64,000 nt of DNA from an uncultured Spirochaetales bacterium (lineage in GTDB: Bacteria; Spirochaetota; Spirochaetia; Sphaerochaetales; Sphaerochaetaceae), in NCBI GenBank assembly GCA_944388965.1, contig CALXKL010000002.1, forward strand, positions 1 through 64,000, in the 5' to 3' direction. Below the pieces are notes generated by a model. That model worked only from the letters and a program-made list of their open reading frames with translations, was not told the origin of the DNA and made no database searches. Below, piece after piece: positions 1 to 64,000 of the stretch (the first letter of the stretch is position 1; each line of letters starts with the position of its first letter). A program made the position numbers and the translations under genes.

Positions 1-191
1 CCGGCAAAGCCGCTCCTGACGACTTTCGGATGGGCTGTCCCGCATTTGGGACAGATTTCCACACCATCTGTCGCCGCTGACATGTCCTCCGTCTGTTCGA
101 ATGAGGCCAGCAGCTCCTGCATCTTTGAGATCTGGTAGTCGTCGAGTCCAATCTCCTTCCTGAGATATTCGGCGAAACTGAGTTCTTCCAT
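1..191 (-). CDS. IS transposase N-terminus (cut by window edge)
   Basis: Only the first 63 codons lie in the window. The reading frame starts at an ATG preceded by a strong AGGAGG-like ribosome site. The N-terminal part is helical and acidic, followed by a CPKCGTAH zinc-ribbon half at about residues 49-56. This arrangement (short helical head, then CxxC zinc ribbon) is typical of the DNA-binding N-terminus of IS1595/ISXO2-like and related transposases. The catalytic domain would lie beyond the left edge, so family and intactness cannot be judged. No terminal inverted repeat could be recognised with confidence in the bases to its right. Confidence 0.5.
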   Translation of the reverse strand, partial: MEELSFAEYLRKEIGLDDYQISKMQELLASFEQTEDMSAATDGVEICPKCGTAHPKVVRSGFA

Positions 192-303
192 GGCCTTCCT
201 CCTGTCTGCATGCCTATTCTGACAGAAGAGGTGGGACATATATTGTCTTACTGGCGAGTCATGTCACCAAAGGCCAAATAAGAAATTAAAAATACAGAAA
301 AGG

Positions 304-489
304 CATACATCTTTCCCAGAGAATGCACGCCTCCTCATGTTGCATCACTTCCCTGATTCATTCAAGATTGTCGTAAGCGATACACAGGCTTATAAGCAGT
401 TCGGCAATTCTGTTGTTGTTCCATTGATGACAGCAGTAGCAGAGACTGTTGTGGCCAAAATGAATGAGCTTGAAAAGACAATCGATTGA
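304..489 (+). pseudogene. C-terminal remnant of a C5-cytosine DNA methyltransferase
   Basis: The frame ending at the TGA at 487-489 reads FPDSFKIVVSDTQAYKQFGN and then SVVVPL. This is the conserved motif IX-X end of C5-cytosine methyltransferases (M.HhaI has FGNSVV at the same place). Motif IX is already degenerate (FPENARLLML instead of the usual LTxREAARLQ). Nothing upstream encodes the catalytic PC or ENV motifs, and the next gene on the left is an oppositely oriented transposase. This is therefore a 3' scrap of a modification gene, probably cut off by the IS. No restriction-enzyme partner is visible. Confidence 0.75.
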
Positions 490-500
490 CAAATTTTGTC

Positions 501-552
501 TGGGCACATAGAATGGGCACATATGGTGGGCACACAGATTGGGCACACAAAA
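501..552 (+). repeat. 13-bp tandem repeat, four units
   Basis: Four contiguous 13-bp units each begin TGGGCACA and then vary (units start at 501, 514, 527 and 540). They lie just after the methyltransferase remnant, in an AT-rich stretch with no supported gene. A related TGGGCAGA doublet with about 12-bp spacing occurs in both arms of the nearby inverted repeat (about 787-806 and its mirror at 2253-2272). Confidence 0.8.
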
Positions 553-666
553 ACAACAAAGAGAGATAAAGGAGCTCAAAGAAATATAGACATTGGATGC
601 ACGAAAACACCTTGTATAATCAAGAATTAGCAAATGTTTTCAAAGAATTATAAAGAAAGATGTGCG

Positions 667-806
667 CACCTTGCCAAGGTGGATGTCGCGGGTCCGAGTC
701 CCGTCTTTCGCTTGAAGCCTAACTGGTTCTGATACAAGGAATCTGTTAGGCTTTTTCTTTAGATCCACCCTGCCCGGAGAGCCATTTGGGCAGACAAGTG
801 GGCAGA
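667..806 (+). repeat. 140-bp inverted repeat, left arm, with tRNA-Gly 3' half
   Basis: This arm matches the reverse complement of 2253-2392. The first 109 bp differ at one position; the rest is more diverged but alignable at the same spacing. Bases 667-712 equal the 3' half of tRNA-Gly(GCC) from the anticodon stem to the discriminator base, and 713-765 duplicate the tRNA operon terminator. The copy lacks the D-arm and 5' acceptor strand and cannot make a functional tRNA. Confidence 0.85.
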
Positions 807-808
807 TA

Positions 809-985
809 AAAGAATACAAATCGGCCTTTACATGGAAACAGCCAGTTCCGGAATTCAGGGAGGAGTTAGCTGCCGCATCTGGAAAAGATGCCAGAATAAA
901 TCTCACGAAGTTTGGTTCGTATATCACCCTGCTTGATAAGAGAAAAGGCATAACGAGAGCTCGAAGACTTAAGAAGGAGGTTTGA
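809..985 (+). pseudogene. RelE/HigB-type toxin remnant (internal deletion)
   Basis: The frame reads an N-terminal piece resembling RelE/ParE-superfamily toxins of the phage Gp49/HigB type (WKQPVPEFREELAAASGKDA followed by a helix ending YITLL). It then jumps to a short basic tail, ITRARRLKKEV, that looks like the end of the same family. The central strands carrying the RNase residues are missing, consistent with an internal deletion. The stop is followed 3 nt later by the ATG of an XRE antitoxin, the usual toxin-antitoxin order for this family. A second, more decayed copy lies at 2081-2240. Confidence 0.55.
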
Positions 986-988
986 ATC

Positions 989-1289
989 ATGAACGATGCA
1001 ATCAGAAAATATGAAAGTTCCATCGGTGATGATATCAACGATGTTTTCGACAGGATCTTCAGCAAAGAGGAAAAGGCAGAGCTTGATCTTATAGTCCAGC
1101 TGATGGAAGAAGTGATCAAGACAAGGAAATAAAAAAGGACTTACACAGAAGGATCTCGGAAAGCTCTGTGGACTCACGCAATCATCCATTGCCAGGCTTG
1201 AAAATGGTACCTTATCCCCCTCAATATCCACAGTGACCAGGGTGCTATCTACTCTTGGCAAAAGATTGTACGTTGGGAACTTGACATAG
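989..1289 (+). pseudogene. XRE/HigA-type antitoxin, frameshifted
   Basis: The first 47 codons (ATG 989, stop TAA 1130-1132) read a helical N-terminus ending VIKTRK. One base out of frame, starting in the A-rich run at about 1127-1136, the sequence continues as a textbook HTH_XRE domain (KGLTQKDLGKLCGLTQSSIA, RLENGTLSPS) to a TAG at 1287-1289. Removing one base joins the two parts into a protein of about 98 aa. A GGAGG ribosome site lies just before the ATG. This is the antitoxin partner of the deleted toxin upstream, so the whole pair appears dead. Confidence 0.7.
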
Positions 1290-1339
1290 GAAAACTCTTT
1301 GTAAGGTATCCCACATTCCTCAACCCCTAATGGCATGTT

Positions 1340-1699
1340 CTACAGTCGCTGCTTCATCTTCATGAGCTTTTTGTCGAACGATAAGAAGTCATTCCCTTCT
1401 TCCCGAAATCCAGAAAGCATCAGACAGTCGACATAGTCCAGGCCTGTGCGCGCATATAGCTCCAGTGCTCCAAGTATCACGTCCGCATGATCCACATGGA
1501 CATCCTCAAGCATATTCGCTATCGCACTCGCGACCTCATTCCTCCCGATTCTGTACACCTTGTCGAGAACATACACCACTTCAGGTATCACTTCCGCATA
1601 GGTGCTCGCACCGGCCCTTATGGCCTCGACTGCCATCTCCGACTGCTCAGGAATATCATCGAGGATGTATCTGAGGAGATAATTCGTATCCAGATACAT
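1340..1699 (-). CDS. vapC: VapC-type PIN-domain toxin
   Basis: A PIN-domain RNase of 119 aa, the usual size for VapC. The four acidic active-site residues are visible: D4 (MYLDTN), E40 (IPEVVY), D91 (DYVDCL) and D109 (SFDKKL). I chose the ATG at 1699 because an AAAGGA ribosome site sits 8 nt before it, inside the end of vapB, and the vapB stop ends one base upstream. A longer frame to 1729 overlaps vapB without gain. VapC toxins cleave tRNA or rRNA and are held inactive by the VapB encoded just upstream. The gene looks intact, unlike the neighbouring toxin-antitoxin remnants. Confidence 0.9.
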   Translation of the reverse strand: MYLDTNYLLRYILDDIPEQSEMAVEAIRAGASTYAEVIPEVVYVLDKVYRIGRNEVASAIANMLEDVHVDHADVILGALELYARTGLDYVDCLMLSGFREEGNDFLSFDKKLMKMKQRL

Positions 1700-1700
1700 G

Positions 1701-1970
1701 TCAGTGTCCTTTTTTTCCGAACCGCTCATCCATCGCCCGTGCGAACGCCTCGCCTTCCTGAGCTCTCAATGCGGGGTCGGCATACTGGCGAAGCTGGCCG
1801 AACCCCTTGAGCTCGCCCCTTTCCTTCTTTTTCCTCTGCAAAATGATGTCGCCGTTCAGTGTCCTTCTCAACTCCACCTTGTCACCTTCGACAATACCAG
1901 ATGCCTCAGCGAGGCTCGCAGGTATCCGTATGCCGAGAGAGTTACCCCATCTTGATACAGTAGCCAGCAT
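1701..1970 (-). CDS. vapB: VapB-type antitoxin (AbrB/SpoVT fold)
   Basis: An 89-aa protein with an N-terminal swapped-hairpin AbrB DNA-binding domain (WGNSLGIRIPASLAEASGI, then GDKVEL, residues about 5-35). A charged, flexible C-terminus follows that would wrap the toxin (RKKKERGELKGF and onward). The ATG at 1970 is preceded by GGAGG at good spacing; the upstream in-frame ATGs lie inside the operator. One base separates it from vapC, so the pair is translationally coupled. VapB normally represses the operon together with VapC, and the palindromic ATATACA/TGTATAT sites just upstream fit that. Confidence 0.9.
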   Translation of the reverse strand: MLATVSRWGNSLGIRIPASLAEASGIVEGDKVELRRTLNGDIILQRKKKERGELKGFGQLRQYADPALRAQEGEAFARAMDERFGKKGH

Positions 1971-1980
1971 GTGATCCTCC

Positions 1981-2008
1981 ATATACAATGTATATCAATG
2001 ATGTATAT
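1981..2008. promoter_or_regulatory. Probable VapB(C) operator
   Basis: A near-perfect palindrome, ATATACAATGTATAT at 1981-1995, is followed by a further half-site ATGTATAT at 2001-2008. The sites begin 11 bp before the vapB start codon, where AbrB-type antitoxins bind to autorepress their operons. Function is inferred from position and symmetry. Confidence 0.6.
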
Positions 2009-2080
2009 CCGTCAAATTCAAGAGTCACAAAGTGGATCCAAAAAGAAAACTGCCCTAGCCAAGTGTCAAATGGGTAGATA

Positions 2081-2240
2081 AAAGAAGAATTCAAATCGGT
2101 CTTTTCAGGGAAACAGCCAGTTCTGGAATTCATGGAGGAGTTGGCTGCTTCATCTGGAAAAGATGCTGGAATCAATCACAAGAAGATTGTTTCGTATATC
2201 ACCCAACATAATTGTGCAAGAGCCATTTGACATAGGAAAA
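2081..2240 (+). pseudogene. Second toxin-antitoxin remnant
   Basis: The frame at 2081-2230 reads KQPVLEFMEELAASSGKDAG followed by KKIVSYIT, a clear diverged copy of the toxin N-terminus at 809-930. It then breaks off, and the bases TTGACATAGGAAAA at 2227-2240 match the 3' end of the XRE antitoxin (1281-1294). This copy therefore lost everything between mid-toxin and the antitoxin stop. It lies in the same orientation as the first copy, on the other side of vapBC. Confidence 0.55.
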
Positions 2241-2252
2241 TGATCAATGTCT

Positions 2253-2392
2253 TCTGCCCACTTGTCTGCCCATATGGCTTCATGGGCAGGGTGGATCTAA
2301 AGAAAAAGCCTAACAGATTCCTTGTATCAGAATCAGTTAGGCTTCAAGCGAAAGACGGGACTCGGACCCGCGACATCCACCTTGGCAAGGTG
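2253..2392 (-). repeat. 140-bp inverted repeat, right arm
   Basis: This is the mirror copy of 667-806. It overlaps the intact tRNA-Gly gene and the tRNA operon terminator, so it is probably the original and the left arm the duplicate. The two arms bracket vapBC and both wrecked toxin-antitoxin copies. Confidence 0.85.
2296..2344 (-). terminator. Terminator of the tRNA operon
   Basis: On the minus strand, GCCTAAC and GTTAGGC form a 7-bp stem (2336-2342 with 2308-2314) followed by a TTTTTCTTT tract, directly after tRNA-Gly. It has the form of a rho-independent terminator with a 21-nt loop. Confidence 0.75.
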
Positions 2393-2418
2393 GAGCTCTA
2401 CCACTGAGCTACTTTCGC
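2347..2418 (-). tRNA. tRNA-Gly(GCC)
   Basis: A 72-nt cloverleaf: acceptor GCGAAAG pairs CTTTCGC, discriminator T, anticodon stem CCACC/GGTGG with loop TTGCCAA (anticodon GCC). CCA is not encoded. It is the last of five tRNAs transcribed leftward; its 3' half is duplicated in inverted orientation at 667-712. Confidence 0.95.
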
Positions 2419-2453
2419 ATTTCAGGCGTACATCGTTAGAAGTCTGTCCTGTA

Positions 2454-2534
2454 TGCGAGAGGCGGGACTTGAACCCGCACATCCGAGATACTAGAACCTA
2501 AATCTAGCGTGTCTGCCAATTCCACCACTCTCGC
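2454..2534 (-). tRNA. tRNA-Leu(TAG)
   Basis: An 81-nt class II tRNA with a long variable arm. Acceptor GCGAGAG pairs CTCTCGC, discriminator A, anticodon loop TTTAGGT (anticodon TAG). CCA is not encoded. Confidence 0.95.
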
Positions 2535-2543
2535 GATGGGTCC

Positions 2544-2616
2544 TGAGCCGCAAAGGGATCGAACCTTTGACCCGCAGATTAAGAGTCTGCTGCTCTACCA
2601 GCTGAGCTAGCGGCCC
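2544..2616 (-). tRNA. tRNA-Lys(CTT)
   Basis: A 73-nt cloverleaf with acceptor GGGCCGC pairing GCGGCTC (one G-T pair), discriminator A, and anticodon loop CTCTTAA (anticodon CTT). CCA is not encoded. Confidence 0.95.
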
Positions 2617-2626
2617 AATTGTCTCC

Positions 2627-2699
2627 TGCGCCCGGCAGGACTCGAACCTGCAACCTGCGGATTCGAAGTCCGACGCTCTATCCGTTGAGCTACGAGCGC
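2627..2699 (-). tRNA. tRNA-Arg(TCG)
   Basis: A 73-nt cloverleaf with acceptor GCGCTCG pairing CGGGCGC, discriminator A, and anticodon loop CTTCGAA (anticodon TCG). Confidence 0.93.
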
Positions 2700-2721
2700 A
2701 TGTCTTTCCGAAGAAAGAAGT

Positions 2722-2795
2722 GGGTGGAAGAAGGGGTTCGAACCCTCGACAACCAGATCCACAATCTGGCGCTCTACCACTGAACTACTTCCACC
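2722..2795 (-). tRNA. tRNA-His(GTG)
   Basis: A 74-nt gene including the extra 5' G that pairs with discriminator C. Acceptor GTGGAAG pairs CTTCCAC, and the anticodon is GTG. It is the first gene of the tRNA operon. Confidence 0.95.
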
Positions 2796-2842
2796 ATTTA
2801 TGCGAAGCAGTCGGTGTTACACCAACGCAATCAACGTTGCTT

Positions 2843-2871
2843 AATATTGCAGAATGCAGGACTTTTGTCAA
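2843..2871 (-). promoter_or_regulatory. Promoter of the tRNA operon
   Basis: On the minus strand, a perfect -35 TTGACA (complement at 2866-2871), a 17-bp spacer and a -10 AATATT (2843-2848) lie about 48 bp before tRNA-His. Confidence 0.7.
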
Positions 2872-2936
2872 TATTCGAGCCCAACATTTTTGACAAATTC
2901 AATCCGCATGCATTCATCTCCTTGACCTGCAACAAG

Positions 2937-3884
2937 TTAGAGGTCGACCCTGTTGAGCTTTTCCCCCTTCAGGAAGGCCTCCAGATTGTCCTCGACTATT
3001 GAAAGGAGCCTTCGCCTGGTCTCCAACGGCGCCCAGGCGATGTGTGGCGTGATGATGCTTGCCGGATGCATCGCGAGTCTGCTCCCGCCACGAGGCGGCT
3101 CCACGTCCAGCACATCGGCGCAGTAGCGGGAGAGTCTGCCGGACTCCAGCGCCCTGATCACGGCATCCTCTTCCACCAGCGGACCGCGCGATGCGTTGAT
3201 CAATATGGCACCGGGCTTCACCCTGGACAGGCTTTCGTCGCAGACGATGCCCCTGGTCTGGGCGTTCAGAGGACAGTGGAGCGTGATGATGTCGCTTGTG
3301 GACATGAGGGTGTCCAGGTCCACGGCCTTAACCCCTTCCATTCTAGAGTGCGGGGAGGACGAGACGACGTCCATCGCGAAGGCCTTCGCAATCGAGGCGA
3401 CACGCCGTCCGATGTTGCCAAGCCCGACTATGCCGAGCCTCTTGCCAGCAAGTTCGAACAGAGGCGTCTTCCAGTAGCAGAAAGTGTCGCTTCTCTCCCA
3501 CTGCCCCTCCTTCACGCTTTTGTCGTGAAGGGCGACCGCGTTGGACACCTCCAGGATGAATGCGAACACGTGCTGGGCCACGGCATCCGTGCTGTACGAT
3601 GGGATGTTCGTCACTGCGATGCCGAGCTCGCGTGCGGCTTCAATATCTATGATGTTGTATCCGGTCGCCGTGACTCCGATGTACTTCAGGGAGGCAAGAG
3701 CCTCCATCCTCCGTCTGTCGAACGGCACCTTGTTGGTGATCACGACCTGTCTGCCGGCGCATCTGTCCAGCACCAGGTCATCCGGCGTGTTGTCATGAAC
3801 TTCGAAATCGGCCATCTCCATGAGACGGTCGAAGGACAGGTCGCCCGGGTTCAGGGCCTTTGCATCGAGAACGACACCTTTCAT
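2937..3884 (-). CDS. D-2-hydroxyacid dehydrogenase (glycerate dehydrogenase-like)
   Basis: A 315-aa NAD-dependent D-2-hydroxyacid dehydrogenase, normal length for the glycerate/hydroxypyruvate reductase group. The Rossmann motif GLGNIG is at 154-159, and the catalytic residues are R233 (NASRGPL), E262 (DVLDVEP) and H281 (ITPHIAW). The substrate cannot be fixed from sequence; hydroxypyruvate/glycerate fits best because the overall layout resembles HprA rather than lactate dehydrogenase or SerA (no ACT domain). The ribosome site before the ATG is weak. The gene stands alone between the tRNA operon and the flavodoxin gene, reading leftward. Confidence 0.85.
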   Translation of the reverse strand: MKGVVLDAKALNPGDLSFDRLMEMADFEVHDNTPDDLVLDRCAGRQVVITNKVPFDRRRMEALASLKYIGVTATGYNIIDIEAARELGIAVTNIPSYSTDAVAQHVFAFILEVSNAVALHDKSVKEGQWERSDTFCYWKTPLFELAGKRLGIVGLGNIGRRVASIAKAFAMDVVSSSPHSRMEGVKAVDLDTLMSTSDIITLHCPLNAQTRGIVCDESLSRVKPGAILINASRGPLVEEDAVIRALESGRLSRYCADVLDVEPPRGGSRLAMHPASIITPHIAWAPLETRRRLLSIVEDNLEAFLKGEKLNRVDL

Positions 3885-4061
3885 CTTCCATCCGGCCGGC
3901 GGCAGGCAGGCCGGTCCTCCTTCACATATTTGTAGAAGGAAGTCTAGAGCATTTCACCCCGGTTGGGAAACCATATCGGAGGATTGGGAGAACAAAGACG
4001 GGAGGCGTCGCTCATGTCATGGAAAAAGAGGATGTGGACACCTCCCGCCAAAGAACCGCCA

Positions 4062-4484
4062 TCACTCCAGCAGACTGTCGGCAAGAGCCTCGAGGGCCCT
4101 GCAGGCTTCGTCGTCCGGTGCCTCCTGTGCGATTACAGGATCATGGACAAGCACTGCGCCATCGTCCATGCATCGCTGAGCCCAGGAGCGCATCCATTCG
4201 CCATCTCCCCAGCCATAGGATCCGAACAGAGCCACCGGCTTTCCCTTCAATCCTGCCTCTATCGCGCTGAAGGCGGGTTCGAACGTGTCCTCCTCGAGGA
4301 CCTCCTGACCCATCGCCGGACAGCCGAACGCGATTGCGTCGTATCCGTCCGGTGAAGCGAACGTGTCACATCCCAGATCGTATACGTCCAGTTCGCACCT
4401 GCCCTTCAGCGAGGCGATGACCACATCCGCCATTGCGCCCGTGTTCCCGGTAAGGGAAATGTAGACAACCGCTATCTTCTTCAT
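4062..4484 (-). CDS. Flavodoxin
   Basis: A short-chain flavodoxin of 140 aa. The FMN-phosphate loop SLTGNTGAMA is near the N-terminus (about residues 10-19), and the isoalloxazine-contact loops follow (GCPAMG, then FGSYGWGDGEWM). It carries one or two electrons in place of ferredoxin, often under iron limitation. I chose the ATG at 4484, just after an AGGAGGTG; a GTG at 4490 overlaps that ribosome site. It sits 33 bp downstream of a DUF3793 gene in the same direction. That pairing is recurrent in anaerobes and suggests a shared, possibly iron-linked, function. Confidence 0.9.
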   Translation of the reverse strand: MKKIAVVYISLTGNTGAMADVVIASLKGRCELDVYDLGCDTFASPDGYDAIAFGCPAMGQEVLEEDTFEPAFSAIEAGLKGKPVALFGSYGWGDGEWMRSWAQRCMDDGAVLVHDPVIAQEAPDDEACRALEALADSLLE

Positions 4485-4517
4485 GAACACCTCCTGTATC
4501 CAAGTCGATTCCTCATC

Positions 4518-5051
4518 TCATACCGCGCACAGATCCTCGATCGGGACCCCCGTATCAAACAGGTCCAGCATGCATCGCGTACAGTCTGAAAACATCCTCT
4601 CGAGTCTCATTCCGCCCTCTATGTCGTGGTACATCTTCCACATTCCGCTGTGTCTGAAACCCCGACCACCCTTCTCGATGAAGGACAGTACGTCCTCCAC
4701 CGGATAGCCCAGGAAGAAGCCGATCTCATGCGGGAACGACGACCTTTCCAGCCGCCGGCCCAGAGTCCTCAGACAATGCGTAAGATCCTCCGTCTCATAG
4801 CCCAGCTGCGAGAGATGTCCCTTCACCCTCCGGTCTGAAAGTATCCGCTTCAAAGCCCATGGCCGATAGACGAAAAGCAGCGGACATCCGTGTGCATTAC
4901 AAAAGAAGCGGAAGCCGACACCCTTTGACGCCAGTCTCGCCAGAGTCCCGGCAAGATCGCCGCAGGCGAACTTCAGGCATACCAGCGAAGAGCTCTTGAG
5001 CCCTGCCAGAGTAGGGGCGCAATGTCTTATGATCAGCGTCTCGGGTGTCAA
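4518..5051 (-). CDS. DUF3793 family protein
   Basis: The protein (177 aa from the chosen start) matches DUF3793 by its signature order: HCAPTLAGLKSSSLVCL at the N-terminus, a central LLFVYRPWALKRIL block, then FPHEIGFFLGYPVEDVLSFI and a Cys-containing C-terminus (SDCTRCML). The biochemical role is unknown; the family is usually next to flavodoxin or iron-transport genes, as here. I chose the TTG at 5051 because a GGAGGT ribosome site lies 6 nt before it and the protein then begins directly at the family core. A longer TTG frame to 5105 lacks a ribosome site. Confidence 0.8.
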   Translation of the reverse strand: MTPETLIIRHCAPTLAGLKSSSLVCLKFACGDLAGTLARLASKGVGFRFFCNAHGCPLLFVYRPWALKRILSDRRVKGHLSQLGYETEDLTHCLRTLGRRLERSSFPHEIGFFLGYPVEDVLSFIEKGGRGFRHSGMWKMYHDIEGGMRLERMFSDCTRCMLDLFDTGVPIEDLCAV

Positions 5052-5136
5052 GCTTCGACCTCCGTCTTCCTTTTTCCGGCCTTCCCATGGTCCCCTCGAT
5101 GGCAATATCTGAAAAAGAAGGAGTCGGGTTCCATAA

Positions 5137-5152
5137 GTTAGCCTGTGCTAAC
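5137..5152. promoter_or_regulatory. Palindromic operator candidate before DUF3793/flavodoxin
   Basis: GTTAGC-CTGT-GCTAAC is a perfect 6-bp inverted repeat with a 4-bp centre. The GTTAG/CTAAC half-sites resemble metal-dependent DtxR/IdeR-type boxes. It lies 86 bp upstream of the chosen DUF3793 start. The regulator is an inference; only the symmetry is seen. Confidence 0.4.
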
Positions 5153-5413
5153 TATTACATGAAACAGGACTCTCTTTCTACAGCCATTTTTGCCACATCG
5201 GACATGATCGAACCGAAATCCTTATCATGCAAGGATTTGTACAATATTCCGGAATTTATCGGATTGCACTAGCCTAGTTGCCTCAACACTGCTATCATCA
5301 AGTCGCGATGAACACATCGCCCTGCCCTGCCGTCGGCAGAGGAAGGGAGGATGCATCGCACAGCGCTTAGAAGAGCAAAGGTCAAGATATGGAATAAGGA
5401 AGCAAGGAAAGGA
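5153..5413. other. Intergenic region before the dat gene
   Basis: No gene is supported here. It holds an inverted repeat AAATCCTT/AAGGATTT (5216-5223 with 5231-5238, 7-nt loop) that could be a weak hairpin or operator. A longer open frame from 5351 into the aminotransferase gene lacks a ribosome site. I could not pick a convincing -35/-10 pair for the downstream operon. Confidence 0.5.
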
Positions 5414-6772
5414 ATGGACGAGAACATGATGACCAACAAGTACTTCACGGACCGTCAGAGCGACTTCGAGTCCTCTGCGCGCAGCTACCCCAGGAAGTTC
5501 CCCTTCGCCCTCAGGAAGGCAAAGGGCTCATGGGTCGAGGACGTCGAAGGCAACAGGTACCTGGATTTCCTGTGTGGTGCGGGAACCCTGGCACTGGGCC
5601 ACAACGACGACGAGGTGAACAGGGCGATGATGGACCTCATCGCGAGCGACGCCCCTCTGCACACTCTCGACCTGACGACGCCGGTGAAGGACCGTTTCGT
5701 CCAGACCATACTCGACAACCTGCCCGGACATCTGGCCCAGGATGCGAAGATACAGTTCTGCTCCCCCTCCGGGACCGATGCAACCGATGCGGCCATAAAG
5801 CTGTGCAAGACGGCCACAGGACGTTCCACTGTCATCGCGTTCTCCGGCGGCTATCACGGAATGGGACACGGAGCACTCGCCCTCACTGGCAACCTCAACG
5901 CGAAGAACCATGTGGCGAACCTCATGCCGGGTGTCCAGTTCATGCCCTATCCCTACTCCTACCGCTGTCCTTTCGGAATCGGGGGAGATGCGGGAGTCGA
6001 TGCATGCTGCGCCTATTTCGAGAGGATGCTGAAGGATCCCGAGAGCGGAGTCACCAGACCGGCCGCCGTGATCATAGAGCCGATCCAGGGAGAAGGCGGC
6101 GTGATCCCCGCTCCGGCGAAGTTCCTGCAGACCATCAGAAGGGTCACGCTCGAACTCGACATCCCGATGATCTGCGACGAGATCCAGTGCGGCATGGGCC
6201 GCTCGGGCCGTCTGTTCGCATTCGAGCATGCAGGAATCGTGCCTGATGTCATCCTGGCATCCAAGGCCATCGGAGGAAGCCAGCCCATGGCCGTGGTCAT
6301 CTACGACAGGAAGCTGGACAAGTGGACGGCCGGTGCGCATGCAGGCACGTTCCGCGGCAACCAGCTGGCGATGGCCGCCGGCACAGTCGTGCTCCAGCGT
6401 GTGACCAGGAAGGAGTTCCTGGACGACGTCACCAGGAAGGGCGGATACATCAAGGACGCCCTCCTCCGCCTCCAGAAGGAGGTCTCCATCATAGGCGATG
6501 TGCGTGGCATGGGGCTCATGCTCGGCGTGGAGTTCGTCGATCCGACCGGAGACCGGGATATCATGGGCCATCCCCAGCCCAGCGGCGAGATCGCCGCACG
6601 CGTCCAGCACATGTGCTTCGAGAACAGGCTCGTCATGGAGAAGGGAGGCAGGAACGGCTCCGTCATGAGATGCCTGTGCGCTCTCAACGTGACGGATGAG
6701 GAGATCGACACTATGCTTTCCATCTTCTCCAAGGTGGTAAGGGAGATCGACGGGGATGTCGCATCGAGATAG
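5414..6772 (+). CDS. dat: Diaminobutyrate--2-oxoglutarate 4-aminotransferase
   Basis: A class III PLP aminotransferase of 452 aa. It has the phosphate-binding SGTDATDAAIKL (119-130), GGYHGMGHG (145-153), cofactor Asp D255 in CDEIQ and the Schiff-base lysine K284 in ILASKAIGG. It converts L-aspartate semialdehyde plus glutamate to L-2,4-diaminobutyrate. The assignment over ectB-type enzymes rests mainly on the overlapping diaminobutyrate decarboxylase gene. The ATG at 5414 has AAGGAAAGG just upstream; a 21-codon longer frame from 5351 has no ribosome site. It ends 17 nt inside the next gene, so the two are translationally coupled. Confidence 0.87.
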   Translation: MDENMMTNKYFTDRQSDFESSARSYPRKFPFALRKAKGSWVEDVEGNRYLDFLCGAGTLALGHNDDEVNRAMMDLIASDAPLHTLDLTTPVKDRFVQTILDNLPGHLAQDAKIQFCSPSGTDATDAAIKLCKTATGRSTVIAFSGGYHGMGHGALALTGNLNAKNHVANLMPGVQFMPYPYSYRCPFGIGGDAGVDACCAYFERMLKDPESGVTRPAAVIIEPIQGEGGVIPAPAKFLQTIRRVTLELDIPMICDEIQCGMGRSGRLFAFEHAGIVPDVILASKAIGGSQPMAVVIYDRKLDKWTAGAHAGTFRGNQLAMAAGTVVLQRVTRKEFLDDVTRKGGYIKDALLRLQKEVSIIGDVRGMGLMLGVEFVDPTGDRDIMGHPQPSGEIAARVQHMCFENRLVMEKGGRNGSVMRCLCALNVTDEEIDTMLSIFSKVVREIDGDVASR

Positions 6773-8204
6773 CCTCGTCCTCTCGTCCTCCACGCAGGAC
6801 AGGGACGAGTTCAGAAGACAGGTTTCGGCCACGATGGACGCCATCATGGCCTCTTACGATGACGAGAGCGCGTTCTCCGGCATGGACCCCTTCGAGCTGA
6901 GGAGACGCATCCAGGCCATCGACGTGCTTCCCGACTCCGGCCTTGGCTTCGACGACACGCTGACGACGGTCGCCCGCGAGGTGCTGCCGCACATGCTGCG
7001 AACATGGTCCGTCGACTACATGCCGCATCTGCATGCCCCGTCCCTGATGGAATCGATCTCCAGCGAGCTGATCATAGGCACGTACAACGACTCGATGGAC
7101 AGCTGGGACCAGAGCCCTGCCGCCACCGAGGTCGAACTGTCCGTCATCAGATGCCTTTGCACTCTCTTCGGCTACGACGGGAACGCAGACGGATGCTTCA
7201 CCTCCGGAGGAAGCCAGTCGAATCTCAGCGGCATCATCGCCGCGCGTGATGCCTGGTGCATGAAGAGGCTCGGCCATGACGTGAAAAGACATGGCAACCC
7301 GGACATCTGGCCACGCATGAGGCTGTATACTTCCGAGATATCCCATTTCTCGATGGACAAGAGCTGCCACCTCCTGGGTCTTGGTCATGACGCCGTGGTG
7401 AAGCTTCCCGTCGACGACAGGTGCCGCATCGACATCGACCAGGCCCGGAGGATCATAGAGCGGGACGTAGAGGCAGGACTGCTGCCCTTCTGCATCGTGG
7501 CGACCCTCGGGACGACGGACTTCGGCTCCGTGGACGACATCGCCGCACTCAGGCTCATCGCCGACAGGTACGGTGCACATCTTCACGCGGACGCCGCATA
7601 CGGAAGCGGTGCCGTCATGAGCCGCCGCTACAGAGAGCGGATCGGAGACCTGTCCCTCGCCGACTCCATCACAGTCGACTTCCACAAGATGTTCCTCCTT
7701 CCCATCAGCTGCTCCGCCATACTCGTGAAGGACGCCTCCCTTCTGGACTGCTTCGAGCTGCACGCCGACTACCTGAACAGGCAGGAGGACGAGGAGGACG
7801 GATACGTCAACCTCGTGGACAAGTCGATCCAGACCACCAGACGCGCCGATGCGCTCAAGGTGCTCATCAGTTTCATGACGCATGGACGCGACGGCTATGA
7901 GAGGATGATCGATACGGTCATCGGAAACGCGGACCACTTCCACTCGAGAATCAGCGGGGACGAGGACTTCATCTGTCCTGTCGCCCCCACCCTCAGCTCG
8001 GTCGTCTTCGCGCTCCGTGACGGAGACGAAGTGAACAGGGCCGTGAGGCGCGCGCTCCTGTCGAGCGGAACGGTCATCGGACAGACGGTGAAGGACGGAC
8101 GGGTGATGCTCAAGTTCACGCTCCTCAACCCCGCCCTCACCCATGAGCACATAGACCGGCTCATAGAGCGCATCAAGGCCTTCAGGGACCGCCTGAAGCC
8201 ATGA
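6756..8204 (+). CDS. ddc: L-2,4-diaminobutyrate decarboxylase
   Basis: A 482-aa group II PLP decarboxylase. The GGSQSNL cofactor loop is at 151-157, D279 is in HADAAYG, and the PLP lysine K311 is in DFHKMF. Paired with dat it makes 1,3-diaminopropane from aspartate semialdehyde, as in Acinetobacter and Haemophilus. A siderophore route (rhizobactin-type) uses the same two steps, but no NIS synthetase is nearby. The gene starts inside the end of dat. It ends just before the tig promoter, whose -35 overlaps its stop codon region. Confidence 0.88.
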   Translation: MSHRDSLVLSSSTQDRDEFRRQVSATMDAIMASYDDESAFSGMDPFELRRRIQAIDVLPDSGLGFDDTLTTVAREVLPHMLRTWSVDYMPHLHAPSLMESISSELIIGTYNDSMDSWDQSPAATEVELSVIRCLCTLFGYDGNADGCFTSGGSQSNLSGIIAARDAWCMKRLGHDVKRHGNPDIWPRMRLYTSEISHFSMDKSCHLLGLGHDAVVKLPVDDRCRIDIDQARRIIERDVEAGLLPFCIVATLGTTDFGSVDDIAALRLIADRYGAHLHADAAYGSGAVMSRRYRERIGDLSLADSITVDFHKMFLLPISCSAILVKDASLLDCFELHADYLNRQEDEEDGYVNLVDKSIQTTRRADALKVLISFMTHGRDGYERMIDTVIGNADHFHSRISGDEDFICPVAPTLSSVVFALRDGDEVNRAVRRALLSSGTVIGQTVKDGRVMLKFTLLNPALTHEHIDRLIERIKAFRDRLKP

Positions 8205-8232
8205 TGACAAAAGGATTTCGAGTTGCTATACT
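8204..8232 (+). promoter_or_regulatory. Promoter of tig-clpP-clpX
   Basis: -35 ATGACA (8204-8209), a 17-bp spacer and -10 TATACT (8227-8232), followed by a leader of about 60 nt to tig. The spacing and a near-consensus -10 make this a good candidate. Confidence 0.65.
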
Positions 8233-8299
8233 TCACAAGTTGCGTTGAAAGCAAGGCGAAAATGCAAACAGTCGAACATATATACAAGGACGGAGAAAA

Positions 8300-9694
8300 A
8301 TGGCTGACGTAAAATTGGAAGCAAGGGAGAATTCTCAGAAGGCTCTCACCATCACGATCCAGGCCGCAGACATCGAGAAGGCCTACTCGGACAAGCTGGC
8401 TAAGTACGCCAGGGAGATCACGCTCAAGGGATTCAGGAAGGGCAAGGCGCCGATGTCCATCGTGGAGCGCCAGCTCGGCGAGTACGTGAGGGACGAGTCC
8501 ACCAGCGAGCTCATCGACGAGAAGTTCAACGACGCGATCAGGACGCTGCCTCTCGATGACCAGCCTCTGGCATACTGCCAGCCTGTCATCGAGGATGAGG
8601 AGAAGCTGCACCCCTACAAGAAGGACCAGGACATCACCTGCACCCTCGTCTACGACGTGTTCCCCGCCGTTGAGCTCGGCAAGTACACCGGACTGACGCT
8701 CAAGGTCAGCGATGCCGAGGTCAGCGAGGCCGATGTGGACGACGAGGTCGAGAACCTCAGGCAGCAGAACGCCAACATCCTTACGAAGGAGGGCAAGGCC
8801 GCCGACGGCGACATCGCCACGGTCGACTACTGCGAGCTGGATGCGGACGGAAACCCCGTCGAGAGCACGAGGCGCAACGACTTCACCTTCACCATCGGAT
8901 CGTCCTACAACATGTACAGGATCGACTCCGACATCATCGGCATGGAGGTCGGCCAGGAGAAGACCATCGAGAAGACCTACGGCGAGGACGAGGGCAACGC
9001 CGACCTCAGAGGCCGCACACTCAAGCTCTCCGTCAAGCTGACCAAGCTCAAGGAGAGGGTCCTGCCCGAGGTCGACGACGAGTTCGCCCAGGACATCAAG
9101 GAGGAGTACAAGACCGTAAAGGACCTCAGGGACAGCATCAGGAAGAACCTCCAGGAGCAGCTCGACAACTACCTCGAGGACGAGAAGTACATGGCCCTCT
9201 TCTCCGCCATCGGCAAGGACACGAAGATGACCATCCCCGCCTCGATGAAGGAGTTCTCCATCAGGAGCGAGATCAGGAACTACATGAGGAACATCGGACG
9301 CAGCAGCGAGGACATCGACAAGCTCATCGCGGCCAACGACCCGACTGCCCTCTATCTCAGGGAGGCCATGAGCAGCAGGGCGGTCGAGACTCTGCGCCAG
9401 CAGCTCATCCTCCAGGCCATCCAGAAGCAGGGCGTCGTGAAGCTCGACGAGGGCGAGCTGGACAAGGCGCTCTCCGAGAGGCTGAACGACGGCATGGACG
9501 AGGAGACCAGGAAGCGGGCCACCGACGAGATCAGGGACGAGCTCGAGTTCGCAAAGGTCCCCAAGTACCTGCTGGAGAACAACACCTTCGAGAAGACCGG
9601 TGAGAAGCTCGGCTTCAAGGCCTTCATGGAGGAGTACTACAGAAAGGCCAACGGAATGGACGACCAGGAGTCGTCGGAAGAGAAGAAGGACTGA
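8300..9694 (+). CDS. tig: Trigger factor (ribosome-associated chaperone)
   Basis: A 464-aa trigger factor, slightly longer than E. coli Tig. The N-terminal ribosome-binding domain carries the signature GFRKGKAPMSIV (about residues 46-57). The central FKBP-like domain (about 155-245) and the helical C-terminal arms follow, with a charged tail ending SSEEKKD. It binds nascent chains at the ribosome exit. It is first in a tig-clpP-clpX-nrnA operon, an order common in bacteria. The ribosome site ACGGAG is 6 nt before the ATG. Confidence 0.96.
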   Translation: MADVKLEARENSQKALTITIQAADIEKAYSDKLAKYAREITLKGFRKGKAPMSIVERQLGEYVRDESTSELIDEKFNDAIRTLPLDDQPLAYCQPVIEDEEKLHPYKKDQDITCTLVYDVFPAVELGKYTGLTLKVSDAEVSEADVDDEVENLRQQNANILTKEGKAADGDIATVDYCELDADGNPVESTRRNDFTFTIGSSYNMYRIDSDIIGMEVGQEKTIEKTYGEDEGNADLRGRTLKLSVKLTKLKERVLPEVDDEFAQDIKEEYKTVKDLRDSIRKNLQEQLDNYLEDEKYMALFSAIGKDTKMTIPASMKEFSIRSEIRNYMRNIGRSSEDIDKLIAANDPTALYLREAMSSRAVETLRQQLILQAIQKQGVVKLDEGELDKALSERLNDGMDEETRKRATDEIRDELEFAKVPKYLLENNTFEKTGEKLGFKAFMEEYYRKANGMDDQESSEEKKD

Positions 9695-9705
9695 GGTGGT
9701 AGCAA

Positions 9706-10308
9706 TTGTCTTACGATGACACGAGGCTGAACACCGTCATCCCCACGGTCGTCGAGACCACGGGCAACGGCGAGAGGCAGTACGACATCTTCACGCGTCT
9801 GCTCCAGGACAGGATCATATTCGTGGACGGCGAGATCAGGGACGAAATGGCGGACCTGCTCGTCGCCCAGCTGATCTTCCTCGAGAGCCAGAACCCGAAG
9901 AAGGACATCAATCTCTACATCAACAGCCCCGGCGGTTCCATCACCGCCGGCTTGGCCATTTATGACACGATGCAGTATGTCAGATGCGACATCAGCACGA
10001 TCTGCGTCGGCCAGGCATGCTCCATGGCCAGCATCCTGCTTGCAGGCGGTACTCCGGGCAAGCGTGCCATTCTCCCCAACGCACGCGTCATGATCCATCA
10101 GCCGATGGGAGGCGTGCAGGGACAGACGACCGATGTGACGATCACGAACCGCGAGATCCAGCGCCTGAAGAAGGTCACCAGCGCCATCCTCGCCCAGCAT
10201 ACGGGCAAGAGCCTGGAGGAGATCGCAGCGGCGATCGAGCGCGACTACTACATGAACGCGGACGAGGCCGTGGAGTTCTGCATCGTGGACAAGGTCATGA
10301 GGAAATAA
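9706..10308 (+). CDS. clpP: ClpP protease subunit
   Basis: A 200-aa ClpP with the catalytic triad S106 (GQACSMAS), H131 (MIHQPMGG) and D180 (IERDYYM). It starts with a TTG at 9706, supported by GAGGTGG 8 nt upstream and by the family's normal N-terminus; no ATG is available nearby. It forms the tetradecameric peptidase chamber served by ClpX, encoded immediately downstream. Eleven bp separate it from tig. Confidence 0.96.
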
Positions 10309-10310
10309 TA

Positions 10311-11558
<1,248 letters not shown>

Positions 11559-11559
11559 A

Positions 11560-12531
11560 ATGGTATACACCCCCTTCCCCATGGATATCCTCACGGCCAT
11601 AAGGTCCGCTGAGGATATCGTCGTGATAGGACATTCGAACCCGGATGGAGACTGCGTCTTCAGCCAGCTCGCCCTCTCCAGGGTGCTCACAAGCCTGGGC
11701 AAGCATGTCACACTTCTCAACGAGGGGCCTTTCGCACGGGACGAGATCGCCCGGTTCGAGAATATGTTCCTCACCGAGGCGCCCTCCTCTCTCGTCGAGA
11801 GGAATCCTCTCGTGATCGTCGTGGACTGCTCCACGATCGACCGCCCTGGCAAGGTCATCGCACCTTTCGCCTCATGCAGGATGATAGTGCTGGACCACCA
11901 CAGCTCGGGTGAGCCCTTCACGGACAGCTCACTCATGTACATCCAGCCGCTTTCCGTGTCCACCACGCTTATCGTCGACGCCCTGCGCGAGGCGCTCGGA
12001 GTGCCTCTGGACCAGACGACGGCGTCATACATCTACAAGGGATTCGTCACTGACACCGGCTTCTTCCATTTCATAAGCGACAAGGTCGGTGGCGAGACGC
12101 TCAGAAGGGTGTCGCATCTTGTCGACCATGGGGTGTCACCCTACTGCGTCTACGACGAGATGCACGATGGCAAGAGCCTATCGTACTTCAAGGGTGTGGC
12201 GGGTCTTGTGGACAGGGTCCAGAGCCGTTACGACGGCGCCCTTCTGTACACCTGGCAGACGGATGATGACGGTTTCGAGGGCAAGCCGGCCGATGACATA
12301 TACGCCCAGCTGCTCCAGGTCGAGGGTGTAAGGGTCGTGCTGTTCTTCAAGCAGAAGGAAGACGAGATCGACATCGGAATGCGGAGCAAGAACGGCAGCG
12401 GAATCGACATCGGTGCCTTCGCCTCCAGCCATGGCGGTGGAGGCCACCGCTACGCCGCTGGGGCCAAGGTCAAGGGCGAGCTCGACGACGTCATCAGGAA
12501 CACGATCGAAGATCTTCGCAGCGTACTGTGA
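11560..12531 (+). CDS. nrnA: DHH/DHHA1 phosphoesterase (NrnA-like nanoRNase/pAp phosphatase)
   Basis: A 323-aa DHH-family hydrolase. The metal-binding motif HSNPDGD is at 25-31, a central VVDCS motif and the family-naming LDHHSSG (about 108-114) follow, and the DHHA1 substrate-binding GGGGHRYAAG is near the end. NrnA enzymes remove residual 2-5-nt RNAs and dephosphorylate pAp. The ATG at 11560 follows the clpX stop by one base; a TTG six codons earlier is less likely. It is the last gene of the operon before the terminator at 12580. Confidence 0.85.
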   Translation: MVYTPFPMDILTAIRSAEDIVVIGHSNPDGDCVFSQLALSRVLTSLGKHVTLLNEGPFARDEIARFENMFLTEAPSSLVERNPLVIVVDCSTIDRPGKVIAPFASCRMIVLDHHSSGEPFTDSSLMYIQPLSVSTTLIVDALREALGVPLDQTTASYIYKGFVTDTGFFHFISDKVGGETLRRVSHLVDHGVSPYCVYDEMHDGKSLSYFKGVAGLVDRVQSRYDGALLYTWQTDDDGFEGKPADDIYAQLLQVEGVRVVLFFKQKEDEIDIGMRSKNGSGIDIGAFASSHGGGGHRYAAGAKVKGELDDVIRNTIEDLRSVL

Positions 12532-12579
12532 ATCATGAAAAGCTGAATGCAATCTTCCATATGGCAAGCAGTTGTCCGG

Positions 12580-12612
12580 GAACCATGTCCTTTGGCATGG
12601 TTCTTGTTTTTC
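12580..12612 (+). terminator. Rho-independent terminator after nrnA
   Basis: GAACCATG (12580-12587) pairs CATGGTTC (12596-12603) with an 8-nt loop, followed by TTGTTTTT. This is a clear intrinsic terminator closing the tig-clpPX-nrnA operon. Confidence 0.85.
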
Positions 12613-12639
12613 CTCCCGTGCGAAGGAGACGACCACCAT

Positions 12640-13689
12640 ATGGAAAGAAGAAGACTTCTAGATGCGGCTCAGGAGAGGGATCTGCAGCAGAAGCTCGAGC
12701 TCATGTTCTCGCTCAGGGCATTGGGTCAGGACTATCATGACGAATACGGATTCATAAGGAAGAGGACGGAGGAGCTGCTGTATACGATCCCCTCGGCGCT
12801 CATGCTTGTGGACGAGGAGATGTGTTCGACCATCTTCCTGTCACTCTACCAGCGCATCGACCGGATCATCCTGTCCTACAGGATATCCGCGAGCACATCG
12901 TACATCGACTACCTCAAGGGCATACTCAAGCTCCGTGTCAGGTCAATAATGCGCAGACGGGATGAACTGGACAGAGTCGAGGAGATCCACAACAGGATAG
13001 AGGTTGGCACAACGTGCGAGAGCTGCTGGTCGGACGAACCCTCCTATCTTGTGGAGAGGTTCGAGGAGTCGCCTCATGAGCGGCGGATGTTCTACGGAGA
13101 CCAGGCGCCATCTTCACAGCGCGGCCGCTACACGAGCCTGAGGGAGTGCTTCAGCGTCATCGTGGACCACGTGCCGGCAAGCCGCCGCTTCAAGGACAGG
13201 AAGCTTTCCGGAATCTACTCCTACCTCAGAAGCCATGACAACCGCAGGGACATGCTGATCATGATCCTGACGGCGAAGGAGGACCTCGATGTGGAATCGG
13301 TCGAGCATCTTGCCATGATATTCGATGTGGACAGCGAGGTGATGGGCGCCCTGGAGTCCTTCCGCCATGAACGCAGAAAGGACATCCACGAACGCAGAAT
13401 GCAACAGATAGAGATCAGGAACCATCACTGGATGAGATACGTCGCCCTTGCAAACGCATTCGAGATGGAATCCGATGAGGAGAAGAAGGCTGAGCTCGGG
13501 ATGCTGCGTGACAAGTGCATCGACCGTCTCCATGCAAAGTGCGATGCGATAAGAGGCCTTGGCAAGAGACTGTCCGTCAGGGCGATAGCAGACGAAATCG
13601 GACTCTCCCCTTCCATGGTCAGCCTATGCGCCCGTCAGGCCAGGGCCGCGCTGGAGATGATAGTGAATGAAAAAGCCGAGGCCATTTGA
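12640..13689 (+). CDS. Uncharacterised helical protein with C-terminal HTH (sigma-like)
   Basis: A 349-aa cytoplasmic, mostly alpha-helical, highly charged protein. The last 40 residues form a good helix-turn-helix (LSVRAIADEIGLSPSMVSLC), like region 4 of sigma-70 factors or a LuxR-type domain. The N-terminal 130 residues resemble in style, but not provably, sigma region 2 (repeated long helices with an LKLRVRSIMRRR basic stretch). I do not recognise a named family; a diverged sigma factor or other transcription regulator is the working idea. The ATG at 12640 has AAGGAG 11 nt upstream and follows directly on the nrnA terminator. Confidence 0.6.
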   Translation: MERRRLLDAAQERDLQQKLELMFSLRALGQDYHDEYGFIRKRTEELLYTIPSALMLVDEEMCSTIFLSLYQRIDRIILSYRISASTSYIDYLKGILKLRVRSIMRRRDELDRVEEIHNRIEVGTTCESCWSDEPSYLVERFEESPHERRMFYGDQAPSSQRGRYTSLRECFSVIVDHVPASRRFKDRKLSGIYSYLRSHDNRRDMLIMILTAKEDLDVESVEHLAMIFDVDSEVMGALESFRHERRKDIHERRMQQIEIRNHHWMRYVALANAFEMESDEEKKAELGMLRDKCIDRLHAKCDAIRGLGKRLSVRAIADEIGLSPSMVSLCARQARAALEMIVNEKAEAI

Positions 13690-13881
13690 TGAAAAGAGGA
13701 ATATATCCTCAAGACTTATGACTATCTATTTCCAGGACCCGAAAGAGGGAAGCAGACCTGACCTCCGATGCAGAATTCGGGATGAAGCCGGTTGATGGTG
13801 CGATACGGTTTTGACTTAAGGAGCCAAAAACCAGGACATACCAGATCTTTGCAGCACGATCGAATCGGGGTCTCGAACAAT
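13690..13881. other. Gene-free gap between convergent genes
   Basis: About 190 bp with no supported gene. A short GAGGA/TCCTC hairpin near 13699 may act as a weak terminator for the rightward gene. No strong terminator was found for the leftward sugar operon. Confidence 0.4.
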
Positions 13882-15069
13882 CTATAGCATATCTGCGATA
13901 TGGTCGAAGACATATCGTATGGCGACGACACCTGCACCATACAGTTCTGCACTACGCCGGTTCTTGTCGACAGACAAGGTGGTGGTCGAATGAATCTGGG
14001 GAAGAGTTCTCCTATCCACCTCATCCTTGACAATGGAGAGAAGCAGATCGGGAGCTATACGTGTCATTTCATCGCCAAAAACAATCACGGCAGGATTGAA
14101 GCAGTTGATGATATTCACAGCTCCCTGTCCGAGATATCTGCAACAGGTCCGGTACTCGGACATGAATGCGTCATTCCCCTTTCCAATCTCATCGGCAATC
14201 TGCCTGAATGTAAGATCGGTTGCGTATTTTTCATTGATTATCGCAACAAGTGCAGTTGATGATGTATATCGTTCGAGGCATCCGCGATTTCCACATGCAC
14301 ATTCATAACCGTCGAAGTTGATGGACATATGGCCGATTTCACCGGCAAAGCCGAGATTGCCTTCAAGCACTTCCCCGTTCACAAGAACGCCACAGCCGAC
14401 ACCCTGTCCGACAGACACGTAAACGGCGGTTCCCTTGGACAGGCGCTGGTCATTCATCCAGTATTGGCACAATGCACCGGCATTGGCATCGTGAATCATC
14501 ATCACAGGAAGATCGAACGCCTTTTCCAGGTCATATCTCATCGCCTTCATGTTCCACACTTCGGCACCGGTCATGAGGACGATTTCCTCCTCGACGGCAT
14601 TGAACGGACCGGGGACGGCTATACATATCGACAATGGCTTATATGACTGGTTGTCATCTACAAGCCCCACGGCATTTGCAATGACATCTGCAATCGATTC
14701 GTTTGGTCTGCTCTTGTCCGAATTGGAAAAAGATCGCTCCTCTATCAGTTCCCCTCGAAGATTGAACAGGGCAAGCAGGTAGCCGACACGAGTCAGACGT
14801 ATGGCAAGTACGCAGAAGCTCTTTGGGGATATCGAAACTCCTATCGATCGTCTCCCCTTTTCTCCTTGGATGAAACCTGACTCTTCAATCACTCCAAGCC
14901 TCATCAGGTCGTTCACGATATATGTCACGGTTGCAGGCTGAAGTCCTGAGTTCTTGGCCAGATACGCCCTGGAACAGACCTTCTCCTTATGTATGAGCTC
15001 CAAGACAAGAGACCTGTTGGTCGCCTGAATGCTTTCCTGATTCTGTCCAAGCCTGCCTGCAGCCATCAC
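13882..15069 (-). CDS. ROK-family transcriptional repressor (XylR/NagC type)
   Basis: A 395-aa ROK repressor. An N-terminal winged HTH (about residues 15-75) is followed by a sugar-kinase-like ROK domain with the zinc-binding signature GEIGHMSI...CACGNRGCLE. The HTH makes it a regulator rather than a glucokinase. It is the last gene of the operon that includes xylulokinase, so the effector is probably xylose or a xylose derivative. The start is uncertain between a GTG at 15069 and an ATG one codon later. The likely target is the operon promoter at about 20.95 kb. Confidence 0.85.
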   Translation of the reverse strand: MMAAGRLGQNQESIQATNRSLVLELIHKEKVCSRAYLAKNSGLQPATVTYIVNDLMRLGVIEESGFIQGEKGRRSIGVSISPKSFCVLAIRLTRVGYLLALFNLRGELIEERSFSNSDKSRPNESIADVIANAVGLVDDNQSYKPLSICIAVPGPFNAVEEEIVLMTGAEVWNMKAMRYDLEKAFDLPVMMIHDANAGALCQYWMNDQRLSKGTAVYVSVGQGVGCGVLVNGEVLEGNLGFAGEIGHMSINFDGYECACGNRGCLERYTSSTALVAIINEKYATDLTFRQIADEIGKGNDAFMSEYRTCCRYLGQGAVNIINCFNPAVIVFGDEMTRIAPDLLLSIVKDEVDRRTLPQIHSTTTLSVDKNRRSAELYGAGVVAIRYVFDHIADML

Positions 15070-15102
15070 CCATCACCAACCTTCATTGCCATAAAGTCTA
15101 GA

Positions 15103-16578
15103 TTATGTATCGACTCGAAACAACTCCCTGTTCCTGGAATAGAGTTCGAGATAAGTCTCGAAACGTTCATCGTAAATCCGTCTGACCTTGTCATCAGGTT
15201 CTATCAGTTGATCACTCAGATGGACGACTTGGGCGCATGCATCCGAAATGCTCCCATAGACTCCTATACCGACTCCAGCACAGATGGCCGCACCTTTTGC
15301 CGCCTCGACGGAAGTCGTGTTGATTCTGATCGGCTTGCCGAGTATGTCAGCCTGAAGCTGAAGCCACAATCGGCTCTTCGCCCCGCCACCAGAGGCTATG
15401 ATGTATTCATTCGAAGCGACGATTCCAGAGTCGAAGAACCGCATGCAGTCACGGAAGGAATAGACGACGCTTTCAAGAATCGATCGCACGAACTCGTCAG
15501 GTGAACTTGACAATGAAAGGCCGAACAGTATCCCCTTCGCCTTGTCATCAAGATAAGGAGAACGTTCTCCGCAGATGAACGGAAGGAACACTATGCCTCC
15601 ACTTCCAGGAGTCGCATTCGCCGCCATCGCATCAAGATCGCTATAACGGATCGAATCATGGAAGAAAAGGCTCCTTGCCCATTTCAGGACTATTCCTCCA
15701 TTGAGACTTGCTCCACAGCGCACCCATAGATCATCTACGACATGATGGAAATTGTTCAGTTCACCGACTACATCCGGTCTTGCATCCGTGATACAGTTGA
15801 TCTGGCTGGCCGTCCCGATGTTCGTATTGATCTGTCCGGCTCTCACCACACCGTTTCCGACAAGCTGCATGAGGGAGTCGCCACCACCTGCTATGACGGG
15901 GATTCCCGCCTCGAGACCGATATCCGAAGCGACTTCAGGCCGGAGAGAGCCTATGACGTCGACCGAAGAGCGGATCTGAGGAAGCATCGAGACGTCAAGC
16001 CCAAGCGAATCCAGAAGTTCTTCATCCCAGCAACATCTCGAAGCATCCAGCATCAGCGTCCCAGATGCATCCGACATATCCGTTCCGAGTTGTCCTGTAA
16101 GGCGGAACACTACATAGTCCTTAGGCATCAGGACTCTGGCGATTCTGGAATAGCTGTCCTTCTCGTTCTCCTTGATCCACATCAGAGATGTCAAGGCGAA
16201 GCCCGTCGCGGCAGGATTGGCGCATCGGCCGAAATGCGGATTTCCACGTAGACACTCGACTTCCTCCACACTCCTCTGATCTGTCCATATGACAACAGGT
16301 CTGACAGCCTGGTCATATCGGTCAAGCGTGACAAGACCGTGCATCTGTCCTGTGACGCCTATTGCGGAGATCTGTGCATCACCTATCTTCGCAAGAGCCT
16401 TTGCGATTGCGGTCCTGGTCTCTCTCCAGAGCATTTCCGGATCCTGCTCCGCCCATCCCGGGCGAGGTATGGAGAAGTCATATGACGAGGACTCGAAGGC
16501 AAGGATGTTTCCATTTGCATCCATGACAAGAGCCTTGGCACTCGAAGTCCCGACGTCAAGCCCCATTAGATATCCCAT
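15103..16578 (-). CDS. xylB: Xylulokinase (FGGY family)
   Basis: A 491-aa FGGY carbohydrate kinase. It has the N-terminal phosphate loop GLDVGTSSAKALV, the substrate motif VTGQMHGLV with nearby WTDQR, and the C-terminal ATP-site ASGGGAKSRLW. The MHGLV and GWAEQDP motifs are the usual marks of xylulokinase among FGGY kinases. It phosphorylates D-xylulose to feed the pentose phosphate pathway. No xylose isomerase is in the window. It follows the ABC permease in the same operon. Confidence 0.9.
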   Translation of the reverse strand: MGYLMGLDVGTSSAKALVMDANGNILAFESSSYDFSIPRPGWAEQDPEMLWRETRTAIAKALAKIGDAQISAIGVTGQMHGLVTLDRYDQAVRPVVIWTDQRSVEEVECLRGNPHFGRCANPAATGFALTSLMWIKENEKDSYSRIARVLMPKDYVVFRLTGQLGTDMSDASGTLMLDASRCCWDEELLDSLGLDVSMLPQIRSSVDVIGSLRPEVASDIGLEAGIPVIAGGGDSLMQLVGNGVVRAGQINTNIGTASQINCITDARPDVVGELNNFHHVVDDLWVRCGASLNGGIVLKWARSLFFHDSIRYSDLDAMAANATPGSGGIVFLPFICGERSPYLDDKAKGILFGLSLSSSPDEFVRSILESVVYSFRDCMRFFDSGIVASNEYIIASGGGAKSRLWLQLQADILGKPIRINTTSVEAAKGAAICAGVGIGVYGSISDACAQVVHLSDQLIEPDDKVRRIYDERFETYLELYSRNRELFRVDT

Positions 16579-16589
16579 AAACCCCTCTC

Positions 16590-17564
16590 TTATGCCTTCT
16601 GTTCCAGCTTCCTGGTACTGACAGTATCGATATAGACCGCACCAAGGATGATGAATCCCTTCACTATATCCTGCAAGTAGGATGAAAGCCCAAGCAGATT
16701 CATCCCGTTGCTTATCACACCGATCAGCATTGCACCGATCAACGTTCCTACAATGCGTCCTTTTCCACCGGCCATGCTGGTACCTCCGACGACGGTGGAA
16801 GCAATGGCATCATTCACCATTGTAGAACCTAGTGTCGGCTGTCCGGTATACATTCTTGCTGTCAGGAATATTCCCGTGAAACTTGCCAGAACAGCACAGA
16901 TCGTATATGTGACCAGGCGGACCTTGAGAATATTGATTCCAGAAAAATAGGCTGCCTCAGGATTTCCTCCGACCGCATATACCTGCCGCCCGAGTCTTGT
17001 CTTCTGGAGTATCACATAGCATAGGATCAGCAGAACGAACATGTAGATGACAGGGAAAGATACCGGACCAAGACTTCCTGTGCCGATGACATTGAATGTC
17101 TCGTTCATGACCCTGACAGGAGTTCCGTTGCTTATCGCATACGCAAGTCCTCCGAATATCAGGGAAGTCGCCAATGTGACTATGAATGGCCAGATACCGG
17201 TCTTGGATATTATTATGCCATTGACCAGACCAAGAGCACCGCCGATCAGCAATGCCAGCAAGACGACCAGGTACACCGGCATGCCAAGATTGGAGATCAG
17301 ATATGCACAGAAGATGCTTGCAAACGAAACCATCGAGCCAATGGACAAATCGATTCCACCGCTCAACATGACGAAAGTCATTCCATAGGCAAGAATCGCA
17401 TTGACCGCAATCTGTCTGAGCACATTCAGAATATTAGTGGTTGTAAGGAATCTCGATGACAGCAATGTGAAGAGTAGACATAGCAGCACAAACCCGAGCA
17501 GAAGGCCCAGATAGTCCTTGAATCTCGTCTTGAGCGATTTGAGAATTCTCTTGGTTTCAGGCAT
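16590..17564 (-). CDS. Sugar ABC transporter permease (RbsC/XylH type)
   Basis: A 324-aa inner-membrane permease with about 8-10 hydrophobic segments. It has the family motifs GGIDLSIGSM (about residue 60) and GGTSMAGGKGRIVGT (near 255). It belongs to the BPD_transp_2 family that works with a single two-domain ATPase and a periplasmic sugar-binding protein, as for ribose, xylose or galactose. The ATG at 17564 has AAGGAGGAG upstream and overlaps the ATPase stop by 8 nt. A longer frame to 17603 is unsupported. Confidence 0.9.
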   Translation of the reverse strand: MPETKRILKSLKTRFKDYLGLLLGFVLLCLLFTLLSSRFLTTTNILNVLRQIAVNAILAYGMTFVMLSGGIDLSIGSMVSFASIFCAYLISNLGMPVYLVVLLALLIGGALGLVNGIIISKTGIWPFIVTLATSLIFGGLAYAISNGTPVRVMNETFNVIGTGSLGPVSFPVIYMFVLLILCYVILQKTRLGRQVYAVGGNPEAAYFSGINILKVRLVTYTICAVLASFTGIFLTARMYTGQPTLGSTMVNDAIASTVVGGTSMAGGKGRIVGTLIGAMLIGVISNGMNLLGLSSYLQDIVKGFIILGAVYIDTVSTRKLEQKA

Positions 17565-19068
17565 TTGCTTTCTCCTCCTTTGTGCCTGGTGTAAGCAGGG
17601 CATAGTGCATAAGAGTCTCCTGTGTGAGGTCCTTCCTCTCGAGTACGGCAGTCATTGCGCCTTCAGACATGACCACCACCCTGTCGCACATCCCTATGAT
17701 CTCGGGAAGCTCGGACGAGACCATGATTATGCTGCACCCCTTTGCGGTGAGGCTGTTCATTATCGAATAGATTTCGGCCTTCGCGCTGACATCTATTCCT
17801 CGTGTCGGCTCGTCCATGATGATTATCGACGGAGTCCGAGTCAGCCACTTTGCCAGCACGACCTTCTGCTGATTGCCTCCAGATAGATTGACTGCCATCT
17901 GGTTCAATCCAGAAACGCGGATTGCAAGATCGTCTATCTGCTTCTTCACAATATCGTCTTCCTTCCTCTGATCGACATGCAGATGGGAGATGAACTGTCT
18001 CAGCACCAGCAGCGAGACATTGAACGATACCGTATTCCTCAGTACAAGCCCTTCCCTATGCCTCTCTTCGGAAATCATCGCAAGATCATGCGCTATCGCA
18101 TCGGAAGGGCTTCTGATGTCGACTTCATGTCCGTTTATAAACACCTTGCCGGACAGCCTGCGCGCTGCGCCGAATATCGTCTTCATGAGCTCGCTTCGGC
18201 CAGCACCAACAAGGCCGGAGAAACCAAGTATCTCTCCTTTTCTGAGAAAGAAGCTTGCAGGATGAGGGCTGGCATACGAAACCAGGTCCTTGACTTCGAG
18301 AACGACTTCGTCCTGTACATTGTCATCCTTCACGTAGTAATGGGACAGCGTCCTTCCAACCATCATCGAGACAAGCTCATCCCTGTTCGTCTCCCTGATC
18401 ACCTTCGTCCCGACACTGCGTCCGTCCCTGAGGACAGTCACCCTGTCGCATATCTCGAACAACTCCTCCATGCGGTGGGAGATGTAGATCATCCCTATTC
18501 CTTCGCTCTTCAGCTTGCCGATGAGTGTGAACAGCATTCTCACCTCATTGCTGGTGAGGGATGATGTCGGTTCATCCATGATGATTATCTTTGCGTTTCT
18601 GGAGATGCATTTGGCTATCTCCACAGTCTGTTTCTGGGCAATTGACAGAGACCTGAGAACGGCGGATGCGGGGAATTCGACACCCAGCGAATCCAGAATC
18701 CTCTGCGACTCCTCCTCCATTCTCCTCTTGTCCAGGAACCCGAACCGGTTCCTCAGTTCGCGGCCCATGAAGATGTTCTCGCTGACTGTCATGTCGTTCG
18801 CCAGGCAGAGCTCCTGATAGATGACAGCAATCCCTTCATTCAACGCATCTACCGGCGAATCGATCCTGCAGGTTCTACCATCTATCAGAATCTCACCCTC
18901 ATCCTTTGAATGGACGCCGGCAAGAACCTTTATCAATGTTGATTTTCCGGCACCGTTCTCACCAAGGAGGGCAAGCACCTCCCCTCTATCCAGCGTTATG
19001 GACACATCGTCTACGGCGACGACTCCAGGAAAGGTCTTCCGGATGTTCTTCATTTCAAGCAGGTGCAT
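17557..19068 (-). CDS. Sugar ABC transporter ATP-binding protein (duplicated domains)
   Basis: A 503-aa protein of the RbsA/XylG/MglA type with two ABC domains. The N-terminal half has Walker A GENGAGKSTL (about residues 35-44) and a Walker B ending IIMDEPTSSL. The C-terminal half has a degenerate Walker A (GLVGAGRSE), LSGGNQQKVVLAKWL and IIMDEPTRGID. The start at 19068 follows AAGGAGTG. A strong hairpin lies between this gene and the binding-protein gene upstream. Confidence 0.92.
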   Translation of the reverse strand: MHLLEMKNIRKTFPGVVAVDDVSITLDRGEVLALLGENGAGKSTLIKVLAGVHSKDEGEILIDGRTCRIDSPVDALNEGIAVIYQELCLANDMTVSENIFMGRELRNRFGFLDKRRMEEESQRILDSLGVEFPASAVLRSLSIAQKQTVEIAKCISRNAKIIIMDEPTSSLTSNEVRMLFTLIGKLKSEGIGMIYISHRMEELFEICDRVTVLRDGRSVGTKVIRETNRDELVSMMVGRTLSHYYVKDDNVQDEVVLEVKDLVSYASPHPASFFLRKGEILGFSGLVGAGRSELMKTIFGAARRLSGKVFINGHEVDIRSPSDAIAHDLAMISEERHREGLVLRNTVSFNVSLLVLRQFISHLHVDQRKEDDIVKKQIDDLAIRVSGLNQMAVNLSGGNQQKVVLAKWLTRTPSIIIMDEPTRGIDVSAKAEIYSIMNSLTAKGCSIIMVSSELPEIIGMCDRVVVMSEGAMTAVLERKDLTQETLMHYALLTPGTKEEKANA

Positions 19069-19085
19069 TTGACACTCCTTTCGAA

Positions 19086-19112
19086 GGTTGGAGGCGAAAA
19101 CCGCCTCCAACC
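19086..19112 (-). promoter_or_regulatory. Intercistronic hairpin in the sugar operon
   Basis: A perfect 11-bp stem (GGTTGGAGGCG with CGCCTCCAACC, 5-nt loop) lies between the binding-protein stop and the ATPase start, with no T-tract after it. Such hairpins commonly protect the upstream mRNA and lower expression of transporter genes relative to the binding protein. Confidence 0.75.
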
Positions 19113-19124
19113 GGATGAATAGGA

Positions 19125-20063
19125 TCAATAACCTTCCCAGGTGGAAGCGTTCTCGCTTGTGATGTATTCGATGCCGAGGGCGAAATCGAGTGTCGTCTCC
19201 TCTCCATTGAAATACCTTATCATTTGGTCAGCGGCCTCATATCCCATCAGGTAAGGCTGCTGGGCGGCGATACCTGTGATATGTCCTTCAAGGACCATGG
19301 CCACGCCGTTGGCCGATCCGTCGACAGTGTAGATGCCGATGTCGGTCCTTCCGGCCGCCTCCAGTGCAGCATAGACGCCGAATGCTCCATCTTCGTTGCA
19401 GACGAATACAGCATCCACATCATCATACACCTGCAGCAGGTCCTCCATGATATTCATTGCCGTCTGCTGGTCGGCATTGTAGTTCTGCTGTTCGAGAATC
19501 GTGATTCCCGGATATTCGGAGACCGTGTCGACAAAGCCGTTGGCCCTGAGCAGCGAGGAGTTGTTCTCCGGAGTATCAAGGATGATGATATTGCCTTCTC
19601 CACCAAGGTCCTCGATTACGTGGTTTGCATTTTCGACACCGGCAAGATAGTTGTCCGTAGCGACCTGGCTTACCACAAGATCCGTGTCCTCCACAGGATT
19701 GTCGACCACTACGACTGGGATTCCGGCATCGGCGCACTCGAGCAGAGCCGTACGTGTCGCAGAGGAAATCCATGGGAAGAAGATGATTCCGTCCACACCC
19801 ATGGCAACGAAATCCTCCAGATCGGAGACCTGTCCCTCACTTGTACCGTCTCCATATTTCACGTTCATCTCGATTCCACCTTCCTCGTCGAATCTGGCCT
19901 GGGCGCCTTCGACTATGGCGATGCAGTATGGTGCATAGCTGACCTGCTGCATTCCTATGACGATTGTGCCCTCATCCGTCTGTTCCTCCAGTGCACCACT
20001 GGCGAACATCAGCATAGGTGCGACGATGAGCATGATAAACAGCGAAACAAGAATCTTCTTCAT
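19125..20063 (-). CDS. Periplasmic sugar-binding protein (ABC importer)
   Basis: A 312-aa Peripla_BP_4-type binding protein. An N-terminal signal peptide (basic MKKI, hydrophobic core, then FASGALEE) is followed by the two alternating domains typical of ribose/xylose binding proteins (VVVVDNPVEDTD, AVFVCNEDGAFGVYAALEAA, IYTVDGSANG). There is no lipobox Cys, so it may be soluble in the periplasm. Start 20063 follows AAGGAGAG. The ligand is probably a pentose given xylB and the ROK regulator; the sequence does not prove it. Confidence 0.9.
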   Translation of the reverse strand: MKKILVSLFIMLIVAPMLMFASGALEEQTDEGTIVIGMQQVSYAPYCIAIVEGAQARFDEEGGIEMNVKYGDGTSEGQVSDLEDFVAMGVDGIIFFPWISSATRTALLECADAGIPVVVVDNPVEDTDLVVSQVATDNYLAGVENANHVIEDLGGEGNIIILDTPENNSSLLRANGFVDTVSEYPGITILEQQNYNADQQTAMNIMEDLLQVYDDVDAVFVCNEDGAFGVYAALEAAGRTDIGIYTVDGSANGVAMVLEGHITGIAAQQPYLMGYEAADQMIRYFNGEETTLDFALGIEYITSENASTWEGY

Positions 20064-20095
20064 ACTTTCTCTCCTTTTTTCTCCTGTCCTGTTTT

Positions 20096-20899
20096 CTATT
20101 TCTCCAGCATCCAAGGGATGATTCTGGCAATATGCTCGCTCCAGAATTCGAACGTATGTCCACCAGGCCCCTCATCATAGACATACGGAATCCTGTAGTC
20201 GTCCAGAAGTCTTCTGCTCTCCTGGACGCTCGTGTATACGAGTTCATCTTCACTTCCGACCGTCAGGTATACATCCGGAACCGGATTTCCAGATGATAGA
20301 AGGATCATGATGCTCTCCTCTCCATCCAGGGCACTCCCCTTGACCGCGTAGTCCGGGGGGTCGAGGATAAGCTTGTACGGATAAGTCCTCGTACGAAGGA
20401 CAGAGAGGGAACCGGTTCCGACTCCACCCGACAGGCCCGCGACCTTGCTATACAGATGAGAATATCGGAAGGCCGTATTCAGCGATGCATATGCACCCAT
20501 CGAAAGACCTGCGATGAACGTGTTCTCCCTTTCCGGTCGTGTGGGGAACATCCTGTTGATGTATTCTCTGAGCTCTCCAGTCAGGAACGTCTGCTGCCTT
20601 GGTCCATCTTCCATATCCACCCAGAACGAGTTTCCGCCATCTGGGCATACGACCATCAGATCGGTGCCGATTATGTTCCGCTCGACATTCGAATAGTAAG
20701 ACCAGTCGGTATCATCCCCATGTGTACCATGGAGCAGATACAGGACTCGATACCTCGGCCTCTCCTGGAAGAATGCCGGCTTATCGTAAGTATCGATATC
20801 CTGGAGATAATCGTTCTCCGTCGGCGTCGGAATCAACACTGTGACGTGAGTATACCTGCGCAGGCAGTTCGAATAGATTTTCATTCTTATATGAGCCAT
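20096..20899 (-). CDS. Alpha/beta-hydrolase esterase (CE1-like)
   Basis: A 267-aa esterase of the EstA/tributyrin-esterase, CE1-like family. The nucleophile elbow is GLSMGAYAS, an acidic residue lies in VGSEDEL, and the catalytic His is in GPGGHTFEFW. LLHGTHGDDTDW is the oxyanion-loop region. No signal peptide is visible, so it acts in the cytoplasm. As first gene of the xylB-ABC-ROK operon it probably removes acetyl or feruloyl groups from imported xylo-oligosaccharides (inference). I chose the ATG at 20899 because GGAGGG lies 6 nt upstream. Confidence 0.82.
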   Translation of the reverse strand: MAHIRMKIYSNCLRRYTHVTVLIPTPTENDYLQDIDTYDKPAFFQERPRYRVLYLLHGTHGDDTDWSYYSNVERNIIGTDLMVVCPDGGNSFWVDMEDGPRQQTFLTGELREYINRMFPTRPERENTFIAGLSMGAYASLNTAFRYSHLYSKVAGLSGGVGTGSLSVLRTRTYPYKLILDPPDYAVKGSALDGEESIMILLSSGNPVPDVYLTVGSEDELVYTSVQESRRLLDDYRIPYVYDEGPGGHTFEFWSEHIARIIPWMLEK

Positions 20900-20926
20900 G
20901 ATCCCTCCTGCATCAATCCGTTTTAT

Positions 20927-20981
20927 TAATTCATTCATTGAATACATTTGAATTATAGGCACAACTTCCGTTATCACGCAA
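20927..20981 (-). promoter_or_regulatory. Promoter and candidate operator of the sugar operon
   Basis: On the minus strand: -35 TTGCGT (20976-20981), an 18-bp spacer, and a perfect -10 TATAAT (20952-20957). Overlapping and downstream are TTAATTC/GAATTAT inverted half-sites (about 20927-20956), the right place for the ROK repressor to block transcription. Confidence 0.6.
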
Positions 20982-21062
20982 GCTTTTTCTTCAACGAATT
21001 AATCAATACTGTTTCAACCTGTTCCATTCCCCTCCCGCAGTCTTTTCGAATATATTTCCCGT

Positions 21063-21671
21063 ATGCACACAATCCAGAAAATATATTTCGCTTCAGGCAA
21101 CACCCACAAGAGAGATGAGATGCAGCGTCTCATCCTCGACGGGATCCATGTCGTCCTTCCGAAGGACGAAGGCATCGCATTCGACCCGGTGGAGGATGGG
21201 GAGAGCTTCATCGAGAACGCGCTCATCAAGGCCAGGTGCCTGTACGACATCGTCCATGCGCCTGTCCTTGCCGACGACAGCGGTCTGGTCGTGGACGCCC
21301 TATCAGGAAGACCCGGCATACATACTGCAAGATACGGATGTAGCGAAGGCAGAAACCTCACCAGCCAGGAGCAGTACACCCTTCTGCTCAAGGAGATGGA
21401 AGGAATGGAGGACAGGAAGGCGCGCTTCGTTTCGGCATGCGTCCTCATGCTCTCGGCAGACAGGATATACATTGTGCAGGAGACAGTCGAAGGTGCGATC
21501 GCCCAGAAGGCGATGGGCCTTCACGGATTCGGCTATGACCCGATATTCCTGGTGGAGGACACCGGCCTAACGGCAAGCCAGCTTTCGCCCGAGGAGAAGG
21601 ACCGATGCTCCCATCGGGGCCGTGCGATGAGGAGAATCGACGCCCTGCTTGAAAAGGAGATAGACAGATGA
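21063..21671 (+). CDS. rdgB: RdgB/HAM1 non-canonical purine NTP pyrophosphatase
   Basis: A 202-aa dITP/XTP pyrophosphatase. It has the N-terminal ASGNTHK substrate loop (about 10-16), LADDSGLVVDAL (about 69-80), HGFGYDPIF and the C-terminal SHRGRAM. It cleans ITP/XTP/dITP from the nucleotide pool. There is no ribosome site; a TATATT hexamer ends only 6 nt before the ATG, so the mRNA may be leaderless. It overlaps the start of pepF by 4 nt. Confidence 0.93.
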   Translation: MHTIQKIYFASGNTHKRDEMQRLILDGIHVVLPKDEGIAFDPVEDGESFIENALIKARCLYDIVHAPVLADDSGLVVDALSGRPGIHTARYGCSEGRNLTSQEQYTLLLKEMEGMEDRKARFVSACVLMLSADRIYIVQETVEGAIAQKAMGLHGFGYDPIFLVEDTGLTASQLSPEEKDRCSHRGRAMRRIDALLEKEIDR

Positions 21672-23437
21672 AAAGAAGCCAGCAGAAGACAGAGGACACA
21701 TGGGACCTGCAGTCGGTCTATCAGGATGAAGCCTCATGGCAGGAGGACTACGACAGGACGCTTGCCGCCATAGTCGGGCTGGAGACATACAGGGGACGGC
21801 TGGCCTCGTCCGACGATGTGCTCTTCGAGGCCCTTTGCACTCTGGAGAAAGTCGCGCTCGAGCTCGAGAAGGTATGCACTTACGCTTCGCTTTCATACGA
21901 ATGCAATGCCATCGACGGCGCTGCGCAGAGGATGGCAGGCCTCGCCTCCAGCCTGGAGGCACGCTTCCAGGAGACGACGAGCTACATGGACCCCGAACTC
22001 ATGTCGATTGACCCGAAGATGCTGATGACCTGGATGGATCAGGACAGGTTCTCCCGCTTCAGAAACTACATCGACAGGCTCATGCGCATGAAGGAGCATA
22101 CGCTTTCGGCGGCAGAGGAGCGCATCCTCGCCCTTGACAGCGAGGCCGCGGATGCATGCTCATCCGCTTTCCACGACCTGAACGACATCGATCTCGACTT
22201 CGGCTCGGTCAGGGGGACCAGGCTGACCCACGCCTCCTATTCGGTGTTCATGCAGGATGCGGACGAGGAGGTCAGGAAGGAGGCGTACATGAAGATGTAC
22301 GGCGAGTACGAAGCCCACAGGCATGTGTTTGCCAGACTGTACGCCGGTTCGGTCAACCAGGACATCTTCCTCTCCCGCGCCCGCGGCTACTCGTCGTCGC
22401 TCGAGGCGGCGCTCTATCCGGACAACGTCCCCGAGGAGGTATACCGCAATCTCGTCCAGAGCATACATGACGCATTCCCGGTCCTCCACAGGTACTACGG
22501 ACTGAGGGCGAGGCTTCTGGGAAAGGACAGGCTCAGGCACTGGGACATGTACCTTCCCATGGTGCCCGGGGTCGAGACACGCCATACATACGACGAGGCC
22601 GTAGAGCTCATATCACAGGCGGTGAAGCCGCTCGGCGAGGAGTACAGGAGCGTGCTCGTGAAGGGGCTGACCAGCGACCGGTGGGTCGACAGGTACGAGA
22701 ACGAGGGAAAAAGGTCAGGCGCCTTCTCGGCCGGTTCGTACACATCAAAGCCCTTCATTCTCACGAACTTCAAGGAGGACATCCTGGACAGTGTGTTCAC
22801 GCTCATCCACGAAGGGGGACATTCCATGCATTCCTGGTACAGCGCCAAGACCAACGGCTTCATGGACTACTCCTACTCCATATTCGAGGCCGAGGTGGCA
22901 TCTACGTTCAACGAGGAGCTTCTCTCGCGCCATCTCATCGCATCCTGCGACGACGAGAGGATGAAGGCGCATCTGGTCGCCAGCAGACTGGACGACATGA
23001 TAGGGACGTTGTTCCGGCAGACGATGTTCGCAGAGTACGAGCTTCTCGTGCACGAGGAGGTCGAAGGCGGAGGCGTCGCGACACTCGATTTCATGCGTGG
23101 CACATACCGCTCTCTTCTGGAGTCCTATTTCGGTGACGCGGTGGACTTCGAGACGGTCAGCGACCTCGAATGTCTGCGCATCCCACACTTCTACAGGGCC
23201 TATTACGTCTACAAGTACGCTACGGGCATCTGCGCCGCGATCGCGCTTGCCGACAGGGTGCTGTCAGGCGGAGACGCACAGCGGGACGACTACCTCGCGT
23301 TCCTGTCCAGCGGAGGCTCACGCTATCCGATCGACTCGCTTCGGCGGGCCGGAGTGGACATGTCCAGAAGCGGCAGCATAGAGAGCGCGGTGAAGCATTT
23401 CTCGTCGCTGATGGACCAGCTGGAAGCCCTTGTCTAG
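21668..23437 (+). CDS. pepF: Oligoendopeptidase F-like M3 metallopeptidase
   Basis: A 589-aa M3B peptidase, typical PepF length. The zinc site H381-EGG-H385 (IHEGGHSMHSW) is followed by the third ligand in FEAEVASTFNE. It hydrolyses medium-length peptides in the cytoplasm. The ATG overlaps the rdgB stop (ATGA). Its TAG stop lies inside CTAG at 23434-23437, which also supplies the stop of the convergent gene. Confidence 0.93.
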   Translation: MKRSQQKTEDTWDLQSVYQDEASWQEDYDRTLAAIVGLETYRGRLASSDDVLFEALCTLEKVALELEKVCTYASLSYECNAIDGAAQRMAGLASSLEARFQETTSYMDPELMSIDPKMLMTWMDQDRFSRFRNYIDRLMRMKEHTLSAAEERILALDSEAADACSSAFHDLNDIDLDFGSVRGTRLTHASYSVFMQDADEEVRKEAYMKMYGEYEAHRHVFARLYAGSVNQDIFLSRARGYSSSLEAALYPDNVPEEVYRNLVQSIHDAFPVLHRYYGLRARLLGKDRLRHWDMYLPMVPGVETRHTYDEAVELISQAVKPLGEEYRSVLVKGLTSDRWVDRYENEGKRSGAFSAGSYTSKPFILTNFKEDILDSVFTLIHEGGHSMHSWYSAKTNGFMDYSYSIFEAEVASTFNEELLSRHLIASCDDERMKAHLVASRLDDMIGTLFRQTMFAEYELLVHEEVEGGGVATLDFMRGTYRSLLESYFGDAVDFETVSDLECLRIPHFYRAYYVYKYATGICAAIALADRVLSGGDAQRDDYLAFLSSGGSRYPIDSLRRAGVDMSRSGSIESAVKHFSSLMDQLEALV

Positions 23438-23787
23438 ACGTGCAGCGCCACGATGAGGCCGTCATCGGACAGGAAGAACGTGTAGACGGCCGCATCCAGG
23501 CGCCGGCGTACCAGGACCTTTCCATCGTCCTCCTTCGACATGATGAAGTCGTCCATGGGAAGGAGAGTGGACAAAAGCTGCGAGTGCAATGCGCTGAAGT
23601 CCTTCCGGAAGTCCTCATCCACATAGGTCTCGACCCACTGGAGGGAGAACGGCTCGAGGAGTGCCTTTTTGACTACTGCGCTCCCCTCGCCGACCATGCC
23701 CACTCCATCGCCGTCATATGGGTATATGGCGGCGAAGCCGGATGCGGCGACAAGCAGGATGACCAGCAGTGCAAGAGTGCGTCTCAT
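23434..23787 (-). CDS. Small exported protein of unknown function
   Basis: A 117-aa protein with an N-terminal signal peptide (MRRTLALLVILLVAASGFAA) and a mature domain of about 95 residues, mixed alpha/beta in character. It is not recognised. The ATG at 23787 has no ribosome site. A -10-like TAGTCT ends 7 nt before it, with -35 TTGAAA and a 16-bp spacer, so it may be leaderless. A longer frame to 23904 runs through this promoter and is rejected. Its stop is shared with pepF. Confidence 0.6.
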   Translation of the reverse strand: MRRTLALLVILLVAASGFAAIYPYDGDGVGMVGEGSAVVKKALLEPFSLQWVETYVDEDFRKDFSALHSQLLSTLLPMDDFIMSKEDDGKVLVRRRLDAAVYTFFLSDDGLIVALHV

Positions 23788-23852
23788 GCAGGCAAGACTA
23801 TCCGCTTTTTCCGCTTTTTCAAAGTCCCTTGTCTGGTGTACCATACCCGAAG

Positions 23853-25115
23853 ATGGAAAGAAGAACACTGATGGCGGCCGTCGAGGACGGATTCGACCAC
23901 GCATTCAAGGACCCGTTGTGGAAGGACATCGCGCTCGACGACTCCTTCCGAAGCCTCTATCTGCACAAGGCGGTGCAGAAACTCGACAGGATAAGACAGA
24001 ACGGACCGGCCTGCCACATCTACCCGGGTGCGGTGCACACGCGGCTGGCACACAGCCTCGGGGTGTACCATGTCGGCCGCATGATAATGCAGCGCCTCGT
24101 CTCCACAGGAGCCGAAGGCCTTGACGTGACCGGCATAAGAAGCTTTCTCGCCGCATGCCTTCTGCATGACATAGGACATTTCCCGTACGCACACTCCCTC
24201 AAGGAGCTCAGCGTCAGGGAGCACGAGGAGCTGGCCTGCCAGCTGATCGAGGAAGACAGGTCGCTGTATGACGCAATCGAGGAAACCGGTGCACACGCCG
24301 GGATGGTCATGGCGATAATAGACGGCGGCAGACCTGCGGACGACCAGTGCCTCGTATACAGGGGCATCCTTTCAGGAGCTCTGGACCCGGACAAGCTGGA
24401 CTACCTCAACCGCGACGCATTCTTCGCTGGTGTGCCGTACGGACTCCAGGACACTGGATACATCATCTCTTCGATGCGCCTGCATGAAGGACGCATCGCG
24501 CTCGAGCGCGACGCGGTATCGTCGCTGGAGCATCTGCTGTTCTCGAAGTACCTGATGTATCGCAACGTATACTGGCACAAGGGCGTCAGAAGCGCCACCT
24601 GCATGATAAAGAAGGCCCTGCTCGAGGGACTGAGGGACGGGGTGCTGTCGTTCGACGACCTGTACTTCATAGACGACTTCGACTTCGACCGGCTGCCGGA
24701 CAGGCATCCGGACTACGGCCCCTTCTCTCTCATAGAACGCGTCGCAGACAGCCAGCTTCTCAGCCGCATCTGGTCCAGACCCTACCGGCCCGGAGGCCGG
24801 CTGGAGACGGCATGTGCCGATCTTTTCGACAGGCTTGACGTCGAACAGTCCCTGTACAGGAGGCTGTCCAGAAGATATCCACAGCTCAGGCCGTACGAGG
24901 TCGTCATAGACATACAGGAACCGATATCGTTCGAGAGCGACACGATGATACTGGTGGACGGACAGGCCCGTCCATTCACCGAGGTGTCCACCATATTCTC
25001 GAGCGATGTCGCGAGACAGTTCACATCGTCGCTGAGGACCATCGCGCTCTATGCACCCGCGTACGTCGACGGGGATCTGGCAGGAGGCATCGTCGAAGAT
25101 GGACTCGAGGATTGA
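23853..25115 (+). CDS. HD-domain phosphohydrolase
   Basis: A 420-aa HD hydrolase similar in layout to dGTPase-like/YdhJ proteins. The metal-binding residues are in HTRLAHSLGVYH (about 50-61) and LLHDIGHFPYAHS (about 90-102), and a conserved GALDPDKLDYLNRD follows. The substrate is unknown; nucleotide phosphohydrolysis is the family theme. The start may be ATG 23853 (no ribosome site, TACCAT 8 nt upstream, possibly leaderless) or the ATG six codons later with GGAAAGAAG upstream. It overlaps the next gene by 17 nt. Confidence 0.8.
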   Translation: MERRTLMAAVEDGFDHAFKDPLWKDIALDDSFRSLYLHKAVQKLDRIRQNGPACHIYPGAVHTRLAHSLGVYHVGRMIMQRLVSTGAEGLDVTGIRSFLAACLLHDIGHFPYAHSLKELSVREHEELACQLIEEDRSLYDAIEETGAHAGMVMAIIDGGRPADDQCLVYRGILSGALDPDKLDYLNRDAFFAGVPYGLQDTGYIISSMRLHEGRIALERDAVSSLEHLLFSKYLMYRNVYWHKGVRSATCMIKKALLEGLRDGVLSFDDLYFIDDFDFDRLPDRHPDYGPFSLIERVADSQLLSRIWSRPYRPGGRLETACADLFDRLDVEQSLYRRLSRRYPQLRPYEVVIDIQEPISFESDTMILVDGQARPFTEVSTIFSSDVARQFTSSLRTIALYAPAYVDGDLAGGIVEDGLED

Positions 25116-25872
25116 CTACCATGCCCTGATACAGGGTGACATCCCGCCATGGGTGATGCGCTTCATAAAGGGTGTCGGGCGCACCATCAACACCTACTCC
25201 ATGATCAGGGAGGGCGACGAGGTGCTCCTTGCCGTATCGGGAGGAAAGGACAGCCTGGCACTGGCACTGGCGCTTTCCCTGAGGCTCAAGTGGCTCCCCG
25301 TGTCCTACCGTCTCAGGGCACTTATGATAGACTGGATCGAGCACCCGATACCACCATCAAGCAGGGCGGAGCTCGAGGAGTTCTTCGACGCTCTGTCGAT
25401 AGACTTCCGCATCCAGGACGAGCACCAGTACCCGCAGTCGTTCAAGGGGGAATTCAACTGCTACCTCTGCTCGAGGAACCGCAGACGCATCCTCTTCGAG
25501 GAGGCGGCGAGACAGGACGTGCGCCTGATCGCGATGGGCCATCATCTGGACGACCTCGTCGAGACCAGCCTGATGAACCTGTGCTTCAGGGCCGACTTCT
25601 CGTCCATGCATCCGGTGCAGGACTTCTTCGGCGGAAAGCTGTACGTCATCCGTCCCATGATAGAGGTCCACGAGAGCGTGACCAGACGGCTAAGCGAGAC
25701 GTACACGCTGCCGACGGTCAAGCCGGTGTGTCCCTACGACCAGACGAACATACGCAGCTCACTCAAGCCCATCGTTGGCCAACTGTGCCATATGGACAGG
25801 CTGACACGCGAGCACATATACAACGCGCATCATTTCGACACGACACTGCTCGAAGGGCGTGAAAACATGTGA
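25099..25872 (+). CDS. TtcA-like tRNA 2-thiocytidine synthetase (PP-loop)
   Basis: A 257-aa PP-loop ATPase. The SGGKDSLALAL motif (about 48-58) activates the base, and the CYLCSRNRRR CxxC (about 136) plus a later VCPYDQTN cysteine match TtcA-type enzymes that thiolate C32 of tRNAs. It lacks the C-terminal domains of TilS. The ATG at 25099 has GGAGG 11 nt upstream and lies inside the end of the HD gene. TtcA versus a related sulfur transferase is not certain. Confidence 0.78.
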   Translation: MDSRIDYHALIQGDIPPWVMRFIKGVGRTINTYSMIREGDEVLLAVSGGKDSLALALALSLRLKWLPVSYRLRALMIDWIEHPIPPSSRAELEEFFDALSIDFRIQDEHQYPQSFKGEFNCYLCSRNRRRILFEEAARQDVRLIAMGHHLDDLVETSLMNLCFRADFSSMHPVQDFFGGKLYVIRPMIEVHESVTRRLSETYTLPTVKPVCPYDQTNIRSSLKPIVGQLCHMDRLTREHIYNAHHFDTTLLEGRENM

Positions 25873-25943
25873 CATGCCCACGCTTTTGGGTTATCATGAG
25901 GCCTAGGGGGCCTATTGCGGCCCGCAGGTGAGGTGAAACGCAA

Positions 25944-27038
25944 ATGAGAAAAACGATAACGCTGCTTGCCCTTCTTACGATCCTCCTGACAGGACTGTCC
26001 GCAGCAGGACTCGCACTGGCCTCCGGAGACCCGGCTTCGGTGAGCGTCTATCTGCCGACAGGACAATATGCAGGTCCTCGGACATCCATAGAGAGCGATG
26101 GCTACATCATCCGCTGCAGCGGCACCGATGCGGTCTTCTCATCCCCCTTCGGCGATGTAAGCATGCAGGACGGAACCCTCCTTGCCATCACCGGATACGA
26201 TTTCGACAACCCGAGCATCTATCTGCTGGACGGCATCGTCACGCTGGATGTCACATCGCTGGCCTCCCTCACCGTCTACACGACAAGCGCCAGCTACCGG
26301 ATCGGCGGAAACGGACAGTACATCTTCGCCTACACCAGCGACGTCGACGCGTGCATCAACAACTCCGACACGACGATCGCCGTCTATGACGCGCTCAGGA
26401 GAAGCTCCTCGATCATCCGTCCATACCACTACAGCGATCTGATGACGAACCAGCTCGACAGGCCGATCGTCTCCCAGACAAGCACCCAGACGGATGATGA
26501 CCATTACACGATCAGTGGAGGATATTCGTTCCGTGGTGAGAGCCTCGTCTACGAATTCTCCACATCGGGAAGCGGAAGCGTCACGTATCCGGCATCACTG
26601 GTCACGAAGGCGGACATAGACTCCTTCATGGCATCCTATGTCGCACACACGTCCATCAGGGAGGTGACGAATGCACTCTACTCGATCCCCGAGGAGGGGA
26701 CGGTCCTCTTCACCTACCCGGCCATCTACAGCGAAGACGACATCATGATGGTAGTGGACGACTTCATCCTCTATCTCGACGGCTATCTGTCATCGATCTT
26801 CGTACCATCCTCGCCTTCCATCGGCATTGCGACGGTCACCATCGAGAAGCCGGTCGAAGAGGAGGCGGTTCCGGTCCAGGAGAGCTCTGACGACGCTTCA
26901 CTCGACCTCCAGCTCGTGCTCGAAGTCGAGGAGGAGGAAGAGGAGGAGATTGTCCCCGAACCTGTCGCCGCCGATGAGGGAGTCGAGGTACCCGAGCCCC
27001 CTTTCATGGTGGAACCCTGGGTGACGGTGACGGATTAG
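25944..27038 (+). CDS. Exported FecR-like beta-rich protein with acidic tail
   Basis: A 364-aa protein with an N-terminal signal peptide (MRKTITLLALLTILLTGLSA) and a beta-rich middle resembling FecR-type repeats (GYIIRCSG..AVFSSPFGDV, LDGIVTLDV). A Pro/Glu-rich tail includes a run of acidic residues near 320-340. It stops at TAG 27036-27038. The next reading frame encodes a large barrel protein that lacks a signal peptide, opens just after an in-frame stop at 26977 and overlaps this gene's last 20 codons. The two may be halves of one gene split by a frameshift. The role is unknown; an envelope location is likely. Confidence 0.6.
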   Translation: MRKTITLLALLTILLTGLSAAGLALASGDPASVSVYLPTGQYAGPRTSIESDGYIIRCSGTDAVFSSPFGDVSMQDGTLLAITGYDFDNPSIYLLDGIVTLDVTSLASLTVYTTSASYRIGGNGQYIFAYTSDVDACINNSDTTIAVYDALRRSSSIIRPYHYSDLMTNQLDRPIVSQTSTQTDDDHYTISGGYSFRGESLVYEFSTSGSGSVTYPASLVTKADIDSFMASYVAHTSIREVTNALYSIPEEGTVLFTYPAIYSEDDIMMVVDDFILYLDGYLSSIFVPSSPSIGIATVTIEKPVEEEAVPVQESSDDASLDLQLVLEVEEEEEEEIVPEPVAADEGVEVPEPPFMVEPWVTVTD

Positions 27039-27079
27039 AGGGCGGATCCCCATCACATGAACTGAAGATCACAGGTTCC

Positions 27080-29476
27080 GTGCTTCCGATGGAGGCACGG
27101 TCTGTCACGGACAACGACGAAGGCGTCATCTACCCGAAGGACACGGCCTTCGAGGTGCTCCTGCATTCACGCTTTGTGAAGAAGGCCGGGGATGAGCCCG
27201 TGGTGGAGCTGTCATTCCAGCCCGAGTACTCATCAGGGCCCTTCACGATACGTCTGGACATCTCTCCGGCGCACATTCTCGACTATGGATGGAGAGAGGA
27301 CTGGGCTGACTGGTTCGGCTACGCCATGCACTTCATCGAACGCTTCTTGATAGAGCATGGTCCATTCAGCTTCGAGATCGCGGACGACCTGATCATACCG
27401 GGCGACCTGTTCGGAACGACATCGGCCTTCACCGGCTCGTTCGACCCGCATCCCTCTCTCATGCTTCTGACACGCTATGAGGGGCGGAGGATCTCCAATG
27501 TCATGAGCTTCAGCGACATGGCGCTCGAGGACGATGCAGGATACTTCGCAGTTGCAACGACCTTCCAGCCGTTCGACTGGCCTGCCCGCCTCTCCACAGG
27601 AGTGCTTGCCGCAATGGACTACGACAGGCCTCTGGATGGCGTGCTGTACCCGCAGATGAGCATCAGGCTTCCGATGGTCCACGACGAGGATTTCGACTTC
27701 TCGTTCGATCTCAGTGCGGCACTGCGTCTTGACGGCATGCATGAAGGACTCGACGGCTGGGGCATCGGAGTGACCATGCCTCTGTTGTATAGGCAGCTCT
27801 CGTTCGACATCGGCATCTCGTACACGAATGGCGCTCTCCATTACGGCCAGTACCTGAACGGATACGAGACCGGAAGGGTCAACGACAGCACGCTCATGTT
27901 CCACTCCTCCATGCTCTATGAAGGCAGGGACATGTCGGTCATACTCGATGCACAGCTTCCATTGGACCCGGCAAGCGGCCGGATTGTCGACAGGGAGGAC
28001 TACTTCTCGCTCGAGATCTCCGCCGACCTGTTCTCGGTCGACCTGGGTGCGGGAATCAGGATGACCGGGTTCTTCACCGATACGCAGAACGCCTTCAGCG
28101 ACCGTGGCCAGGCGTTCATCAGTCTGGGATACAGCAACCAGGTGCTGTCAACTACACTCTCGCTTTACTTCACGGAGAACCTCGAGCCGCAGGTCGCACT
28201 CAGCGCGACGCTCGGTGCCTACGACGCACTGTTCTCCAGGTCAGGGGATCTCACCACCAGCCCGAGCTGGCTCGACCTGAGTCTCCAGACCGGCTACAGG
28301 CTGGACAGCGACGCATCAGTGCTCGTGATGCCGATCATACGCTTCGACTTTGAGCAGGACATAACATTCGCCCTGCGCCTCCCGCTTGAGCTATCGACAT
28401 CGGAGAACAGACTCGTGATCGTCACTGGAGACGACGACCCCTGGTTCGATTTCGGAATCGGGCAGGACACGACCCAGGACATGATCGCGGACCTATTCAC
28501 CGACCTTTTCACACTGGTCGAGGACATGAGGTTCGGGAACCTGTCATCGAGCATCTACTTCATCGCACAGAGACAGGAGTCCCCTCTTGCGGACCTCTTC
28601 GACATGTACAGGCCGTACGGAGGCCGGCAGGGGCTGAGCCTCAACACCGGCTTCAACCTACCGGCAAGGGCATCAGTGAACCTTTATGTGGACAACCTCG
28701 AGAATCCCAGGATATATGACCTGTCGATATCCATGAAGCCCATGGGAGAAGGAGGCCCGGAGGTGACGGGAGAGGTCGCCTTCGAGACCGGTGGCGATGA
28801 TGACGGTCACGATCTGCTGATCGCGCCGCAGCTGTCCATCAGCCAGTCGATGCTCGATGACAGGCTGTCCCTCTCACTCTTCCTGAACACATACATCACC
28901 TTATCCGACGAAGGAATGGATGTGAACATATTCTCCAGCGACGACCTGGAATTCGCTTCAGGTCTTTCCATGGAAGCGTCCTTCGGGCACCTGCGCATCC
29001 CCCTGTCCATCGGCGTTTCCGCCGGCAGGACCAGGGAACACTACTGGGACGAGTTCAGCTGGAGGGACTCCCTCTCCCTCGACGCCAACGCATATCTCGA
29101 GGAGCCGACCTTCTTCCTCCATGCAGGAGCATACTACGCAAGTGAAATGGTCATGGCGGGTTTCGAGTACTCCGTCGACTCCTTTCCTTCTCTCATGGAC
29201 AAAGGCGTCAGCCAGGACCGTCTCAGGCTCGTCCTCTCGTTCCAGATGAACGACTTCTCCATAACGGCCATGTGGTCCAGAAGGAACCTGGCAGGCTCCA
29301 TCGCCGACATCGGCAGGCCCCTGTTCTGGAGCAGCGCGGACAACCTGTACAGCCTCACGATATCGAAGACGTTCGGGCATCTTGGCCTGTATGCCTCGTT
29401 CTATCTGGACAGGGACGACGAAGATCCTGAACACACGTTGCCTGGCATCCTCATGATGACGAGCCTGAGGTTCTAG
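27080..29476 (+). CDS. Large outer-membrane beta-barrel protein, N-terminus unclear
   Basis: A 798-aa protein dense in alternating beta-strands (LSLSLFLNTYITL, MVMAGFEYSV and similar) and ending in the aromatic SLRF typical of barrel proteins handled by BamA. The listed GTG start has no signal peptide and only a weak ribosome site. The frame is open back to 26978 and reads sensible barrel-like sequence (HELKITGSVLPMEARS) before the GTG. A one-base shift in 26978-27035 would join it to the signal-peptide-bearing gene upstream. The function is unknown; a large porin or organic-solvent-tolerance-like barrel is possible. Confidence 0.6.
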   Translation: MLPMEARSVTDNDEGVIYPKDTAFEVLLHSRFVKKAGDEPVVELSFQPEYSSGPFTIRLDISPAHILDYGWREDWADWFGYAMHFIERFLIEHGPFSFEIADDLIIPGDLFGTTSAFTGSFDPHPSLMLLTRYEGRRISNVMSFSDMALEDDAGYFAVATTFQPFDWPARLSTGVLAAMDYDRPLDGVLYPQMSIRLPMVHDEDFDFSFDLSAALRLDGMHEGLDGWGIGVTMPLLYRQLSFDIGISYTNGALHYGQYLNGYETGRVNDSTLMFHSSMLYEGRDMSVILDAQLPLDPASGRIVDREDYFSLEISADLFSVDLGAGIRMTGFFTDTQNAFSDRGQAFISLGYSNQVLSTTLSLYFTENLEPQVALSATLGAYDALFSRSGDLTTSPSWLDLSLQTGYRLDSDASVLVMPIIRFDFEQDITFALRLPLELSTSENRLVIVTGDDDPWFDFGIGQDTTQDMIADLFTDLFTLVEDMRFGNLSSSIYFIAQRQESPLADLFDMYRPYGGRQGLSLNTGFNLPARASVNLYVDNLENPRIYDLSISMKPMGEGGPEVTGEVAFETGGDDDGHDLLIAPQLSISQSMLDDRLSLSLFLNTYITLSDEGMDVNIFSSDDLEFASGLSMEASFGHLRIPLSIGVSAGRTREHYWDEFSWRDSLSLDANAYLEEPTFFLHAGAYYASEMVMAGFEYSVDSFPSLMDKGVSQDRLRLVLSFQMNDFSITAMWSRRNLAGSIADIGRPLFWSSADNLYSLTISKTFGHLGLYASFYLDRDDEDPEHTLPGILMMTSLRF

Positions 29477-29482
29477 CATGCC

Positions 29483-29512
29483 TTGCACCCATGCATCCTG
29501 TTGACTTAGAAT
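29483..29512 (+). promoter_or_regulatory. Promoter of mutL
   Basis: -35 TTGCAC (29483-29488), an 18-bp spacer and -10 TAGAAT (29507-29512) leave a leader of about 12-13 nt with GTGAGG before the mutL ATG. Confidence 0.5.
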
Positions 29513-29531
29513 TCCAGTGAGGTTCATCGAA

Positions 29532-31346
29532 ATGTCGCAGATCAGGAGACTTGACAGCAGACTCTCAGCCCGCATAGCCGCTGGAGAGGTCATAGAGCGG
29601 CCACAGAGCGTCGTCAGGGAGCTTTTGGACAACGCCGTGGATGCAGGTGCGAAGGAGATCACGCTGTCCATCAGAGGTGGAGGAATAGATGAGATCCTCG
29701 TCAGCGACGATGGGGGCGGCATCATGAAGGACGACCTTCCACTTGCCGTGACCCAGTACGCCACCAGCAAGATAGCGACGCTGGACGACCTGTACCATCT
29801 GCATACCATGGGCTTCCGAGGAGAGGCCCTGTACTCCATCTCGGCCGTGTCCAGGCTGACGATCGCCTCGTCATACGAAGGACAGAAGCCATGGACCATG
29901 ACCGTGGACAACATGGTTGCGGAGGACCTTGTGCCTATCGGACCAGACAGAGGCACCATGGTCAAGGTGGAGAACCTGTTCTCCCACATCCCCGCGCGAA
30001 GGGCGTTCCTGAAGCGTCCATCCAGCGAGGGTACGCTGTGCCGAAACACCTTCCTTGCGAAGGCCATGGCCTTCGAGAAGATACACTTCAGATTCATCCA
30101 GGACGGAGTCCTGAAGGTCGACCTTCCCGTGAGGAACGGCATCTTCGACCGCGTCATGGACATACTGACGCTCGAGGAGAACTTCAACAGGAAGGAGTTC
30201 GTCTACCTTGAGAAGAAGTGCCGCGACTTCACGATACGGCTGGTCACGAGCCTTTCCGGCATCCACCGCAGCGACCGCAGCCGCATCAGGACGTATGTCA
30301 ACGACCGTCCTGTGGATGAATACGCCCTCGTCCAGGCGGTCGTCTACGGCTACGGAGAGATCCTTCCCGGAGGTGCGTTCCCCTGGAGCGTGCTCTTCGT
30401 CGACGACGACCCCGAACTCGTCGACTTCAACATCCATCCGGCCAAGCGTGAGGTCAAGCTGCGCAACAAGGCCGAGATACATCATGAGATACATCAGCTC
30501 ATCCACTCCTCCCTTCCACGCGAGATCCCCACGATAAGCGCAGGTGCAGGCGACGATGACCAGCCGCTCCTGGAGCCTGCCGCCAGGTCCACCACCAGCT
30601 GGCAGGATCCGGTCTTCACCCATGACAGGATAAAATACGCCTCGGGTCGGCAGGGTACGTCACATGCCCAGCAGGCAGAGGCCGTGGCCCAGAAGCCCAG
30701 GGACAGCGCCTGGCTCGAGAAGGCCAAGACGCTCTTCTCCTCGCCAAAGGAGGAGCGCCATGTGACGACGAGTGTGAGCGCACAGGAGTTCTGGAAGCCG
30801 GACAGGGCATCGTTCACATACCTGGGACAGGCGTTCCGCCTCTTCCTGGTCTGTCAGAAGGACGACGCGCTGTACCTCGTGGACCAGCATGCCGCCCACG
30901 AGAGGATACTTTTCAACGAGCTGAGACAGCAGCGGGACGTGCAGCGTCTGCTGATTCCGCTGGAGTTCGAGGTCGACCCGGACGTCGATGCCTTCCTTGC
31001 CGAGAACTCCTACATCTACACGCAGTACGGCATAACGATAGCACAGAAGGACGACAGGCTCTGGGAGCTCACCAGCATCCCTCACAGCGCAAAGGAGAAC
31101 GAGAAGAAGCTCGTCTCGTTCATCCAGAACGCCGTTGGAAGCGAGGAGGAGATAGAGGCGGGACTATATGCGATCGTCGCATGCAAGGCCGCGATAAAGG
31201 CCGGCGACACGCTGGATGACCAGAGCGCCATCGCACTGCTGGAGAAGGTGTTCGAGCTGGAGGACCCCAGCTGTCCTCATGGAAGGACCTTCGTCATAAG
31301 GCTGAGCGAGAAGGAGCTGAGGCTCATGGTCGGGCGTACGAAATGA
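29532..31346 (+). CDS. mutL: DNA mismatch repair protein MutL (endonuclease type)
   Basis: A 604-aa MutL. The N-terminal GHKL ATPase has IAAGEVIERPQSVVREL, DDGGGI, and ATSKI with TMGFRGEAL. A variable linker (about 330-420) and the C-terminal dimerisation domain follow. The C-terminal domain carries the nicking-endonuclease signature DQHAAHERILFNE, plus ACKAAIKAGD and CPHGRTF. Such MutLs nick the discontinuous strand themselves and need no MutH. The ATG at 29532 has GTGAGG upstream; a GTG five codons earlier is less likely. The end overlaps the convergent lipoprotein gene by 23 nt. Confidence 0.95.
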   Translation: MSQIRRLDSRLSARIAAGEVIERPQSVVRELLDNAVDAGAKEITLSIRGGGIDEILVSDDGGGIMKDDLPLAVTQYATSKIATLDDLYHLHTMGFRGEALYSISAVSRLTIASSYEGQKPWTMTVDNMVAEDLVPIGPDRGTMVKVENLFSHIPARRAFLKRPSSEGTLCRNTFLAKAMAFEKIHFRFIQDGVLKVDLPVRNGIFDRVMDILTLEENFNRKEFVYLEKKCRDFTIRLVTSLSGIHRSDRSRIRTYVNDRPVDEYALVQAVVYGYGEILPGGAFPWSVLFVDDDPELVDFNIHPAKREVKLRNKAEIHHEIHQLIHSSLPREIPTISAGAGDDDQPLLEPAARSTTSWQDPVFTHDRIKYASGRQGTSHAQQAEAVAQKPRDSAWLEKAKTLFSSPKEERHVTTSVSAQEFWKPDRASFTYLGQAFRLFLVCQKDDALYLVDQHAAHERILFNELRQQRDVQRLLIPLEFEVDPDVDAFLAENSYIYTQYGITIAQKDDRLWELTSIPHSAKENEKKLVSFIQNAVGSEEEIEAGLYAIVACKAAIKAGDTLDDQSAIALLEKVFELEDPSCPHGRTFVIRLSEKELRLMVGRTK

Positions 31347-31836
31347 GGATCGTGTTGCCATGGTTGTCGCGCGTGGACCAGCCATCCGACACCTCGACCA
31401 GGTCATGAGTCGCCGACAGCTGTCCGAACTTCAGCACAAGGTCCTCGCGGTGGAAGTCGAGCGAGCCGGACTCCACCTCCCCCTCATCGTTGATCACGCG
31501 GTAGAGGTATTCCCCTTCCAGCAGACTTGCCGTCGAGGAGACGGTCAGCTCGTCGCTGGAATAGACCCCGTCCTCGCCTGAAAGGTCCCCTTCCCAGACA
31601 AGTCCGTCCGCATCCTCCAGATGGAAGGCGTAGCTGTCGTCGGCCGGAATGGTCATGGACAGCACAAGGTATTCACCGGCCATTTCGAGAGAGCCGTCAT
31701 CGCAAAGACGGTAGCTGGCGACGCCTTTCAGCTGCGCGCCGGTGACACGGAAATCCTCGTCCCTGCACGAAGGAAGGACGAGGATCATGGAAAGGATCAG
31801 GAGAGAAAGGAGAGCGATGCTACCTGAGCTCTTCAA
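31324..31836 (-). CDS. Small lipoprotein of unknown function
   Basis: A 170-aa predicted lipoprotein with a hydrophobic leader ending LVLPSC (lipidated C24), then a beta-rich mature part. It is not recognised. The start is a TTG at 31836, placed by an AGGAG ribosome site 5-6 nt upstream. This overlaps the end of the acyltransferase gene by 17 nt, so it is probably co-translated. Longer frames upstream are antisense-like and have no ribosome site. It is last in a DHOD-like / acyltransferase / lipoprotein operon. Confidence 0.7.
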   Translation of the reverse strand: MKSSGSIALLSLLILSMILVLPSCRDEDFRVTGAQLKGVASYRLCDDGSLEMAGEYLVLSMTIPADDSYAFHLEDADGLVWEGDLSGEDGVYSSDELTVSSTASLLEGEYLYRVINDEGEVESGSLDFHREDLVLKFGQLSATHDLVEVSDGWSTRDNHGNTILISYARP

Positions 31837-32959
31837 GCCGGCTCCTGACGGGATTCGCATAGCTGTTGATGATGAATGTGCGCACCTCCTCGTTAAGATG
31901 ACCGAAGCGCGAAAGGAAGGCGTCCTTGTCGAGATCCGCGTACTGTGCGGCGTTCTCGCTGCTTCCGTTGAGGTAGTCGTAGCAGAACCAGTTTGTATCG
32001 CACAGGCGATAGCCCAGATGGATCTGCCTGTCGATCTCCCGTGCGACGTCGTCGGCATTCGCATACTCGTCCCGGAGGGGCTTGCCGAACGTGATGTGGA
32101 CATCGCCCTTGTACTCCCTCAGACCGCGGATCATGGAGAACACGTCCTCGTACCTGCCCTTCCTGTAGTCGCCGTCGTTATGCATGGTGACGACCTCCTC
32201 ACGGGCCTTCGAGACATCGTTCGGGTCGTATTCGTAGCTGACGGCGACAGGTACGATATGACAGTTCCTGATGACTTCGCTGAACGGCACCCCCTCCCTC
32301 TTCTTGGCAAGATGCAGCATCTTCACGATAGATGGATGGGTGACGTCGAGTCCGTCCTTGCTCCTGCCGCTCTTCTGTGCGACCCACACGGACTTGCCGC
32401 TGGCGATCCTCTCGACGAAGTACTCGGACAGTCTCACCGTCTCCAGATACTTCTCTCTCACCGGAAGGTCACGCTTGACGATGATCGCCCCGTTGAGCTT
32501 GAAGATGTCCTCTATGAAGCTGTTGGACAGCAGGTTGTCCCCGATGGCCATCTCGCAGATGGGATAGCCGCTTCGGTACAGCGCCAGGTCCAGCAGGGCG
32601 CAGTCGAGCACGATATCGCGATGATTGGAGATGAACAGATAGCTCTCATCCGGATCGAGGTTCTCCTGGATTCCGGAGTATGTGAACTCGTCCACCGTGT
32701 GCTCGAGAATCGCCTCGAGGAAGACGCCGCATGTGATCTTCTTCTGGAAGTCGTCATAGCCGTGGACCTCGTCCAGTCTGGCCAGGACCCCGGCGGTGAA
32801 GGCCTTGCGGCGGGCATATGCCTCCTCGCTGACTTCAGGATACAGCGCCGTAGCAAGCGCGTAGATGTATTCAGGATGGGCCTTGAGGCGCTGGCATGCA
32901 GCCTCAGCGTCCTGTCTGTCATATGGTTCGATGTCCAGGAACTTGCTTCTGTCGAACAT
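31820..32959 (-). CDS. Glycerol-3-phosphate/lysophosphatidate acyltransferase-like protein
   Basis: A 379-aa PlsC-superfamily protein. The catalytic NHRDIVLD (NHx4D, near residue 110) is followed by a region ending KRDLPVREKY and a VWVAQKSGRSKDG block at the position of the EGTRS motif. The N-terminal 90 residues are helical and lack obvious membrane spans. It probably transfers an acyl chain to a glycerophospholipid precursor or other acceptor; the substrate is not certain. The ATG at 32959 has GGAGAG upstream; a TTG five codons earlier is an alternative. It follows the DHOD-like gene by 4 nt. Confidence 0.75.
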   Translation of the reverse strand: MFDRSKFLDIEPYDRQDAEAACQRLKAHPEYIYALATALYPEVSEEAYARRKAFTAGVLARLDEVHGYDDFQKKITCGVFLEAILEHTVDEFTYSGIQENLDPDESYLFISNHRDIVLDCALLDLALYRSGYPICEMAIGDNLLSNSFIEDIFKLNGAIIVKRDLPVREKYLETVRLSEYFVERIASGKSVWVAQKSGRSKDGLDVTHPSIVKMLHLAKKREGVPFSEVIRNCHIVPVAVSYEYDPNDVSKAREEVVTMHNDGDYRKGRYEDVFSMIRGLREYKGDVHITFGKPLRDEYANADDVAREIDRQIHLGYRLCDTNWFCYDYLNGSSENAAQYADLDKDAFLSRFGHLNEEVRTFIINSYANPVRSRLEELR

Positions 32960-32963
32960 TGAT

Positions 32964-33947
32964 TCACTCTCCAAGCAGTCTCTTGATGTATTGTGTCCTT
33001 TCCCACAGGCCGCCCTGGCTCATGTTCTCCTGAGCGAGCCGGCCACGGAAAGATGCTACATCATCAAGGCCATGTCGGTCCATCCATGAGCGCAGATCGT
33101 CGCACATGCGGCCGACGACGGAAATGTCCTTCATGGCGGCGGTGCACACCTGCACGGCCGCGGCTCCGGCGAGAAGCATCTTTATCACGGTGTCTCCGCT
33201 GTGTATTCCGGTACTGGCACACAGGTCGCATTTCACCTCGCCGCTCATAAGGCCGATCCATCTGAGGCTCTCGGCGTACTCATGACTGCTGGAGAGCGGA
33301 TTGGCCGCCTGGGATAGCGTCATGGACTCGATGTCTATGTCGGGGCGGAAGAAGCGGTTGAAGAGCACGAGGCCGTCGACGCCCGCCAGATCCATGGAAC
33401 GGATGATGTTCGCAAGCGACGAATACTTGTAGCCTATCTTGATGCTCACCGGCTTCGTGGCAGCCTGTCTGACCCTGGTGGCGAACTCGACCGCCCTCCT
33501 GTCGACAGTGCGCCCGTCCGTGTCGGCATCGGCCGCGATCGGATAGTAGTTCAGCTCGAGGGCATCGGCACCGGCCTCCTCGAAGACATGGATGTAATCG
33601 ACCCACGTGGACAGGTTCGTGCAGTTTATGGAGGCGATGACCGGGATGGAGAGCTCCTTCTTCGCCTGACGCAGCAGGTCCAGATAGCGGTTCACGTAAT
33701 AGTCCTTGGAGACGGCCTCGAAGTAGCTTGCCGCATCCGAATGTGCCAGATACTGCTCGTTGGCCAGGACCTCTCCCTCGACCTGGGACTCTATCTGCTC
33801 CTCGAATATGGACTTGAGGACGACGGCTCCGGCGCCCGCGTCCTGACAGCGCACCAGACCCTTGATGTCGGAGGTCAGAGGGCTTGAGGCGATCAACACG
33901 GGATTCTCCAGCTCCAGTGACAGGTATTTCGTGGAAATGTCGCTCAT
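32964..33947 (-). CDS. Dihydroorotate dehydrogenase-like protein
   Basis: A 327-aa FMN-binding TIM barrel of the PyrD superfamily. Conserved elements are NPVLIASSPLTSD at the N-terminus, SINCTN (about 107-112), LELNYYP (about 129-135), KIGYKYSS and the FMN-phosphate loop TGIHSGDTVIKMLLAGA. No pyrimidine genes are nearby and the operon partners are an acyltransferase and a lipoprotein, so the true substrate is open. GAGGAGGAG lies 9 nt before the ATG, inside an inverted repeat that could hide the ribosome site. Confidence 0.8.
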   Translation of the reverse strand: MSDISTKYLSLELENPVLIASSPLTSDIKGLVRCQDAGAGAVVLKSIFEEQIESQVEGEVLANEQYLAHSDAASYFEAVSKDYYVNRYLDLLRQAKKELSIPVIASINCTNLSTWVDYIHVFEEAGADALELNYYPIAADADTDGRTVDRRAVEFATRVRQAATKPVSIKIGYKYSSLANIIRSMDLAGVDGLVLFNRFFRPDIDIESMTLSQAANPLSSSHEYAESLRWIGLMSGEVKCDLCASTGIHSGDTVIKMLLAGAAAVQVCTAAMKDISVVGRMCDDLRSWMDRHGLDDVASFRGRLAQENMSQGGLWERTQYIKRLLGE

Positions 33948-33955
33948 GAAAGAAA

Positions 33956-33984
33956 ACTCCTCCTCGTTCTAACTGAGAAGGAGT
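33956..33984 (-). promoter_or_regulatory. Inverted repeat covering the ribosome site of the DHOD-like gene
   Basis: On the minus strand, ACTCCTTCTC and GAGGAGGAGT form a 10-bp stem with one G-U pair and a 9-nt loop that includes the whole Shine-Dalgarno. It could sequester translation. A TATACT inside the left arm could instead be a -10, in which case the hairpin would not be transcribed in full. Confidence 0.4.
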
Positions 33985-34015
33985 ATAACACAATGCTTGG
34001 CGGAGTTGTACCTCG

Positions 34016-34546
34016 TCACTCGATCGGCTGAAGCCCCTTTATCGAGATGTCGACGTCATATCCCTTGCTGTCGAGATAGCTGAGGATCTCCTCCAGAGAA
34101 TAGCCGTCCAGCCCCCTGTCCTGGGTGGATACGAAGTGCACGTTGCTCGTGTCGGCCTGGACCGTGTAGCTGGGGATGATCTCGCTGGTCTGCTCGCTGG
34201 AGGTTCCGAAGAGCACGAAGCCCCCGATGAAGACCACAACGAGACCGGCGGCAGCGGTTATCATGCTTCCCAGGCCCATCTCGATGCGACGGCGCAGGAA
34301 TGCGGGCCTTCTGCCGTCCTCGCTGAAGAACTTGCGCTCAAGCAGCGAAGCCGTCTCGCTCTTCGCCTTCTCGACGGCGACCTCATCGACATCGTCGCGT
34401 GAAAGCATCTTCGAGATCGCCTTCAGACGATCCAGCCTGGCACGGCACGCAGGACAGTGGGCGAGATGCTCCTCGGTCTGTGTCCTGTACGGCTCCCCGA
34501 GCTCTCCATCCATATAACTGGTCAGCAACGCTTCATCAATACACAT
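34016..34546 (-). CDS. Zinc-finger anti-sigma factor, membrane-anchored
   Basis: A 176-aa protein. The N-terminal zf-HC2 motif is HLAHCPACRARLD (about 27-39), and one transmembrane segment (MITAAAGLVVVFIGGFVLFG) lies near 95-115. A periplasmic C-terminal part of about 60 residues follows. This is the standard layout of an anti-sigma factor that holds an ECF sigma factor at the membrane. It overlaps the end of the sigma gene by 11 nt. The inducing signal is unknown. Confidence 0.88.
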   Translation of the reverse strand: MCIDEALLTSYMDGELGEPYRTQTEEHLAHCPACRARLDRLKAISKMLSRDDVDEVAVEKAKSETASLLERKFFSEDGRRPAFLRRRIEMGLGSMITAAAGLVVVFIGGFVLFGTSSEQTSEIIPSYTVQADTSNVHFVSTQDRGLDGYSLEEILSYLDSKGYDVDISIKGLQPIE

Positions 34547-35069
34547 AGGCTTCCTCTCCCGCCAGCGTCTCCTCGAGTTTCTTGCGGGCCCTGTGAACCC
34601 TCACCTTCACATTGCCCTCGGAAATGCCGAGAACCTTGCCGATGGACTTGTAGTCCAGGTCGCCGTACTCCTTGAGTATGATGACCATCCTAAGGTTCTC
34701 AGGAAGCCCGGACACCGCCTTCCTGACCTCTCTGATCGTCTCGCTCTCGTCGAGCTCCTTCTGGGCATCCCTCGCGTTGGCCCCTCCAGACGACCTCTGC
34801 CTGACCTTCTCCATCATGGTGCTCTCCCGCCTGTTCCTCCTGACGTGGTTGAGCGCCAGGTTGCGCACGACGCGGATGAGCCAGTACTTCGCCTCATCCT
34901 CGCTGGGGAAGGTCATGTTCTTCAGGTAGAAGCGCTCGAACGCCTCCTGCACAAGATCCTCGGCGATGTCCATGTTGTATACGACATGGTAGCAGATGCG
35001 GATCAGCACGCGGTAACATCCGTCGTAGACCAGTGTGAAGGATTCCTTGTCCGTACTTCTGATTTCCAT
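34536..35069 (-). CDS. ECF (RpoE-like) sigma factor
   Basis: A 177-aa sigma-70 family factor. Region 2 includes DIAEDLVQEAFERFYL (about 34-49) and YWLIRVVRNLALNHVRRNRR (about 62-81). Region 4 includes LPENLRMVIILKEYGDLDYK and an HTH in IGKVLGISEGNVKVRVHRAR. There is no domain beyond these, as expected for ECF sigma factors. The ATG at 35069 follows an AGG. It lies 28 bp after cysS and overlaps the anti-sigma gene, so the three form an operon. Confidence 0.92.
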   Translation of the reverse strand: MEIRSTDKESFTLVYDGCYRVLIRICYHVVYNMDIAEDLVQEAFERFYLKNMTFPSEDEAKYWLIRVVRNLALNHVRRNRRESTMMEKVRQRSSGGANARDAQKELDESETIREVRKAVSGLPENLRMVIILKEYGDLDYKSIGKVLGISEGNVKVRVHRARKKLEETLAGEEAYVY

Positions 35070-35097
35070 AAGCCTAAACGTCGCTCTCCAGAAAAGG

Positions 35098-36510
35098 TTA
35101 CAGCCTCTCCAGCTGCGGTCCGGAGGGGGTGTCCACCACCTTGTACCCCATCCGGGAAAGACGATCCCTGATCTCGTCAGCCTGAGCCCAGTCCTTCGCC
35201 TTCTTGGCCTCGCTCCTTCTTGCAAGCAGCTCCAGGGCCTCGGAATCCGCGACGGCGACTTCGTCCTGCACCGCCTCGACACGATCGAGCGAGAGGCCGA
35301 GGATGGAATCCATGTCAAGGACGGCGGCCAGCTTCTGGTCGTCGGCCAGCGACGGATCGCGCAGCATCGACCAGAGGACGCCCAGAGCCTGCGGAGCCTT
35401 GAGATCGTTGAACATGGCCTCGTAGAACGAATCCAGATAGCCCCTGGTCTTTCCGTCCAGGACGGCGGCAGGTGTGCATTCCTTCCTGTACTGGGCGATC
35501 TTGCGCACAAGCGTCTGCCTGGCGCTCCTGGCCTGGTCGAGAGACTCGAAACTGAACTTCAGCTGGCTCCTGTAGTGTCCCGTCAGACAGAAGTAGCGGT
35601 AGTCCAGAGGATCGTAGCCCTTGTCCACAAGGACGGACAGCGTCAGGAACTCTCCCGAGGACTTGCTCATCTTGCCCTTGTCGTTGAGCAGGAACTCGCC
35701 GTGGCACCAGTAGTCGACCCAGGGCTTCACGCCGAACGCGGCCTCGCTCTGTGCGATCTCGTTCGTGTGATGCACCGGAATCGCGTCGATTCCGCCACAG
35801 TGTATGTCGAAATGGTCGCCCAGGTACTCGCTGCTCATGGCGGAGCACTCGATATGCCATCCGGGATAGCCCGTGCCCCAGGGGGACGGCCACACCATGA
35901 CCTGGTCCTTGAACTTGGAGTTGGTGAACCAGAGCACGAAGTCCTTCGGATTGCGCTTGTTGGAATCGACCTCGATCCTCGCACCCTCCTTCAGGTCGTC
36001 GAGGTTCAGACGGGCAAGCTTGCCGTAGTCGTCGATCGTGTCGATGGAGAAGTACACGTTTCCTCCGGAGATGTACGTATGGCCCTTCTCCTCGAGCCTC
36101 CTGATGATGTCGATCATCGCCTGGATATGGTCGGTGGCCCGGCACACTATGTCCGGCCGAATGATGTCCAGGGCCTCCTCGTCGCGGAAGAAGGCGTCGG
36201 TGTAGAAGGCCGCGATATCCCAGACGGAACGTCCGTTCTCACGCGCGCTTTTGGCGAGCTTGTCCTCTCCGTCGTCCCCGTCCCCCGTAAGATGCCCGAC
36301 ATCGGTGATGTTCATCACGTGCTTGACGTGGTAGCCGGCCTTGACGAGAGTCCTGTGCAGGAGGTCCTCGAAGACATATGTCCTGAGGTTGCCTATGTGT
36401 GCATAGTTGTAGACGGTCGGACCGCAGCAGTACATTCCGACCTCGCCTTCCCTAATGGGCTTGAAATCCTCTACAGTGCGGCTCATCGTGTTGTATAGTC
36501 TGACAGTCAT
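35098..36510 (-). CDS. cysS: Cysteinyl-tRNA synthetase
   Basis: A 470-aa class I aminoacyl-tRNA synthetase. It has YCCGPTVYNYAHIGN (zinc Cys and HIGH-type motif, about 27-41), WHIECSAMSS (zinc ligand), HHTNEIAQSEAA and the KMSKS loop KGKMSKSSGE. The length and C-terminal DALR-like helices are normal. A probable promoter with -35 TTGATT and -10 TACATT (17-bp spacer) lies upstream at 36551-36579. Confidence 0.96.
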   Translation of the reverse strand: MTVRLYNTMSRTVEDFKPIREGEVGMYCCGPTVYNYAHIGNLRTYVFEDLLHRTLVKAGYHVKHVMNITDVGHLTGDGDDGEDKLAKSARENGRSVWDIAAFYTDAFFRDEEALDIIRPDIVCRATDHIQAMIDIIRRLEEKGHTYISGGNVYFSIDTIDDYGKLARLNLDDLKEGARIEVDSNKRNPKDFVLWFTNSKFKDQVMVWPSPWGTGYPGWHIECSAMSSEYLGDHFDIHCGGIDAIPVHHTNEIAQSEAAFGVKPWVDYWCHGEFLLNDKGKMSKSSGEFLTLSVLVDKGYDPLDYRYFCLTGHYRSQLKFSFESLDQARSARQTLVRKIAQYRKECTPAAVLDGKTRGYLDSFYEAMFNDLKAPQALGVLWSMLRDPSLADDQKLAAVLDMDSILGLSLDRVEAVQDEVAVADSEALELLARRSEAKKAKDWAQADEIRDRLSRMGYKVVDTPSGPQLERL

Positions 36511-36550
36511 CTGATCATCTCCTAATGGAACGGTGGCTTCCGTTCACATA

Positions 36551-36579
36551 AATGTACGAATTAAGGGAGGAAAAATCAA
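36551..36579 (-). promoter_or_regulatory. Promoter of cysS-sigma-anti-sigma
   Basis: On the minus strand: -35 TTGATT (36574-36579), a 17-bp spacer and -10 TACATT (36551-36556). Confidence 0.5.
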
Positions 36580-36615
36580 TCTTGGCCACGGGCAGACGCC
36601 GCCCCTGCGTCATGA

Positions 36616-36621
36616 TATAAT
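36616..36621 (+). promoter_or_regulatory. -10 element of murB, 8 nt before the ATG
   Basis: A perfect TATAAT ends 8 nt before the murB start codon and there is no ribosome site between them, so transcription would begin at or next to the ATG. The -35 is weak. Confidence 0.5.
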
Positions 36622-36629
36622 CCCATGGC

Positions 36630-37535
36630 ATGGATGCAGCGCTCGTCAAGTCGCTTCAGGACCAGGGTCTGGACTTCGAACTCGACAAGGACCTGTCCAC
36701 AATGAGCTCGCTGGGCACCGGCGGCAGAGCCGAGTGTCTGGCCACTCCGCATCACATCGGCCAGCTCGCCGCACTGCTCGACCTGGCCGACGGCCACGGC
36801 ATCCCCGTCACGGTCGTCGGGAGCCTGACGAACACGCTCGTCTCCGACGATGGAATCAGGGGCATCGTGCTGTCCACCAGGAGCATCAGGGGCATCGTGA
36901 TCAAGGGCGACCTGCTTACGGCATATGCAGGCGAGAAGCTCGACGAGGTCATAAACAGGGCGATCGGACACAACCTGTCCGGACTCGAGGAACTGGGAGG
37001 CATCCCCGGCACGGTCGGCGGCGCCACCTTCGGCAACGCCGGTGCGAACGGCAAGGACATCTCCACATACTTCTTCTATTCCGACTACATCACGAAGGAC
37101 GGAAGAATCAGGAGAATGCCGTCATACAGCGACGCCTTCAGCTACAGGCACAGTCCATTCACGGATGACGACATCATCCTGTCGACCGCCTTCCGACTGA
37201 TTCCCAACCGCGACACGGCCGAATCGCGCAAGCGCAAGGAGCACTTCAAGCAGATGAGGATGGAGAAAGGCCAGTTCAAGTATCCCAGCATAGGCTCCAT
37301 CTTCCGCAATCCTCCACTGCTGAGTGCAGGCAGGCTGATCGACGAGGCCGGGCTGAAGGGTTTCGTCCACAAGGGTGCCATGGTATCGCCGTACCATGCG
37401 AACTTCATAGTCAACGCGGGCGGCGCGACCAGCCGCGACATCTGGGAGCTGTCGCAGATAGTCATGACGGCGGTGGAGAGGAAGTTCAACATCACTCTGG
37501 AGTACGAGATCAGGATGCTAGGGAAGTTCGATTGA
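36630..37535 (+). CDS. murB: UDP-N-acetylenolpyruvoylglucosamine reductase
   Basis: A 301-aa MurB. The FAD-binding N-terminal domain has SLGTGGRAE, VTVVGSLTNTLVSDDGIRG and GIPGTVGGATFGNAGA. The C-terminal catalytic part has YPSIGSIFRNP (active-site Ser region) and LIDEAGLKGF. It reduces UDP-GlcNAc-enolpyruvate to UDP-MurNAc, so the cell makes peptidoglycan. A leaderless transcript is likely. Its 3' end overlaps the convergent gene by 18 nt. Confidence 0.95.
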   Translation: MDAALVKSLQDQGLDFELDKDLSTMSSLGTGGRAECLATPHHIGQLAALLDLADGHGIPVTVVGSLTNTLVSDDGIRGIVLSTRSIRGIVIKGDLLTAYAGEKLDEVINRAIGHNLSGLEELGGIPGTVGGATFGNAGANGKDISTYFFYSDYITKDGRIRRMPSYSDAFSYRHSPFTDDDIILSTAFRLIPNRDTAESRKRKEHFKQMRMEKGQFKYPSIGSIFRNPPLLSAGRLIDEAGLKGFVHKGAMVSPYHANFIVNAGGATSRDIWELSQIVMTAVERKFNITLEYEIRMLGKFD

Positions 37536-38543
37536 AAATGTGGCGTCGAGCCTTCCGCTGCTCGAGATGCCCACACGCATCCTGTACCATGGCCCTTCGA
37601 TCTCATAGGCGACTCCGTATGCATGTCCATCCAGCCAGAACGTGAGGGATCCGAAGTCGTATGACAGCACGAATCCTCCGCTTTTCGACCAGGATACCCT
37701 GGCGTTCCACATCCCGGCGGTGAAAGAGACGTCGTCACTCCAGCGGCCGTCCTCATGGAAGAAGGACTCCATCCTGGATGTGAACGACAGGCGTTCCATC
37801 AGGTCGAGACGGACCTCGGCGGATCCCATGACCTCCCTGTAGGTTCCCGGTCTCACGGGGGTCCCGTACTTCTCCAGCGAGAAGACGAAGTAGACTCTGT
37901 CGCTGTCCAGGAACACTCTGAACGCCTCCTGCGGCCGTCTGTCTGATGCCAGCACGTCGGCTTCGCCTCCCCTGGTGTATATCACACCCAGTCCCCTCCA
38001 CGACAGGCCTGCGGAGGCGAGCATGTCGATACCCGTATCCGGGCTCTGGGTCAGCTTGAGACGGACCATGAAATGCTCGTCCGAATAGCCCAGCTTCATG
38101 ACGAACGACTCGAATCCGGAGCGCTCGCCATGGACCTCGAACAGCTCGTCGTCCGCCTCGCTCCTCCAGATCCTGGCCACGGCCAGCTCCATGCCCAGCA
38201 GTCTTGTCGAGGCACCCAGCGCCAGGGACGGATGATGGATCAGGAAGAAGGAGGCCTCGGGAAAGTCGAGGGCAAGACCGCGGAGCGTGCCGCTGGTGTG
38301 GACATAATGCTCCTTCCAGGCATATGCATAGCTGTCGAACAGGCTGAATACATGCCAGTTGCCGGAAAGCGATCCGGCCTCCACCGGGCCGAAGCGGGCC
38401 TTCATGTATCCTGTCGCGCTGTTGTACGACAGATGCGTCGAGTCGAACCGGAACGACCTGTCGGCCACATCGAACGACATCCCGGCCGGCCACAGGTTCG
38501 CGCACAGCATCAGGAGGGCAAGCAGAATCGACACTCTCTTCAT
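37518..38543 (-). CDS. Exported beta-rich protein of unknown function
   Basis: A 341-aa protein with a signal peptide (MKRVSILLALLMLCANLWPA) and many amphipathic strands (SLTFWLDGHAYGVAYEI and similar), looking like an outer-membrane or periplasmic beta-protein. It ends SIELP, without the terminal aromatic usual for barrels. I do not recognise the family. It is transcribed alone, leftward, convergent with murB. Confidence 0.6.
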   Translation of the reverse strand: MKRVSILLALLMLCANLWPAGMSFDVADRSFRFDSTHLSYNSATGYMKARFGPVEAGSLSGNWHVFSLFDSYAYAWKEHYVHTSGTLRGLALDFPEASFFLIHHPSLALGASTRLLGMELAVARIWRSEADDELFEVHGERSGFESFVMKLGYSDEHFMVRLKLTQSPDTGIDMLASAGLSWRGLGVIYTRGGEADVLASDRRPQEAFRVFLDSDRVYFVFSLEKYGTPVRPGTYREVMGSAEVRLDLMERLSFTSRMESFFHEDGRWSDDVSFTAGMWNARVSWSKSGGFVLSYDFGSLTFWLDGHAYGVAYEIEGPWYRMRVGISSSGRLDATFSIELP

Positions 38544-38611
38544 ATGGAGTCATACCGGATAATGTCCGCCTTTGGCCAAGAAGGCTGCAAAATGCGTCTT
38601 CCACTCCCCCC

Positions 38612-38648
38612 TGCAACGTTGCAAATTCTTCTCTTTGGTGGTTAGATT
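38612..38648 (+). promoter_or_regulatory. Promoter of ackA with overlapping palindrome
   Basis: A perfect 12-bp palindrome TGCAACGTTGCA (38612-38623) overlaps a -35 TTGCAA (38619-38624). After an 18-bp spacer comes -10 TAGATT (38643-38648). The palindrome is a plausible operator. Confidence 0.5.
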
Positions 38649-38693
38649 ATTCCATCGGTCCAGCACCATCCACACTTAAGTTAGGAGATTGCA

Positions 38694-40034
38694 ATGGTTA
38701 TCTTGACATTGAACTGCGGAAGTTCGTCTGCGAAGTACCAGGTCTACGACTGGGACAACAAGGATGTCCTCAGCGTAGGCGTCGTCGAACGCATCGGTCT
38801 GGAGTACTCCACCATCGAGCAGAAGTCCACCGGCAAGGAGACATACGAGGCCAGGTTCACCAGCCCGACACACATGGAGGCCATCGAGCTCATCCTCAAG
38901 ATGCTCGTCGACCCGACCTATGGCTGTATCGACAGCCTCGACCAGATCGGCGCTGTCGGACACCGCGTCCTGCATGGCGGAGAGTACTTCAAGAAGTCCA
39001 CGCTCGTCACCGACGAGGTCATAGAGAAGCTCAAGGAGATCATCCCCCTGGGACCTCTCCACATGCCTGCGAACATCATGGGCATCGAAGTCGCGCGCAA
39101 GCTCATGCCGAACGTGCCCCAGGCGATCATCATGGACACCGCATGGCACCAGACGATGCCTGAGGAGGCGTACATGTACGCCGTCCCGTACTCCTGGTAC
39201 AAGGACTACAACGTACGCCGCTACGGCTTCCATGGAACCAGCCACCTTTACTGCGCCAAGAGGGCTGCCGTCCTCCTTGGAAAGGAGAACAAGGACACCA
39301 ACGTCATCATCCTGCACATCGGTAACGGAGCCTCCGCATGCGCCGTCAAGAACGGAGTGTGCATCGACACCTCGATGGGCCTTACTCCGCTCGAGGGCCT
39401 CGTGATGGGCTCGCGCTCCGGCGACATCGACCCGGCGATCGTGCCCTACATCTGCAAGAACCTCGGCGTCACGGTCGAGGAGATGGACACGATTCTCAAC
39501 AAGAAGTCCGGTCTCATCGGCCTGTGCGGCAAGTCCGACAGAAGGGATGTACATGAAGCCGCGGACAAGGGCGACAAGATGGCCAAGCTTGCAATCGACA
39601 TGGAGTGCCACAGGATCAAGAAGTACATCGGAGCCTACGCCGCACTGCTCGGCCGTGTCGACGCAATCGTGTTCACAGCCGGTGTCGGTGAGATGGGAGA
39701 ACACATCAGACGCGGATCGCTCAGGGGTCTCGAGAGCCTGGGCATCGTCATCGACGAGGCCAAGAACGACCTTTCGCACTGCCGCAATGCAGAGACCTGC
39801 ATCTCTACCGACGACTCCCCCGTCAAGATCTTCGTCATCCCGACCGACGAGGAGCTTGTCATGACGGAAGACGCCTTCGCCCTCATGAACGGAACCTACG
39901 ATGTGCATACCAACTTCCACTACACCTTCGAGGATCCCAAGTACCTCAACAAGGCACGTGAGAGAGGACTGGTGGAGAATCTGAAGAAGAAGCCGGAACT
40001 CCAGTCCATCATCGTACGTCCTGCCGTAAAGTAA
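38694..40034 (+). CDS. ackA: Acetate kinase
   Basis: A 446-aa acetate kinase, somewhat longer than E. coli AckA. It has LNCGSSSAKYQVYD at the N-terminus, GHRVLHGGEYF (about 84-94), YGFHGTSHLY (catalytic His), HIGNGASACAV and FTAGVGEMG. It makes ATP and acetate from acetyl phosphate, as expected of a fermentative anaerobe. No pta gene is adjacent. TTAGGAG lies 7 nt before the ATG. Confidence 0.96.
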   Translation: MVILTLNCGSSSAKYQVYDWDNKDVLSVGVVERIGLEYSTIEQKSTGKETYEARFTSPTHMEAIELILKMLVDPTYGCIDSLDQIGAVGHRVLHGGEYFKKSTLVTDEVIEKLKEIIPLGPLHMPANIMGIEVARKLMPNVPQAIIMDTAWHQTMPEEAYMYAVPYSWYKDYNVRRYGFHGTSHLYCAKRAAVLLGKENKDTNVIILHIGNGASACAVKNGVCIDTSMGLTPLEGLVMGSRSGDIDPAIVPYICKNLGVTVEEMDTILNKKSGLIGLCGKSDRRDVHEAADKGDKMAKLAIDMECHRIKKYIGAYAALLGRVDAIVFTAGVGEMGEHIRRGSLRGLESLGIVIDEAKNDLSHCRNAETCISTDDSPVKIFVIPTDEELVMTEDAFALMNGTYDVHTNFHYTFEDPKYLNKARERGLVENLKKKPELQSIIVRPAVK

Positions 40035-40047
40035 GCAAGGATAAGTA

Positions 40048-40079
40048 AAGATGCCCCGTCTTTCATGGCGGGGCGTCTT
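40048..40079 (+). terminator. Hairpin terminator after ackA
   Basis: AAGATGCCCCG pairs CGGGGCGTCTT (one central mismatch) with a 10-nt loop. The T-tract is poor, so termination efficiency is uncertain. Confidence 0.6.
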
Positions 40080-40236
40080 CATATACAGGTGTACGCTTTA
40101 TTTTCTGGCAAGACAAGGGAATAGGATTTAATTAGTACGGTTCACGATATTGCCGTATCCCTGGTTCATCAGGGCAGAGCACCCAAGTCCGCCTCTTCTC
40201 GGAGTCCAGGATGTCATCCATCTATTCCCCGCTGTA

Positions 40237-40668
40237 TCATGCTGCGGTTTCGCTTACCTGTTCAATCGATATTCCGCTTACCCGTTCCATCTCCTCAGGG
40301 GAGAGGAGCTTCTCCTTCGATAGATTCGCGGCAATCTCGGTCTTCACTTCGTTGCGTCCTAAAACCAACCCCTCTTCATACCCTTTGCGATACTCTTCGG
40401 CATACCCTTTGAGATACTCTTCGGCATACCGTTTACGATACTCCTCGGCATACCATTTGGCAAAATCTTCAGTCAAGCCAGCGGCCATAGCCTTTTCTCT
40501 TATCTCCCTTGCTTTCCTTTCGAGGTATTCCTCGAACTCAGCACTCAACTGCATTCTCTTCTCCTTGTCCTTCATCGGTTTCTCAAGCAATCTCTGAAGC
40601 ACCGCGAAATGCACTTTAACGAATCGTTGTGCATGAGATGCTCCAAGAGCTTTGCAAGATTCCTTCAA
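40237..40668 (-). pseudogene. Rpn-family nuclease/transposase, 5'-truncated and frameshifted
   Basis: The frame encodes only the C-terminal regulatory part of Rpn (PD-(D/E)XK transposase/recombination-promoting nuclease) proteins: LQRLLEKPMKDKEKRM, a coiled charged region, and a tail with SPEEMERVSGISIEQVS. In other frames just upstream the bases read LAKLLEHLMHNDSLK, which belongs before it, so at least one base has been lost. The nuclease core is gone. A YAEEYxKx octapeptide is tandemly repeated in the middle (24-bp DNA units). It ends next to ackA's terminator. Confidence 0.65.
40381..40452 (-). repeat. 24-bp tandem repeat in the Rpn remnant
   Basis: Three 24-bp units (40381-40404, 40405-40428, 40429-40452) plus partial flanking units encode YAEEYxKx octads of a coiled-coil-like region. 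Confidence 0.85.
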
Positions 40669-40742
40669 ACATTCGGAAAATCATCATCGTACACGACATG
40701 AATCATACACTGACTAAGTCCCGCGACTCAAAGACGAGGTCG

Positions 40743-41608
40743 TTACACTCCGTATTTGGATGCAGCTTCGCTTACCTGTTCAATCGATATTCCGGTAACC
40801 CGTTCTATCTCCTCAGGAGAGAGAAGCTTCTCCTTCAATAGTGTCGCGGCAATCTCGGCCCTGACCTCAGCCTTACCCTTTGCCATGGCCTTTTCACTGA
40901 TCTCTCTGTTGTTCCTTGCGACGAATTCCTCGAATTCCGTACTCATCTCTATTCTTGTCTCCTTATCTGTCCTGATCTTTTCCAATGATTTCCGCAGTGC
41001 CCCATAGTGCATTTTCGACGGATCCCTCTGCTTGAGATCCTCGAAGAGCTTCGTCAGATCATCATCGCCACGGTATGAGGCATTGGCGAAGATATCGTGC
41101 TGCCATCTTCCAGAGGTGTTCCATCCTTCATCAGATATGTGAAAATGTAAATTGGTTCACCACGCTTTGCAACGTCCCAGTCGCAGATGAAGATGACATA
41201 GCGGTCTCGCAGCTCATCATAGTTCTCCTTCCCTGCCTCGAGATTCGAATTCGTAAGTACCGACATGTAAAATGAAGCCCTCTTGGGAAGATCCCTCTTG
41301 TTCGTCTTCTGGATTTCGACATCGAACAATGTGCCATCCTGTCCCCGGGCAAGTATGCCGAAACGCACGGAATGCGAATCTAGACTCTTCACGGATTCCT
41401 GAATCCGCACATCCTCCACATCAAGCCCTTTTTCCATCCCGAGTATGCACCTCAGGATGAGCTGTATGGCGTCCCTGTCATTTCGGAAGGCATAGGAGAA
41501 TACAAAGTCGTCGAACAGGACGAGCCTGTCGATCCCCTCCCGTATTCTCTCCTCTCTTCCTCCGTTATCATGAATGATCTCCTCCTTGTAGAGTGTCGAC
41601 TGATACAT
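40743..41608 (-). pseudogene. Rpn-family nuclease/transposase, single frameshift
   Basis: Two frames join into one Rpn protein of about 288 aa. The first (ATG 41608) carries the PD-(D/E)XK core: FDDFVFSYAFRNDRD, then FGILARGQDGTLFDVEIQ (the D...ExK-like EIQK site), to YIFTYLMKDGTPLEDG. Near 41100 one base is missing; the next frame continues HDIFANASYRGDDDLTKLF, the normal family sequence, through ALRKSLEKIRTDKETR to a tail nearly identical to that of the neighbouring remnant (SPEEIERVTGISIEQVSEAA). These elements are small, multicopy and mobile by RecA-independent exchange. Confidence 0.75.
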
Positions 41609-41770
41609 CTACACAGGAATGTTCCATTACGGCTAATGAGAGATGATTAAAGCAGGTACCTGACAAATCGAAGCTTAACATCTCAATATACATATCTACA
41701 TTTAATATACCGTATTAGGATTATATTATTAAGATTCAGATGATTCTGATTCTATTTGCATAAAGGAGAT

Positions 41771-43129
41771 ATGCATGATCTTCATGACTCAATCACAAAG
41801 ACGGCAATGAAAGTGTTCTCGATAAGCTACCTGCGCCCATTCCAGCTGCACATAATATGCAACATCCTTGAGAGGGGAAGGAAGCCCAACCTGCTTGCCA
41901 TGCTGCCGACAGGTGCAGGCAAGAGCCTTTGTTTCATGCTTCCAGCGGTATTGCTCGATGGACTGACAGTGATAATCTATCCCCTGCTGTCCCTGATGCG
42001 GGACCAGGAGAATCGGTTCAGAAAATTCGGCATACCCTGTCATGTGCTCATGGGGGGCATGGATTGGACGAAGAAAGACGAAATATTCCAGGACCTCATG
42101 CAGAAAAGAGTCAGGATACTCATCACCAACATGGAGATGCTGTCACAGGAAGCCATACTCTCACGTCTGAGATCAATGAGGATATCTCTTCTGGTCCTTG
42201 ACGAGGCACATACGGTGATCTCCTGGGGAAGGACGTTCCGTCCGGTATACAACGAGCTGGGCAGGATAAGCGGATTGCTTAATCCCGAAAGGATAATAGC
42301 ATTCACTGCAACAAGCGACGAGAACACCACATGTGCACTGAAACGTGAAGTCCTTGGTGAGAACGCGCTTGTCGTCTATGGCGGTCTGGATAGACCAAAC
42401 ATAATCTATCACAGGCTTTCTCCCGTCTTTCCCATTCTGGACATCATAAGGATACTCACCCCGCCGGAAAGAAGGCCTGCCATCGTCTTCTGCATGTCAC
42501 GCACTCTGACCGAGAAACTTTCAAAAAGGCTTTCGGGTCATTTCAGGACACGATATTACCATGCAGGAATGGACAAAGAATACAGACTCGAGACGGAAAA
42601 GGCCTTCCTTGATGACGATGAGGGGGTCATGTTCTGCACATGTGCGTACGGCATGGGTGTGGACAAGAAGGATCTCAGGACTGTAATACACTACTCTCTT
42701 CCGGAAAGCGCTTCGGACTATCTTCAGGAGTCCGGACGAATAGGACGTGATGGAAGAGAAAGTCACGCATACGCCTTTCTCGGCAATTCATACAGACCAG
42801 GTCCGCTAGAGGAGATATTCAGCCAGGACACCTGCATCAGGGAGAATCTCATCAGGGCCATGGGACAGACAATGGACTCAAGCTGCGAGGGCTGCGACGT
42901 ATGCGACGGGACGCACAACAGACCTTTCGGCATCGAACTCGTAAGAAAAGCGCTTAGGATTCCATATCTGAGAAGACGAAACGATCTCATACGTCTCCTG
43001 AGAAGGGATCCATCATTCCACACTCTAGATGAATACGAGATCGGCAAGGGAATCGACAGACTAATGGAAAGAGGATTCATCAGGAAGCGGTTTGGAAGAT
43101 TGAAATGGATAAATAATTATAGCATTTAG
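41771..43129 (+). CDS. Short RecQ-family DNA helicase
   Basis: A 452-aa SF2 helicase. It has Walker A LPTGAGKSLCF, the DEAH box LLVLDEAHTVISWG, FTATSD, and motif VI QESGRIGRDG, followed by the RecQ zinc cysteines (C..EGCDVCDG, about residues 365-385). Instead of a full winged-helix and HRDC there are only about 60 residues with one HTH-like stretch, so it is shorter than E. coli RecQ. The start is uncertain: ATG 41771 sits very close to AAAGGAG, and a TTG at 41756 is an alternative. The promoter region is AT-rich, and the gene lies in an island with Rpn remnants. Confidence 0.85.
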   Translation: MHDLHDSITKTAMKVFSISYLRPFQLHIICNILERGRKPNLLAMLPTGAGKSLCFMLPAVLLDGLTVIIYPLLSLMRDQENRFRKFGIPCHVLMGGMDWTKKDEIFQDLMQKRVRILITNMEMLSQEAILSRLRSMRISLLVLDEAHTVISWGRTFRPVYNELGRISGLLNPERIIAFTATSDENTTCALKREVLGENALVVYGGLDRPNIIYHRLSPVFPILDIIRILTPPERRPAIVFCMSRTLTEKLSKRLSGHFRTRYYHAGMDKEYRLETEKAFLDDDEGVMFCTCAYGMGVDKKDLRTVIHYSLPESASDYLQESGRIGRDGRESHAYAFLGNSYRPGPLEEIFSQDTCIRENLIRAMGQTMDSSCEGCDVCDGTHNRPFGIELVRKALRIPYLRRRNDLIRLLRRDPSFHTLDEYEIGKGIDRLMERGFIRKRFGRLKWINNYSI

Positions 43130-43448
43130 ATTATAGATTTTAGAGATTTAGATACCTATTTTATATGTTTATAATATATAATCATATGTTTTCATATGGT
43201 TTTGCAACTGTCATTATTTCGATATTGTTATTTTACGTATCACTGTCATCAATCCTGATATCATTATCAGGTTGATCAATAATCGCTTTAGATGAATCAG
43301 AATATCATTCAGGTATTCATACAGTTAAATATGAAGCAAGAACCATATGCAAATACGGGATTTCTGAAGACAGGCCTCTTCTCTCTTTGGTTTCATTCCC
43401 ACCTATGGTAGAATCTATGAAAAACGAATCAGGGGGAGCTTTCAAGCC
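43130..43448. other. AT-rich intergenic region before galK
   Basis: No gene is supported. It contains CATATG-TTTT-CATATG (near 43182), a perfect hairpin CCTGATA/TATCAGG with a 4-nt loop (43254-43271), and a candidate galK promoter: -35 TTGGTT (43387-43392), 16-bp spacer, -10 TAGAAT (43409-43414). Confidence 0.6.
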
Positions 43449-44702
43449 ATGAAGGACATAAGCAAGTACTACAAGGACCTGTATGGAGACAGATACGACA
43501 AGGACGATATGGACAGACGCTACGAGTCCCTTATCAAGCGTCACGAGGAGCTGTTCGGAGTCAAGGAGGACGACACGATGCTCTTCTCCACCGCAGGCAG
43601 GACGGAGCTTGCAGGCAACCACACGGACCACAACCTGGGCCTCGTGATCGCAGGAACGATCAACCTCGACACCATTGCGGCGGTAAGCTACAGGGAAGAC
43701 AGCAAGGTCATCGTGAACAGCGAGGGCTTCCCCGAGGTCGTGGTCGACATCGAGGACCTGGAAGTGAAGGAAGAGGAGAAGAACACCACCCATGCTCTTC
43801 TCAGGGGAATCGCCAGGGCGTTCAAGGACAGAGGACTGAAGATCGGTGGTTGGCAGGCCAACACGACCACCAGGGTGCTCAAGGGCTCCGGACTATCCTC
43901 GTCAGCCGCCATCGAGGTCCTGTGTGCAGAGATCTTCAACAACCTCTTCAACAAGGATGCTCTTCCACCGGTGGAGCTTGCCAAGATCAGCCAGTATGCA
44001 GAGAACGTCTACTTCGGCAAGCCCAGCGGCCTGATGGACCAGATCGGCTGCGCACAGGGTGGCGTTGTGGGAATCGACTTCCAGGACAACAGGAATCCTG
44101 TCCTCACCCCCATCGACATCGACTTCGAGAAGTTCGGCTACGATCTGGTCATCGTCGACACCAAGGGAAATCATGCCGACCTGACGGGAGAATACGCAGC
44201 GGTACCTGAGGAGATGAAGGACGTCGCCGCATACTTCGGCGCGAAATGCCTTAGAGAAGTCGACTACGAGGAGTTCATCGACAAGCTGCCTGAGCTCAGG
44301 AAGACAATCGGCAACGACAGGGCCATCCTCAGGGCGATCCATTTCTTCAACGAGAACCTCAGAGTCGAGAACATGCTCGAATGCCTCAAGGATGATGATA
44401 TCGAGGGCTACCTCTTCTATGTCGAGGAGAGCGGCAACTCGTCGTTCAAGTATCTTCAGAACGTCTATCCTGCAATCAACGTGAAGGAACAGGGCCTGTC
44501 GCTTGCTCTTGCTCTCACCGAGGACTACCTGGACGGAGACGGAGTGTGCCGCGTCCATGGCGGCGGCTTTGCCGGCACGATACAGGCATACATCCCGCAG
44601 AATCTCACCGAGGACTACAGCGACTTCATGGACAGCATCTTCGGCGAAGGATCCACGACGGTCCTTGCCATCAGAAAGAAACCGACCTGCCGTCTGATCT
44701 GA
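43449..44702 (+). CDS. galK: Galactokinase
   Basis: A 417-aa GHMP kinase. The galactokinase signature appears as GRTELAGNHTDHN (about 50-62), the ATP loop as LKGSGLSSSAA (about 145-155), and motif 3 as GDGVCRVHGGGFAGTIQ. The leading 40 residues are typical for bacterial galactokinases. It phosphorylates galactose at C1 for the Leloir pathway; galT and galE are not in the window. GGGGGAG lies 11 nt before the ATG. Confidence 0.93.
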   Translation: MKDISKYYKDLYGDRYDKDDMDRRYESLIKRHEELFGVKEDDTMLFSTAGRTELAGNHTDHNLGLVIAGTINLDTIAAVSYREDSKVIVNSEGFPEVVVDIEDLEVKEEEKNTTHALLRGIARAFKDRGLKIGGWQANTTTRVLKGSGLSSSAAIEVLCAEIFNNLFNKDALPPVELAKISQYAENVYFGKPSGLMDQIGCAQGGVVGIDFQDNRNPVLTPIDIDFEKFGYDLVIVDTKGNHADLTGEYAAVPEEMKDVAAYFGAKCLREVDYEEFIDKLPELRKTIGNDRAILRAIHFFNENLRVENMLECLKDDDIEGYLFYVEESGNSSFKYLQNVYPAINVKEQGLSLALALTEDYLDGDGVCRVHGGGFAGTIQAYIPQNLTEDYSDFMDSIFGEGSTTVLAIRKKPTCRLI

Positions 44703-44726
44703 CAGCAGGTCCGCCTGATTGGATTC

Positions 44727-44763
44727 AAGGAGGCCTTTCCCGGTCAGGGAGAGGCCTTCTTAA
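44727..44763. terminator. Bidirectional terminator between galK and the surface operon
   Basis: AAGGAGGCCTTTCCC pairs GGGAGAGGCCTTCTT (two inner mismatches, short loop), flanked by TTAACATTTT on the galK side. Its symmetry suits the two convergent operons that meet here. Confidence 0.7.
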
Positions 44764-44767
44764 CATT

Positions 44768-46021
44768 TTAAAATCTGTATCCGAGCTTGATTCCGAATGC
44801 CAGTTTATTCAAGCTCGAAGATATCTCAGCAGATATCCCGTTCCAATCAACACCAAATGAAAGCGTGGAGAAACCGAGCCGGGTCTTGATACTCAGCTCA
44901 TCATTGATGTCATAAGCAAAGCCTACCTTCGGGATTGCAAAGAAATCATACTTGTATGAAGGGATTTCATTCGACCATATGACCTGATTGATTACATTGC
45001 TGAATTCAACGACAACATGATACGGACCATAATCCCAGAGTGCTCGAAGAATGAGATCCATTGGCTGGTAATACGTATCAGGATCCTCATCGAATCCGTC
45101 GTAGTCGACGAAATCGGTCAATGACAGATCATAGAACTTGCGGAAAGAAGCGACATTGGTCAAATCAAGCGTGAATGCAAGAGTATCATTATGCCTGTAC
45201 ATTGTTCCAAAATTAAGTGCAAATCCAAGCCCGAACTTGAAATTCTCACTGAAGGCAAGAACCGGGTTGTCTTCGAATCTTGAAAGCAGAAGATTGTTGT
45301 TCAGAATAGAATTCTGCATTAACGCCTGCAACTCCATGCTTACACCAAGCGTCAGGCGTTGAGAAAGCACATGAAAGGCGTAACCTATATCGCCTCTGAC
45401 ATCGACATTCAGCAGATTGGACCCGGTGGACAACAGGTTTTCACTTTCCGTAAAGCCGATGTTTGACGATAACTGCCATCCAAATCCGTTGCCATAGATG
45501 GCGCCTCCATACAATTTAAGACCAAGCCTCGCAGCACTGTACAAAGCAGGAGAATCAGGACGATTGAACAAGTCGGTATTCTGGGCTGCACTCAAGACAG
45601 CCGAAGCCTTCTGTGCTGAGTCGAATCTATTTGCAAACGAATCCTCGATATAGGCCCTGATTGCCCCGATGTCATCCGAAGCAGGCAGGTTTTCAGGATT
45701 ATCAAAGTTGAATATGGTAGATAGATATGAACCATATTCTGCCCAGAAACGTTCATCACCATTCATCATTGTCGAATAAAGATAATCGATCTGGTCATCC
45801 AAGGCACCGGAAGGCCCGGTAAGAAAGGCAAGATAATCCACTGCACTGAACGCATCAATCTCAAACCCGAAATGCGTTACCTCATGCTCTTCTATCAATC
45901 TGGCAGGCGATGTGAATATGTCAGTGTTGTCATAATACGGATCCGCATATGGCATAAGAGATGCAAAGGACGAACAGATTCCGAAAATGGTCAACACGAA
46001 AATTGCCAAGACTTTCTTCAT
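44768..46021 (-). CDS. Outer-membrane beta-barrel protein
   Basis: A 417-aa protein with a signal peptide (MKKVLAIFVLTIFGICSSFA) and amphipathic strands throughout, ending KLGYRF with the C-terminal Phe typical of BamA substrates. Shape and length recall FadL/PorV-like barrels, but no signature settles it. The ATG at 46021 has AAGGAGG upstream; a longer frame to 46054 adds only an unsupported head. It is last in the six-gene surface operon and more AT-rich than the genome core. Confidence 0.7.
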   Translation of the reverse strand: MKKVLAIFVLTIFGICSSFASLMPYADPYYDNTDIFTSPARLIEEHEVTHFGFEIDAFSAVDYLAFLTGPSGALDDQIDYLYSTMMNGDERFWAEYGSYLSTIFNFDNPENLPASDDIGAIRAYIEDSFANRFDSAQKASAVLSAAQNTDLFNRPDSPALYSAARLGLKLYGGAIYGNGFGWQLSSNIGFTESENLLSTGSNLLNVDVRGDIGYAFHVLSQRLTLGVSMELQALMQNSILNNNLLLSRFEDNPVLAFSENFKFGLGFALNFGTMYRHNDTLAFTLDLTNVASFRKFYDLSLTDFVDYDGFDEDPDTYYQPMDLILRALWDYGPYHVVVEFSNVINQVIWSNEIPSYKYDFFAIPKVGFAYDINDELSIKTRLGFSTLSFGVDWNGISAEISSSLNKLAFGIKLGYRF

Positions 46022-46040
46022 TACAGCCACCTCCTTCACA

Positions 46041-47801
46041 TCAATTCGATTCAACTGGTGTTAAATACCAGCAATATTCGTTGTCTACAGAATCACCATC
46101 AAACTGCAAGTATTGCGGCTCTGCATTTTTATATAGTCCTAACTTGGCAAGTCCAGTACCAACATTTTTGAACTTTATATAAGGTTGCATATAATATTTT
46201 CCTGATTCGTCTTTTAATATACGCTCCAAAAATGCAAACGTCGTCGAGGTCTCAACAGTCTGTCCCATTGCGGTAGATTCCGTAACCGTTGTAACGATAT
46301 CTTTCTCAGCTGGTGTCGTATCAGGATTTACAATATGCCAACTGGAAACACTCACATTTCCCATCGAATTCCATTTCTTTGAATTGATCAGATATGCCTG
46401 CTCTTGTAATGGACCTGGATTAGTCAGGCTTTCTGGATTAGGCAGTCCCTCGGATGCGTCGATCAATGGCATGATTCGCAAGTCTGTTCTACCACCAGAC
46501 GCATCGTCTTCCGGACTAAGGAATACGTAATATGGAAATGAACTTCCATCTGGAGCCGAATCCACATCAACAACAAAATTTGTCGATGTAGTCGCCCCAA
46601 TCATCGGTTTCAATTCTCCTGTCCAAGAATAACTTGTTCCAGCGAAACCCTTTGTTATTATTTCAACTTCACATGAAAAAACGAAACTATCCTCTGTGCG
46701 GGTAAGTATGATTTCAAGTAAGCCGTAATCAGTATCGCTATCAAGCTGGGAAATATACAAAATATCTGTATAATTTAGAAAACCAATCTTGGCTTTTGGT
46801 GCGCCTGAAACAGAAATCTTGTATTTTGAAAAGTCCACATCATCAGCGAAATCAAAATATATGAATGCACTTCGATAATTCTTTTCGATTGTTTTAACAA
46901 TCAATGGAATCGTACACTTGATTATGTTACTTCGCTGAGTATTCGAGGTAACATAAAACTCGCCTGTTTCAAGGCTTTTCAACTCATCAAATGAAATAAT
47001 TGCTTTACCATCTTTGTTCTGGATGGAAGTCAGCAATGGGTCTGAGTCACCAATCTTATATAAAGAGACACTTTCATTTAATGGGATACCAGATGCTTCG
47101 AATCCAGATGAAGACATTTCGAGATGAATTGTTGAAGCAGTCTGCGAGTCATATGAAGGAATTGATAATTCCTTATGCTTACTATACTCATCATCTCCTT
47201 TAAGTGTCTGGAAAACATATGCAACATATTCCTTCTCTGCTTCTAACCCATCAACTAGAATGACAGAACTATTTTCACTGATAACATATTTAGAAAAATC
47301 ATCTCCATTAGCTGATGCAACAGTGACATGATATACGACAGAGTCTGTTGGCAATGAAGAATTGATTCGTATTTCTACACTGGTTTCATATCTTGCAGAC
47401 ACATACGCATCAGGGATGGATTCACTAAGTGACAATGCGTAATCAACAGACCCAATCGACACCCAATTGGCTGTTTCATTTGCTGTGATATCAGCGCTTG
47501 CATATATTTCGATTGTACCTTGAGGAAGCAAACCTGAAGTTATTTCAAAACTATACATATCGTTGGCATACTGGAAACCAGTTTCTACAAGCTGACCACC
47601 TGTCACCTGATACGCATATTTTTTCGCATATGCAACTGGAGTGAATCCAATTTTAATTGTCTGCCCAGTGGAACTTAACACTCTGACAGATGATTCGACG
47701 TTATCCTTGATTTCTACTTTAGGCAGATTGCCGATGATCTCGGCAGAGCATGAAGCAAAGAGTATCAGAAGGGATGACAACAGGATCACAATACGTTTCA
47801 T
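46041..47801 (-). CDS. AT-rich surface lipoprotein
   Basis: A 586-aa predicted lipoprotein (leader ending LILFASC, lipidated C18) followed by repeated beta-sandwich-like stretches (SVRVLSSTGQTIKIGF, SVEIRINSSLP, YTDILYISQLDSDTDYGLLEI). Probably several FnIII-like domains, none of them canonical. The sequence is clearly lower in GC than the genes on either side of the locus. It lies 19 nt upstream of the barrel gene. Function unknown. Confidence 0.6.
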   Translation of the reverse strand: MKRIVILLSSLLILFASCSAEIIGNLPKVEIKDNVESSVRVLSSTGQTIKIGFTPVAYAKKYAYQVTGGQLVETGFQYANDMYSFEITSGLLPQGTIEIYASADITANETANWVSIGSVDYALSLSESIPDAYVSARYETSVEIRINSSLPTDSVVYHVTVASANGDDFSKYVISENSSVILVDGLEAEKEYVAYVFQTLKGDDEYSKHKELSIPSYDSQTASTIHLEMSSSGFEASGIPLNESVSLYKIGDSDPLLTSIQNKDGKAIISFDELKSLETGEFYVTSNTQRSNIIKCTIPLIVKTIEKNYRSAFIYFDFADDVDFSKYKISVSGAPKAKIGFLNYTDILYISQLDSDTDYGLLEIILTRTEDSFVFSCEVEIITKGFAGTSYSWTGELKPMIGATTSTNFVVDVDSAPDGSSFPYYVFLSPEDDASGGRTDLRIMPLIDASEGLPNPESLTNPGPLQEQAYLINSKKWNSMGNVSVSSWHIVNPDTTPAEKDIVTTVTESTAMGQTVETSTTFAFLERILKDESGKYYMQPYIKFKNVGTGLAKLGLYKNAEPQYLQFDGDSVDNEYCWYLTPVESN

Positions 47802-47904
47802 AGACTATCCTCGATTTAAACATAATAGGCACAATCAGCCTGATATGTTCGATTACCTAGAAGATAACATACAAAACTAAATCGAAATGTTCAACAACTA
47901 TTGT

Positions 47905-48654
47905 TTAGAATAGCTTGATATACAGTCCGAATCCATCGTAGTCCTCATATCGAGGATATACGCCCATCTGATAGTATAAACCCAGCTCTATCCTGAAGAG
48001 CAGAAGATTCGCCTTTACTGAAATGGTAGGTCTAATCATCAGACCGTTATGTGAAAGGTAGAATACGCTCGGCTCATCCGAACGCTCGATATACTGCAGG
48101 TAATAGCCGAAATCGACTGCCAGCTTCACTTCCTGCCAGTCCTGGCTCGTGATCACATACTCGAACGAAAGACCGTTCTCCCAGCTGAACTCGAGCGTGG
48201 CGAACCGTCCGGTCTCGGAGCCCAGAGGAGAAAGGAAATAGTCGAATCTGGTGTACAGGCTGTACAATGTGACACCGTTCCTGTATCCGAAGGCCAGCGT
48301 ACCGCCAGGGACGAAGTCCGTTCCCCTTAGCAGCGTCACATGTGCCATGCCATCGAAGAATATACCCCGCTGACGGAACGGCTCCTCAAGCTCGAAGTCT
48401 TTGATGAGGGATAGCCTGACCTCCTCGACAATCTCGTCCTTGAAATCTTCCGACAGATACATCTCGACATCATTGGAGACCTCGATTGTCTGGACGGTCT
48501 GGTCGACGGACCGTCTTATGGCATCAAGCCGCTCTGAATTCAAGGTGCTGCTGGTTTCAGAAGGTACGTCAGACTGCGTCGGCTCATCCACCGCCCACAG
48601 CATGGACATGGATGATACAAGAGCAAGGAGCAAGACGATGGCGATCTTCTTCAT
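47905..48654 (-). CDS. Small outer-membrane beta-barrel-like protein
   Basis: A 249-aa protein with a signal peptide (MKKIAIVLLLALVSSMSMLW, then AVDE), a short helical stretch (about 40-85, possible coiled coil) and then about eight beta-strands ending GFGLYIKLF. The terminal Phe and strand pattern suggest a small outer-membrane barrel, perhaps with a periplasmic N-terminal helix. The start overlaps the preceding lipoprotein stop by 4 nt. Not recognised. Confidence 0.6.
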   Translation of the reverse strand: MKKIAIVLLLALVSSMSMLWAVDEPTQSDVPSETSSTLNSERLDAIRRSVDQTVQTIEVSNDVEMYLSEDFKDEIVEEVRLSLIKDFELEEPFRQRGIFFDGMAHVTLLRGTDFVPGGTLAFGYRNGVTLYSLYTRFDYFLSPLGSETGRFATLEFSWENGLSFEYVITSQDWQEVKLAVDFGYYLQYIERSDEPSVFYLSHNGLMIRPTISVKANLLLFRIELGLYYQMGVYPRYEDYDGFGLYIKLF

Positions 48655-49094
48655 ACTTCAGCCGTCCCCAACCATACAAGAGTATAAATGCCCCTGCCGG
48701 CAACACTCAACTGCAGACTCTCGATACCGTTGTCGGCGGATGCACTCCACACGAATGTCGCATTCACCCTCACGGCAGGATCGCTGTCATCGGTGAATAC
48801 CATGGTGCCGCTCGCCTCAAGCACGTCATACGTCGAATACGTAATATGGCAGACACCTTTTTCCGGAAGGATGTCTTCATACGAATCGTACCCTTCGAAC
48901 GTATAGGCACCCGTCGCATCCAGATTGAACTCCATATAAAGCTCGCTCATCGAGTTCTCCACATACATTCCGTACTTGGCCTCCATGAGCGTGTTCGGAA
49001 TCTGGGATGTGAACTTGTACTGCGGTATGTACTCGCAGGATGAGAGCAGGAACGCCACCATGAGAACGACGACAGTTCGGATCAGGTTCTTCAC
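48651..49094 (-). CDS. Small lipoprotein of the surface operon
   Basis: A 147-aa predicted lipoprotein (leader ending AFLLSSC, C20) with a single beta-rich domain. It overlaps both neighbours by 4 nt (ATGA-type junctions), so its translation is coupled to the large FnIII lipoprotein upstream. Not recognised. Confidence 0.62.
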   Translation of the reverse strand: MKNLIRTVVVLMVAFLLSSCEYIPQYKFTSQIPNTLMEAKYGMYVENSMSELYMEFNLDATGAYTFEGYDSYEDILPEKGVCHITYSTYDVLEASGTMVFTDDSDPAVRVNATFVWSASADNGIESLQLSVAGRGIYTLVWLGTAEV

Positions 49095-51343
49095 AATCTC
49101 ACCTCATAACCGGCACTCTCGCCGCCTTCATGCGTCTGCGTTATCGAATAGCGTCCTGTGAACGCATTGTTCGAGACGGACAGACCTCCGAAATCTATCA
49201 CTCCAGGATACATCCCGCCGATTCTGAAAGGACCACCGCTTACAGTGCCGCTTCCGGAAAGCGACACGACCATGCTATATCCTGCAGATTCGGAGAGATA
49301 GAAGTCCAGATCGAAATGCGTAGGAGCCTCGGAGTAGTACCTGGTATAGCTGAACGACACGTTTCCACCGATACCCTGGGCCACTGCATTGTATGTAATG
49401 GTTCCAGAACTTCCCGCCGGCGCCCCGCAGTTGCCCACAAGGCTCTCGCCTCCGACCGTCGCAGAACCCAGACTTCCCATTCCCTGCTGACTGATATATC
49501 CCCAGATCGAGCTCTTGCCGCCGGAGACATAGTCGGGATGAAGATCAGGTGACTCCCACGGCTTGAGAAGATGGGCCTCGAACGCATCTATATAGGCTTC
49601 GCCGGTGATGGCACCATAGCCATCGACAGAATCTGATTGGCCGCTTTCTCTTCCAAGGGCATCTCTTGCGACAGCCGTATAGGTATAGACCTGCCCCACC
49701 CTGGTGCCGTCATTGTCGTAATACGTGGAATCTGAGGTGATGAATTTCACTGGATCATCACCCTGGGTAGCTATCCCGTCTTCGACACCGGTCCTGGTGA
49801 TCACGTAATCCGCAGGCTTGTAGCTATCATCTGGAACACTCAGAGCCAGCTCCACAGGGAAGACCCCGTTGCCGTTTGCCGTCATGAGACTGCGCTTGTT
49901 GCTGCTTGCCGTGATCGTGGGAGTGTCTGGAATACCGTCGATGGTTGTGACGATGGAGCTCCTGCTCTTGAGCTCTCCGCTTCTGCTGGCGGCGGAAGCA
50001 CCAGGATTGACCGTCCTCACCTCGAAGCGCCTGATCTCGTCCTTATAAGCATCGTCAGATGCAGACTCGGCACTGACGGGGAAATCATAATCGACAAGTT
50101 CCGATTGCGAAAGGATTTCGGTTTCGACCCTATCATCTTCTCTGGTTATCGTCACCTCATACTCCCACTGCGTCTCGGCCTCGTCGGCTCCGACAGGAAG
50201 TGTCACGCCGATGTCGAACCCTCTTCCATCCTCCTTCGGCGTGAATGTAAGCTCCTGCGGAGGCGAGAGAAGATATGCCGTCTGGACATTCGCCTGCGAC
50301 ATCCCGGTATTGTTCTGGGCGACGATGGAATACGTATAGACGACGTTCTCCCTTATGTCTCCCGGATCCTGGATGTAATATGTCTGGGATGCCTCGTCGA
50401 ATGGAAGCTCCTCCCCGGGATATGTCGGGAATATGACCGTCTCGCTGCTTCCAGGATAGCTCCTGGTCACGGTGTATGTGATCGGATCCTCCTCCGTCTC
50501 CAGTGGATCCTTCGCCCACCTGACGACGATTCCGTCTATGCTGTCGCCTTTCGTGACATCGTCGACCTCAGGAGTCGCAGCTGCGCCGATGACCCTTGTG
50601 TATCCGCTTGTGACAGGACTCCTGTCGTTCGATACACTGCCGTTGCCGCCACTTGCAGCTACGGAGAAGTACAGGTTCTTTCCAAGATCGGCCTGTGGAA
50701 CGACATAGCTGTAGCTGTTGGAATAGCCGTTGGGCTCTCCGGAATCGATCTGGGGGACTGTAGCCACAAGATCTCCAATGGCGACCGTGTCCGAATTGTC
50801 CGACGAGTAGACGTAATACTTCTCGACTCCAGGCATCTGTGTCCATGTCAGAGTGATCCTGGCGGTATCGACGCCCTTCGTCGCTTCGATGACGTCCGGA
50901 GCGGACAGTAGAGAGCCATAGCACATCGTGGACGTCTCCCCTGACTGCATTCCCACATACGTATGTGCAGTGACCCTGTATGCATAATAGTAGCCAGGCC
51001 TCAGGTCGGCATCGTCGTCTTCGTAGCGCAGGGCGCTGGGATAGTCGTATATCGGTGTCCATGCAGCCCTTGCGACATCGGCCTGGGTCGGCGTGACGCT
51101 GAATTCGGCTCTCTCAAGCGAATAGTAGTCGGCACCTGCAACGGCAGACCAGGAGACGACTATCCTGTCCTCGTAATAGGACTTGGTCGCCATCGGTCTC
51201 GACGGAGCCTGTCCTGAGAAGACCACCTCCTTTGGAGGATTGTAATCATTGCCAAGCTCAGGTGCCGAGCCGACCATCAGATCCAGATTGCACGAGACAA
51301 GCAGACAGGTCATGAAAAAGATGAAAGGAAGAAGCTTTCTCAT
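49091..51343 (-). CDS. Large FnIII-repeat lipoprotein
   Basis: A 750-aa predicted lipoprotein (leader ending CLLVSC, C18). About five FnIII-like domains follow, marked by recurring strands such as VSWSAVAGADYYSLERA, LTWTQMPGVEKYYVYSS and VYTYSIVAQNNTG. The last 170 residues are Gly/Ser-rich and of a different character (SGSGTVSGGPFRIGG). FnIII repeats in such proteins usually display or bind at the cell surface. It overlaps both flanking genes by 4 nt. Confidence 0.75.
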   Translation of the reverse strand: MRKLLPFIFFMTCLLVSCNLDLMVGSAPELGNDYNPPKEVVFSGQAPSRPMATKSYYEDRIVVSWSAVAGADYYSLERAEFSVTPTQADVARAAWTPIYDYPSALRYEDDDADLRPGYYYAYRVTAHTYVGMQSGETSTMCYGSLLSAPDVIEATKGVDTARITLTWTQMPGVEKYYVYSSDNSDTVAIGDLVATVPQIDSGEPNGYSNSYSYVVPQADLGKNLYFSVAASGGNGSVSNDRSPVTSGYTRVIGAAATPEVDDVTKGDSIDGIVVRWAKDPLETEEDPITYTVTRSYPGSSETVIFPTYPGEELPFDEASQTYYIQDPGDIRENVVYTYSIVAQNNTGMSQANVQTAYLLSPPQELTFTPKEDGRGFDIGVTLPVGADEAETQWEYEVTITREDDRVETEILSQSELVDYDFPVSAESASDDAYKDEIRRFEVRTVNPGASAASRSGELKSRSSIVTTIDGIPDTPTITASSNKRSLMTANGNGVFPVELALSVPDDSYKPADYVITRTGVEDGIATQGDDPVKFITSDSTYYDNDGTRVGQVYTYTAVARDALGRESGQSDSVDGYGAITGEAYIDAFEAHLLKPWESPDLHPDYVSGGKSSIWGYISQQGMGSLGSATVGGESLVGNCGAPAGSSGTITYNAVAQGIGGNVSFSYTRYYSEAPTHFDLDFYLSESAGYSMVVSLSGSGTVSGGPFRIGGMYPGVIDFGGLSVSNNAFTGRYSITQTHEGGESAGYEVRL

Positions 51344-54300
51344 ACAGGAGCTACTCCTACAGTCTGCGCTGCAATGCTGGCTGAAGTTCCATCCGGACGT
51401 GTCAGATCATATGACCCGCTGCCATTTCCCGGGGTAACCGTATTGTAGACAAGAGAAACTCGACCATAGCCTAAAGGAAGGACAGCATTAATCACATTGC
51501 CGTTTTTCGACGTGACACTCGAAATAGTATTGTTCACTACTGCACTGCTACCAGAAATGTTCAGGTCGATTCTTCCAGAGACCATTATTCCTGCAACCGA
51601 GAAATACTCCATTTCAACGAAAGCATTACGTCTATCGGAAAGGCCTGCATAGGAGATGATGATATCTGCAGATATTGATGACACCTTATCTTCCCCATCA
51701 ATATCCACTACACCAAAATCTCTTGAATATGGATCCTGTCCTGTCAGTGTCTGCCACCAATCTTCATCATAATGCTCGTTCGGGTAACTGATTGCATTGG
51801 AAACGACTGTATTCACCAAGTTGATTATTTCAATGTCTCTAAGGGCAACAGGCATAAGGGAATCATTGGTTATAGGATGAGAAACCTTGTCCGTCTCATA
51901 CTCGATTCTGTCGTTCCTGCATGAAACGGACAAATCGATATATACGGAGCCAAGAATCGTCGGTCTTACCATATACACATTGATGAATCCATCTTCCTTG
52001 TAGGCCTTGCCATCAACAATGTCGGATTCGTCGATTGAGCCTTCTTCGATGCTATCGGCATCCACTACAAGCGAACCGGATCTGAGTGAAGACGAAATCA
52101 CATAATCCGTCGCAAACGGATTCTCTCTGAACGACACCCGATAGTAGTATTCGTCATTTGTGGAAAGCTCCTCGACGCTGAACTGCTCGGGATGGTAGAG
52201 CGGGAAGCCGACATTGTCCATGAGACCGAAATCGGAAGTGTCGGTATCTTTGAAATGGTTCTGCAACGGCCCCTCTATTCCACCGATCATTGACGAGACC
52301 GTGTATTCGTAATAGTCGTTAGTCGCTCTGCTCCCACTATTCCTGTCTGCTATCTGATATGAGTTGGACCTTGTGTATGCGACGAACTGCCAATCGGAAT
52401 CAGGGTCATCATAGACTCTTCGATATACATTGTAGCCAGAAACGCCATCGACAGCAGACCAGCCGATGGTCGTGATCTCCGAACTCTCCGCCTTGCTCGC
52501 CACGATATCCATTGGAGGCTTCACCCAATATCCTTCGACAAGGTCCGTGCCGCTATCGGAGACCTCGCTGTTGAACTGAGGGAAGATGCTGAACCAGTAG
52601 CTCTGTGACAGGGCATATCCGCCTATGGCGGAGACATCCTCTGCAGAGAATGCATATGACATGTCGGCACTTGCAACCACACGCTGCTCCGCTATCGGTG
52701 GCTGGGATGCATCGGAACTGGAATACACCCTGATGACGTACTGGCTTGCACCGGGAACGGCATTCCACTTCACGAGTATCGAATCGCCGTATTCGCCTTT
52801 CGACACATTGACGACTATCGTGGCGGGACCGAGCATGTTCCCTTCAGCGATATTCTCTGGAAGCGGATCCCTGCCGGAGACATCTCCAGCCCCATCGACC
52901 GGCCTGACGACGAACTGGTATGTGCGGCCTGCAGAGCTGGTCCCGGCGTCACGCGTGAAGGAATACGAATACAGTCCCGTTGCACTGTCGTAGAAGATTG
53001 GACCACCATCCTCCGCACCCGCTTCGGTGAACTTCTCATCACCACGCAGCCTGAAATACACCTTGTACAGATCGGCGGTACTGGCTCCTTCCACACCTGT
53101 CCACGTGACAATTATTCTGTCGGAGTATTCGCCCTTTGTCGCACTGATTCCGGAGACGGGGTCCATGCTCTTTGCAGAGAGATATCTGTATTGGGTGCTG
53201 TCTCCCTGGCTGGCTGCAAGAGCATAATAGTATGTCCTGCCATCCTCGACATCCGTGTCATCATAGGAGTTGTTCTCGAAGCCACTGCCGTCAATCAATG
53301 TGCTACCGGAATAGTCCGAGGATTCAGAGCGGTACAGGCCTATGGAGACACCTTCGGCTTTCTCGAGTGTCCAGCTCAGTTCGACATGGCCGGCGAGATT
53401 CTCCGAAGCCACGAAACCCGCGATGACGTTTGCAGACGGATCCGTGGAGACGACGTTCTCGGACAGACCGTACTCCGATTCGATTTCTCCTCGGATGACC
53501 TTCACGCGGTAGGAATAGTCGTGGTTGCCGGAAGTCCCGGTCGTAAGCGTCGAAGTCACTGTGACTTTCGAGTTGTCCGTCTCCGATGTACTGAAGGTCG
53601 AATCTTCGACATCCACCCACTCGGGATCATCCGAAGCGAATGTCGTCTCCCTTCTCTCCAGAACGACTTTATCATCCTCTTCGATGCCGAACGGGAAATC
53701 GAACGTCACCGTTTCAGTGAAACTGTTCTCAACCTCCTCATCCGCCTGGATAGAAGCCTGCACATTCACCGGAACGCTGAAGATGTGGGCGGAATTCGAC
53801 TGGGCCGCCTCGTCTTCATCCTGGGCGTTGTAGGCGTTGCTGTCGCTGAAGTAGTAATAGCTGACAACCGAATAGGTGTAGGAGACATTGGCAAGCAGAG
53901 GATGCTCTTCGGATCCTCTGTCGACCAGATGGAAATAGTCTCCATCGAATTCCATCGAAAGCTCCCGGCTTTGCACCTCGACTCCCTCTTCACTTCCGTC
54001 CTGGGTGCGCACTATGGAGAATCTGCGCTGTACGCTGTCGTCAAGACCGTGCTTGACAGGCGGGGCCGTGAACGAGACCAGGATGCCGTCCTTGCCGGAC
54101 ATCTGCGCATTGACGCTCTCGAGGGCATCGGGATATGCATCGGCATCCGTAGTGAACGGCTCGGGGGATGTCCATTCGGCGATCATCTCCCTGTCGGATA
54201 TCTCCTTGTCGCCGTCATCGTCGAATCCCATCCGGACAGTAAGTGTGTATGAGGAGCTGGGGGCGAGTTCGCCGGGAAAGTCATAGGATGGGGTGCTCAG

Positions 54301-54870
54301 GAAAAACGATTCCCTCTCCTCCGTCTCGACGTTTGTGAGCGTCACATGGAACTTCGGATCGGCCAGCATCCTTCCGTCATACACGACAGAGGGATATCTG
54401 ATGATGATTCTCAACCTGTTTCCGGAAAGGACGGTCGAGACGTCATCGATGTTGTTGATGGTGGATATGAACACGGGCTCGCTCTCCGCAGACAGGCTGT
54501 TCCTGCCGGAAGAGACCATGGAGGCGACTCTTATCAGGTATATCTCGTCGGCCCTCACGGTGAACGTCGTCTGGGGAAGGACGGACGGAATCGTGGAGCG
54601 CTCGCCGGTGAACACCTCCTCATCCGTCTGGTAGTAGACGATATAACCTGTAACGGAATCCACACTGTCCCAGCTGACGGACAGCGTGACCTCGTCTGCA
54701 CCCTGCTGTCTTGCGGCGACTGCGACCTTGACGTTCTGTGGAGTCGACGGGCTCTTGACGACTTCGGCTTCGGCCTGCTCTCTCGGCTCGATGGCAAGAG
54801 AGCAGGAGATGAAGGAAATCAGCAGGATTGAAATTAACAGACAAATTCCTACAACTTTGCCTAGTTTCAT
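51340..54870 (-). CDS. Very large FnIII-repeat lipoprotein
   Basis: A 1176-aa predicted lipoprotein (leader ending ISFISC, C23), first gene of the leftward operon. Six or more FnIII-like domains are visible from repeated core strands (LSVSWDSVDSVTGYIVYYQ, LSWTLEKAEGVSIGLYRSE, IVTWTGVEGASTADLYKVYF, VKWNAVPGASQYVIRVY, IGWSAVDGVSGYNVYRRVY). The C-terminal 200 residues are distinct, more AT-rich, and contain IEIINLVNTVV and later VLPLGYGRVSLVYN, echoed in other proteins of the locus. It is probably surface-exposed; the ligand is unknown. Confidence 0.75.
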   Translation of the reverse strand: MKLGKVVGICLLISILLISFISCSLAIEPREQAEAEVVKSPSTPQNVKVAVAARQQGADEVTLSVSWDSVDSVTGYIVYYQTDEEVFTGERSTIPSVLPQTTFTVRADEIYLIRVASMVSSGRNSLSAESEPVFISTINNIDDVSTVLSGNRLRIIIRYPSVVYDGRMLADPKFHVTLTNVETEERESFFLSTPSYDFPGELAPSSSYTLTVRMGFDDDGDKEISDREMIAEWTSPEPFTTDADAYPDALESVNAQMSGKDGILVSFTAPPVKHGLDDSVQRRFSIVRTQDGSEEGVEVQSRELSMEFDGDYFHLVDRGSEEHPLLANVSYTYSVVSYYYFSDSNAYNAQDEDEAAQSNSAHIFSVPVNVQASIQADEEVENSFTETVTFDFPFGIEEDDKVVLERRETTFASDDPEWVDVEDSTFSTSETDNSKVTVTSTLTTGTSGNHDYSYRVKVIRGEIESEYGLSENVVSTDPSANVIAGFVASENLAGHVELSWTLEKAEGVSIGLYRSESSDYSGSTLIDGSGFENNSYDDTDVEDGRTYYYALAASQGDSTQYRYLSAKSMDPVSGISATKGEYSDRIIVTWTGVEGASTADLYKVYFRLRGDEKFTEAGAEDGGPIFYDSATGLYSYSFTRDAGTSSAGRTYQFVVRPVDGAGDVSGRDPLPENIAEGNMLGPATIVVNVSKGEYGDSILVKWNAVPGASQYVIRVYSSSDASQPPIAEQRVVASADMSYAFSAEDVSAIGGYALSQSYWFSIFPQFNSEVSDSGTDLVEGYWVKPPMDIVASKAESSEITTIGWSAVDGVSGYNVYRRVYDDPDSDWQFVAYTRSNSYQIADRNSGSRATNDYYEYTVSSMIGGIEGPLQNHFKDTDTSDFGLMDNVGFPLYHPEQFSVEELSTNDEYYYRVSFRENPFATDYVISSSLRSGSLVVDADSIEEGSIDESDIVDGKAYKEDGFINVYMVRPTILGSVYIDLSVSCRNDRIEYETDKVSHPITNDSLMPVALRDIEIINLVNTVVSNAISYPNEHYDEDWWQTLTGQDPYSRDFGVVDIDGEDKVSSISADIIISYAGLSDRRNAFVEMEYFSVAGIMVSGRIDLNISGSSAVVNNTISSVTSKNGNVINAVLPLGYGRVSLVYNTVTPGNGSGSYDLTRPDGTSASIAAQTVGVAPV

Positions 54871-54923
54871 ACAGAAGGCTTTTTAATGGTTTTGTGAAAT
54901 AAAAGCAATAGGAGAACCAGATT

Positions 54924-55035
54924 ATATTACAATTGGACAAGAAAATGTCAAAATAACGAACAGATTGTCTAATTTATTGTCCTGCAAGAATTTTCCTCGA
55001 AAGAGCCTTGAACAGCTATTGAATGTTATTATACT
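54924..55035. promoter_or_regulatory. Divergent promoters of the surface locus
   Basis: Leftward: -35 TTGACA (54946-54951) with -10 TAATAT (54924-54929, 16-bp spacer). Rightward: -35 TTGAAC (55008-55013) with -10 TATACT (55030-55035, 16-bp spacer). The AT-rich 55 bp between the two -35 elements includes two ATTGTC direct repeats that could bind a shared regulator. Confidence 0.6.
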
Positions 55036-55065
55036 TTTCATTAGGATTCTGTTCGGTAAATGTGT

Positions 55066-56925
55066 ATGAGAGCTAGACGAACTCTGGTATACATCCTGAC
55101 AATCCTGTCCCTTGCCCTCTGCTCTTCCTGCGATATCGAATATCGGGACAGTGCAGATGCCAGTGTATCCATCCTTGTCGACGGGAATGTCAGACCCGAC
55201 ACGATGAAGGTGAACCTCGTCACAGGACAATCGGGCGTGGTGTACAGATCCGTCATGGCCGATCCGTCGACGGAATCGGTCGTCTTTCCCGCCCTTCTCT
55301 TCGGAAGCTACACGGTCAACGCCTATGGATATGTCTACGACCACAGCGGAGAGAGGCTCGTCGCCATGGGGACGGCGGAGCTTACAACCGAGGACAAGGG
55401 AGCCAACTCAACATCACTCACGCTCTCCCCTATAACCGACTCATCCTACACAGGTACGGTGAAGGCCGAGATTCTTCTGGAAAAGGACAGGAGCATAAGG
55501 ACGGCTGCCGATACCCTCTCCCTGATCTCCAACGGCCAGGTGCTGGCGACAAGGGACATAGCAGGTACCGGCTCCCAGCCCTACATGTTCGAAGAGGACA
55601 TCCCCTGCATGACCACTGCCAAGGCGCATTTCCAGATCTCCATAGGAGACTACCCTGTCGGCAGCAGCGAGGAGTTCGACCTGGCAGTATATGCCGGACA
55701 GACCACCGACCTGGGCCGCGTGGACATCATCCCGGACGAGGACGTGGTCATCATCGACAGCGTGAAGGTCGAGTATTCGAAGACGTCGTCGGACAGTCTG
55801 GAGTACTCCTTCATCCCGCCGGATTCCACCACTGGATACAGATGCGTCATCGTCAGATACGGCGATGGACAGGCGACCTACTCCTTCGAACTGTCCAAGG
55901 AGGAAATCGATGAGGCGACAGGCGACGGGATGTTCTACACTGGCACCATCTCCGGCCTGAGGGAAGGCACGTTGTACTCTGTCGCCATAGGAATCGAGTT
56001 CGAGGATGGAAGCTTCTCCCCGTTCGTCCAGGGGGAAGGAAGCACGACGGTCCCGCTGAAGAACGTCAGCATCAACAGGATACCCGAGGACATGCAGCCG
56101 AGCGATTCCTGCCAGCTCACGCTGTCCCTCAACCCGTCAGATGCGACGGACCTGGGCGGCACCTGGACGAGTTCGGACGAATCGGTCGCCAGCGTCGACC
56201 AGGACGGCCTTCTCACGATAACCGGATACGGCCAGGTGACGATACGCTACACGGCGGCAAACGGCAACAGGTCTGCCCGGCTCGCGATCAACATCAGTCT
56301 TACAGCCCCCGAGCTCGCACTCGTCCCTGGAGATGATTCGATCCTCCTCTCCTGGACATCTTCCGTACATGCGGACTCCTTCGAGATCTACAGGAAGGAG
56401 AGCGGGCAATCAGGAGACGGGGACCTCATGGCGACAACCGAAGACCATTCATACATGGACAAGGACATCCTCTCAGGACACACATACACCTACAGGATCA
56501 AGGCCACCGACACGGAGCATGGCGTATCTGCATGGAGCGACTGGAGCGCTGATGTCGCATTCAAGCCTGCAGTGATCGAAATCTCTGTCGAGAAGCCCGA
56601 ATCATTGGCGATTGTCATGAGTGGAATGAGCCAGGACCAGATGATCGGACCTGACGACGAGATTCAGGTGTCGGTCAACGAAATCGAAGGTATAGTCGGC
56701 TACGGATGGTTCATCAACGACAAGCTCGTTTCAAACGAGAGGGAGTTCATCCTCGATGGAAGCATGTCGGTATTCGACGTGTCGCAGGAAGCCGGTACAC
56801 AGCTTCTCACACTTTATTTGTACAGCGCAGACGGGAAAATCCATTCCGGCTGTCTGAGGTTCATCTACAAAGATGCACCTGATATTGAAAAGACTTTGTT
56901 TGGATATAGAGGAAACGAATCATGA
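55066..56925 (+). CDS. Big_2/FnIII lipoprotein (paralogue 1)
   Basis: A 619-aa predicted lipoprotein (leader ending LCSSC, C22). The order is: an N-terminal beta domain ending LSPITDSSYTGTV; a FnIII-like domain; a Big_2-type domain (LNPSDATDLGGTWTSSDESV and ASVDQDGLLTITGYG); a FnIII domain (LSWTSSVHADSFEIYRKE); and a PKD-like C-terminus (YGWFINDKLVSNE). The same order recurs in the next gene, so they are paralogues. The start is ATG 55060 or 55066 with no strong ribosome site. It overlaps the next gene by 4 nt. Confidence 0.75.
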   Translation: MRARRTLVYILTILSLALCSSCDIEYRDSADASVSILVDGNVRPDTMKVNLVTGQSGVVYRSVMADPSTESVVFPALLFGSYTVNAYGYVYDHSGERLVAMGTAELTTEDKGANSTSLTLSPITDSSYTGTVKAEILLEKDRSIRTAADTLSLISNGQVLATRDIAGTGSQPYMFEEDIPCMTTAKAHFQISIGDYPVGSSEEFDLAVYAGQTTDLGRVDIIPDEDVVIIDSVKVEYSKTSSDSLEYSFIPPDSTTGYRCVIVRYGDGQATYSFELSKEEIDEATGDGMFYTGTISGLREGTLYSVAIGIEFEDGSFSPFVQGEGSTTVPLKNVSINRIPEDMQPSDSCQLTLSLNPSDATDLGGTWTSSDESVASVDQDGLLTITGYGQVTIRYTAANGNRSARLAINISLTAPELALVPGDDSILLSWTSSVHADSFEIYRKESGQSGDGDLMATTEDHSYMDKDILSGHTYTYRIKATDTEHGVSAWSDWSADVAFKPAVIEISVEKPESLAIVMSGMSQDQMIGPDDEIQVSVNEIEGIVGYGWFINDKLVSNEREFILDGSMSVFDVSQEAGTQLLTLYLYSADGKIHSGCLRFIYKDAPDIEKTLFGYRGNES

Positions 56926-59789
56926 AACAGAGACTGCTGATCATTCTTTCAGTGATTTCAATCGTCTTCACCCTTGCCTCCTGTGAGCAGGCACAGCCTG
57001 AACAGCAGCTGACGCAGAGCGTGAACATCACACTGGCAAATGTTGCAGACCCCAACGCCAGGACCATCAGGCCGGAGGAATACGAATCGCCTGACAAGTA
57101 TGATGTCACACTGACAGAGGTGAGTGCCGCTGCGGAAGGCGACTGGACCGAGGTTCCTGACAGTGGAAAAACGAATACCTGGAATGTAGGGGCGAGCGGC
57201 AATTCGATCACCTTGGACAACGTCGCCGTGGGAAACTACAAGGTCAGCATCATCGGATTGACCGATGCCGATGTCAAGGTGTTGTCAGGATCATCCAATG
57301 ACGTACTCTCCGTCACTCCGGGAAGCGTGAACAGCATCACCATCAAGCTTTCGCCTATCGAAAAGGGAGAAGGCCTCACGGGTACTGTAAGAATCGATAT
57401 CGACTGGACACAGGCAAAGGATTCTGACAGATTCAGTGAGCTGTTTAAAGAGGGGCTGACCGTGAAGATGAAGGACCTCAAGACGGATAAAGAACTCGGG
57501 GCCAAGACCTCTTCATCGGATGATGTAAATGGCATGACGCTTGAAGTAAGCGTAGCCGTCACCCCAAGCCAGCAGGTCTACTTCGAACTCTGGTCCGGTG
57601 ATACGCTCATAACGAAGAATCTCAGAAGAAGCGTCATCTGGGTATCCTCAGGCAATGTCTCCGTCCCGATGGATGGCGAAAGCAAAATCATCATAGACGA
57701 GAACGATCTGGCTTATGGTGTGAACGTCAAGAATGCCAGCTGGAACTACAACACCGAATCATCCCAGTATGTCGACATCACATGGGACAACGTCTTCTTC
57801 GGTGGAAGCTGCCTTTTCGACAAGGTGGTCGTCTATTATGAGCCGGCCGATGGAGGTACTGCCAAAAGCGGATCAGTAGAAGTCATGGACCTTGATGGGG
57901 AAAAGGGGGCTGTGACGTTGAAAGACCTTGAGACCAATGTCGAGTACAAGATCTATATCCAGGCTTATCATACGAACGGTCTCATCTCCTCCAAGGATCC
58001 TCTTGAGGGAACCATCACCACTAAAGTAGTCGTGGACGGCATATCGATTACGCCTTCTTCGCTTGGAAGCGCTATCGAAATCGAAGGAAAGGCGGAGCTG
58101 ACGGCAACCGTCACGCCAGAAAACGCCAGCGACAAGTCTGTCACCTGGATCTACGACAAAGCAGCATTCTCCGCCGACTCCGATACATCCGATTCGGGCG
58201 TCGCAAAGTCTTTCACTGCAAAAAAGGCCGGTGTATTCACCATAGAGGCCAAGACGAATGACGAACTGGCAACTTCAGTCGACCCCGCAAAAATCAAGGT
58301 CAAGGTCAATCCGGCTGCTCCTACAGTCGAGAAGAAGTCTGACAACATCACTGTAAACTGGGAGGCAGTCTCCAATGAGGATGCGACATACACCCTTTAC
58401 AGGATTGCGGATTCCGAAGATGCTCAGGTCATCGTCACCCAGAACATGAATGTCACCCGCTATGAGGACAAGGACATCTTCTCAGGTGTCACCTATTCCT
58501 ACTATGTCGTCGCAACTGTCGGGGAAGACACGCTGACCAGCAAGACCTCGTCTGAAGTCGATATGCCTGAAAGCGTGATCGGTATCACTCTTCCGAATGC
58601 AGGTGCATCCCTTGACATCAACCTCAGGTCCGAAGATGGAATCCTTGCACTTACAGACGAGAACAGCATCACCCTCTCTGCTGTCGACAAGGATGGCTAT
58701 CCTCTTGAAGGTTATACCTACGCCTGGTATGTAGACCTCGTTTCTGAACCAATAAGCGAAAGCAGCACTCTCGTTCTCAACATGAAAGAGCACGGACAGT
58801 ATTTCTATCCGGGTGTCGTTGAGCAGGAGATAATACTGGAACTCACCAAGGGAGGAAAAACATACAGTGGATCTGTCACGGTCCATGTCCTTTCCGGAGA
58901 TGTCCCTGCAGAATCGATTGTCATCTCCCTGCCTGAAGGACAGGCGACAAGGCTTTCCACAGAGGATGCTGACGGAAATCTCAGAAAGATTCCCCTGACC
59001 ACTGTCGTGACTCCGAATTACACGACTGAGGAAATAACCTACGAGATAACTCAGACCTTGACAGAAGATTCCCCTGTCAAGGGTAATATCGTCGATGTAC
59101 AGAACGGAAATCTGGTGTTCTCAGGAGCAACAGGCGAGGTGACGATAAAGGCAAAGACTTCAAGTGGCAAAGAGTCGAATGCCATTGCCTTATCGGTGTA
59201 TAAGGCGACAGTTGATTCAGCCGTGCAGATTGTTAATTTGATCAATACTGAATGGGCAAAGCATTTTTCTGTTGCTGACTCATCAGCTTATTTTGACTCC
59301 GATTGGGCAGTAACAAACGTTGCTTGGAATACAAAGACATATCAAGATGAGAGTGGTAGTTTCTTTTTCCAAAGAGCTCTAACAACCATTAATGATGGCG
59401 ACTCCTATGCAACAATTTCAAATGCAAGAATTAAGATTACGGAAGAAGAAAATAATGATATTATTGTGACTTCCAATGGTAATATCGGCTTCTCTCTGAT
59501 TGATGGAGAAGGAGCTCTTACTATTGGGACAGAAGTAATTAAGATTATTTCTGTCAACAACCAAAAACTAACTGTCAGGCTACCATTCAATCAGGGAACA
59601 GCAACCATCTCATATGAGAGCATCAGAGTCAAGGATGATAGCGGTAACAACACTCGTGGCGGCTACTATTCTGTGGATTTCTCATCCGACATCCTCGGCA
59701 TCGATGGTGTCAATCTTGACCGCACTGGTGACAACAAGATTAATGATGCAACGGAAGCTACAAACATCACCAAGCTCATTTACGGTTGA
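56922..59789 (+). CDS. Big_2/FnIII lipoprotein (paralogue 2)
   Basis: A 955-aa predicted lipoprotein (leader ending FTLASC, C21). The order is: N-terminal domain ending LSPIEKGEGLTGTV; a FnIII-like domain; Big_2 (SITPSSLGSAIEIEGKAELT and onward); FnIII (NITVNWEAVSNEDATYTLYR); a PKD-like YTYAWYVD domain; a second Big-like domain; and an extra C-terminal module (IVNLINTEW to GGYYSVDF). From about 59200 to 59590 the DNA turns sharply AT-rich and then recovers within the same frame, suggesting acquisition or exchange of that segment. It ends before a strong terminator. Confidence 0.77.
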   Translation: MKQRLLIILSVISIVFTLASCEQAQPEQQLTQSVNITLANVADPNARTIRPEEYESPDKYDVTLTEVSAAAEGDWTEVPDSGKTNTWNVGASGNSITLDNVAVGNYKVSIIGLTDADVKVLSGSSNDVLSVTPGSVNSITIKLSPIEKGEGLTGTVRIDIDWTQAKDSDRFSELFKEGLTVKMKDLKTDKELGAKTSSSDDVNGMTLEVSVAVTPSQQVYFELWSGDTLITKNLRRSVIWVSSGNVSVPMDGESKIIIDENDLAYGVNVKNASWNYNTESSQYVDITWDNVFFGGSCLFDKVVVYYEPADGGTAKSGSVEVMDLDGEKGAVTLKDLETNVEYKIYIQAYHTNGLISSKDPLEGTITTKVVVDGISITPSSLGSAIEIEGKAELTATVTPENASDKSVTWIYDKAAFSADSDTSDSGVAKSFTAKKAGVFTIEAKTNDELATSVDPAKIKVKVNPAAPTVEKKSDNITVNWEAVSNEDATYTLYRIADSEDAQVIVTQNMNVTRYEDKDIFSGVTYSYYVVATVGEDTLTSKTSSEVDMPESVIGITLPNAGASLDINLRSEDGILALTDENSITLSAVDKDGYPLEGYTYAWYVDLVSEPISESSTLVLNMKEHGQYFYPGVVEQEIILELTKGGKTYSGSVTVHVLSGDVPAESIVISLPEGQATRLSTEDADGNLRKIPLTTVVTPNYTTEEITYEITQTLTEDSPVKGNIVDVQNGNLVFSGATGEVTIKAKTSSGKESNAIALSVYKATVDSAVQIVNLINTEWAKHFSVADSSAYFDSDWAVTNVAWNTKTYQDESGSFFFQRALTTINDGDSYATISNARIKITEEENNDIIVTSNGNIGFSLIDGEGALTIGTEVIKIISVNNQKLTVRLPFNQGTATISYESIRVKDDSGNNTRGGYYSVDFSSDILGIDGVNLDRTGDNKINDATEATNITKLIYG

Positions 59790-59811
59790 TTGTACTGGTT
59801 TTAACCTTTCC

Positions 59812-59833
59812 AAAGGGAGCTTCGGCTCCCTTT
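59812..59833 (+). terminator. Terminator after the Big/FnIII pair
   Basis: AAAGGGAGC pairs GCTCCCTTT around a TTCG tetraloop. It is a very stable 9-bp hairpin, though followed by only a short T-tract. Confidence 0.8.
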
Positions 59834-59973
59834 GATCATCATTCCACTATCACGAGAATGTTTCTCAAGCATTCTGAATAATACTGCTTACAAAATCACA
59901 CTAGACAGAAGTGTGCAGTCGAAATGTCACAGTGGCATCGGATGTCATTACCAAATCTGTACCAATGCTCTCT

Positions 59974-60465
59974 TCAGCGACTTGTCAGAATTATCTCCTC
60001 CGATGTCGCAGTACCGTCATAGTTCAATACATCCATTGACAATGTGACAGTTCCATCCTTATTCAACTTGAAGTAATACACAGCAAAATGAATTAGTCCT
60101 TCTACATTTTGTCTGACAGATAACGAATACTCTCCATGTACAGGGCTTGTCGCTTCATAAGATACCTCATAGGACAATCCATTTTCTCTGGCATATACTT
60201 CATTCGAACGAATCGTCGAATTCACCAGGTTAATCATGGATACACCCATAACGGAAAAGTCATTCGATGAAATGATGACAGTTCCTGTCTCTCCTGAACT
60301 ATCTTTTCCATCATATACTCCAATGAGCTCTTCTGGAAAACTGGCCTTAACTTCCACGACTCGAATGTTGCTTTGAGGCTCCTTGTTATTGTTTTCACAT
60401 CCCAAGAGCAGCATAAAGATACAAGCTAAAACCAACAAAACCACTGTACACCTTTTCATTTTCAA
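59974..60465 (-). CDS. Small lipoprotein related to the surface locus
   Basis: A 163-aa predicted lipoprotein (leader ending MLLLGC, C23). A single domain contains GVSMINLVNSTIR followed by strands ending GTVTLSMDVLNYDGTA. The INLVN stretch and following pattern echo the C-terminal modules of the 1176-aa and 955-aa proteins, so it may be a free-standing version of that module. AGGAGG lies 7 nt before the ATG. AT-rich. Not otherwise recognised. Confidence 0.65.
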   Translation of the reverse strand: MKMKRCTVVLLVLACIFMLLLGCENNNKEPQSNIRVVEVKASFPEELIGVYDGKDSSGETGTVIISSNDFSVMGVSMINLVNSTIRSNEVYARENGLSYEVSYEATSPVHGEYSLSVRQNVEGLIHFAVYYFKLNKDGTVTLSMDVLNYDGTATSEEIILTSR

Positions 60466-60641
60466 GCCTCCTGTCGTAACTGGATTTCGACATCAGCCTA
60501 TCATTTACCCCCCGTTTCAAGATTTGCAGTCAAGATATCTGATATTCTGGAATCTGAAAAACCATTCAACCCGCCAGAAAGCCGCAGCTTGAGCAAGATA
60601 TGAAAAGGCACCGTATGCATGTTTAAGATATCCCAGCGGAT
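60466..60641. other. Gene-free gap
   Basis: About 175 bp between the small lipoprotein and the Cys-rich peptide gene; no gene or clear hairpin is visible. Confidence 0.4.
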
Positions 60642-60797
60642 TCACCCTTCCCGCTTCTCGATATCCTCAACCATCTTCTTCGCAGAATCGCATCTGGAAC
60701 AGGAGGAACAATCTCCACAGGAAGGATGCCTTCTCATATGCCTCAAGGCAAGAGAGACCAGTACACATATCACGATGACCACCACTGCCGTAGCCAT
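60642..60797 (-). CDS. FeoB-associated Cys-rich membrane-type peptide
   Basis: A 51-aa peptide: one N-terminal transmembrane helix (MATAVVVIVICVLVSLAL), a basic stretch (RHMRRHPS), then the cluster CGDCSSCSRC and a charged tail. This matches the FeoB-associated Cys-rich membrane protein type, usually encoded beside ferrous-iron transporter genes. Here no feoA or feoB is nearby; the neighbours are a MATE transporter and a lipoprotein. I chose the ATG at 60797, preceded by GGGAGGAAATTC; a longer frame to 60857 lacks support. Confidence 0.7.
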   Translation of the reverse strand: MATAVVVIVICVLVSLALRHMRRHPSCGDCSSCSRCDSAKKMVEDIEKREG

Positions 60798-60884
60798 GAA
60801 TTTCCTCCCCTTTGACGAAGACGATATCCCCCTTGTCAAAACACTGCAATAGCCCACTATGCAATCATTGCTTTTTTATCTAAG

Positions 60885-62300
60885 ATGCCTCACGTGAGCA
60901 CGATTGAGACCAGTCAGACGACAACCAACAAGATACTCGACGGCGTCATCTGGAAGGGGATACTGAGCTTCTTCTTCCCCATCCTGCTGGGTACGTTCTT
61001 CCAGCAGCTGTACAACACGGTCGATGCCATCGTAGTAGGCCAGTTCCTGGGCAAACAGGCACTTGCAGCCGTGGGTGGCGGCACATCCACCATCATCAAC
61101 CTGCTGATCGGATTCTTCACGGGACTGTCATCCGGAGCCTCGGTCGTAATCAGTCAGCGCTATGGCTCGGGCAGGATGGACAGGGTCTCGAACGCCATCC
61201 ATACGGCGATCGCACTGTCCGTTGTCGGCGGCATCATCATAACGGTCCTGGGCCTTGCCATGACGGACTTCTCGCTGGCACTCATCGACACGCCGGAGGA
61301 CGTGCATCCTCTGGCCGCCCTCTACATGAAGATATACTTCGGCGGTTCGCTCACGCTCGTCGTCTACAACATGGCCTCCGGAATCTTCCGCGCCCTGGGC
61401 GACTCGCGTCATCCGCTCTACTTCCTCATCGCCGGCTGTGTAACCAACATCGTGCTGGACGTCGTGCTCGTCGGCTTCGTGGGAATGGGTGTCGAGGGCG
61501 CGGCGATCGCCACGGTCTTCTCCCAGCTGGTATCCGTGGTGCTGTCCATCATCTGGCTCAGGAAGCTGCCTGCCGCCTACAGGCTCAGCATAAGGAAGAT
61601 CAGGTTCATCAGGGTCGAGTTCGTCGACATGATGAAGATCGGCGTGCCTGCCGGCATCCAGTCGATCATGTACACGATCTCCAACCTCATCATACAGACC
61701 AACATCAACTCCTTCGGAACCGACACGGCGGCCGCCTACTCGGCATACGGCAAGATCGATGCCACATTCTGGATGATCGTCAACGCGTTCGGCATCGCCA
61801 TGACGACGTTCGTAGGACAGAACTACGGTGCGGGCAAGATCGACAGGGTGAAGAAGGGTGTAAACCAGACGCTGCTCATGTCAGGGGCGACGACTATAGT
61901 CATCTCCGTGCTCTTCTGCGTCTTCGGCCGCTATGCCTACCTGCTCTTCACCTCGGACGAGGCGGTGATCGACATCGGCATGCAGATACTTCTGTTCATC
62001 GTGCCGACCTACATAACCTATATCGCCATCGAAATACTCTCCGGCGCCATCCGCGGCGCAGGCAAGGCCTTCGTCCCGACGGTCATCTGCATCACGGGAG
62101 TGTGTCTGCTGAGGATCATCTGGCTGGAGGTCGCAGTGCCCATCTACAGGAGCGTGTACACGGTGTGCGCAGCCTACCCCGTCACCTGGACGGTCACCAG
62201 CATCCTGTTCCTCATCTACTACAAGAAAGGTGCCTGGCTCGAGGACAGGCACCATGAACTGAAGCTGAAGTGGCTTAAGATGAAGCACCACAGAAGCTAG
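60885..62300 (+). CDS. MATE-family multidrug/toxin efflux transporter
   Basis: A 471-aa inner-membrane protein with 12 predicted membrane spans in two homologous halves (FPILLGTFFQQLYNTVDAIV early, GVPAGIQSIMYTISNLIIQ at the start of the second half). This is the DinF/NorM-like MatE fold that exports cationic compounds using Na+ or H+. No Shine-Dalgarno precedes the ATG at 60885; a GTG three codons later is an alternative. Its TAG stop shares the CTAG at 62297-62300 with the thrC stop. Confidence 0.88.
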   Translation: MPHVSTIETSQTTTNKILDGVIWKGILSFFFPILLGTFFQQLYNTVDAIVVGQFLGKQALAAVGGGTSTIINLLIGFFTGLSSGASVVISQRYGSGRMDRVSNAIHTAIALSVVGGIIITVLGLAMTDFSLALIDTPEDVHPLAALYMKIYFGGSLTLVVYNMASGIFRALGDSRHPLYFLIAGCVTNIVLDVVLVGFVGMGVEGAAIATVFSQLVSVVLSIIWLRKLPAAYRLSIRKIRFIRVEFVDMMKIGVPAGIQSIMYTISNLIIQTNINSFGTDTAAAYSAYGKIDATFWMIVNAFGIAMTTFVGQNYGAGKIDRVKKGVNQTLLMSGATTIVISVLFCVFGRYAYLLFTSDEAVIDIGMQILLFIVPTYITYIAIEILSGAIRGAGKAFVPTVICITGVCLLRIIWLEVAVPIYRSVYTVCAAYPVTWTVTSILFLIYYKKGAWLEDRHHELKLKWLKMKHHRS

Positions 62301-63559
62301 AACAGCTCGTGGTAGTCGGCTTCGATCGACCTGTATTCGCTCGGCCTTCCCATCAGCTCTTCAAGCGCCTTCGGCATTGGGACACTGGTTCCGACCAGAG
62401 GCTCGACTACCGTGTCGAACTTTGCAGGATGCGCCGTCGAGACCAGCATGACGTCGTCCCTGTCGGAAAAGCGGGTCGCCCTGACGTATTCACCGCATGC
62501 GGTATGGGGGCACATGACGTAGCCTTCCCGCTCGTAGACCGCCCTTATCGTGGATCTTATCTCGTCGTCCGATACGGACCATGACGACAGGTTCGCCTTG
62601 ACCTCGTCGAATGTCGGAAACAGGTCGAATATCCTCTCCATGTTGGAAGGGGCGCCCACGTCCATGGCGTTGGCAAGCGTCCTCACGGAAGATCTCGGCT
62701 CGTACTTCCCGCTCTCGAGGTAGTCGGGTATCGTCCTGTTGGCGTTGACCGCAAGCACGATCCTCTCTATCGGGGCCCCCATGGCCTTGGCCCAGTAGGC
62801 GCCGGTGCAGTTGCCCACGTTCCCCGATGGGATGATGATCACGGGCCTCCTGCCCTTGTCCTTCACGTAGCGCATGGATGCATACACGTAGTACACCATC
62901 TGGGGAAGCAGACGGCCGAGGTTGATCGAGTTGGCGGATGACAGGAGAGACGAATACTGCGGATCGACGAAGGCGCTCTTGACCATCCTCTGGCAGTCGT
63001 CGAACGAACCGTCGACCTCGTATGAGGACACGTTGTCACCCCAGCATGTGAGCTGCTGCTTCTGCCGCCTGGCGACACGTCCCTTGGGGAAGAGGACCTT
63101 GACCGAGAGGTTGCGTCTCTTCCAGAAGGCGGATGCGACCGCCCCACCCGTGTCGCCGCTCGTGGCGACGAGGATGCACAATCTCCTGTCCCTCTTTACC
63201 AGCATCCTCTCCATGGAGAAGGCAAGAAAGCGCGCACCGAAGTCCTTGAAGGCGCTCGTCGGACCATGGAACAGCTCCAGGACCGTGGAGTCGGCAAGAT
63301 CGTGCAGCGGAATCGGGAAGTCGAACGCCGCACTGCAAATCTCCTCAAGACAGTCCTCGAGTTCATCGCCCTCGAAGAAGGGCTCAAGCACCTTCGCGGC
63401 AAAAAGGCCGTATGGGGCGTCCACATCCAGTCCTTCCGGAAGAGCCGGAATCGAATCGGGAACGAAGAGCCCTCCGTCTTCCGCAAGACCCTTGAGTATG
63501 GCCTCTCCTGCACTCAGCTCTACCTTCCTCTCCATGTCGCGTGTCGAATGGTATTTCAC
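62297..63559 (-). CDS. thrC: Threonine synthase
   Basis: A 420-aa PLP enzyme of the ThrC family. The N-terminal MKYHSTRD start is typical, the PLP lysine is in PTSAFKDFGARF (about 108-119), and the phosphate loop TSGDTGGAVASAFW (about 133-146) and SGNVGNCTGAYWA follow. It converts O-phosphohomoserine to threonine. It starts with GTG at 63559, preceded by AGGAGG at 8 nt, and follows the thrA stop by 15 nt. No thrB is in view. Confidence 0.95.
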   Translation of the reverse strand: MKYHSTRDMERKVELSAGEAILKGLAEDGGLFVPDSIPALPEGLDVDAPYGLFAAKVLEPFFEGDELEDCLEEICSAAFDFPIPLHDLADSTVLELFHGPTSAFKDFGARFLAFSMERMLVKRDRRLCILVATSGDTGGAVASAFWKRRNLSVKVLFPKGRVARRQKQQLTCWGDNVSSYEVDGSFDDCQRMVKSAFVDPQYSSLLSSANSINLGRLLPQMVYYVYASMRYVKDKGRRPVIIIPSGNVGNCTGAYWAKAMGAPIERIVLAVNANRTIPDYLESGKYEPRSSVRTLANAMDVGAPSNMERIFDLFPTFDEVKANLSSWSVSDDEIRSTIRAVYEREGYVMCPHTACGEYVRATRFSDRDDVMLVSTAHPAKFDTVVEPLVGTSVPMPKALEELMGRPSEYRSIEADYHELF

Positions 63560-63574
63560 TTCTCTGCCCTCCTG

Positions 63575-64000
63575 TCAGATGAGTCCCGCCCCGAGGTATA
63601 CGGACAGGCGGATGAGATCGCTGAACACGCCACCGGCCGTCACCTGCGGACCGGCGCCCGGTCCCTTGATGACCAGCGGCTGCTGAAAATAGCGGGCAGT
63701 GGTGAACGCTATGATGTTGTCACTTCCACCGGCCTGGGCGAATGGATGCGACATCGGCAGCGCCGAAAGCGACACCGAACATCTTCCGTTCTCCACACAG
63801 CCGATGTACCTGAGCACCTTGCCTTCCCTCTTCGCCTCGTCGTAGCGCCTCTTCATGTCCTCGTCGATCTCGCCGATGCGCGAGAGGAACTCCTCCTTGG
63901 AGACGTTCCTCAGGCTCTCCGGAACGAGCGACTGGACGGCGAAGTCGCCAAGCTCCACCCGGCTTCCGATTTCGCGGGCGAGGATGACCGTCTTTCTCGC
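63575..64000 (-). CDS. thrA: ThrA-type homoserine dehydrogenase C-terminus (cut by window edge)
   Basis: The last 141 residues of a homoserine dehydrogenase that runs off the window. ARKTVILAREIG at the edge, EGKVLRYIGCVENGRCSVSL and GPGAGPQVTAGGVFSDLIRL at the end match the C-terminal part of bifunctional aspartokinase/homoserine dehydrogenase (E. coli ThrA/MetL). The kinase half would lie outside, so bifunctionality is inferred. It forms an operon with thrC. Confidence 0.85.
   Translation of the reverse strand, partial: ARKTVILAREIGSRVELGDFAVQSLVPESLRNVSKEEFLSRIGEIDEDMKRRYDEAKREGKVLRYIGCVENGRCSVSLSALPMSHPFAQAGGSDNIIAFTTARYFQQPLVIKGPGAGPQVTAGGVFSDLIRLSVYLGAGLI

Follow-up and report, generated by a model that had tools for sequence, protein, structure and literature searches.

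The locus at positions 44,768 to 60,465 of the window (the whole stretch of DNA analysed, 64,000 nucleotides, lying on contig 2 of a genome of 2.1 Mb) is made up of three units, F-E-D-C, B-A and G-H, not one. Taking the evidence together, we judge with moderate confidence that these are separable outer-membrane modules answering to one predicted regulator, and that they form a rapidly diversifying surface lipoprotein/barrel system. The initial annotation had placed all the barrels and lipoproteins in a single surface assembly, which is here narrowed to two modules and an accessory pair. The genes are as follows.

44768..46021, minus strand: A, a barrel of 417 aa with a FadL-like model and an [ST]-P-[AGS] motif (the ATG at 46021 is the probable start; with a TTG start the gene would reach 46054).
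46041..47801, minus strand: B, a 586-aa lipoprotein with an FnIII-type N-terminal half and a conserved C-terminal region, the putative partner of A.
47905..48654, minus strand: C, a small outer-membrane barrel, predicted by AlphaFold and Foldseek to have eight strands and an N-terminal helical extension.
48651..49094, minus strand: D, a small lipoprotein of 147 aa, lying between E and C in a conserved order.
49091..51343, minus strand: E, a 750-aa FnIII-type lipoprotein, its C-terminal domain (about 175 aa) conserved in the alignment.
51340..54870, minus strand: F, an 1176-aa FnIII lipoprotein (fn3 E 3.4e-6), the first gene of the core operon.
55060..56925, plus strand: G, a 621-aa Big_2/FnIII lipoprotein (Big_2 E 2e-10, fn3 E 1e-5), a paralogue of H.
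56922..59789, plus strand: H, a 955-aa FnIII lipoprotein (fn3 E 1.5e-7), overlapping G by 4 nt.
59974..60465, minus strand: I, a lipoprotein with a lipobox.

All nine ORFs are open at these positions, and the layout first described for them was confirmed. Lipoboxes are present in seven (B, D, E, F, G, H and I), while A and C have a signal peptide lacking a lipobox and end in Phe. Four junctions (F/E, E/D, D/C and G/H) are 4-nt overlaps; B and A overlap only with the TTG start of A, the gap from the ATG being 19 bp, and 103 bp separate C from B. Since order, spacing and overlaps are kept across tens of genomes, this layout is more than chance. As read from the sequences, the locus is flanked by recQ- and galactokinase-like genes to its left; to its right come a MATE-type transporter gene and one resembling threonine synthase. 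The back-to-back promoters proposed for the F/G gap fared less well: sigma70-like sites do flank the gap on both sides, but a consensus scan over the region performed no better than chance (21 against 18.4 expected), as did a terminator scan.

The core unit was delimited by tblastn and profile searches in relatives. E was found in 47 of 139 family genomes, spread over 5 of 22 genera and nearly always as a single full-length copy. When the surroundings of E were read in 45 genomes, F directly preceded it in the same orientation in 44, and F-E-D-C was contiguous in 36, representing five genera of one Spirochaetales family; several of the exceptions stop at a contig border. Junctions were mostly between -4 and +20 nt, with start codons and a few of these values approximate because a simple gene caller was used. 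A profile of C matched 21 of 393 genomes of the phylum (4 of 168 genera), every match falling inside the same family. F-E-D-C is thus a conserved operon restricted to one family.

The second unit is narrower. The profile of A matched 47 of the 139 family genomes, in two genera only, and in the full-length loci read across both, A had B just ahead of it. Its position relative to the core operon takes at least three forms: B-A follows C in genus g1, precedes F in genus g16 (G030, G071, G074, G097, G098, G099 and G100), and is convergent behind C in G107. The whole layout from galK to MATE/thrC is the same in G009, G014, G011 and G002 (with G/H as one or two genes, and the right flank of G002 cut) and in G008, there split over contig ends; in G013, G012 and G015 only B-A occupies this site and F-E-D-C lies elsewhere. 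Among the 31 genomes with both E and A, the two units are linked in 13, probably in one more where they are split over contig ends, and unlinked in about 17. Each is also found without the other, and three other genera carry F-E-D-C but not A. Co-occurrence of E and A is significant across the family (p 3e-8), as it also was on a smaller set, but disappears within the two genera that carry A (31/16/9/8; Fisher p = 0.39), so that the correlation mostly reflects phylogeny, and presence alone is no proof of dependence; we dropped it as evidence. The idea of a single six-gene leftward unit is accordingly not supported. The expectation that lipoproteins and barrels are conserved together was borne out within F-E-D-C and B-A, and conserved gene order in relatives likewise holds for each module but not for the placement of one against the other.

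G and H are a duplicated, less constant Big/FnIII pair, and H-type genes lie near the core operon in several genomes. Lipoprotein I, initially counted with the locus, did not hold its place: it is outside the G-H module and looks like a separate gene, with a syntenic copy only in the close relative G014 (67%) and no half-site of the kind described below. A first scan of named genomes with B gave no match; relatives of A in named records come from uncultured Spirochaetales, including Candidatus Aphodenecus pullistercoris and Candidatus Ornithospirochaeta stercorigallinarum, and both genus names appear in a chicken-gut metagenome paper (PMC8035907). Two further copies were noted in passing: a second, diverged A paralogue in G011 with no recognised B ahead of it (L048 15460-16734), and a second F-like gene in G093, downstream of an H-type gene adjoining the core operon (L104 15156-17891).

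The genes of the locus have diverged far more than their surroundings. We measured identities against G014, which is syntenic over most of the window, and obtained 54% for A, 36% for B, 64% for C, 30% for D, 40% for E, 27% for F, 29% for G and 25% for H, both G and H matching one G014 gene. The median for A-H is 33% (range 25-64%), compared with 84% for 30 aligned genes outside the cluster (p 2e-5). The change is abrupt, from 96% at galK to 54% at A, and again ahead of MATE (97%). Such steps would fit replacement by divergent alleles or strong diversifying selection, and divergence this fast suggests proteins that are exposed at the cell surface and subject to selection or allelic exchange. 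Elsewhere in the window, a six-gene block resembling a sugar-uptake system (13882-20977; ROK regulator, FGGY kinase, ABC permease, ABC ATPase, periplasmic binding protein and esterase) has no match on the syntenic G014 contig, where its flanking genes adjoin, and five tRNA genes lie in a row on the minus strand at 2347-2794.

A candidate control site emerged from a six-genome alignment of the F/G gap, in which CGAACA blocks are conserved near both ends. In the fetched loci, CGAAC/GTTCG pairs at a spacing of exactly 16 gave 16 distinct sites against about one expected, with 0-6 at other spacings. The full palindrome, TATCGAACA-N14-TGTTCGATA, is new here, and its half-site is TATCGAACA. Across 139 genomes, TCGAACA-N14-TGTTCG had 43 raw matches in g1 and g16, where the reversed control had 13; in other genera both gave 11. 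A perfect palindrome counts twice in these raw figures, once per strand. In g1 and g16 nearly every site is intergenic and followed by B, F, a small lipoprotein gene or a porin-like gene (about 375 aa), whereas matches in the other genera fall nearly all inside ORFs.

A palindrome or half-site lies within 250 bp upstream of 11 of 23 B genes (p 1e-9) and 20 of 44 F genes (p 1e-14), compared with 16 of 474 other genes. B provides the more independent test, because the motif was first seen upstream of F, G and H and the same regions were counted for F. Sites also precede H in 4 of 13 regions and G in 2 of 7, and none was found before the internal genes A, C and E (0/109); no recognisable site precedes about half of all F and B genes. 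The window itself holds three half-sites, and a scan of its genome returned no full palindrome.

54954..54963, plus strand: half-site TAACGAACAG, in the F/G gap, upstream of the promoter-like site of F.
55049..55058, minus strand: inverted half-site TACCGAACAG, in the F/G gap, just before the start of G.
47846..47855, minus strand: half-site TAATCGAACA, upstream of B.

Exact TWMCGAACRGA words number five in the genome, the first two half-sites above being among them. These statistics, with sites standing before operon heads, suggest that the modules are probably co-regulated. Control from the central region, as initially envisaged, is consistent with the common motif on both sides of the F/G gap, but B-A carries a half-site of its own, about 45 bp upstream of B, and would not be driven from the centre only.

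Two other readings of the motif were considered. An SOS box is rejected because the spacing is 16 and not 4. An RNA hairpin could still hold at some sites, but not before the porin-like genes: there a good -35/-10 pair (TTGACA/TACAAT) follows about 100 bp downstream, so that the palindrome falls outside the transcript. These full palindromes before a gene of about 375 aa occur in L166, L168, L172 and L174 (near position 1501), from genomes in which E was not found. In G013 and G015 (L161 211 and L163 1501) an identical palindrome precedes a gene for a small Pro/Glu-rich lipoprotein, away from both B-A and F-E-D-C, and G012 has the same site sequence. We asked whether lipoprotein I is related to this protein; the likeness is confined to the signal peptide.

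These observations also bear on another account, in which the locus is a surface-antigen island of unrelated lipoproteins and porins, gathered for two reasons, a site that is tolerant of exchange and a single regulator acting on many envelope genes, with no joint machine beyond the coupled translation of F-E-D-C. We consider this possible, though we doubt it. It sits well with modules that are separable and not co-dependent, with a block that diverges as a whole from A to H, and with the recurrence of the same palindrome before the porin-like and small lipoprotein genes. Shared neighbourhood falls short, however, of the strict pairing within F-E-D-C and B-A, which persists down to about 30% identity, and of the several different arrangements in which the two modules are nonetheless linked. 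We retain the reading of separable modules under one predicted regulator.

The two barrels appear to be of different kinds. C models as an eight-stranded barrel of the OmpA/OmpX/NspA type: mean pLDDT in the AlphaFold model is 87, mostly 92-98 over the eight strands and less certain in the helical N-terminal stretch, and the best PDB matches in Foldseek are NspA and the OmpA transmembrane domain. Sequence searches with the C family gave no family-level Pfam match and none in the PDB. The C-terminal peptidoglycan-binding domain of OmpA is absent, the protein stopping at its last strand. One might propose that C, with D, is dedicated to showing E and F outside, as a spirochaete counterpart of the missing Slam: in the great majority of genomes C comes after E and D, and spirochaetes display surface lipoproteins with no known Slam (PMC7857515). 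We find this most improbable: eight strands are too narrow for a polypeptide channel, and OmpA, NspA and OmpX, which C resembles, are non-translocators. Neither the A nor the C family matched the Slam features, a TPR domain and a DUF560 barrel.

A, on the other hand, models as a FadL-like protein. The FadL family fold is a 14-stranded barrel. The AlphaFold model of A (pLDDT 90.7) has about 15 strands and a helical insert at residues 61-148, and its 19 best PDB matches in Foldseek are FadL, TodX and TbuX, followed by chains of type 9 secretion complexes, at TM scores of 0.32-0.42 overall and 0.33-0.42 for the FadL match. Against Pfam at E 0.01, 20 members of the A family gave no FadL match and only weak ones to OMP_b-brl and DUF481. 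An [ST]-P-[AGS] motif is conserved before the first long strand, with Pro39 invariant and Asn absent. The NPA motif of FadL sits in its N-terminal hatch (PMC8407342), and we take the similarity as a resemblance, not proof. A relationship to TraF_2 was tried and found no match. A type IX secretion (PorV-like) reading of A would call for SprA in the genome and a Por_Secre_tail sorting domain on the substrates; no match to that domain turned up in the E or B families.

A FadL-like A would suit an alternative built on nutrient capture, with A as a channel for hydrophobic compounds and B, a surface lipoprotein, as its lid, while the source of the substrate would be bound by the FnIII/Big lipoproteins of both F-E-D-C and G-H. 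The conserved motif near the NPA position and the adjacency of B agree with it, as does the presence in T. pallidum of five FadL-like proteins with a proposed role in the import of hydrophobic nutrients (PMC8407342). Yet the cluster contains no lipid transporter, binding protein or enzyme, F-E-D-C occurs in three other genera that lack A, and the TM scores stay below 0.5, and we regard this alternative as unlikely.

FnIII-type domains recur among the large lipoproteins. Among the window proteins, Pfam fn3 was found in F, G and H and Big_2 in G; E and B had no significant fn3 match, but fn3 is present in 25 of 43 members of the E family and in many B homologues, and the profile of B hit FnIII structures with a best E of 4e-11. 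At E <= 0.01 all fn3 matches of this genome lie inside the locus, although further fn3 genes may exist, since Pfam fn3 misses E and B themselves. The combination expected of FnIII lipoprotein adhesins, a lipobox together with FnIII repeats, was found. For the C-terminal domain of E, the PDB search gave no convincing relative (best E 0.011, a cyanovirin construct over 43 residues), and a C-terminal domain common to E, F and H, suspected by eye, was not supported by profile comparison.

Under the model of separable, co-regulated modules, the F-E-D-C core would join two long FnIII lipoproteins and a small one, in a translation-coupled chain, to the OmpA/NspA-type barrel C. C would serve the lipoproteins as a fixed outer-membrane partner, from which E and F may extend as jointed stalks, while B would capture or gate substrate for the channel A and G and H would serve as accessory Big/FnIII lipoproteins. 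The palindrome built on TATCGAACA, ahead of the operon heads B and F and sometimes of G/H, would be the operator of the one predicted regulator. C would pair physically with D, E and F, and A with B. Given the common control site and divergence far faster than in neighbouring genes, both modules are probably part of a variable contact surface, whose likely role is to attach the cell to gut mucus or to plant and host glycans, or to capture material from them; surface exposure and an adhesion or capture role are presumed. A bolder form of the model, which we think decidedly unlikely, makes F-E-D-C a family-specific machine in which C, with D, displays or anchors F and E outside by a route unlike Slam, and an undescribed regulator binding TATCGAACA-N14-TGTTCGATA sets the make-up of the outer membrane.

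A literature search over open-licence papers found none describing the cluster. The locus defines a set of probable surface genes for uncultured gut spirochaetes, with a conserved and testable operon order, and the candidate operator makes an envelope regulon directly testable. Its rapid divergence could be used in strain typing and in studies of host or phage pressure. Furthermore, how lipoproteins reach the spirochaete surface is still an unanswered question (PMC7857515), for which lipoproteins tied to a single barrel make a reasonable starting point.

Several known systems share features with the locus. A recalls FadL, TodX and TbuX, including the FadL-like proteins of T. pallidum, in the Pro-containing motif of its N-terminal segment, ahead of the first long strand; unlike them, it has no Pfam match to the family, low TM scores, a long helical insert and a putative lipoprotein partner, B. 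C shares with the OmpA transmembrane domain, NspA, OmpX and OmpW an eight-stranded barrel of about 160 aa, a kind represented in T. pallidum by TP0126, TP0733, TP0479 and TP0698 (PMC8407342), but differs in its N-terminal helical extension, its fixed place behind three lipoproteins and its lack of a Pfam or PDB sequence match. As in bacterial surface adhesins of the FnIII/Big type, repeated FnIII and Big_2 domains stand behind a membrane anchor; here, however, the proteins are lipid-anchored and co-encoded with a barrel, and the conserved C-terminal domain of E has yielded no convincing relative. Finally, the pairing of a lipoprotein gene with an outer-membrane barrel gene recalls SusD/SusC, BtuG/BtuB, TbpB/TbpA and Slam with its substrates. 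The barrels of this locus are neither TonB-dependent nor Slam-like (Pfam SusD, plug and TonB-receptor matches were absent from the window proteins and from the A and B families), and its lipoproteins are FnIII/Big chains in place of SusD or TbpB.

Follow-up and report, generated by a model that had tools for sequence, protein, structure and literature searches.

A C-terminal module with a probable history of its own and AT-shifted silent sites in a surface-type lipoprotein gene of an uncultured spirochaete

Mosaic surface-protein genes are a known product of recombination between species and of fusions that unite tandem paralogs, while in spirochaetes antigenic variation is served by systems such as vlsE, Msp and tprK. 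The 955-aa lipoprotein gene considered here (L955) resembles the mosaic genes in its breakpoint at a domain border, its conflicting trees and the chimeric alleles found at one locus, but differs from them in that the exchange would have taken place between species only 20-45% alike at the locus and would involve a module with a family-wide silent AT shift. With vlsE, Msp and tprK it has in common a variable surface-type protein in a spirochaete, whereas no silent cassettes or border repeats were found for L955. In architecture, rather than by sequence comparison, it recalls surface lipoproteins with an Ig/FN3 stalk, such as the leptospiral Lig proteins (PMC7821625): both are spirochaete lipoproteins with Ig-like or FN3 repeats and an extended stalk. 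L955 differs in ending in a module that matches no Pfam family and is confined, in our searches, to one spirochaete family. Finally, bacterial accessory genes are richer in AT than core genes (Bohlin et al., 2017, PMC5303225), and the present lipoprotein cluster and module are likewise AT-richer than their core neighbours; in contrast to the genome-wide gene sets with which that abstract deals, the AT shift here lies within a gene, in one domain and at a recurring position. The locus is of interest as a probable case of a lipoprotein locus replaced between uncultured spirochaete species, within which the terminal domain would have been replaced separately.

The window, that is, the whole stretch of 64,000 nucleotides that was analysed, belongs to a 97%-complete genome of 2.1 Mb in 17 contigs (G000), which was compared with a genus-level set of 16 genomes. 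Its features, with coordinates in the window, are the following:

56922..59789, plus strand: 955-aa lipoprotein gene (L955), an ORF with same-genus orthologs, made of an N-terminal signal, an fn3-containing body and a C-terminal module
57759..58007, plus strand: fibronectin type III domain, aa 280-362 (Pfam PF00041 fn3, E 1.5e-7)
59196..59786, plus strand: C-terminal module of L955, aa 759-955, with a supported history of its own (identity changepoint against G008; profile family A3)
59208..59603, plus strand: AT-rich core of the module, GC3 0.29 (GC3 segment fit; positional dip common to relatives)
59604..59786, plus strand: conserved module tail, GC3 0.56 (identity 87% to G008, 80% to G009)
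55060..56925, plus strand: L621, 621-aa tandem neighbour (Big_2 and fn3), resembling the L955 body and without the module
51340..54870, minus strand: 1176-aa fn3 lipoprotein gene, divergent, the second module-bearing gene (ORF; Pfam; profile search)
51343..51855, minus strand: second module copy of the genome, at the C-terminus of the 1176-aa gene (profile search)
49091..51343, minus strand: 750-aa FN3-like lipoprotein gene of the same cluster, whose C-terminal domain has no GC3 dip (negative control)
44768..48654, minus strand: rest of the cluster, encoding a 428-aa outer-membrane-barrel-like protein (OMP_b-brl match below the family cut-off), a 586-aa lipoprotein and a 249-aa exported protein
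60885..62300, plus strand: 471-aa gene, presumably a MATE-like transporter, forming the conserved flank of the variable locus (71-84% identity in G008, G009, G010 and G011)

The lipoprotein-type signal of L955 ends in LASC (motif read by eye), a putative lipobox. Big_2 is matched in L621 only, and fn3 in L955 as well. A scan for promoters and terminators gave nothing informative.

The preliminary description had reported that L955 passes from a GC-rich into an AT-rich style at about 59200 and returns to the earlier style at about 59590 with the frame intact, and this reading is confirmed. GC3 is not uniform along the gene: the best single-segment fit covers codons 763-894 (nt 59208-59603), which agrees with the earlier edges to about 15 bases, with GC3 of 0.29 inside against 0.60 outside and an LLR of 22.2, compared with a permutation maximum of 13.2 (0/500 permutations as extreme). 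The reading frame is open across the whole segment, the shift involves most amino acids (K and G are exempt), GC1 is also lower (0.43 vs 0.51), GC2 is nearly unchanged (0.39 vs 0.40), and GC3 is back to 0.56 in the last 61 codons. The surroundings are not uniform either, since GC3 is already reduced to 0.50-0.53 at aa 556-762 as compared with 0.60-0.68 upstream, and beyond 59700 total GC remains at about 0.39-0.49 as far as about 60900, across intergenic DNA and a 163-aa gene, so that low GC is not limited to the segment. Among the 176 ORFs of at least 192 aa on the 279-kb contig, L955 holds the third-lowest 132-codon GC3 window and the tenth-largest contrast between a window and the rest of its ORF, a ranking based on a greedy ORF caller in which several competing ORFs resemble frame artefacts (by eye only). 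An overlapping gene in the segment is ruled out by 4-15 stops in each of the five other frames. The motif INLVN, after which the module had earlier been named, belongs elsewhere: L955 reads IVNLIN, and the literal letters occur in the 1176-aa gene and in the 163-aa ORF. The latter, a lipoprotein-like AT-rich ORF at 59974-60465 (GC3 0.40), has a 67% ortholog in G014 and is absent from the other 17 relative loci examined; despite the common INLVN letters, BLASTP (E 0.26) rules it out as kin of the module.

In a comparison between species, with one genome per species, a single identity changepoint between L955 and its G008 ortholog was placed at aa 759 (nt 59196), with identity of 0.33 before and 0.70 after it (LLR 42.6). 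By region, identity to G008 is 18-45% up to aa 762, 62% over aa 763-894 and 87% over aa 895-955; the corresponding values are 13-34%, 52% and 80% against G009, and 21-47%, 26/16% and 29/42% against G002 and G011; and the last 60 aa are 60% identical to those of G014. Triplet maximum chi-square analysis of G008 or G009 vs G002 or G011 gave p <= 0.001 in 4/4 comparisons; three of these break at aa 742-767 and the fourth, G009 vs G002, at aa 855, while triplets with G014 break elsewhere (584-589 and 702-706) and three control triplets are without a break (p 0.15, 0.76, 0.35). Taken together, the composition step at 59208 and the homology step at 59196 identify the left edge of the segment with the border of the C-terminal module. 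The right edge, at about 59590-59603, is no breakpoint: codon usage alone changes there and homology reaches the gene end, and since identity rises to 80-87% up to that end, the unit of exchange is the entire C-terminus rather than a 400-bp insert. Domain shuffling, as proposed earlier, therefore survives at the left edge, where the identity break and the conflicting trees described below speak for it, but not at the right edge, where similarity to G008 and G009 rises and the second breakpoint suspected near 59590 does not exist.

Alignments and profile searches show the module to be a discrete C-terminal unit, about 170-195 residues long, found at the end of two kinds of multi-domain lipoprotein; it is the last domain in all 24 aligned genes. 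The whole L955 protein is matched in 7/16 genomes of the genus set (own genome included), a profile built on seven modules finds copies in 10/16 genus genomes and 22/101 family genomes, and profile A3 (24 members), which also recognises the G008 ortholog of the 1176-aa gene as a module gene, has matches in 50/139 genomes of the order set (5/22 genera) and in 7/296 genomes of a phylum set that was sampled evenly, and all seven lie within the same family. Pfam gave weak matches only, each family being matched by no more than one of the 24 members; NCBIfam had no match for the whole L955 protein, a PDB sequence search gave nothing better than E 0.13, and an AlphaFold2 model from three sequences was unusable (mean pLDDT 34.5). 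Judged from these comparisons, none of the libraries searched describes the domain, which is confined, within the genomes covered, to a single spirochaete family; a literature search on mosaic spirochaete lipoproteins found nothing on this module family. The C-terminal domain of the 750-aa gene is ruled out as a relative of the module (hhalign probability 2.4).

The AT shift was measured across the module family, with the remainder of each gene supplying the expected codon usage per amino acid; one module hit was dropped because its remainder was too short. Module silent sites lie at or below the GC3 expectation in 24/24 genes (one tie, z -0.0) and fall below z -2 in 16 of them, although in several of the 24 another window of the body is equally low or lower. 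Over the last 175 codons, the mean z is -3.26 in the 24 module genes, as compared with +1.15 and -0.17 in control genes of at least 500 codons from the own contig and from other loci (46 each), and the difference from the 92 controls (Mann-Whitney p 1.5e-9) rules out a general fall of GC3 towards 3' ends. Two controls at other loci fall below -3, namely a 986-aa lipoprotein of G092 and the ortholog that G008 has of the 1176-aa gene, and so do two on the own contig, L621 and a 591-aa ORF that looks spurious. Held-out module genes are negative in 27/32 cases (mean z -1.61, t-test p 2.6e-5) and without a dip in the remaining 5/32, one of which reaches z +3.2; all these p-values are optimistic, as related species are not independent. 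The dip occupies the same position in both paralogous gene lines, at module codons ~20-120 with recovery towards the end, and the lowest GC3 window of the 1176-aa gene falls in its module (0.36 vs 0.65), whereas no such dip is seen in the C-terminal domain of the 750-type genes (mean z -0.06 over 14 genes). Module GC3 also tracks that of the host (logit slope 0.70, r 0.87) and lies below it even in AT-rich hosts (0.16 vs 0.31 in G010). These data show that the silent sites of the module core are recurrently shifted towards AT.

The history of the locus was approached through trees. Two core proteins, which we take to be MutL and CysS, place G000 and G014 as sister species with support of 100/100 (G003 and G004 were left out of the species tree) and are 86% and 88% identical between the two, as opposed to only about 25-40% for the large lipoproteins. 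The module tree, from which rows under 120 residues were dropped and which was repeated without the long branch G080_L561, pairs G000 with G008 (94/92), with G009 next (93/95). A G000+G014 constraint is rejected (AU p 0.0044), as is the grouping of the four L955-type genes (p 0.0034), while a G009+G014 constraint is not (p 0.089), and no branch is starred. The body tree places the one gene that G009 and G014 each have here with the L621 genes (100/99), and G000_L955+G008+G009 is rejected (p 1.3e-5). The MATE gene and the 1176-type gene are separated by 0, 1 or 2 genes, depending on the species: in G009 and G014 a single gene, which combines a body of L621 type with a module of L955 type, stands in place of the L621+L955 pair, an L621-type gene being the source of the body in these chimeras, and G010 has neither gene. 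It seems that the whole lipoprotein cluster (44768-59789) moves as types and that the L955 module breaks the cluster type, the L955 body siding with G002 and G011 and the module with G008 and G009. The bodies of the 1176-aa gene fall into the groups G000+G002+G011, G009+G014 and G008+G010, all of them starred or close to it and again at odds with the species tree; the discordance of that gene's own module is not significant (AU p 0.08).

These comparisons support the view that L955 is a mosaic in which module and body have different histories. On balance, L955 is probably a mosaic whose module, a discrete end domain, was joined to its present body by past recombination, among related species as well as between L621 and L955 as tandem paralogs. 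Domain order suggests that the lipid anchor and the Ig/FN3 body form a stalk and that the module may be its surface-exposed tip; such a tip could meet a changing partner (a host ligand, a neighbour cell or a phage), which would favour tip swapping, and recombination within the locus would trade tips and bodies between species. The AT-richness would then have two sources, a standing tendency of the module and, in the present gene, an origin near an AT-richer, G008-like version.

A first alternative assumes no exchange at all: a slowly evolving, essential domain, kept by purifying selection, would sit on a fast-evolving body, and its low GC3 would reflect codon or mRNA selection. The high conservation that the last 60 aa show in G008 (87%), G009 (80%) and G014 (60%) and the family-wide, position-specific dip are what one would expect from it, and part of the tree conflict could be mimicked by lineage-specific rates. 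It is nevertheless unlikely, because the module of the sister G014 stands further off than those of G008 and G009, as rejection of the sister constraint indicates, module conservation does not extend to G002 and G011 (16-42%), and chimeric genes exist. Moreover, codon choice in the G008 and G009 modules is near independence (z 1.2), which rules out a conserved silent-site element in the segment.

Another idea is that some functional property of the DNA or mRNA keeps the silent sites of the core (codons ~20-120) rich in AT in both paralogous lines and in dozens of species, irrespective of host GC; the core could be a preferred recombination or strand-opening site for tip swaps or a stretch that tunes translation before the tip folds, and its AT-richness would then be no trace of transfer. 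We regard this as a tentative and rather improbable proposal. A frequently exchanged unit and a standing preference of the core both fit the AT shift, and the data do not tell the two apart.

According to a further alternative, the AT-rich segment was imported recently and carries the composition of an AT-rich donor. The sharp GC3 step, the close agreement of GC3 with that of the G008 module (0.29 and 0.28) and the fact that the closest module is found in G008, although the sister species is G014, would fit such an event. However, the dip is not confined to the carrier, occurring across the family and in both gene lines; module GC3 follows the host and stays below it even in G010, which the average of a donor would not do; high silent-site identity to a donor is missing, the closest relative reaching a codon identity of 0.55 at conserved residues; and the tail is equally close to G008, yet has GC3 of 0.56. 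A recent import is for these reasons quite improbable, and AT-richness does not serve as the import mark for which it had been taken, since the same dip stands at the same place in most module genes of the family and a single recent import cannot explain a dip that is family-wide and position-specific. This is a warning against a shortcut: a sharp AT-rich segment mimics a fresh import, where here it is a recurrent property of a domain.

Antigenic variation had also been suggested, and its usual, programmed form, in which silent cassettes of the same genome feed gene conversion, would suit a surface-type lipoprotein at a locus with 0, 1 or 2 genes by species. This possibility is very slight, since the 97%-complete genome holds only two module copies, about 16-26% identical, with no silent or multiple similar cassettes besides, and no repeats flank the module borders (exact seed 9). 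Least credible of all is an assembly chimera of the metagenome bin, which the metagenomic origin of the relatives' records and the 17 contigs of the window genome would allow, because the frame is intact, G008 has the same gene order, the same module place and likewise 955 codons, and the dip lies inside the module, away from a contig edge.

Returning to the mosaic reading, the age of the shared module can be approached through silent sites. At conserved residues of the G000 and G008 modules, 55% of codons are identical vs 39% expected from independent choice (132 codons), and 45% of conserved codons thus differ. The silent-site excess is 0.26 (z 3.9) for the module of this pair, compared with 0.08-0.12 for three core genes of the same pair, a contrast of about two standard errors by our own estimate, and with 0.27-0.29 for two core genes of the sister species; with the sister G014 the module has no excess (-0.08). 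The shared module thus seems, on these codon comparisons, younger than the split from G008, yet not recent. The modules of G002 and G011 are far from all others, and it may be that they, and not that of G000, were replaced; this would produce much the same picture, so that the exchange may have run in either direction.

Mobile DNA does reach the locus, as indicated in G008 by three overlapping tyrosine-recombinase genes about 670 bases downstream of the L955 gene. These genes, of 341, 354 and 408 aa (L051:12861-16102, minus strand), of which the outer two match Phage_integrase and the middle one was recognised by eye, resemble a recombinase-in-trio element. On the same flank, an IstB-like ATPase gene and an Abi_2 gene, again of mobile or defence type, adjoin the 3' end of the G002 ortholog (L053:69-1227). 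In the window itself, a gene at 41054-41608, about 3 kb from the cluster, encodes a 184-aa PD-(D/E)XK nuclease family transposase (PF12784), perhaps a remnant, as it covers only profile positions 2-122 of 229. Within the cluster, the 586-aa lipoprotein gene (46041-47801) is AT-rich throughout, with GC3 of 0.32, the lowest of 194 contig ORFs.
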